A model generated the notes under the pieces. That model did no database searches, was not told the DNA's origin, and was given only the letters and a program-made list of their open reading frames with translations. The position numbers and the translations under genes were made by a program. Shown piece by piece: positions 1 through 21,116 of a stretch of DNA of 21,116 bases. Within the stretch, counting starts at the first letter, position 1. The number at the start of each line of letters is the position of its first letter. The DNA comes from a virus: positions 1-21,116 of IMG/VR virus record IMGVR_UViG_3300034407_004294, one strand, 5' to 3'.

Positions 1-585
1 ATGGCTTATACCCCAACCGCAAGTATAACAGAAGCAACATGGGACGCTGGGAATCCTAGTGAACTAGATTATCTAAAACCGAACGGCTTTAAATTTCAAG
101 TACACAACCTTCCCAACGTCTCATTTTTCTGTCAATCAGCAAACATACCAGATATAACTTTAGGCGAAGCTACTGTGGCAACTCCACTAGTAGATTATTT
201 TGTGCCTGGAGAAAAAGTTACTTTCGGTACACTGAATATTAGATTTCTGATACAAGAAGGTATGCAAAATTATAAGGAACTTTATAACTGGTTAGTCGGG
301 TTGGGTAATCCAGAATCTACACAACAATTTACTAATTTTGTTTCTAATCAATCATATAGATTCCCTGGAACTAAAAAAGGCAAACTAGTTGACAAAGCAT
401 TGTTTAGTGACGCATCATTATTTGCTTTAGATTCAAACAATAATCCTAATATAGAAATTAAATTTATTGATGCTTATCCTACAGCATTGGGTGGGTTAGA
501 TTTTGATATTAGCTCTGGCAGCACTGAGTATTTTCAAGGCATTGCTTCTTTTAGATACAGACAGTACGAGATTGCAACTATATAA
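1..585 (+). CDS. Tail tube protein, T4 gp19-like
   Basis: This 194-residue protein probably forms, or caps, the inner tail tube through which phage DNA is ejected. The core (about residues 28-80) has the tail-tube-family pattern of a short N-terminal strand (FKFQV), a phrase ending in SANIPDITLGEA, and then a strand pair around VTFGTLNIRFLI. The C-terminal half ends in alternating polar and hydrophobic strands (YFQGIASFRYRQYEI), as expected of a tube monomer. T4 gp19 is 163 residues, so this one is slightly long. The ATG is the first base of the window, so an upstream start cannot be excluded. The stop overlaps a T4-type late promoter octamer, and uvsY follows after 28 bases. It could instead be a tube initiator or another tube-fold baseplate protein; the fold call is firmer than the exact role. 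Confidence 0.6.
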   Translation: MAYTPTASITEATWDAGNPSELDYLKPNGFKFQVHNLPNVSFFCQSANIPDITLGEATVATPLVDYFVPGEKVTFGTLNIRFLIQEGMQNYKELYNWLVGLGNPESTQQFTNFVSNQSYRFPGTKKGKLVDKALFSDASLFALDSNNNPNIEIKFIDAYPTALGGLDFDISSGSTEYFQGIASFRYRQYEIATI

Positions 586-588
586 ATA
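581..588 (+). promoter_or_regulatory. T4-type late promoter octamer TATAAATA
   Basis: TATAAATA matches the -10 element recognised by gp55-loaded RNA polymerase in T4. It overlaps the stop codon of the tail gene and lies 25 bases before the uvsY start, so a transcript would begin near 595-600. No TTGACA-like -35 element lies at the right distance upstream, which fits a late promoter. I found no second exact copy when reading the + strand. The match is eight bases in AT-rich DNA, so chance is possible. Confidence 0.5.
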
Positions 589-613
589 TAGGTATATATT
601 ATGAGGTTATATT

Positions 614-1057
614 ATGATTACGTTAAACGAATTACAGGAAGAGTGGAAGTCTGACTGTAAAATAGATGAGTTGAATTTAGGCAGTGAATCTACTAAAACT
701 CCTGAATTACACGCAAAATATTTAAATTACTTGACAACATTTAAATTACAACTGAGAAAATATGAATCTCAGATGTTGACTTTGCGTAGAATAAAACATC
801 GTTACTTCAGAGGTGAGCTGTCTAAGGAAGAACTTGACAAATTGGGTTGGGATCAATACTTAGGTAATCAACCATTAAAAAATGAAATGCAAGAATTTTT
901 AGACAGTGACGAAGATGTCATAAAAATTGTGGATAAAGTAGAATATGTAAAGGCTTGTCTATATCAATGTGAGACTATTATGAGGTCACTAAATAGTAGA
1001 ACATGGGATATAAAAAATGCGGTTGAATGGACAAAGTTTACTAATGGTTTGATGTGA
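614..1057 (+). CDS. uvsY: UvsY recombination mediator
   Basis: UvsY loads the UvsX recombinase onto single-stranded DNA covered by gp32 during recombination-dependent replication and repair. The 147-residue product is close to T4 UvsY (137). It shares the opening phrase (LNELQEEWKSDCKID against T4 LEDLQEELKKDVFID), a central charged helix with a YFRGEL segment like T4 YYSGRG, a 'DEDVIKI' segment like T4 'DKDVLKV', and a C-terminal phrase on the pattern 'SR.W.IK.A..W..F'. GAGG at 603-606, seven bases before the ATG, fixes the start. The stop overlaps the GTG start of uvsW, as expected for coupled translation. uvsX is not in the window. A late promoter motif just upstream suggests late expression. 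Confidence 0.88.
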   Translation: MITLNELQEEWKSDCKIDELNLGSESTKTPELHAKYLNYLTTFKLQLRKYESQMLTLRRIKHRYFRGELSKEELDKLGWDQYLGNQPLKNEMQEFLDSDEDVIKIVDKVEYVKACLYQCETIMRSLNSRTWDIKNAVEWTKFTNGLM

Positions 1058-2535
1058 TAAAAGTAAGTAAGAAAAATGAAGTACATCTAAAGATAGAAAC
1101 AGAGCCAGGTATATCACAAGAGCTCAATGATTTCTTTACTTTTGAAGTACCGGGTGCAAGATTCATGCCACTATACAAAAATCGTATGTGGGATGGTAAA
1201 GCACGTTTGTTTAATATGTATAGGCAAGAACTGTATGTAGGATTACTTCCTTACTTACAGGACTTTGCTGATACACTAGAATATAAAGTAGAATTAGACA
1301 TAGAAAACATAGGCGATCCTGTGTCTACAAAATATGTTGAAACTTTTGCTGAAAAATTAAATTTACAGAGTGGAGACAAAGACATTGAAATACGAGATTA
1401 TCAAGTCGAGGCTGTCAAGCATGCTATCAACACTGGTAGAGCGTTGTTGCTATCTCCTACAGCATCGGGTAAGTCGCTTATCATCTATAATCTTATTCGT
1501 TATCATCAGCACCTCAATAGAAAGCAACTTATTATTGTCCCTACAACCTCACTTGTTGAACAAATGTACGGTGACTTTCAAGACTACGCCACCGCAAACG
1601 ATTGGGCTGTGTCCGAGAACTGTCACAGAATATATGGCGGCAAAGAAAAGTCAAACGAATATCCTGTAACTATATCTACTTGGCAGTCTATCTATAAATT
1701 TCCTAAGTCCTGGTTTGATAAGTTTGATGTTATCTACGGGGACGAAGCACATCTATTCAAAGCCAAATCACTTACTACAATATTAGATAAATGTGTCAAT
1801 GCTAAGTATCGTATTGGCACAACAGGAACACTTGACGGATCTAAAACACACAAATTAGTTCTTGAGGGTATATTTGGTCAAGTTAAAAAAGTCATTACGA
1901 CTAAAAAATTGATGGAGTCAAAACAAGTTGCTGACTTAAAAATTATAGCAATGGTGCTTGATTACCCTGAGGTTGACAGAAAAACTGTCAAAGGTATGTC
2001 ATATCAGGAAGAAATGGATTGGTTAGTATCAAATCACAAACGTAATCTTGTCATACGCAATTTATCTACAACACAAAAAGGCAACACGTTAGTTTTGTTT
2101 CAGTTTGTAGAAAAACATGGTAAAGTGTTGCACGACATGATTACAAAAAAGTGTACTGGTAGAAAAATTTTCTTTGTGTTTGGTGGCACTGATACTGAAA
2201 CACGAGAACAAATACGTTCTATTACAGAAAAAGAAGAAGATGCTATAATCATAGCTTCATATGGGACGTTTTCAACAGGCATAAATATTCGTAACTTACA
2301 TAATATTGTTTTTGCCTCACCTAGTAAAAGCAGAATCCGAAACTTACAAAGTATCGGTAGAGGATTACGTAAAGGAGACAACAAAGTCTCTTGTAATCTG
2401 TTTGATATAGGTGATGATTTACAGTGGAAGTCTAAGAAAAATTATACTCTAAATCATATGGTTGAACGTATAAAAATATATAATGAAGAAAATTTCAATT
2501 ACAAATTAGTAAGAGTACCTATAAATGTCGAGTAG
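1054..2535 (+). CDS. uvsW: UvsW RNA-DNA and DNA helicase
   Basis: UvsW is a superfamily 2 helicase. In T4 it unwinds R-loops and branch-migrates recombination intermediates, shifting replication from origin-dependent to recombination-dependent initiation. The 493 residues (T4 has 503) keep the small N-terminal substrate-binding domain (about 1-105, with FMPLYKNRMWDGKARL), Walker A SPTASGKS at 134-141, DEAH at 230-233, motif III-like TTGTLDG at 256-262, and motif VI QSIGRGLRK at 432-440. The start is GTG at 1054 and overlaps the uvsY stop by four bases. No strong ribosome binding site precedes it, so translation is probably coupled to uvsY. The 3' end overlaps the next gene by 11 bases. The assignment is secure from motif order and the T4-like N-terminal domain. 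Confidence 0.95.
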   Translation: MIKVSKKNEVHLKIETEPGISQELNDFFTFEVPGARFMPLYKNRMWDGKARLFNMYRQELYVGLLPYLQDFADTLEYKVELDIENIGDPVSTKYVETFAEKLNLQSGDKDIEIRDYQVEAVKHAINTGRALLLSPTASGKSLIIYNLIRYHQHLNRKQLIIVPTTSLVEQMYGDFQDYATANDWAVSENCHRIYGGKEKSNEYPVTISTWQSIYKFPKSWFDKFDVIYGDEAHLFKAKSLTTILDKCVNAKYRIGTTGTLDGSKTHKLVLEGIFGQVKKVITTKKLMESKQVADLKIIAMVLDYPEVDRKTVKGMSYQEEMDWLVSNHKRNLVIRNLSTTQKGNTLVLFQFVEKHGKVLHDMITKKCTGRKIFFVFGGTDTETREQIRSITEKEEDAIIIASYGTFSTGINIRNLHNIVFASPSKSRIRNLQSIGRGLRKGDNKVSCNLFDIGDDLQWKSKKNYTLNHMVERIKIYNEENFNYKLVRVPINVE

Positions 2536-2980
2536 TTATCAAATTTTAAACTTAGTCAACGGACTGACTCTTGTTGGAGATGTTGAATGGTCAACTGAGT
2601 GTGCTACTATACGCTATCCTTTGGAAGTTACAGCTAATTCAATTGCAAATGAAGAAGGCAGAATAGTAGGTGAACACATGGTGTTGAAGCCTTATCTAGT
2701 AATGAGTGAAGAAACAGATGTTTCTATAGATCAACTGCATATTTTAACTTCATGTACATTAGCAGAAAGACTAGCTGCCTCATATGAAGATATGGTAAGT
2801 AGTGTTTACTTTTCTAGTAAAGAATTCTCTGGTGAGTTTTTACATAATGAAAATGTAGAAGAGATAGAAGATGATATAACAAATATGTCAGTTGAGGATA
2901 GAACTAGGCTTAAAGAACAAGTAGATAATCTGATAGAGAATATGTCAGTAAAGAAGCCTGATGATGGGAAACTACATTAG
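2525..2980 (+). CDS. Small Sm-like fold phage protein, function unknown
   Basis: This 151-residue acidic protein has no assigned function. The first 75 residues read like an Sm/LSm barrel: 'LVNGLTLVGDVEW' resembles the Sm pattern 'L.NG..l.G.v', followed by a strand ending 'IRYPLEV', a loop, then 'MVLKPYLV', and a last strand 'VSIDQLHILT'. Similar small proteins occur in marine T4-like phages, from memory. The C-terminal half (about 105-151) is polar, probably helical and partly disordered. It overlaps uvsW by 11 bases and has AAGAG nine bases before its ATG. A short inverted repeat begins directly after the stop, so it probably ends the uvsY-uvsW transcript. An RNA-binding role would be inference only. 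Confidence 0.6.
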   Translation: MSSSYQILNLVNGLTLVGDVEWSTECATIRYPLEVTANSIANEEGRIVGEHMVLKPYLVMSEETDVSIDQLHILTSCTLAERLAASYEDMVSSVYFSSKEFSGEFLHNENVEEIEDDITNMSVEDRTRLKEQVDNLIENMSVKKPDDGKLH

Positions 2981-3009
2981 AATATCCCTTTAATCCTAAC
3001 AAGGATATT
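2981..3009 (+). terminator. Stem-loop after the uvsY-uvsW operon, possible weak terminator
   Basis: AATATCC (2981-2987) and GGATATT (3003-3009) form a perfect 7-bp inverted repeat with a 15-base loop, starting on the base after a stop codon. No clear T-tract follows, so intrinsic termination would be weak; it may instead protect a 3' end. A stem-loop followed by a promoter resembles the promoter-early/stem-loop (PeSL) cassettes described in T4-type phages. Confidence 0.4.
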
Positions 3010-3048
3010 ATAACAACTTAACAAATTGATGTCAAGCATTCTTTTTAC

Positions 3049-3077
3049 TTGACAAAGTATTATAAAGATCGTATTAT
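3049..3077 (+). promoter_or_regulatory. Host-type (sigma70-like) promoter for gp55
   Basis: TTGACA at 3049-3054 and TATTAT at 3072-3077 are separated by 17 bases, the optimal spacing. Transcription should start around 3083-3085, right at the first in-frame ATG (3085), so the leader is very short. The -10 and the seven bases after it (ATACATT), followed by ATG, are repeated almost exactly at the queE promoter. Confidence 0.82.
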
Positions 3078-3096
3078 ATACATTATGGAGTTGAAA

Positions 3097-3651
3097 ATGA
3101 AAAAAACAAAAAACGCACACTATGTAGACAACAAAAAGTTCTACGCAGCTATTAAAGATTGGAAAGTTGAGTGGGATGAAGCTGTTGCGAATAACGAGCC
3201 GACACCTCAGTGTACAAATTATTTGGGTGAGTGCTTTGTTAAAATTTCAAATCATTTGGCTTACAAGTCTAACTTTGTAAACTATACTTTCCGAGACGAG
3301 ATGATACTTGATGGCATTGAAAACTGTTTACGATATGCTGACCGTTTCAATCCTGAAAAATCTGATAATCCGTTTGCATACTTTACCCAAATAACTTACT
3401 ATTCTTTTGTTAGGCGTATAAAGAAAGAAGCAAGACAAACTGAGACAAAATTAAACTACTTCCAAAGCATTGACCTTCAGCAGTTGTTGGATGAGATTGA
3501 GGGTGATGGACACAGTTATGAATATCTCTCTTGGGTAAGGGATCAAGTAGACACAAATATGAAAGAAAAAGCCCAATTGGATAGTATCATACCAGATTCT
3601 GCAAAAAGCAAACGCCGTCCGCTATATTTTGACGAAGAAAATAATTCTTGA
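3097..3651 (+). CDS. 55: Late-transcription sigma factor gp55
   Basis: gp55 is the minimal sigma subunit that directs host RNA polymerase to TATAAATA late promoters, working with the sliding clamp gp45 and coactivator gp33 in T4. From ATG 3097 the product is 184 residues, against 185 in T4, and its start (KNAHYVDNKKF) aligns with T4 KYNYVNNKEL. The sigma region-2-like core contains 'RDEMILDGIENCL', 'FNPEKSDNPFAYFTQ' and 'VRRIKKE', matching the same T4 segments. The C-terminal 'RRPLYFDEE' corresponds to the clamp-binding tail of T4 gp55. GGAG (3087-3090) sits six bases before ATG 3097. ATG 3085 is an alternative start adding four residues, and an in-frame TTG at 3049 lies inside the promoter and is not a start. 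The stop codon lies within the -35 element of the next promoter. Confidence 0.93.
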   Translation: MKKTKNAHYVDNKKFYAAIKDWKVEWDEAVANNEPTPQCTNYLGECFVKISNHLAYKSNFVNYTFRDEMILDGIENCLRYADRFNPEKSDNPFAYFTQITYYSFVRRIKKEARQTETKLNYFQSIDLQQLLDEIEGDGHSYEYLSWVRDQVDTNMKEKAQLDSIIPDSAKSKRRPLYFDEENNS

Positions 3652-3676
3652 CATATAGCTTTTAGTGCTATATAAT
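3648..3676 (+). promoter_or_regulatory. Consensus sigma70-type promoter of the queE operon
   Basis: TTGACA (3648-3653), a 17-base spacer and TATAAT (3671-3676) match the consensus perfectly. The -35 overlaps the gp55 stop codon. Only seven bases (ATACATT) separate the -10 from the queE ATG at 3684, so the mRNA would begin at or next to the start codon. This is the only good promoter seen before a run of overlapping genes reaching 15571. Confidence 0.87.
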
Positions 3677-3683
3677 ATACATT

Positions 3684-4571
3684 ATGAAAATCAGATACTC
3701 TGAAACATTCTATTCTTTCCAAGGCGAGGCAGAACTAGCCGGAACTCCTACTGTTTGGTTACGTTTTTTTGGATGTAACCTAGAGTGTAATGGTTTCGGA
3801 CAAAAAAATCCTGCATTGCCAGAAAGCCATAAACTTCCATACAAAGAATTTGATCCTAATACAATACGAACAGTCGAAGAACTTCCCGTGTGGGAGTATG
3901 GTTGTGATAGTTCTTATTCGTGGTCAATGAAATATAAACACCTAGCTAAAGACTCAACAGTCGAAGGTATTTGTGATGAACTAGAGTCTAAACTCCCTTA
4001 TGGTAGTTTTATGAATCCTTTTACTGGACAAGAAAATATGTTAGCTTTTACTGGTGGTGAACCCATGTTATGCCAACGACAGATGAAAGCAATAGTAGGT
4101 GAGTTTCTTCATCGAGGTAATGTCCCTAAAATTATCACAGTAGAAACAAACGGCACAAAACCTTTGAATCCTGAACTTCAAGACTATATCAATACATACT
4201 TGTCTGAAATCGGTATACGTTGGCATTGGGCTATCAGTCCAAAAATTCTGCATACTTCAGGTGAAAAAGATGCAGTTGATGTTGGTAATTTTATGTCATA
4301 TGTTGACGGTGTTAAAGGCACATCTTGCATAAAGTTTGTGTGTAATGGCAGCACCGCTAGTTGGCGTGAGATTTCTCACTATAAAGATGAAATTATTGAA
4401 TATTGTATACACGCTGAAATACCTGTTCCTGATATTTGGATTATGCCTGTAGGAGCTACAAAAGAAGAACAGGAAAAAGTTGCCAATATTTGTATCACGG
4501 CAATGCAACAAGGTTATAAAGTCGCTACGAGGAACCATGCTTATGTCTTTGGCAATCAAATCGGAACATAG
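3684..4571 (+). CDS. queE: QueE, 7-carboxy-7-deazaguanine synthase (radical SAM)
   Basis: QueE rearranges 6-carboxy-tetrahydropterin (CPH4) to 7-carboxy-7-deazaguanine (CDG), the third step towards preQ0, using a 4Fe-4S cluster and S-adenosylmethionine. The N-terminus has the family phrase 'YSETFYSFQGEAELAGTP' and 'WLRFFGCNLEC'. Candidate cluster cysteines are C31, C35 and C74: the usual CX3CX2C motif is split, with 38 residues between the second and third cysteine, and C74 sits in GCDSSYSW like the usual CD(T/S). TGGEP (123-127) is the SAM-binding GGEP motif, and ETNGT (154-158) also fits the family. At 295 residues it is longer than most QueE, mainly because of this insertion. No Shine-Dalgarno precedes the ATG, consistent with leaderless translation from the adjacent promoter. 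Confidence 0.88.
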   Translation: MKIRYSETFYSFQGEAELAGTPTVWLRFFGCNLECNGFGQKNPALPESHKLPYKEFDPNTIRTVEELPVWEYGCDSSYSWSMKYKHLAKDSTVEGICDELESKLPYGSFMNPFTGQENMLAFTGGEPMLCQRQMKAIVGEFLHRGNVPKIITVETNGTKPLNPELQDYINTYLSEIGIRWHWAISPKILHTSGEKDAVDVGNFMSYVDGVKGTSCIKFVCNGSTASWREISHYKDEIIEYCIHAEIPVPDIWIMPVGATKEEQEKVANICITAMQQGYKVATRNHAYVFGNQIGT

Positions 4572-4575
4572 CACC

Positions 4576-4983
4576 ATGTCAGTTGAATGGGATTACGTTG
4601 AAGTATTAGTAGAAGAGATAGCTAAACGTATTAAAAGAAGAGAAATAAAATTTGACAATATTATAGGATTGTCCAGAGGCGGACTTGTACCTGGAGTGAT
4701 GCTGTCTCACGCTTTGGGTGTTAATTTTATTTCATTGGTGTGGCAAACAAGAGACGGCGATAAAAAAGACAGAGAACTGTTGTCTAAATATAATAGTAGC
4801 AAAACTCTTATAGTGGATGATCTAGTTGATTCAGGAGAAACATTTTTTCAAATAAAAGAAACTGCGCCTGATGTACAATATTGTGCGTTATTTAATAAGC
4901 AACCTTCAATAGCACTTGACTTTTGGGGTTCAACATTATACAATGAGAGCAGATGGTTAGATTTTCCATGGGAGCTACAATGA
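4576..4983 (+). CDS. gpt: Xanthine/guanine phosphoribosyltransferase, Gpt-like
   Basis: Gpt-type enzymes convert guanine or xanthine and PRPP to GMP or XMP. Starting at ATG 4576 gives 135 residues (E. coli Gpt has 152). The N-terminal '[20 protein letters not shown]' closely follows E. coli Gpt '[20 protein letters not shown]'. The PRPP loop is DDLVDSGET (81-89), and the C-terminal 'W...PW' (W127, P131-W132) matches the Gpt 'WIEQPW' that stacks on and specifies the purine. The C-terminus is shorter than in E. coli. It begins four bases after the queE stop and overlaps the next gene at ATGA, so it is embedded in the deazaguanine operon. Guanine recycling after DpdA base exchange is an attractive but untested role. 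A start further upstream inside queE is possible but lacks support. Confidence 0.82.
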   Translation: [135 protein letters not shown]

Positions 4984-5165
4984 GAACTAGCGCAATACGC
5001 AAAGAAGTAAATCCTAATATAAACGAATCAGATGTTACGTATGTGGTAGAGCTGTATGAAGATGGCGAACTAGTAGAAATGCGAGCATTGCCAAATAAAA
5101 GTATCCACTATGCTCTCGCTGTGAGTGAGAATTGGAACAATGGAATCATCAAACATGATAAGTGA
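4980..5165 (+). CDS. Small protein of unknown function
   Basis: I do not recognise this 61-residue protein. The ATG at 4980 overlaps the gpt stop (ATGA) and has GGAG at 4971-4974, five bases upstream, which supports this start over an in-frame one at 4953. The sequence has an N-terminal basic stretch, then a likely beta hairpin (VTYVVELYEDGELVEMRAL), and a short helix (IHYALAVSENW). This layout is typical of small phage proteins translated between metabolic genes. It overlaps the folE start region by about 26 bases. Confidence 0.6.
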   Translation: MRTSAIRKEVNPNINESDVTYVVELYEDGELVEMRALPNKSIHYALAVSENWNNGIIKHDK

Positions 5166-5838
5166 TCTAATAAAATCTAGGTTAAAAAAAGCAGGCAAAA
5201 GATATTATGCCTCAGACAATATTGCTGAGTTTTTACATGATGGTGAGAAGGAAAAACTAGTAGAAGAATTGACTGAAAAATTCAGTGGTGTTCTTGACAG
5301 CCTTGTCATTGACAGTGACAACGATCCTAATTCACAAGGCACAGCAAAAAGATTAGCTAAAATGTATATCAATGAACTCATGTCGGGTCGTTATGACATG
5401 ATGCCAAACGCTACAGCATTTCCTAATCATATAGATGATGGCTTTGAAGGTATGCTTGTTGTTCGCAGCGAAATAACTTCAATGTGTTCACATCACCATC
5501 AACCCGTCAAAGGCGTAGCTTACATAGGCATCATTGCAGCAGATAAACTAATTGGTTTGTCTAAGTATACACGTATAGCACAATGGTGTGCAAGACGAGG
5601 CACACTACAAGAAGAACTAGCGAACGATATTGCTAGTGAAATTATGAAAGCTACTGGCAGTCAGAACTTAGGTGTTTATATTCAAGCCACTCATGGCTGT
5701 GTAGAACACAGAGGTGTTCAGGCACACAGTTCTTTGACTCAGACAACAGTCCTTAAAGGTAGTTTCTTCAATGATGCAGGAACTAGAAAAGAATTTTTTG
5801 ACAATATTAAATTACAACAGGATCACGCTCCAAGATGA
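5140..5838 (+). CDS. folE: FolE, GTP cyclohydrolase I
   Basis: FolE converts GTP to 7,8-dihydroneopterin triphosphate, the first committed step for both folate and 7-deazaguanine synthesis. The 232-residue product shows the full type I signature: 'MCSHHHQPVKGVAYIG' with zinc ligands C116 and H119, 'KLIGLSKYTRIAQWCARR', and 'ATHGCVEHRGV' with the third zinc ligand C187 and the GTP-binding histidine H185. The C-terminal 'T.TTVLKGSF' also fits. The ATG at 5140 is preferred; GTG 5125 and ATG 5155 are in-frame alternatives, and none has a strong ribosome binding site. The first 25 bases overlap the previous gene and the stop overlaps the next start (ATGA), so translation is likely coupled. With queE, queD and dpdA nearby, its job is probably DNA modification rather than folate supply. 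Confidence 0.92.
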   Translation: MESSNMISDLIKSRLKKAGKRYYASDNIAEFLHDGEKEKLVEELTEKFSGVLDSLVIDSDNDPNSQGTAKRLAKMYINELMSGRYDMMPNATAFPNHIDDGFEGMLVVRSEITSMCSHHHQPVKGVAYIGIIAADKLIGLSKYTRIAQWCARRGTLQEELANDIASEIMKATGSQNLGVYIQATHGCVEHRGVQAHSSLTQTTVLKGSFFNDAGTRKEFFDNIKLQQDHAPR

Positions 5839-6377
5839 GAATAAAACCTAATCAACCCCAGGTTGTTGTAGACTTAGAAACACTCAGTACACACGCAAAT
5901 GCGTGTATCGTGTCTATAGGCGCTGTAAAATTTACACTTGATGATGGTATACTTGATGAATTTTTTGTAAATGTAGAGCCAACTACCTGTAAAGATGTCG
6001 GCTTACACTTTGACAAAAACACAATTGAATGGTGGACAAAGCAAACACCTGAAGCACGTAAATCGTGGCAAGAAAATCCTATACCGTTGACTGATGCTCT
6101 TTTACAGTTTGCAGATTTTTATGAAACAGGCAATCCTATTTGGGGCAACGGTGCTAACTTTGATATAACCATACTAGAATCAGCATACTATGCTATAGGG
6201 TACGACAAAGATAAAGAATACGGACAACACTTGCCATGGAAGTTTTGGGACATTTATTGTTTGCGTACACTGACAAATATATTAGATAAAAAGTTAGAAA
6301 AAACAGGCATCAATCACAATGCTTTACACGATGCTATTGCTGAAGCACGTTTAATTATTGATATTTTAAAGTCTTAA
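5835..6377 (+). CDS. DEDDh 3'-5' exonuclease, DexA/Rv2179c-like
   Basis: This 180-residue protein has the DnaQ-type exonuclease fold with all the acidic motifs: 'VVVDLETLS' (D13, E15), 'GNGANFDI' (D110) and 'HNALHDAIAEA' (H161, D166). These make it a DEDDh nuclease with two-metal catalysis. The phrase 'IEWWTKQTPEARKSW' is typical of the T4 DexA and Rv2179c-like branch, whose members act on DNA or RNA 3' ends. T4 DexA is 227 residues, so this is a shorter version. It overlaps folE by four bases and ends two bases before dpdA. There is no obvious reason for it to belong to the modification pathway; it could degrade host DNA or RNA into precursors, or act in repair. Substrate preference cannot be read from sequence. 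Confidence 0.83.
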   Translation: MRIKPNQPQVVVDLETLSTHANACIVSIGAVKFTLDDGILDEFFVNVEPTTCKDVGLHFDKNTIEWWTKQTPEARKSWQENPIPLTDALLQFADFYETGNPIWGNGANFDITILESAYYAIGYDKDKEYGQHLPWKFWDIYCLRTLTNILDKKLEKTGINHNALHDAIAEARLIIDILKS

Positions 6378-6379
6378 TT

Positions 6380-7645
6380 ATGAATAGAAAACTAGAATAT
6401 GTGTTGTCAGGCACATCCTATGTTCGTCTGACAAATCCGCAATTGATAAACAATCCTGCAAACGTAGAAGTAGTAAACGAATTGTTTGACCACTTTTTTG
6501 ACGGTAAATATTCCCACAATTGTTCATTGCTGTACAACGCCTATGCTGAATCAGGTTTCGGTGAACGTATGCAAAAGTTTACAAACCATATCCAAAACAT
6601 ACACGCTGATTCTGGTGGTTTGCAAATGATTACACTCGGTAAAACTATTACGCCTGAACTAAAAGATAAAGTTTACGAGAATCAAGCTAAGTGGGCAGAC
6701 GTTGGTATGTGTTTTGATGAAATACCTTTGGTTCTCACAGGAGAAAGATCAGAACGTAATGCTACAAGAGACAGGTATTTTGACAAAGATAACTTTGAAC
6801 ATTATGCAAGACTTACTGGTAAAAATATTAAAAGACAACTAGAAATTTTTGAACAAAATGACAGTAATTGTAAACCTTTTTTAATTTTACAAGGTCATTG
6901 TTATGATACCTATATGCAATGGTATGATTGGGTGTTGGATGAAATACCTCAGTCAGAACACCATCGTATAGGAGGTCTTGCAATGGGAGCAGCAGCACTT
7001 GGTACAGGTCCGTTAGAAGATGTACAACGAGCTTTTATTGCAAGTCAAATACCTTGGCATCAGGACAAAATGCACCTTCACATACTGGGTGTTGGATCAC
7101 TTAGACGCCTACTGCCTTATTTGATTTTTTGTCAAAATGGTTTATACGACCGTATGGAAATTTCATACGATTCTACTACACATTCTAGAGCAGTTGAAAC
7201 AGGATTGTATTATCTGAACAACAGTACAATGAAATACAATAGAGACCCAGATGATAGATATAGAATCATATTAGAAGATGTTAAAAAACAATATCCTCAA
7301 CTAGATATACCTAAAGAAAAATTTTATGAAATGTTAAACACAGCCGGCAGTCCTTGGTTTGAAAAATATGGTAGTATCACTGAATGGCAAAGAACTAGAA
7401 CTGCTATGATATTCGGATGTGTGTCTAACTTTATGAAACACGTAGAAGAAATCATGTTGGACAAAGAAAAATTGTTAGAATTTGCCAACAAAATAAAACT
7501 TGACACGCAGTATCGAGGATTGTACAATATACAAAATAAAGATGATTTTGATTATTGGATGAACAATCCTTATCTCGGCAAAGAAATGAAAACAATGCCA
7601 ATTTCAGATGAACCACCAGAATCACTTGAAGATTTATTTGTATAG
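6380..7645 (+). CDS. dpdA: DpdA-like DNA 7-deazaguanine transglycosylase
   Basis: DpdA proteins, relatives of tRNA-guanine transglycosylase (TGT), exchange guanine in DNA for a free 7-deazaguanine base. The 421-residue protein has 'HADSGGLQM' (D77 in DSGG), 'CFDEIPL' (D113), 'QGHCYDTY', 'GGLAMG' (198-203) and 'ILGVGSLRRL', the TIM-barrel order of TGT. D264 in 'ISYDSTTHSRA' lines up with the TGT nucleophile region 'FDC..PTR.AR'. The TGT zinc cluster CxCxxC is absent, as expected of a divergent phage DpdA. No good ribosome binding site precedes ATG 6380, only two bases after the exonuclease stop. Neighbouring folE, queE and queD would supply its substrate. A tRNA target cannot be ruled out from sequence, but the divergence and context favour DNA. 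Confidence 0.85.
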   Translation: MNRKLEYVLSGTSYVRLTNPQLINNPANVEVVNELFDHFFDGKYSHNCSLLYNAYAESGFGERMQKFTNHIQNIHADSGGLQMITLGKTITPELKDKVYENQAKWADVGMCFDEIPLVLTGERSERNATRDRYFDKDNFEHYARLTGKNIKRQLEIFEQNDSNCKPFLILQGHCYDTYMQWYDWVLDEIPQSEHHRIGGLAMGAAALGTGPLEDVQRAFIASQIPWHQDKMHLHILGVGSLRRLLPYLIFCQNGLYDRMEISYDSTTHSRAVETGLYYLNNSTMKYNRDPDDRYRIILEDVKKQYPQLDIPKEKFYEMLNTAGSPWFEKYGSITEWQRTRTAMIFGCVSNFMKHVEEIMLDKEKLLEFANKIKLDTQYRGLYNIQNKDDFDYWMNNPYLGKEMKTMPISDEPPESLEDLFV

Positions 7646-7653
7646 GAGTTATA

Positions 7654-7884
7654 ATGGACGCACAAAAAGTTAGAAATGCAATTGTAGAAGTATCAGATGC
7701 CATGACTAGGGCACAAGCAGAACGAGAACTTATACGTGAAATAGTAAAAAAGATTCACGATGAGGAAGGACTTGACAAGCGAGTGTTCCGTAAAATGGCA
7801 TCAGTGTATTACAAAGGCAACTTCCAGGATGAAACTGCCCTAAATTCAGAGTTTGAGGACACATTCACACAAGTAATGAGTTAA
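7654..7884 (+). CDS. dsbA: DsbA, double-stranded DNA-binding protein
   Basis: T4 DsbA is a small double-stranded DNA-binding protein that binds at late promoters. This 76-residue product (T4: 89) shares the C-terminal pattern: 'IREIVKKIHDEEGLDKRVF' against T4 'IRIRAKDELGVDGKMF', then 'YYKGN' against 'YHKDN', and an acidic end 'FEDTF' against 'YDTVF'. The N-terminus is probably a helix. GGAG (7645-7648), five bases before ATG 7654, is one of the better ribosome binding sites in this operon. It lies eight bases after dpdA. The assignment rests on a short alignment, so the function is moderately sure. Confidence 0.72.
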   Translation: MDAQKVRNAIVEVSDAMTRAQAERELIREIVKKIHDEEGLDKRVFRKMASVYYKGNFQDETALNSEFEDTFTQVMS

Positions 7885-7886
7885 AC

Positions 7887-8438
7887 ATGAACATATTTTA
7901 TCTACACCCTAATACTAAAACTTGCGCTCAACATCATTGTGACAAGCACGTGGTAAAGATGATTATAGAGTATGCACAGTTGATGTCTACAGCACATCGT
8001 GTGCTTGACGGCACTATGTATCAAGCCAAAACTAAACTCAATCGCAACATCAAGCGTTGGCGTATGGTAGACAGTGAATTTGAGAACATACTATACAAGG
8101 CTTCTCACATTAATCATCCTTCAGGTAAGTGGTGTAGGATGACAAAAGAAAACTATGGCTACTTGTATAGTTTGTGGATAGAACTTTGCAAAGAGTACAC
8201 TCATAGGTATGGTAGAAAACATTTGACACAGGAGAAACTAGAACATATACTAGTTAATACACCTAAGAATATGCCTAGCGCAGGTGTTACTACTATGCCA
8301 CAAGCAATGCCTGATGATGTTAAGATGCCTGACCCTTTAGACGGGTATCGTAAATACTACAGAACATACAAGCGAGACTTTGCTAAGTGGACAAACAGAC
8401 AAGTACCGGAGTGGTTCAATGCCAGTAAACAAACGTAA
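7887..8438 (+). CDS. Conserved phage protein with Cys/His-rich N-terminus
   Basis: I recognise the sequence type as a family common in marine T4-like and other phages, but know no established function. The 183-residue protein opens with 'MNIFYLHPNTKTCAQHHCDKHVVKM' in segments rich in Cys and His (C13, H16, H17, C18, H21), has 'SAHR'-like 'STAHRVL', then 'HINHPSGKWCR..KENY', a proline-rich stretch 'MPSAGVTTMPQAMPDD', and ends with 'YYRTYKRDFAKWTNRQVPEWF'. The CxxHHCxxH cluster could bind metal (inference). The rest is helical and basic, suiting a nucleic acid-binding or nuclease-like protein. It starts two bases after dsbA and its 3' end is close to the next gene's start. Confidence 0.7.
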   Translation: MNIFYLHPNTKTCAQHHCDKHVVKMIIEYAQLMSTAHRVLDGTMYQAKTKLNRNIKRWRMVDSEFENILYKASHINHPSGKWCRMTKENYGYLYSLWIELCKEYTHRYGRKHLTQEKLEHILVNTPKNMPSAGVTTMPQAMPDDVKMPDPLDGYRKYYRTYKRDFAKWTNRQVPEWFNASKQT

Positions 8439-8442
8439 TACA

Positions 8443-8778
8443 ATGATAAGGGTATCCTTTCAGAAAGAAGGGATACACAAATATCCTGCAGCAAAAGATC
8501 TTGAGGGTGTTGAGTTTTTACAATACCCTCATCGTCATATATTTCATTTTTATGTTCAGTTAGAAGTATTCCATGATGATCGTGAAGTAGAATTTATTTT
8601 ATTCAAGCGTGAACTTGAAGGACTTTTTGAAAAAGGTGTTATGCAAGCAGACTATAAGTCCTGTGAAATGATGGCAAATGATTTGTTAGACTATGTTGAA
8701 GTAAATTATCCTAATCGTATATGTCAGGTTGAGGTCTATGAAGATGATGAAAACGGAGCAATTGTAAACAATGCGTAA
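8443..8778 (+). CDS. Conserved phage protein with QueD/PTPS-like pattern
   Basis: This 111-residue protein belongs to a family I remember from many tailed phages as hypothetical. Its motif order resembles 6-pyruvoyl-tetrahydropterin synthase/QueD: 'YPHRHIFHFYVQLEVF' (H30, H32) sits where QueD has its HGH strand, 'REVEFILFKRELEGLF' where QueD has 'VVDFG.LK', and 'SCEMMANDLLDYV' plus 'QVEVYEDDENGA' where QueD has its final helix, strand and 'E....A' end. The catalytic Cys and the Asp-His pair of QueD are not evident, so it may be a non-catalytic or repurposed barrel. ATG 8443 fits the family start (MIRVSFQKEG). An alternative ATG at 8419 has GGAG seven bases upstream and would add eight residues. 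It overlaps the glycosyltransferase start by eight bases. Confidence 0.62.
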   Translation: MIRVSFQKEGIHKYPAAKDLEGVEFLQYPHRHIFHFYVQLEVFHDDREVEFILFKRELEGLFEKGVMQADYKSCEMMANDLLDYVEVNYPNRICQVEVYEDDENGAIVNNA

Positions 8779-9991
8779 ACTATTCTACATGGGACTAGAG
8801 TCCTACGAAGCACGGTACACATTACAGTTACAAGAATGGAATGAACGAGTATTCAATTTACGAGGTATTGATTACGAGGTTATCAATGGTGTAGAACTTG
8901 ATGACAGTAAAGCTATTGTCACAGGCAGTGTGCTTGATGCCCATGGTAGAACTTATTATAGTTTGTCACAGCACATGAACCTTATTCAGAAGATGAAGAA
9001 TGGTGAGGTGACAAGCGATGATGTTATTTTTTACGAGGATATGTACACTCCCGGACTTGAATGTTTGCCGTATATTATGGATCAAAGTCCTGCTGAATAC
9101 AGACCTAAAGTGTTCCTTCGTTTCTTAGCACAGACTACAGATCCAGATGACTTTCTAATACGTGAAGGTATGTTTGATTGGATGCGTAAGTATGAAGAAA
9201 TGGTTGACCAGTTTGTTGATGGTATCATGGTAGCATCAGAGGAGTTTGTAGCACATCTTCGTATTGCAGGATTTAAGAAACCAATCTACGTGACAGGTTT
9301 GCCTTATGGTAAGTCAGAAGTATTGGAACGAGTAACACCTACAAAAGATCTCAAAAACAGAACAAGGCGTGTGTGTTTTGCATCACGCTGGGATGACGAA
9401 AAATTACCTAACTTTTACATGGATCTTGCACAGGAGTATTTCAAAATAGATCCTACGGTTGAGTTTTCTATTTTATGTGGTCACCCTAAACTAAAAAGCA
9501 ATGATAAGCTGTATGTTGAGCGAGCAGAAAGTTTAGAAAGAGATAGCACAAAGGCTTGGTTACAAACAGCTAGATTCAAAATTTATACTGGTTTGAAAAA
9601 GAACGATTACTATGGTTTGTTGGCTGATAGTCAGGTACTTTTTAATTGTGCGCTACAAGATTGGGTTAGTAATACAGTCAGCGAATCAGACACTATGGGT
9701 TGTTTGACATTGTTCCCAGCATATAGAAGTTTTCCTGAGGTGTTTGCTAACAATGCTAATCACTTGTATGTTCCATGGTCAATAGAAGATGCGGTTGAAA
9801 AATTACAAAGAATGTTTAATTCAATTGACAATGATGATTTAGACAAGTATAATATAGGTAAGATAAGTGATTATCAAAACGGAACAATAGACAGAACTAT
9901 TGATTGTATGTTAGACGGTGAAAACTCTCCTTATTTGAGAGGTCACGTTGATTATCGTAAACACGTAACAAAGGCAAAATATGAAAGATAA
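8771..9991 (+). CDS. Glycosyltransferase, GT-B fold (GT4-like)
   Basis: The 406-residue protein has a two-domain GT-B layout. The N-terminal half (1-175) includes an acceptor-side domain with 'VIFYEDMYTPGLECLPYI' and 'IMVASEEFVAHL'. The C-terminal half begins with 'VCFASRWDDEKLPNFYMDLA' (201-220), typical of the GT4 donor domain entry, and contains 'GLLADSQVLFNCALQDWVSNTVSESDTMGCLTLFP' in segments (283-315), where the conserved Glu and Gly of the nucleotide-sugar site (E305, G310) are expected. The sugar donor and acceptor cannot be read from sequence. It overlaps galE by 11 bases, so the two are made together. Possible acceptors are modified DNA bases, phage structural proteins or host surface glycans. 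Confidence 0.8.
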   Translation: MRKLFYMGLESYEARYTLQLQEWNERVFNLRGIDYEVINGVELDDSKAIVTGSVLDAHGRTYYSLSQHMNLIQKMKNGEVTSDDVIFYEDMYTPGLECLPYIMDQSPAEYRPKVFLRFLAQTTDPDDFLIREGMFDWMRKYEEMVDQFVDGIMVASEEFVAHLRIAGFKKPIYVTGLPYGKSEVLERVTPTKDLKNRTRRVCFASRWDDEKLPNFYMDLAQEYFKIDPTVEFSILCGHPKLKSNDKLYVERAESLERDSTKAWLQTARFKIYTGLKKNDYYGLLADSQVLFNCALQDWVSNTVSESDTMGCLTLFPAYRSFPEVFANNANHLYVPWSIEDAVEKLQRMFNSIDNDDLDKYNIGKISDYQNGTIDRTIDCMLDGENSPYLRGHVDYRKHVTKAKYER

Positions 9992-10916
9992 TGTATTAGT
10001 TACAGGTGGCAATGGTTACATAGGAACACAAACAGTCTTACAGTTGAAAGCTGCAGGTTATGAACCTGTTGTTGTAGATTGGGTTGCAGACACAGCTAAG
10101 AACTCCTACACTTACTCATTTGATGATAATGCTGTTTTAGATATTATGAAACGGCACAACATCAAATCAGTGATACACTTTGCTGCTGACCATGAAGTAG
10201 GTCGCAGCGTTGAGGAACCATCAGTGTTTTACAACAACAATGTTGTCAGTAGTATCAAGTTTCTTGATAAGTGTATTCAAGCAGGTGTTGAAAAGTTTAT
10301 CTTCAGTAGCTCTAGTAGTGTATATGGTGATGATCCAGAATTTCCTACAACAGAAAATAACAAAAAAAATCCTATGTCGCCTTATGGTAGAACAAAGGAT
10401 ATGTTTGAAGAGGTACTGCTAGATTACGATAGAGCTTACGGTATCAAAACAATGTCTCTTAGGTACTTCAATGCTGCGGGTGCTGACCCATTAAACAGGC
10501 ATGGTTATTGTCAAGATACTTACTCACATTTGGTTCCTATTCTTGCTAGATGTTTCGGGCAGGATCTTCCTTTTACTATTTTCGGTAAAGACTATGACAC
10601 CCCTGACGGAACTTGCATAAGAGACTATACCCATGTTTATGATATTGCAGATGCACACATCAAAGCATTGGATTATGAAGGACCAGAAAGAATATTTAAT
10701 ATAGGAAAAGGTAAAGGCGAAAGTGTTATAAATGTTATAAATGCTTTTGAAGAATATACAGGAAAGAAAATAAAAATAAATGTTACAGGAAGAAGAATGG
10801 GTGACCCTGCAAAAACATTTGCAAACATAGATCTTGCAAAAAATTATTTGAATTGGACTCCGATCTATTCAATTGAGGATATAGTCGAACACGCTTACAA
10901 GTGGGAGAACAGATGA
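9981..10916 (+). CDS. galE: UDP-glucose 4-epimerase-like sugar-nucleotide epimerase
   Basis: This extended short-chain dehydrogenase interconverts UDP-sugars, most likely UDP-glucose and UDP-galactose. The 311-residue protein has the NAD-binding motif 'VTGGNGYIG' (G9, G12, G15), 'VIHFAADHEVGRSVEEP' with the GalE pattern, 'SSSSSVYG' (109-116) with the catalytic Ser/Thr region, Y135-K139 in 'YGRTK', 'RYFNAAGADP', and 'RDYTHVYDIADAHI', a GalE hallmark. It is a little shorter than E. coli GalE (338), mostly at the C-terminus. AAGG at 9971-9974 precedes the ATG by six bases. It overlaps the glycosyltransferase upstream and queD downstream (ATGA), so it probably supplies the donor sugar for the transferase. 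The exact sugar remains open. Confidence 0.88.
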   Translation: MKDNVLVTGGNGYIGTQTVLQLKAAGYEPVVVDWVADTAKNSYTYSFDDNAVLDIMKRHNIKSVIHFAADHEVGRSVEEPSVFYNNNVVSSIKFLDKCIQAGVEKFIFSSSSSVYGDDPEFPTTENNKKNPMSPYGRTKDMFEEVLLDYDRAYGIKTMSLRYFNAAGADPLNRHGYCQDTYSHLVPILARCFGQDLPFTIFGKDYDTPDGTCIRDYTHVYDIADAHIKALDYEGPERIFNIGKGKGESVINVINAFEEYTGKKIKINVTGRRMGDPAKTFANIDLAKNYLNWTPIYSIEDIVEHAYKWENR

Positions 10917-11362
10917 AATATTATTCAACGAAAACGTATGGGCATGAACGTGGGTTGTCTTGTGTATTTAGACAACCTAATGCCACGCATAGCCATTGTT
11001 CACTGCTACATGGTTACTCATTAGGATTCAGTTTTAAGTTTGGCACTGAAGCTCTTGATGATAAAAACTGGGTAGTAGACTTTGGTGGCTTAAAGAAACT
11101 GAAAAATTGGTTAGAAGATACTTTTGACCACACAGTTGTTGCAGACAACAACGATCCACATCTTAAAGACTTGTTTGAACTACAAGAAAAAGGAATTGCT
11201 AAGGTTGTAGTTATGCGAGGTGTTGGTTGTGAAATGTTTGCAGAGGAAGCCTTTTGGGTAGCAGACAGTATAGTAAAAGAACTGACAAATGGTAGATGTC
11301 ATTGTGTGTCGTGTGAAGTAAGGGAACACGGTGCTAACTCTGCTATATACGAGCGTGAATGA
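10913..11362 (+). CDS. queD: QueD, 6-carboxy-5,6,7,8-tetrahydropterin synthase
   Basis: QueD turns dihydroneopterin triphosphate into CPH4, the second step of 7-deazaguanine synthesis. The 149-residue protein has 'YGHERGLSCVFRQ' (H11), 'NATHSHCSLLHGYSL' (H26, H28, C29, H33), 'WVVDFGGLKKL', 'DTFDHT' (D72, H73) and 'CEVREHGANSA' (E137, H139). C29, D72 and H73 match the catalytic triad and the histidines the zinc site. The usual HGH is HGY here, a feature I remember from a family of alphaproteobacterial homologues, so it is probably a subfamily trait rather than damage. ATG 10913 overlaps the galE stop and has GGGAG (10903-10907) five bases upstream; an in-frame GTG at 10901 is less likely. The stop overlaps the gp47 start. 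Confidence 0.88.
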   Translation: MKYYSTKTYGHERGLSCVFRQPNATHSHCSLLHGYSLGFSFKFGTEALDDKNWVVDFGGLKKLKNWLEDTFDHTVVADNNDPHLKDLFELQEKGIAKVVVMRGVGCEMFAEEAFWVADSIVKELTNGRCHCVSCEVREHGANSAIYERE

Positions 11363-12420
11363 AGATAGCTTTAGTTACTGACTTGCATTTCGGTGCAAGA
11401 AGCGACTCACTAGCTTTTGATGCGCACTTCCGAAAATTTTATGAAGATACCTTTTTCCCTTACCTTCAAGAACACGGCATCAAAACTGTATTTGACCTTG
11501 GTGATACGTTTGACAGACGTAAATATATAAATTATAATAGTTTAAAAAGTTGTAAAGAATATTTTTTTGATAGGTTACAAGATCTAGGTATTGATCTTCA
11601 CATGATAGCAGGTAACCATGATACCTATTATAAAAATACAAACATAGTAAACTCTCCAGACTTACTATTACAAGAGTACAACAACATCACTCTGTATAAT
11701 GAAGTTACAGAAGTGAAGATGGGTAAAACTAATATACTTTTTGTGCCATGGATATGCGTAGATAACTATGATAGTAGCCTTCAAAAAATTTCAGAATCGA
11801 AAGCGGACGTTTGTCTGGGACATTTTGAATTTTCGGGTTATCAGATGTATCGTGGTACTCCTAATCCCCATGGTATGGACCCTAGCCTTTTTAATCATTT
11901 ACCTTTGGTTATTAGTGGTCATTTTCACCACAGGCATACTCAGGGCAATATCACGTACATGGGCAACCCTTATCAGATAACTTGGTCAGACTATGATGAT
12001 CCTAGAGGATTTGCTGTATTAGATTGTGACAACCAGGAGTTAAGTTATGTTGACAACCCTAAACAGATTTTTCATAAATTATATTACGATGATTCCAGTG
12101 AATTGGGTCGAGATAGTATTAACAATTGTAGTTTTTCAGATTATAAAAATTGTTGCATAAAAGTTATTGTAGTAAACAAAACAGACTTCAATAAATTTGA
12201 TTCTTTTATTGACAATTTATATCAACAGGATCTAATTGAACTAAAAATCATTGAGGATTTATCTGATTTTGAAGATGAGGCAGTAGGTGATGACATTGAT
12301 CTAGAAGATACGATGACGCTGCTCAAAGATTATGTTGATGGCATTGACATAAATTTAGATAAGGAAAAACTAAAAGTATTGTTACAATCATTATACGTTG
12401 AAGCACAGGATGTTGCATGA
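11359..12420 (+). CDS. 47: gp47, SbcD/Mre11-like recombination nuclease subunit
   Basis: gp47 is the nuclease subunit of the T4 gp46-gp47 complex, which resects double-strand ends for recombination-dependent replication and helps degrade host DNA. The 353 residues (T4: 339) carry the calcineurin-like metallophosphatase motifs in order: 'TDLHFG' (D8, H10), 'DLGDTFDRR' (D49), 'AGNHDTYY' (N86, H87), 'LGHFEFSG' (H155) and 'SGHFHHRH' (187-193). The C-terminal third is acidic and probably contacts gp46. The start overlaps the queD stop by four bases and the stop overlaps gp46 likewise, so the subunits are translationally coupled. Confidence 0.95.
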   Translation: MKIALVTDLHFGARSDSLAFDAHFRKFYEDTFFPYLQEHGIKTVFDLGDTFDRRKYINYNSLKSCKEYFFDRLQDLGIDLHMIAGNHDTYYKNTNIVNSPDLLLQEYNNITLYNEVTEVKMGKTNILFVPWICVDNYDSSLQKISESKADVCLGHFEFSGYQMYRGTPNPHGMDPSLFNHLPLVISGHFHHRHTQGNITYMGNPYQITWSDYDDPRGFAVLDCDNQELSYVDNPKQIFHKLYYDDSSELGRDSINNCSFSDYKNCCIKVIVVNKTDFNKFDSFIDNLYQQDLIELKIIEDLSDFEDEAVGDDIDLEDTMTLLKDYVDGIDINLDKEKLKVLLQSLYVEAQDVA

Positions 12421-14087
12421 TAAAATTTACTGCTATTAGGTGGAAAAACTTTTTGTCTACTGGCAATGCTTTTACTGAGATAAAACTCAACAAAAGCAGT
12501 AGTACATTAGTTCTAGGTGAGAATGGTTCTGGTAAGTCTACGTTACTAGATGCTCTTACGTTTACATTATTCAACAAACCTTTTCGTAATGTATCTAAAC
12601 CTCAGTTGATAAACTCTATCAACAAAAAGAAGTTGTTAGTGGAGGTTGAGTTTAACATAGGAAGTAAACAATATCTTGTACGCAGAGGTAGTTTACCTGG
12701 TATATTTGATATAGAAATTGACGGTGAACCTCTAGACCAAAATGCAAATGTTAGAGACTTTCAAAAACACCTTGAAGAAAATATTTTAAAACTAAACTAC
12801 AAGTCTTTTACACAAATTGTTATATTAGGTAGTGCATCCTTCACTCCTTTTATGCAATTGACTCCCAATGTTAGAAGAGAGATCATTGAGGACATTTTAG
12901 ACATACGTATTTTTTCAACAATGAAAGATGTGTTGAAAGGTAAAATAACAGAACTCAAAGAAAAAATACGGTTTACTGAGAGTGAAATAATTGTAGAAAA
13001 AGAAAAGGGTAAAGTACAAAAAAGTTATGTCGAAACACTAGAGTCTGATAAACAAGAACGTATTGATAAAATACAGGGAGATATAGATGAAACAAACTCA
13101 ACAATCACAAGCCTTACAGAGAGTGCAACCTCTTGCACAACAGAGAAGAAGAATCTTGGCTCAGTTGAATCAAAAAAGCAGAAACTGGAGACCTATAATC
13201 AAGAAATAATTAGGAAGATAAAAGAGCATCAAAAAGAAGTAGATTTTTATCACAATAATGATGATTGTCCTACTTGCAAACAAGGCATACCGCATGAGTT
13301 TAAAGTCAGTATGTCAGAAGAAAAGAAGGACAGGATTGATGAACTTGAAACTGCGAGTAAAGACCTAAAGAAAAACTTAGAAGAAGTGAATGAGTTGTAT
13401 GAAAAAGTTTTGTCTTTAGACGAACAAATTATGAGCTTCAATAATCAAATCATCACAAATCAAACACTTCTGCAACGGCTTGTATTAGAAAAATCTGAGG
13501 CTGAAAGTAAAGTAGGTGACATTGAAAAAGAAACTGAAAAGTTAAAACAAACAGCTAAGAAAATCATGGAACTGACAAGCAACAAAAATGTTTTGTCAGA
13601 GGAACAACAATACAATAGTGTTGCAGAAAATTTACTCAAAGACTCAGGTATAAAAACTAAAATTATTCGTCAATATTTGCCTGTCATAAATAAGTTAGTG
13701 AATAAATATTTAACTGCCATGGACTTCTTTGTTCAGTTTGAGTTAGACGAAACATTTAAAGAAACAATAAAGTCCAGACACAGAGATAAGTTTAGTTACG
13801 CTTCATTTAGTGAAGGTGAAAAACAAAGAATAGATTTGGCACTTGTATTCACTTGGCGAACTATTGCTAAAATGAAAAACAGTGCCAGTACAAATTTATT
13901 ACTTTTAGACGAGGTTTTTGATAGCTCTCTAGATGTTAATGGTACTGACTATGTTATGACCTTGTTAAACACAATAGGTGAGGATACAAATGTGTTTGTA
14001 ATTTCTCACAAAGGAGATCAACTGTTTGACAAGTTTAGAAGTGTTATCAGATTTGAAAAGAAAAACAATTATTCGGTGATGGTATAA
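12417..14087 (+). CDS. 46: gp46, SbcC/Rad50-like recombination ATPase
   Basis: gp46 is the ATPase partner of gp47. The 556 residues (T4: 560) show Walker A 'GENGSGKST' (34-42), two long coiled-coil arms (about 170-275 and 295-395) joined by a zinc hook 'CPTC' (C283, C286), the ABC signature 'FSEGEKQR' (463-470) and Walker B 'LLLLDEVFD' (493-501), followed by the D-loop 'SSLD'. Dimerisation through the hook and ATP-driven opening are known for the family. AGGA (12407-12410) lies six bases before the ATG, which overlaps the gp47 stop. The stop shares one base with the def start. Confidence 0.96.
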   Translation: MIKFTAIRWKNFLSTGNAFTEIKLNKSSSTLVLGENGSGKSTLLDALTFTLFNKPFRNVSKPQLINSINKKKLLVEVEFNIGSKQYLVRRGSLPGIFDIEIDGEPLDQNANVRDFQKHLEENILKLNYKSFTQIVILGSASFTPFMQLTPNVRREIIEDILDIRIFSTMKDVLKGKITELKEKIRFTESEIIVEKEKGKVQKSYVETLESDKQERIDKIQGDIDETNSTITSLTESATSCTTEKKNLGSVESKKQKLETYNQEIIRKIKEHQKEVDFYHNNDDCPTCKQGIPHEFKVSMSEEKKDRIDELETASKDLKKNLEEVNELYEKVLSLDEQIMSFNNQIITNQTLLQRLVLEKSEAESKVGDIEKETEKLKQTAKKIMELTSNKNVLSEEQQYNSVAENLLKDSGIKTKIIRQYLPVINKLVNKYLTAMDFFVQFELDETFKETIKSRHRDKFSYASFSEGEKQRIDLALVFTWRTIAKMKNSASTNLLLLDEVFDSSLDVNGTDYVMTLLNTIGEDTNVFVISHKGDQLFDKFRSVIRFEKKNNYSVMV

Positions 14088-14605
14088 TGAAAGAACTAGA
14101 GTTGTTGCCTTTCGGTGATCCTTTTTTGAGTAACAAACCCAGTGAGTTTGATTTTGAAAAAGAAGATGCTAGAGAACTGAGCCTAAGACTGTTTCATGCT
14201 ATGGGTAAGGCAGGTGGTATAGGATTATCTGCTAATCAAGTTGGACTTGATATGAAAGTGTTTGTTATGGGCGGCAATGATAAAGTGCCATCCAAAGCAA
14301 TATTTAATCCTAAATTGCAAAGTGTATCTGATAAAATGGTTAGTATGAAAGAAGGGTGTTTGTCATATCCAGGACTTTGGTTAATGATAAAACGACCTGT
14401 AGAATGTTCAATTTCATATCAGGATGAAACAGGTGCTGTTATTGCAGAGGGGTTTTCTGGATTTTCAGCAAGAGTTGTTTTGCACGAATACGATCATATG
14501 TTGGGTCAAAATTTTACTCAGAGAGCATCTTCTTTGAAGCTACAAAGAGCTATGAAACATATGGACAAAAAAGTAAAGAACTTTAAGAGAGGAAAAAATG
14601 TCTGA
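14087..14605 (+). CDS. def: Peptide deformylase
   Basis: Peptide deformylase removes the formyl group from the starting methionine of new proteins. The 172-residue protein holds all three motifs: 'GIGLSANQVG' (44-53), 'EGCLSYPG' (89-96) with the metal-binding Cys91, and 'VLHEYDHMLGQNF' with H133, E134 and H137. The first motif has Ser where many have Ala, and the third has HEYDH rather than HE(I/F)DH, both minor changes. All catalytic residues are kept, so it should be active. Deformylases are recurrent in marine T4-like phages and may speed maturation of phage or photosystem proteins. It starts on the last base of the gp46 stop and overlaps the next gene by eight bases. Confidence 0.93.
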   Translation: MKELELLPFGDPFLSNKPSEFDFEKEDARELSLRLFHAMGKAGGIGLSANQVGLDMKVFVMGGNDKVPSKAIFNPKLQSVSDKMVSMKEGCLSYPGLWLMIKRPVECSISYQDETGAVIAEGFSGFSARVVLHEYDHMLGQNFTQRASSLKLQRAMKHMDKKVKNFKRGKNV

Positions 14606-14966
14606 CGATATATTCGATTTCGGTTTTACTGCGGTAGATGAAATGCCTACCTCTACAACCGTACAGGAACCTGTAGTAGCACAGGTAGACGATACACAGC
14701 TACAAACTATAATGGACAAGTTAGAAAGACTTGAGAGTTTGGTGTTGACTTCAGATAATTCTTCAATGATTAATGAACACCGTGAGCTTGTGCAGCAAGA
14801 TGTGACTGCAAAACTTGGACAAGTAGAGGACCTTATCTTACCACTACTGTATAATCTACAAAAGAATCCAGAGAAGGATTATATTCATTGGCCTAATAGG
14901 ACGGCTATCATAGATAAACAAATAGAAAGGATCAAAGCGGTAACACGTTACTATGAAAATGTTTAG
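14598..14966 (+). CDS. Conserved small marine T4-like phage protein, unknown function
   Basis: I recognise the N-terminus 'MSDDIFDFGFTAVDE' and the C-terminal phrase 'NLQKNPEKDYIHWPNRTAIID' as typical of a small protein conserved in marine T4-like phages, but know no demonstrated function. The 122 residues divide into an acidic, flexible start (about 1-32), a helical middle with heptad-like leucines ('LQTIMDKLERLESLVL'), and the conserved C-terminal segment followed by a helix. A role as a scaffold or adaptor is possible (inference). A strong ribosome binding site (AGAGAGGA ending at 14593) precedes ATG 14598, which overlaps def by eight bases. Confidence 0.72.
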   Translation: MSDDIFDFGFTAVDEMPTSTTVQEPVVAQVDDTQLQTIMDKLERLESLVLTSDNSSMINEHRELVQQDVTAKLGQVEDLILPLLYNLQKNPEKDYIHWPNRTAIIDKQIERIKAVTRYYENV

Positions 14967-14974
14967 GAGATAGT

Positions 14975-15571
14975 ATGTCAGATAATGAAAAAGGATTGGA
15001 TACTTTTACAGGTGTAGAAGGAGTATTTGCAAGACCTACAGGAAACCTATTTGATTTTTATTTGAACGGTGAACTTGAAGGACCTGGAAGTTACGTTGAA
15101 TGGAATCATATTATACGAACAGCACAAGAAACAGATGTAATTTATCTGCACATTAATTGTTATGGTGGTGATGTAATGACTGCGGTACAGTTAATGCGAG
15201 CTTTATCCGAATCAAATGCTCACGTAATTGCTTCGGTTGAAGGCGCTTGTATGTCAGCTGCTACCTTTGTATTCTTAATTGCAGACTCATTTGAAATTTC
15301 AGACCACAGTATGTTTATGTTTCACAATTATTCAGGTTTCTCTATAGGTAAAGGAAACGAAATGAAAGAGCAGATCATGCACGAGGAGAAGTGGGCTAAA
15401 AATTTACTTACCAAACTGTATGATGGATTTCTGACTAAGGATGAAATCAAGGAAATATGTAATGGACGAGACATTTGGATGTCCCCAGATGAAGTCGGAT
15501 CTCGCTTGGAGAAACGAAACAGCCTCAAAACCACTCCCAAAAAAAAGACAAAAGCGAAAAAAACTGCTTGA
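14975..15571 (+). CDS. clpP: ClpP-like serine protease
   Basis: The 198-residue protein has the ClpP/crotonase fold pattern: 'VIYLHINCYGGDVMTAVQLMRAL' in segments, 'SVEGACMSAATFVFLIAD' with the nucleophile Ser94, 'MFMFHNYSG' with His117, and a late Asp/Glu-rich stretch 'GRDIWMSPDEVG' where the third catalytic residue is expected. Length matches ClpP (about 200). ClpP usually has GSAASM around the serine; ACMSAATF is divergent but keeps Ser and small neighbours. The helix docking a Clp ATPase cannot be judged. The C-terminal 14 residues are lysine-rich. AGGAGA (14965-14970) sets the start. Phage ClpP-like enzymes can act in head maturation or, as in marine phages, in host protein turnover. Its stop codon forms part of the next promoter's -35. 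Confidence 0.85.
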   Translation: MSDNEKGLDTFTGVEGVFARPTGNLFDFYLNGELEGPGSYVEWNHIIRTAQETDVIYLHINCYGGDVMTAVQLMRALSESNAHVIASVEGACMSAATFVFLIADSFEISDHSMFMFHNYSGFSIGKGNEMKEQIMHEEKWAKNLLTKLYDGFLTKDEIKEICNGRDIWMSPDEVGSRLEKRNSLKTTPKKKTKAKKTA

Positions 15572-15596
15572 CAAACTAAAAAAGAGATAATATACT
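15568..15596 (+). promoter_or_regulatory. Sigma70-type promoter reading into a stem-loop
   Basis: TTGACA (15568-15573), 17 bases, then TATACT (15591-15596). The preceding bases (TGC) give TGCTTGACA, shared with the promoters at 15694 and 19318. Start of transcription would be near 15603, and the only thing immediately downstream is the long stem-loop ending at about 15690, so the product could be a short RNA. Confidence 0.7.
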
Positions 15597-15602
15597 ATAA
15601 GT

Positions 15603-15690
15603 TATTGTTCTTAAAGTAAAAAAGAAAGCCCTTATATTTCAAGCACTTAGCACATTTTCACGTAAGTCATTGATTTATAAGGGCTTTTAG
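15603..15690 (+). ncRNA. Candidate small structured RNA or terminator stem-loop
   Basis: AAAGCCCTTATA (15625-15636) and TATAAGGGCTTT (15676-15687) form a perfect 12-bp inverted repeat. Inside, TCAA (15639-15642) pairs with TTGA (15670-15673), and ACTTA (15645-15649) with TAAGT (15663-15667), giving a rod of three helices separated by two 2x2 internal loops and capped by a 13-base loop. The right arm runs into TTTT. A promoter lies directly upstream and none of this codes for protein. Seen alone it is a terminator-like hairpin for the queE-clpP operon; with its own promoter it would give an RNA of about 85 bases. A stem-loop followed by an early promoter also fits the PeSL cassette type known from T4-type phages. 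Which of these it is cannot be settled from sequence. Confidence 0.55.
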
Positions 15691-15693
15691 TGC

Positions 15694-15722
15694 TTGACAA
15701 ATACGAAAAAAGATGTCATAAT
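15694..15722 (+). promoter_or_regulatory. Sigma70-type promoter for the cobT-like gene
   Basis: TTGACA (15694-15699), 17 bases, CATAAT (15717-15722), preceded by TGC as in the neighbouring promoters. Start would be near 15729, leaving a leader of about 36 bases that carries TGAAAAAACG (15735-15744) and TTGTGAGGA (15746-15754), both repeated in the cobS-like leader. The ribosome binding site GAGGA ends 10 bases before ATG 15765. Confidence 0.78.
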
Positions 15723-15764
15723 ACACGCATAAAATGAAAAAACGGTTGTGAGGACCTTATCATT

Positions 15765-18008
15765 ATGCAAATTCAACAGAAATCACTATTAGCTAAACTA
15801 CTGTCTACCGAAAACATTACGGTAGAGGTTAAGGCTGATCTGCCTACCGCAGCATTCGATCCTACTAGTCGCACCATGTTCATTCCCAAGTGGAAGGATA
15901 TGCCTACTTGTATGCAAGATCTGCTTATCGGTCATGAGGTAGGTCACGTACATGAGACTCCTGCAGAAGGCTGGCACGATGCTATTTGCGAGGATCAGAC
16001 TCTTAAAAGTTTCCTCAATGTAGTTGAGGATGCTCGCATTGAGCGCAAGGTCAAGACACGTTATCCTGGTTTGGTACGTAACTTCTACGCAGGCTATCGT
16101 GAATTGTTCGAGCGTGACTTCTTCGGTGTCAAAGACATTGATGTAAATGCTCTCCCTCTTATTGACCGTATCAATCTACACTTTAAGGTCGGTTCATTTC
16201 TCAATATCCAATTCTCAGACGCCGAGCGTCCATTTGTCGAGCGTTGTGCGACTACTGAAACCTGGGAAGAGGTTGAAGAACTTGCCCGTGAATTACACGG
16301 CAAGGCTCAGGAAACTGCTGAGGATGATATTGAGCAGTTGATGGATGAAGTCAATTCCTCCTCAGATGACAGCGACATGGACATGGACGGTGATACGTCA
16401 CCTTTGGATCAGTCAGACTCAGACGATACTGAGGAAGGCGGTTCAGCTGCTGGTAACACTGGCGAGGAGACCGATGAGGACTCAGATAACGAATCACAGG
16501 GCGCTGGTTCATCCGAAGATGACGATGATTCAGTCAGCGACATGATAGAAGATGAGGATGCGCCCGAAGCTCCTAAGGCAGTACAGGACTTCGCTGACAA
16601 CGGCGGTGTTGGTTCAATTACTGACAAGGCTTTCCGTGACAATGAGGAGAACCTGTTAGATAAAGATTCACGTTACAAGGAATCCGTATATGTCAATGTA
16701 CCTACTAAAATTGACCTGACAGATATTATTGTACAGCCACGTGAGGTTTACAATTGGAATCTTGTCGAGGTTGGTAGCCTTAGAGACATAGACCCTAAGG
16801 TGTATGCTGAAGGACTGTACAAGGATTTCATTGCACAGAACAGCAAGACTATCAATCAGATGGTTTCTACTTTCGAGATGAAGCGTAAAGCATCACAATT
16901 CATCAAGGCTAGGACTTCTAAGACAGGCGATCTTAATGAGGATCGTTTGTGGGCTTACAAGACCTCAGACGATTTGTTCAAGCAGATCACTTCAATCCCA
17001 GAAGGCAAGAACCACGGTTTCATTATGCACCTTGATATGTCAGGTTCAATGTTCCGTAATATGACTGACACTATTGCACAGCTTATCAACCTTACTATGT
17101 TCGCACGTAAGATCAATGTACCATTTGAGGTGTATGGTTTTACTACAGGCAGTGGCTACGGTTGGTCTCACCCTAATGCTAAAGTCGGTGATTTTGTTTT
17201 CGAGGAAGCTAAGATAGTCAAGCTGCTCACTTCAGACTTCAGCAAGCGTCAGCTCGAGGAAGCATACAAGTATTTGCTGCTTTGGAGAGCATCCTTTGAG
17301 TATCGGATGAAGTATCGTTACAATGAAGGTGGTTTTCCTGTATGGGTAGGTGACAATAGAGCTCTTGATATGGGCGGCACTCCTCTCAATTCTACACTTA
17401 TTGTTGGTATTGAGATTGCCAAGCAGTTTCGCAAGGCTACAGGTGTTGAACTTCTTAACACTATTATCCTGACTGACGGTGAGGCTACTGACTTTGCCGA
17501 ATTGTGGGTAGAATCAACCACACGTAGCGGTATGTACCCTAGTACACTTCGCTACGGTCAGGTCCCCGTGTTGAAATACGGTTCAGCTACTTACCCATTG
17601 ATTGAGGGTAACGCACACCGTAACACGGAATTGACCTGTACTCTGCTTGAGTTGTACAAAGACATCACAGGCTCTAAGGTTATCAACTATCACATCCTGG
17701 ATAGGTTCAGCAAGCGAGAAATTGAACAATGCAAAGACTACGCTTCTATCGGTAATTCAGACATGGGCTACATTGCTTGGGAGAAGATTTATGCTCCTCA
17801 GCGAGCCTCAGGGCTCATTGAAGCACGTGATACTAAAGGCTTTGATGTACGCTACATTATGAACGGTTCAAAGCTGAGCATTGAGGACGAGGAGCTCGAG
17901 GTCAAGTCTACTAAGAAGGGTGATTTGCTCCGAGGCTTCCGTAAGTTTGCAGGCTCTAAGGCTCAGCAGCGCATATTTGTACAGAAATTTATACCAGAAG
18001 TAGCGTAA
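15765..18008 (+). CDS. cobT: CobT-like VWA protein with HExxH metallopeptidase motif
   Basis: This 747-residue protein resembles the CobT subunit of aerobic cobaltochelatase in domain order. The N-terminal domain (about 1-180) contains HEVGH (57-61) and 'NVVEDARIERKV' (85-96), the layout of a zinc metallopeptidase with a downstream acidic third ligand. A low-complexity acidic linker (about 183-265) is rich in D, E and S. The C-terminal domain (about 415-620) is von Willebrand factor A type, with the MIDAS motif DMSGS (424-428), Thr539 in 'GGTPLNS' and 'LTDGEATD' (D571). CobT normally works with an AAA+ partner, and that gene follows directly. The catalytic CobN subunit is not in the window, so ATP-driven remodelling or peptidase activity seems likelier than metal insertion. 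GC content and codon choice are clearly higher than in flanking genes. It has its own promoter and strong ribosome binding site. Confidence 0.85.
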   Translation: MQIQQKSLLAKLLSTENITVEVKADLPTAAFDPTSRTMFIPKWKDMPTCMQDLLIGHEVGHVHETPAEGWHDAICEDQTLKSFLNVVEDARIERKVKTRYPGLVRNFYAGYRELFERDFFGVKDIDVNALPLIDRINLHFKVGSFLNIQFSDAERPFVERCATTETWEEVEELARELHGKAQETAEDDIEQLMDEVNSSSDDSDMDMDGDTSPLDQSDSDDTEEGGSAAGNTGEETDEDSDNESQGAGSSEDDDDSVSDMIEDEDAPEAPKAVQDFADNGGVGSITDKAFRDNEENLLDKDSRYKESVYVNVPTKIDLTDIIVQPREVYNWNLVEVGSLRDIDPKVYAEGLYKDFIAQNSKTINQMVSTFEMKRKASQFIKARTSKTGDLNEDRLWAYKTSDDLFKQITSIPEGKNHGFIMHLDMSGSMFRNMTDTIAQLINLTMFARKINVPFEVYGFTTGSGYGWSHPNAKVGDFVFEEAKIVKLLTSDFSKRQLEEAYKYLLLWRASFEYRMKYRYNEGGFPVWVGDNRALDMGGTPLNSTLIVGIEIAKQFRKATGVELLNTIILTDGEATDFAELWVESTTRSGMYPSTLRYGQVPVLKYGSATYPLIEGNAHRNTELTCTLLELYKDITGSKVINYHILDRFSKREIEQCKDYASIGNSDMGYIAWEKIYAPQRASGLIEARDTKGFDVRYIMNGSKLSIEDEELEVKSTKKGDLLRGFRKFAGSKAQQRIFVQKFIPEVA

Positions 18009-18018
18009 GTTATTGATA

Positions 18019-18062
18019 TTACAGGGCTTAAAGTTTGAGAAAATGCTTGACTTTTCCTGTAA
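18019..18062 (+). repeat. Inverted repeat flanking the -35 of the cobS-like promoter
   Basis: TTACAGG (18019-18025) and CCTGTAA (18056-18062) are perfect 7-base inverted arms separated by 30 bases. The right arm falls in the spacer between the -35 and -10 elements, a position where a bound protein could block polymerase. It might also be a weak hairpin after the cobT-like gene. The length is near what chance allows. Confidence 0.35.
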
Positions 18063-18074
18063 ACCGTGTATAAT
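18047..18074 (+). promoter_or_regulatory. Sigma70-type promoter for the cobS-like gene
   Basis: TTGACT (18047-18052), 16 bases, TATAAT (18069-18074), preceded by TGC as in three sister promoters. The leader of about 58 bases contains TGAAAAAACG (18088-18097) and TTGTGAGGA (18121-18129), shared with the cobT-like leader; GAGGAG (18125-18130) lies eight bases before ATG 18139. Confidence 0.82.
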
Positions 18075-18138
18075 ATAGCATATAAACTGAAAAAACGCAC
18101 TAAAATTTATTATTAATAGCTTGTGAGGAGCTTATATT

Positions 18139-19314
18139 ATGACAGACCGTAACGCAGCACTTATTGACACCCTCCGTTCATACGCTGACGGAAACAACCA
18201 TGTATCCCGTAAGGATATTATCCGTGAGGCTAAGGCTATTGGTATCAATCACCCTGGCTTTTTACTCAAAGATCAATTCAAGGTTGAGAAAGGCGTGTAT
18301 GATCTGACTGAGATGTTCACAGGCACTGCTGCGGTTCCCGTTGCAAGAAAGCCTATCATGGAGGTTGTCACACCAACACCTGCTCCTGTTGCAGCACCTG
18401 AGTCAAAGGTTGTATCAATGGCTAAACTTGCTATGGATATTGAGAACTTGGTCCCATCCAAAGATGCTACGTATGTACCCTTTGGTTTTCACAAGGACCT
18501 TAAAACTATTTTGCAGGGCGGTATGTTTTACCCTCTGTTTATTTCCGGCTTGTCCGGTAACGGTAAGACCACGATGGTTGAGCAGGTTTGCGCTCAGCTC
18601 AAGCGTGAGGCTATCCGTGTGAATATTAGTATTGAAACCGATGAGGACGATTTAATCGGTGGCAATACTCTGGTTGATGGTAACGTAGTCTATAGAGAAG
18701 GTCCCGTCCTCACCGCTATGAAGCGTGGGGCTGTTCTCATTCTTGACGAGGTAGACAGAGGCTCCAACAAGCTAATGTGCCTTCAAGCGATTCTTGAAGG
18801 TAAGTCCTACTTCAACAAGAAGACTGGCGAAACCGTCGCTCCTGCTCCCGGGTTTACAATAGTTGCAACGGCCAACACTAAAGGTCGAGGCTCAGATGAC
18901 GGCAAGTTTATCAGCGCACAGCTGCTAGACGAGGCTTTCCTCGAGCGTTTTGCAATTACCGTGGAGCAGGAGTATCCTACAGCAGCCGTAGAGAAACGCA
19001 TCATCCTTAACAAGATGAGCAAGGCTGGCTATACTGATGAGGACTTTGCTACTCATCTTGTCACTTGGTCTGAGGTTATCCGTAAGACCTTCTTTGAGGG
19101 TGCCATAGACGAGCTTGTCAGCACCCGTAGGCTTGAGCACATTGTCAATGCGTATGGTGTGTTCAAGGACAAGCTCAAGGCAATCACCTTGTGTACAAAT
19201 CGTTTTGACGCTGATACTAAGGCGGCCTTTATTGACTTGTATACTAAGGTTGACCCTTCAAACCCTCAGCCCGTTGAGGTTGAGGAGACTACTTCGGACG
19301 ATGTCGAGTTTTAA
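18139..19314 (+). CDS. cobS: CobS-like MoxR-family AAA+ ATPase
   Basis: The 391-residue protein is a MoxR/CobS-type AAA+ ATPase. The first 60 residues form a separate domain ('NHVSRKDIIREAKAIGINHPGFLL' in segments) that looks like a small helical, winged-helix-like module, followed by a Pro/Ala/Val-rich linker (about 62-92). The ATPase core has Walker A GLSGNGKTT (137-145), 'TDEDDLIGGNTLVDG' (168-181), Walker B 'LILDEVD' (200-206), sensor 1 'ATANT' (243-247) and 'LLDEAFLERF' (262-271) with an arginine at the finger position. CobS is common in marine T4-like phages and is often listed as a cobalamin gene, but the pairing here is ATPase plus VWA protein, without CobN in view. It probably forms a ring that works on or with the upstream CobT-like protein. 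GC is about 50% in a sampled stretch. Confidence 0.88.
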   Translation: MTDRNAALIDTLRSYADGNNHVSRKDIIREAKAIGINHPGFLLKDQFKVEKGVYDLTEMFTGTAAVPVARKPIMEVVTPTPAPVAAPESKVVSMAKLAMDIENLVPSKDATYVPFGFHKDLKTILQGGMFYPLFISGLSGNGKTTMVEQVCAQLKREAIRVNISIETDEDDLIGGNTLVDGNVVYREGPVLTAMKRGAVLILDEVDRGSNKLMCLQAILEGKSYFNKKTGETVAPAPGFTIVATANTKGRGSDDGKFISAQLLDEAFLERFAITVEQEYPTAAVEKRIILNKMSKAGYTDEDFATHLVTWSEVIRKTFFEGAIDELVSTRRLEHIVNAYGVFKDKLKAITLCTNRFDADTKAAFIDLYTKVDPSNPQPVEVEETTSDDVEF

Positions 19315-19317
19315 TGC

Positions 19318-19345
19318 TTGACATTCGCTCCGAAACGTGTATAAT
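19318..19345 (+). promoter_or_regulatory. Sigma70-type promoter for the 19378 gene
   Basis: TTGACA (19318-19323), 16 bases, TATAAT (19340-19345), preceded by TGC and starting four bases after the cobS-like stop codon. Transcription would begin near 19352. GTGAGGA (19364-19370) lies seven bases before ATG 19378. Confidence 0.83.
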
Positions 19346-19377
19346 GGTAAGTACATTTAAATAGTGAGGACTAAAAA

Positions 19378-20604
19378 ATGTCAGTAACACCCATAATCAA
19401 AGTAACAAATAATCAAAAGTTTGTATATCCTTTTGTTTGGAAAAATCAAAAAATTGAAGTTCCTATTAATCTTTATTCTCAATATTATGAATTGGATAAA
19501 GAATTAGAGTCAGTCCGGACTATGGCCGAAAATCTTGATGAGGCTATGAATTCTCCTGAGGTCAGAAAAGCTTTGAAAAAAATTAAGGCCAGGATGAAAC
19601 CTAAGCGTCCAAGCCAACGTAATAAAGTTTGGAAGATTAGATTGGGGGATTATCTCATTGCTGAGGACCTACAAAGAATTCTAGATTGTAAGCATATAGC
19701 TAAAATCTTAGAAAATTACAATGATACTTGTATGTCTATTCTGGCTGGTGTTATACACCTTGGCATGGGAGGAAAGCCTATTTCATCTGACGCACAACAC
19801 ACTGCTGTTGTAGCTGCTATAATGATTAAGTCCGGTCTTTGGGTTGATGAAAACGGTGAACGCTATCCAAACTGGGAAGACTACGAGATAGATATGTGGG
19901 GCGCCGAGGCTACTTCTTTAGCAGAAGCTAGACAGCAATTTCAAGTTAGTAATGGTGTAGGCAAAAAACCCCAAGGCAAATATATGAAACTAAAAAATGC
20001 CATTAAAACTATAAGAGTAGATAAAGTTACAGACAATTTGGAATATGTTGATCTTGAAAAAAGATTGTCTATATGTGAAAGTTTTGATTGTCTTCCTTTA
20101 AATGAAAAATTTAAAAATAAAAGGTTTTCTAATTGTTTTAGTCATATTGACGGGTTCTGGAAAACAAAGTCACATAAAGCTACGGAACTAGCATGTAAGT
20201 ATCAAACAAAATATTTTTATAATGACGAATTTCACAGCTCTGTTTGGTCTGTGTGGAGAGATATAGAATCATATTTTTCCAATGCCAATTTAGTAGTTAG
20301 TGATAAGTTAATGGAAGAGTTGGCAGCACTTGTACAGAATGTATTTGTAACTCATTATGCTTTCATGCAAGCAATAGATGAGGCATATCAGAAATGGAAT
20401 AAAAGGTGTGAACTGGAGCCAAAAAAACATGATGAAAAAAGTTTAGCCGTAGCTCTGGTTCAAATGTATAAATGCTGTGGCGGTACTGAACAAGTACCGA
20501 AGGCTATGTTAAACAATTTTGTACATACAGATATTTGGGAGGACGGCGAAAAAATTCGCTTGATTAATTTTATAGATGAGGCCAGACCATATTATGTCAA
20601 ATAG
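19378..20604 (+). CDS. Protein of unknown function, possibly ParB-like domain
   Basis: I do not recognise this 408-residue protein with confidence. After a polar, lysine-rich N-terminal region (to about 85), the segment 'VWKIRLGDYLIAEDLQRILD', 'CMSILAGVIHLGMGGKPISSDAQHTAVVAAI' in segments (118-148) recalls the ParB/Srx fold, where a 'DGxHR..A' motif binds nucleotide; here DAQHT (138-142) would take that place. The following 'EATSLAEARQQFQVSNGVGKKP' fits the helix after the motif in some phage ParB-like proteins. The C-terminal half is mostly helical, with several Cys and Trp and no familiar motif. It has its own consensus promoter and a good ribosome binding site, so it is probably made early and well. 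The DNA is AT-rich again (about 27% in a sampled line), in sharp contrast to the cobS-like gene before it. Confidence 0.6.
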   Translation: MSVTPIIKVTNNQKFVYPFVWKNQKIEVPINLYSQYYELDKELESVRTMAENLDEAMNSPEVRKALKKIKARMKPKRPSQRNKVWKIRLGDYLIAEDLQRILDCKHIAKILENYNDTCMSILAGVIHLGMGGKPISSDAQHTAVVAAIMIKSGLWVDENGERYPNWEDYEIDMWGAEATSLAEARQQFQVSNGVGKKPQGKYMKLKNAIKTIRVDKVTDNLEYVDLEKRLSICESFDCLPLNEKFKNKRFSNCFSHIDGFWKTKSHKATELACKYQTKYFYNDEFHSSVWSVWRDIESYFSNANLVVSDKLMEELAALVQNVFVTHYAFMQAIDEAYQKWNKRCELEPKKHDEKSLAVALVQMYKCCGGTEQVPKAMLNNFVHTDIWEDGEKIRLINFIDEARPYYVK

Positions 20605-20992
20605 TGAAAAATGTTGGTGGTTTTATATTACAATTGGACACAAATATTTAGGATTTGGATATACTACCAATCCTCCTTCACGTAATTCCGATTATAGTAT
20701 TCATGGTGACCCATATGAATTTCAATATATGTATAGAGGAAGCAAGTCTGCAATCAAATCGTTAGAAGGACAATTTAAGCGTGGTATTTTTCCTTTACGA
20801 GAAATTGCAGGATACCAACGTGAGTGGTTTGATCCTTCTGCAAATTTAGATTTAGAGACATTTAAAAATATGGTAGATGATTTTATTGATAATAGAAATT
20901 TGGACATTGTTTTGTGTGCAAAGGATTATGTATTTACAGACTGTCCAGGCATAGAGTATTTGAAAGAGGCAGTTTTGAATGAAGAAGATTGA
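20594..20992 (+). CDS. GIY-YIG/T5orf172-like small protein
   Basis: From ATG 20594 this protein is 132 residues. 'FYITIGHKYLGFGYTTNPPSRNSDY' in segments resembles the T5orf172/GIY-YIG pattern, in which a 'K.GiT.np..R...Y' stretch carries the catalytic arginine (R30 here). It continues with a strand, a helix containing E58 ('IKSLEGQF') and 'GYQREWFD' (73-80), which matches the terminal 'g.rEWF' of that family. The GIY and YIG triplets are degenerate, so it may be an inactive or DNA-binding version. It overlaps the previous gene by 11 bases; GAGG (20578-20581) is 12 bases before this start, and an ATG at 20576 is an alternative adding six residues. Nuclease activity is a guess. Confidence 0.55.
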   Translation: MSNSEKCWWFYITIGHKYLGFGYTTNPPSRNSDYSIHGDPYEFQYMYRGSKSAIKSLEGQFKRGIFPLREIAGYQREWFDPSANLDLETFKNMVDDFIDNRNLDIVLCAKDYVFTDCPGIEYLKEAVLNEED

Positions 20993-21116
20993 TTACAAAT
21001 TTAACGAAGGGGCTCTGCTTGCAGAGCTCCAGGCGTATGTAGACGCAACGTACGGCGAGCGTCAGAACGAACAACTTAAGCTCGAGAATGACTTGCTAAA
21101 AAAGTGGCAACGATTC
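20979..21116 (+). CDS. Start of a gene cut by the window end, unknown function
   Basis: An open frame of 46 codons runs from ATG 20979 to the last base with no stop, overlapping the preceding gene by 14 bases. It encodes MKKIDYKFNEGALLAELQAY, then 'VDATYGERQNEQLKLENDLLKKWQRF' in segments. The opening phrase recalls small phage proteins with '..EG.L..EL..Y.DATY', but too little is present to name a family. The DNA is richer in G and C than the gene before it, resembling the cobT/cobS-like block, and contains a long inverted repeat (21009-21030). Confidence 0.5.
   Translation, partial: MKKIDYKFNEGALLAELQAYVDATYGERQNEQLKLENDLLKKWQRF
21009..21030 (+). repeat. Near-perfect 10-base inverted repeat inside the last gene
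   Basis: GGGGCTCTGC (21009-21018) and GCAGAGCTCC (21021-21030) are inverted arms separated by two bases, with one G-T pair. In RNA this would form a tight hairpin with a four-base loop about 10 codons into the reading frame. It is within coding sequence and may be incidental to the codons used. Confidence 0.4.

Follow-up and report, generated by a model that had tools for sequence, protein, structure and literature searches.

A gene block between gp55 and gp47 of a T4-type phage, encoding a glycosyltransferase and a further protein of QueD fold, may produce a sugar-decorated 7-deazaguanine in DNA

The question raised by this locus is what DNA base, if any, would be produced by a set of 7-deazaguanine genes placed between gp55 and gp47 of a T4-type phage. 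The window, by which we mean the whole stretch of DNA analysed, is the entire 21,116-bp record IMGVR_UViG_3300034407_004294, a genome fragment of such a phage. FolE, QueD, QueE and a DpdA-like gene had been placed between gp55 and gp47 by the initial annotation, and all four are indeed present there on the + strand. Since gp55 ends at 3651 and gp47 starts at 11359, the block lies directly between them, and its genes, all on the + strand, follow one another in the order given here together with two promoter-type sites.

3648..3676, + strand: sigma70-type promoter without a mismatch (TTGACA-17-TATAAT), which opens the block and ends 8 nt upstream of the QueE ATG
3684..4571, + strand: QueE-like radical SAM enzyme, putative CDG synthase (PHROG 2076, E=1.3e-46)
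4576..4983, + strand: XGPRT-like phosphoribosyltransferase (Pfam PF00156, E=1.9e-7; start codon chosen by reading)
4953-5165, + strand: short ORF between the XGPRT-like gene and FolE
5140..5838, + strand: FolE, GTP cyclohydrolase I (Pfam PF01227, E=9.7e-39)
5835..6377, + strand: 3'-5' exonuclease of the Rv2179c/RNase T type (Pfam PF16473, E=6.8e-38)
6380..7645, + strand: DpdA2-type DNA-guanine transglycosylase, by homology to DpdA2 of nt-1 and KVP40
7654-7884 and 7887-8438, + strand: two small ORFs between the DpdA-like gene and Small
8419..8778, + strand: Small, a 119-aa QueD-fold protein (AlphaFold/Foldseek and alignments; start codon chosen from the relative L002)
8771..9991, + strand: GT-B glycosyltransferase (GT), 406 aa (AlphaFold model and Foldseek)
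9825..9853, + strand: perfect sigma70-type promoter-like site within the GT gene, upstream of GalE
9981..10916, + strand: GalE, UDP-glucose 4-epimerase (TIGR01179, 325 bits, where the cut-off is 262)
10913..11362, + strand: QueD, 6-carboxytetrahydropterin synthase family (Pfam PTPS, E=3.4e-14; PHROG 2389, E=2.5e-41)

Several neighbours overlap (FolE/exonuclease, Small/GT, GT/GalE, GalE/QueD and QueD/gp47), which fits what would be expected of an operon. A sigma70-type promoter directly 5' of QueE is also found in the relatives L002 and L003, and the position of the site in the window suggests that transcription starts at about the QueE ATG and gives a leaderless message. Sites of the form TTGACA-N17-TATAAT with at most one mismatch occur 9 times in the window against 0.34 expected; perfect or near-perfect ones were seen at 3007-3035 (-), 3049-3077 (+), 3648-3676 (+), 9825-9853 (+) and 11510-11538 (+). 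The T4 late promoter, TATAAATA, occurs once in the window, which is not above chance.

Another 37 T4-like loci have the same block between gp55 and gp47, each with QueE, FolE, DpdA, QueD, Small and GT, and the arrangement is therefore not due to chance. The XGPRT-like gene is found in 25 of these 37 modules and the exonuclease gene in 34; the exonuclease belongs to the operon, which does not imply a role in modification. The XGPRT-like protein matches the NCBIfam xanthine phosphoribosyltransferase model with E=2.6e-20, under that model's cut-off. As to the phage itself, no isolate is close: identity of its gp46 to proteins of cyanophage, Stenotrophomonas phage and Methylophilales phage origin reaches 48% at most.

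Two observations on the surroundings were made by eye. Behind gp46 (14087-19314), translations resemble a peptide deformylase, a ClpP-like protease, a large VWA/CobT-like protein and a MoxR/CobS-like ATPase. In L002, a 98%-identical relative, an additional ORF that may encode a nuclease separates the homologue of 7887-8438 from Small (L002:10614-11075), and copper-protein-like ORFs lie at the contig end (L002:308-1608). In four other T4-type loci (L013, L078, L087 and L096) Small, QueE and QueD lie 3' of the deformylase gene and not between gp55 and gp47; the window-type GT and DpdA2 were not seen in the stretch read.

FolE, QueD and QueE would together convert GTP to 7-carboxy-7-deazaguanine (CDG), the identities of these enzymes, like that of DpdA2, resting on homology. 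In QueE, residues C30, C34 and C73 are invariant in 100 relatives, with a long insertion ahead of the third Cys. When aligned with E. coli QueD, the window QueD keeps the catalytic Cys, the Asp/His pair and the Glu, and one of the three zinc His only. The motifs for each activity had been described as visible, which is true of the QueE Cys triad and of the QueD catalytic residues, but not of the QueD zinc site, where two His are lost, nor of DpdA, in which the CxCxxC zinc motif of the tRNA enzymes is missing (the protein has six Cys in all). The phage QueD family has HGY in place of the HGH of E. coli QueD, and the window protein lacks the first zinc His as well. HGY was considered as a marker of Small-bearing phages and rejected, as it is also present in QueD of pf16, a phage with QueC and no Small.

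The product of 6380-7645 is 34.8% identical to DpdA2 of nt-1 (E=2e-45) and 35.4% identical to that of KVP40 (E=4e-45), and a comparison with 27 relatives shows strong conservation of its DSGG, FDEIP and SYDST segments. Its match to tRNA Tgt models is weak (TIGR00430, 1e-5). On one hand, this match, and the view taken of similar genes by the authors of the phage Ps15 study, who read them as tRNA queuosine genes (PMC9025141), would suit enzymes that modify tRNA in the manner of queuosine. On the other hand, such a role seems very improbable in view of the missing CxCxxC motif, of the modified DNA of nt-1, which carries a relative of this DpdA2 (PMC6884629), and of the survey by Hutinet in 2019, in which no QueA, QueG or QueH was found in the viruses analysed. 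Homology to the nt-1 enzyme and the lack of CxCxxC thus indicate that DNA rather than tRNA is the likely substrate. The Pfam TGT model PF01702 detected no transglycosylase in any phage record searched, KVP40 included, and is too insensitive here; the window DpdA family gave a short unsupported match only to DpdA of 9g, and profile searches of PDB sequences, run for the families of Small, GT and DpdA, yielded chance-level matches only, which is why structures were predicted. An extra ORF lies directly 5' of dpdA in L005 and BUCT-ZZ01 (L005:8640-10004, L006:10665-12008), and the one in L005 resembles, by eye, a GT4-type glycosyltransferase.

It needs to be said that 7-deazaguanine in the DNA of T4-type phages is already known: KVP40 carries FolE/QueD/QueE/QueC/DpdA2 (PMC8056088), nt-1 DNA contains dPreQ0, its DpdA2 inserting preQ0 (PMC6884629), and 15% of dG is changed to dPreQ1 in 6E351A (PMC12028318). 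The window block is a further case. The initial reading holds in part: homology and the association of the genes give good support to a module that modifies DNA with a 7-deazaguanine, and the presence of such a module in a T4-type phage is not new. These Schizotequatrovirus modules share with the window a T4-type phage, FolE, QueD, QueE and a homologous DpdA2; unlike the window block, they include QueC (and QueF or similar), have no Small and lie elsewhere in the genome, not in the gp55-gp47 interval where the window block, with its Small, GT and GalE, is found. The initial annotation overlooked that the block has no QueC, that it encodes a second QueD-fold protein, and that GT and GalE are tied to the module. 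Taken together, these three features point to a different, and probably further decorated, product.

No QueC is found in the 21,116-bp window, itself a fragment, and because none is encoded here the pathway would probably stop short of preQ0. Nine complete Small-bearing isolates (BUCT-ZZ01, ACP17, PA5oct, Phosso, RHph_I1_18, Bakedbeans, Ahp1_CNU-2021, phiST and MA9V-3) gave no QueC match; X1 gave a sub-threshold match only and D479 a partial one. Conversely, KVP40 and pf16, DpdA2 phages with full-length QueC, have no Small. We had considered QueC to be absent throughout the clade, which proved wrong, as QueC-family twins are present in G004 and G012. In G004, a 162-kb relative with the same module, they are tandem, divergent PP-loop proteins encoded about 50 kb from the module (L178, G004:15000-17500). 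It may thus be argued that the module is an ordinary one leading to dPreQ0, dADG or dG+, with QueC supplied by the host or from elsewhere in the phage and with GT and GalE serving an unrelated role (surface, virion or other DNA glycosylation); the fragmentary window, the G004 twins and the preQ0-inserting DpdA2 of nt-1 (PMC6884629) are in line with this. Still, we regard such an explanation as rather unlikely, as neither QueC nor the twins were found in complete BUCT-ZZ01, complete ACP17 or the 222-kb G011, and nearly every GT has Small and 7-deazaguanine genes in its vicinity.

What, then, might act on CDG? The AlphaFold model of Small (pLDDT 94) gave 16 Foldseek matches in the PDB with E<=0.001, all of them E. 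coli QueD (best E=3e-5, probability 1.00). In the alignment, H17, H35 and H37 of Small correspond to the zinc triad H16/H31/H33 of E. coli QueD, and E105 to E110, while C27 and the D70/H71 dyad have no counterpart. In E. coli QueD, C27 and the dyad are catalytic and E110 anchors the substrate. Nor are a catalytic Cys and Asp/His among the invariant residues of 45 Small relatives. The two proteins therefore share the fold, the zinc His triad and the anchoring Glu, but Small, encoded in an operon with a separate QueD, lacks the catalytic Cys and the dyad. Judged by these residues, it keeps a QueD-like site but cannot perform QueD chemistry by the usual route. With no QueC, CDG would be its natural substrate; the probable role of Small is to convert CDG, or a compound derived from it, and decarboxylation is one plausible reaction.

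A CDG decarboxylase has reportedly been named DpdL by Cui and colleagues (2023); nothing relevant on DpdL or on glycosylated 7-deazaguanine was found in the literature searched. Were Small this DpdL, the module might simply end at dCDG or dDG, with GT acting on something else. The activity reported for DpdL, the QueD-like site without QueD catalytic residues, and the occurrence of Small without GT alongside FolE, QueD and QueE in phiST and others would all agree with that. We nevertheless hold it to be improbable, as the tie between GT and Small in 136 of 139 loci would be left unexplained.

This tie deserves closer description. The GT model (pLDDT 80) matched retaining GT-B enzymes (BshA, MshA, PimA) in Foldseek at E of about 1e-8, whereas a Pfam search of the 8771-9991 product gave no match. 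Among 80 IMG/VR loci fetched with the GT protein alone, a set that favours near relatives of the query, Small was present in 77, and all 49 loci of at least 14 kb had Small together with at least one of QueE, FolE and QueD. Over all loci fetched, including those fetched by Small, the figure is the 136 of 139 GT loci already given, with a median distance of 808 bp between gene centres. Even in PA5oct-like phages, where GT identity falls to about 23%, the association holds. In phiST, RHph_I1_18 and others, on the other hand, Small is present with no GT detected in its neighbourhood, and from this one-sided pattern GT appears to depend on the product of Small. GalE accompanies GT in 65 of the 80 GT-fetched loci and in 17 of the 37 gp55-gp47 modules.

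PA5oct-like and other jumbo phages resemble the window in that Small adjoins GT, with QueE and often FolE and GalE, but they have another transglycosylase in place of DpdA2: in 51 of 66 GT loci without DpdA2 there is a member of a DSGG-containing family, about 520 aa in length, which includes PA5oct gp168 and has a relative in Phosso. Against the DpdA2 profile this family scores a probability of 95.9% (E=5e-9). The Small-GT pair is thus combined with two transglycosylase families that are only distantly related, which favours a functional tie to base exchange over the inheritance of one block. In T4, as in the window, a glycosyltransferase gene lies between 47 and 55 and a sugar is placed on a modified base, which for the window is a proposal; however, homology of GT to T4 AGT was not detected (hhalign probability 0.2), and the acceptor would be 7-deazaguanine and not hydroxymethylcytosine. 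Hydroxymethylcytosine is an unlikely acceptor in G004, G011, BUCT-ZZ01, ACP17 and X1, since no thymidylate-synthase/hydroxymethylase-family gene was found in them (G004 and G011 being possibly incomplete contigs).

We thus propose, with a probability of roughly 55%, that the block is a DNA base-modification operon in which a CDG-derived base is inserted by DpdA2 and probably glycosylated by GT. The analysis shows what the genes encode, the folds of the modelled proteins and how tightly the genes are linked; from CDG onwards we infer the pathway, including the order of its steps, the identity of the base, the action of GT on DNA and the protection. In this pathway, Small would convert CDG or its derivative, and DpdA2 would exchange guanine in phage DNA for the product; the XGPRT-like enzyme may salvage the guanine freed by the exchange. 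GT would then probably glycosylate the modified base with a UDP-sugar coming from GalE or the host, and the sugar, by analogy with T4, would hide the DNA from host nucleases. The fragmentary window, the QueC-family genes of G004, the bias of the fetched loci towards near relatives, the presence of GalE in only 17 of 37 modules and the loss of two of three zinc ligands in QueD count against this proposal. Its weakest point is that a decarboxylated 7-deazaguanine offers no obvious group for O-glycosylation; the sugar might instead be held by the carboxylate of CDG, as a glycosyl ester, or through a bond at C7.

The cassette is common, with at least 584 and at least 598 confirmed matches in two scans of viral contigs. 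It is possible, and we suggest it tentatively, that a widespread phage system is involved, in which CDG is made without QueC and converted by a QueD-fold protein, the product is inserted by a transglycosylase of one or the other family, and a hexose is added by a GT-B enzyme that GalE often accompanies. As the cassette is also present in cultured phages, namely BUCT-ZZ01 (Synechococcus elongatus PCC 7942), PA5oct-like phages (P. aeruginosa PAO1) and Phosso (Sinorhizobium meliloti), the prediction of a glycosylated base is directly testable.

The phage 7-deazaguanines known to date have small substituents at position 7 (PMC6884629), and no report of a sugar-bearing guanine analogue in DNA was found in the literature searched. 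A block that has no gene for making preQ0 but includes a GT and a reworked protein resembling QueD suggests a DNA base that would be new and may bear a sugar. If this is true, a sugar at position 7 would represent a new class of hypermodified base, a sugar-bearing guanine analogue that parallels the glucosylated hydroxymethylcytosine of T4, and its bulk would shield the DNA of these phages from restriction and perhaps also from CRISPR nucleases.

Follow-up and report, generated by a model that had tools for sequence, protein, structure and literature searches.

Evidence against a vitamin B12 label for the CobS/CobT-like gene pair of marine T4-like phages

Surveys of marine phages take the gene cobS as a marker and read it as a B12-synthesis gene; its function in cyanophage infection is stated to be unknown (PMC9983427). 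What, then, does the gene pair labelled CobS/CobT do in these viruses? Two functions have been proposed previously. In one report the viral pair was treated as CobST and the name 'peptidase' as a mistake, and hijacking of the host CobN was proposed (PMC8651126). In another, a MoxR ATPase and a vWA protein fused to an N-terminal metallopeptidase were described in group 2.2 jumbo phages and proposed to act in virion assembly; these phages infect mostly gammaproteobacteria, and cyanophages were placed in group 2.1 (PMC7824862). Here we analysed such a pair on the linear virus record IMGVR_UViG_3300034407_004294:1-21116, a stretch of 21,116 bases that is called the window throughout.

The window is a fragment of a marine T4-like phage and carries T4-like genes for tail tube, UvsY, UvsW, gp55, gp47 and gp46 (profile matches). 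Both ORFs of the pair were found as the first-pass annotation had described them (Table 1). Genes for a QueE-like protein (3684-4571), a GTP cyclohydrolase (5125-5838), a TGT/DpdA-like protein (6380-7645, phrog_10773) and a QueD-like protein (10901-11362) probably constitute a 7-deazaguanine DNA-modification set. Directly 5′ of the pair, genes for a peptide deformylase, a small ORF and a ClpP-like protease (14087-15571) are found in the window's clade, where they form a proteostasis-like cluster with the pair. According to synteny, the ClpP-like gene is a neighbour specific to this clade; as it is missing from many relatives, ClpP was dropped as a partner of the pair. Two ORFs located 3′ of the AAA gene (19378-20992) lack family matches and have counterparts, among the compared loci, in L002 only; a 138-aa ORF within this interval looks GIY-YIG-like by eye.

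Table 1. Features of the pair and its flanks in the window
Feature	Coordinates	Strand	Remarks
ClpP-like protease gene	14975..15571	+	phrog_1827, E 1.6e-59; just 5′ of the peptidase gene
Further sigma70-type promoter	15568-15596	+	also 5′ of the peptidase gene
Sigma70-type promoter TTGACA-17-CATAAT	15694..15722	+	5′ of the peptidase gene; consensus match
Zincin-VWA protein ORF, 747 aa	15765..18008	+	phrog_459 'peptidase', T4-GC146 homologue
Putative N-terminal metallopeptidase domain, residues 1-200	15765..16364	+	most constrained part of the protein
HEVGH motif, residues 57-61	15933..15947	+	inside predicted helix, residues 48-64
EDARIE segment, residues 88-93	16026..16043	+	in later predicted helix, residues 78-99
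Acidic disordered linker, about residues 203-265	16371..16559	+	pLDDT < 50
VWA domain, about residues 415-645	17007..17699	+	full MIDAS
Sigma70-type promoter TTGACT-16-TATAAT	18047..18074	+	5′ of the AAA gene; consensus match
CobS/CbbQ/NorQ-like MoxR-superfamily AAA+ ATPase ORF, 391 aa	18139..19314	+	phrog_249
Extra small N-terminal domain, residues 1-61	18139..18321	+	pLDDT about 89-97
Walker A GLSGNGKT	18547..18570	+	G137, G140, N141, G142, K143, T144 invariant, alignment A6
Walker B LILDE	18736..18750	+	alignment A6
Promoter, 12/12 score	19318-19345		5′ of the two ORFs downstream of the AAA gene

The first ORF matches phrog_459 over its full length (E 1.6e-166) and gave no match in a Pfam search. 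Its homologues occur in 463 phage records, nearly all of cyanophages and pelagiphages. Conservation was evaluated in an alignment of 82 non-redundant homologues from IMG/VR and other loci, most of them ~30-40% identical to the window's protein. The HEVGH and EDARIE motifs, the acidic linker and the complete MIDAS noted in the first pass were all recovered. At H57, E58 and H61 all 81 ungapped rows agree (one of the 82 is gapped), while E88 and R91 are kept in 82/82 and D89 in 81/82; the MIDAS (DMSGS at 424-428, T539, D571) is conserved at D424, S426, S428, T539 and D571 in all 82. Judged from the alignment, this conservation is not due to chance. More than half of the invariant columns (24/43) fall within residues 1-200, and in close pairs dN relative to dS is lowest there; between the window and L002, dN and dS were 0.023 and 0.384 for this domain compared with 0.121 and 0.673 for the VWA part. 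The acidic linker is the fastest-evolving part of the protein.

In the structure model (mean pLDDT 78), HEVGH and E88 are placed in two helices after three strands, a predicted order that is compatible with zincins. The tested zincin feature, an HExxH in a helix followed by a downstream Glu, is present, with E88 as the candidate third zinc ligand. In a Foldseek search with the full-length model, the VWA part matched the VWA domain of NorD (9qh6_G) and Mdn1-MIDAS (8ql1_C); no zincin was among the matches listed, the recognisable ones being VWA proteins. The peptidase profile found no significant relative when compared with PDB sequences. The putative zincin fold of the N-terminal domain is deduced from the motif and the modelled helix topology.

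The second ORF matches phrog_249 (E 3.6e-107) and AAA_5 (E = 5.6e-17), in line with the AAA+ partner that the earlier annotation had described as bearing an extra N-terminal domain. In the structure model residues 1-61 fold separately and are joined to the rest by a flexible linker; the modelled order of helices and strands would be winged-helix-like, and weak AbiEi_4 matches were the only ones obtained, in two relatives. All catalytic motifs are invariant, giving the complete AAA+ set of the CbbQ/NorQ/CobS branch. N246, R270 and R330/R331 are invariant as well (alignment A6); from family knowledge, we take these to be the sensor, the candidate Arg finger and sensor-2, respectively. The model (mean pLDDT 83) has its best structural matches in CbbQ and NorQ (best E 4e-18, TM about 0.85 by target length). 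The feature tested for a MoxR-superfamily pair, a MIDAS-bearing VWA protein encoded beside the AAA gene, is present. The AAA fold and the MIDAS VWA are common to the window's pair and to NorQ-NorD and CbbQ-CbbO, whereas the target differs and the window's AAA protein adds the winged-helix-like domain. The window's partner in addition has a HExxH zincin-type head, NorD and CbbO having been compared here by their VWA/AAA parts only.

The pair is a real, conserved and already known core pair of cyanophages and pelagiphages. The recurrent gene order is gp47-gp46-(PDF-ORF-ClpP in the window's clade)-peptidase-AAA-gp45-gp44-gp62-regA, so that the position of the pair, between gp46 and gp45, is conserved. 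Wherever more than 1.5 kb of sequence follows the peptidase gene, the AAA gene lies 3′ of it in the same orientation (76/76 loci), and the gap between the two measures at most 600 nt in 79/86. In L086 the two genes are 7.7 kb apart; in L091 an AAA ORF lies upstream on the other strand, in a locus with too short a downstream sequence for the adjacency count. AAA matches from Herelleviridae were left out, their neighbours being without VWA or HExxH. The profiles, the order and the gp46-gp45 place are those of the phrog_459/T4-GC146 and phrog_249/T4-GC150 core pair, but the window's peptidase is only about 30-35% identical to that of the named phages and its clade adds PDF and ClpP upstream. Pelagiphages HTVC008M and Mosig encode the pair. 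The cluster of S-CREM2 was described as lacking cobS (PMC10665884), yet S-CREM2 has the pair under the names 'ribosome assembly protein' and 'MoxR-like ATPase'. A rise in GC3 (0.46-0.49 in the window) was dropped as a signal of high expression or acquisition, since it does not hold for loci in general; CGT usage rises more clearly at the pair and matches that of gp45.

The aerobic cobaltochelatase CobS/CobT has the AAA domain, the acidic linker and the MIDAS VWA in common with the window's pair, CobS is a near named sequence relative of its AAA protein, and VEDARIE in the window resembles VEQARVE in CobT. The window's pair, by comparison, comes without CobN, without CobS_N and without a CobT model match, and keeps the HExxH. 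The first-pass annotation had seen no CobN, and this held on a wider scale. There is none in the window, which as a 21-kb fragment is weak evidence alone, and none in 12 virus records (10 with the pair and 2 with CobT-like relatives), some of them possibly incomplete. A tblastn search of 50,697 phage records for CobN gave 2 matches, both outside the peptidase-bearing groups. The record of Pseudomonas phage Y13 (H262, OQ572414.1) contains a CobN-like match of full length that may be host sequence. The phage peptidase did not match the CobT models TIGR01651, PF06213 or PF11775, while the positive control for TIGR01651, CobT L101, scored 960 bits. Against the CobS equivalog TIGR01650 the phage AAA protein reached 77 bits at a cut-off of 558.55 and it lacks CobS_N (PF12556); the CobS control yielded 638 bits and contains PF12556. 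Finally, HExxH occurs in 0/25 CobT proteins from 25 Pseudomonadota genomes, as against 81/81 non-redundant phage homologues. The cobaltochelatase tests thus fail for the pair, and the conclusion that it is not a cobaltochelatase, together with the earlier claim that it does not serve cobalamin synthesis, is well supported.

Kinship between CobT and the zincin-VWA family is probable nonetheless. Plasmid-encoded VWA proteins with an intact HExxH, namely HECGH in L126 and HEAAH in L130 (an IncC plasmid), score slightly above the PF06213 cut-off and cover almost the full model length, and for this reason the sequences suggest that CobT may be a relative that lost the HExxH site. In profile-profile comparison of the phage peptidase with CobT the VWA match was weak (14% probability) and the N-terminal match very weak (2.6%), so homology of the N-terminal domains would rest on the bridging plasmid proteins and the motifs. 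The phage HExxH aligns ambiguously to CobT, at HDxxxH or at GHADSxAL. Among viral relatives, the haloarchaeal virus VWA protein HCTV-2 gp80 keeps HExxH; P74-26 gp48 and the CobT of Pseudomonas phage hairong are without it. On the conjugative plasmids L130 and L129 (Hydrogenophaga), a DUF3150 gene adjoins the gene for an HExxH-VWA protein whose score lies slightly above the CobT Pfam cut-off.

Each gene of the pair has its own consensus-matching promoter in the window (Table 1). Counting sites that score at least 10/12 within 180 nt upstream of the start, sigma70-type sites were found in relatives at 54/78 peptidase genes and 54/79 AAA genes, compared with 3 and 3 in shuffled sequence, and at 0/17 tail tube genes. 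The late motif [TC]ATAAATA precedes 2/98 peptidase and 6/86 AAA genes, but 10/19 tail tube and 18/25 hsp20 genes. Because sigma70-type sites are frequent and the late motif is rare at the pair, these sequence patterns suggest early or middle expression. A literature search for transcript timing of the pair itself found none. In the virion proteome of S-SZBM1, comprising 30 proteins, the sole enzyme named in the text is a cytidylyltransferase, and CobS is not named among the proteins detected; five are of unknown function, and the peptidase could be among these.

How do the published proposals fare? That the pair joins the host CobN and boosts cobalamin synthesis (PMC8651126) we regard as very improbable, and the evidence speaks against it. 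It draws some support from the AAA protein, which is close to CobS (TIGR01650 is its best NCBIfam match and PDB CobS 9ujv is matched with E 1.6e-33), from the probable kinship with CobT, and from a Synechococcus MAG with two CobN/ChlH-type genes. Besides the failed tests with passing controls, the hosts and the phages count against it. SAR11 was reported as a B12 auxotroph (PMC9296465), yet HTVC008M and Mosig have the pair; in pelagiphage hosts one would not expect a corrin pathway for it to serve. Moreover, the small subunit of a class I RNR is encoded in 8/10 tested phage records, so that supplying B12 to a class II RNR of the phage is not an obvious need.

Two other alternatives appear unlikely, if clearly less so than a cobaltochelatase. 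The motor and the zincin could process or place structural proteins during virion assembly. Some T4 assembly chaperones are early products, so early promoters are compatible with such a role; T4-like phages, however, already have a gp21-type prohead protease. Also unfavourable are the rarity of late-type promoters at the pair as opposed to tail tube and hsp20, its position in the replication block and the S-SZBM1 virion data. In favour is the same architecture in the group 2.2 jumbo phages, with the same domain order and AAA neighbour when compared by description only (PMC7824862). A further analogue is the pair of the archaeal virus ATV, likewise a virus-encoded MoxR ATPase with a VWA partner, in which p618 binds p892 and is assigned to tail development (PMC4124505, a review). 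The ATV pair was reported to lack a peptidase domain (PMC7824862) and is likened by description; p618 is a virion component. On balance, the evidence tilts against the virion-assembly proposal. Alternatively, the pair could be a pure chaperone, its zincin head a metal-binding substrate clamp devoid of peptidase activity, which matures a metallo-complex or a part of the ribosome or replisome in the manner of NorQD, CbbQO or Midasin. A HExxH site can be structural, the closest solved folds and sequences of the pair proteins include NorQ, CbbQ and Midasin, and CobT, as a probable relative, works as a motor partner without HExxH. A gene for ribosomal protein S21 lies near the pair in seven loci (L005, L006, L041, L055, L092, L093 and, between the two genes, L082), making a link to ribosome remodelling possible. 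Against a mere clamp, the invariant HExxH with E and D/R in the most constrained domain seems more than such a function needs.

We therefore favour, at a probability of roughly 0.6, the view that the pair is not a cobaltochelatase but combines a CbbQ/NorQ-like motor and a zincin-VWA partner to remodel or cleave a protein target. By analogy, both genes would encode one machine. The motor would be a hexameric AAA+ ATPase of the CobS/CbbQ/NorQ (MoxR) branch, and the MIDAS-bearing VWA domain of the partner would dock on the AAA ring in the way that NorD docks on NorQ. A zincin head, its HExxH...E site intact, would be the partner's further contribution; the motor would remodel or feed the protein target and the zinc head would probably cleave or trim it. 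Lying within the replication/recombination gene block, the pair would be made early or in the middle of infection under strong host-type promoters of its own, and a host or replication-phase protein is favoured as the target over a virion protein. The chaperone or protease activity on a host or phage target that the first-pass annotation had envisaged is consistent with this anatomy. A more specific version is tentative and has slightly less than an even chance. In it the 'B12 gene' is a misannotation, and the 'cobS' reported from most T4-like cyanophages drives an ATP-dependent metalloprotease, made early, by which a host or replication protein is disarmed or rebuilt.

CobN hijacking and virion assembly were already published as functions; new here is the evidence against the B12 label. 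B12-synthesis claims built on the CobS/CobT-labelled pair need testing. If the pair is a protein-remodelling metalloprotease, metabolic readings of phage cobS would be wrong, and one of the most conserved gene pairs of marine phages would become a concrete, testable proteolysis system.
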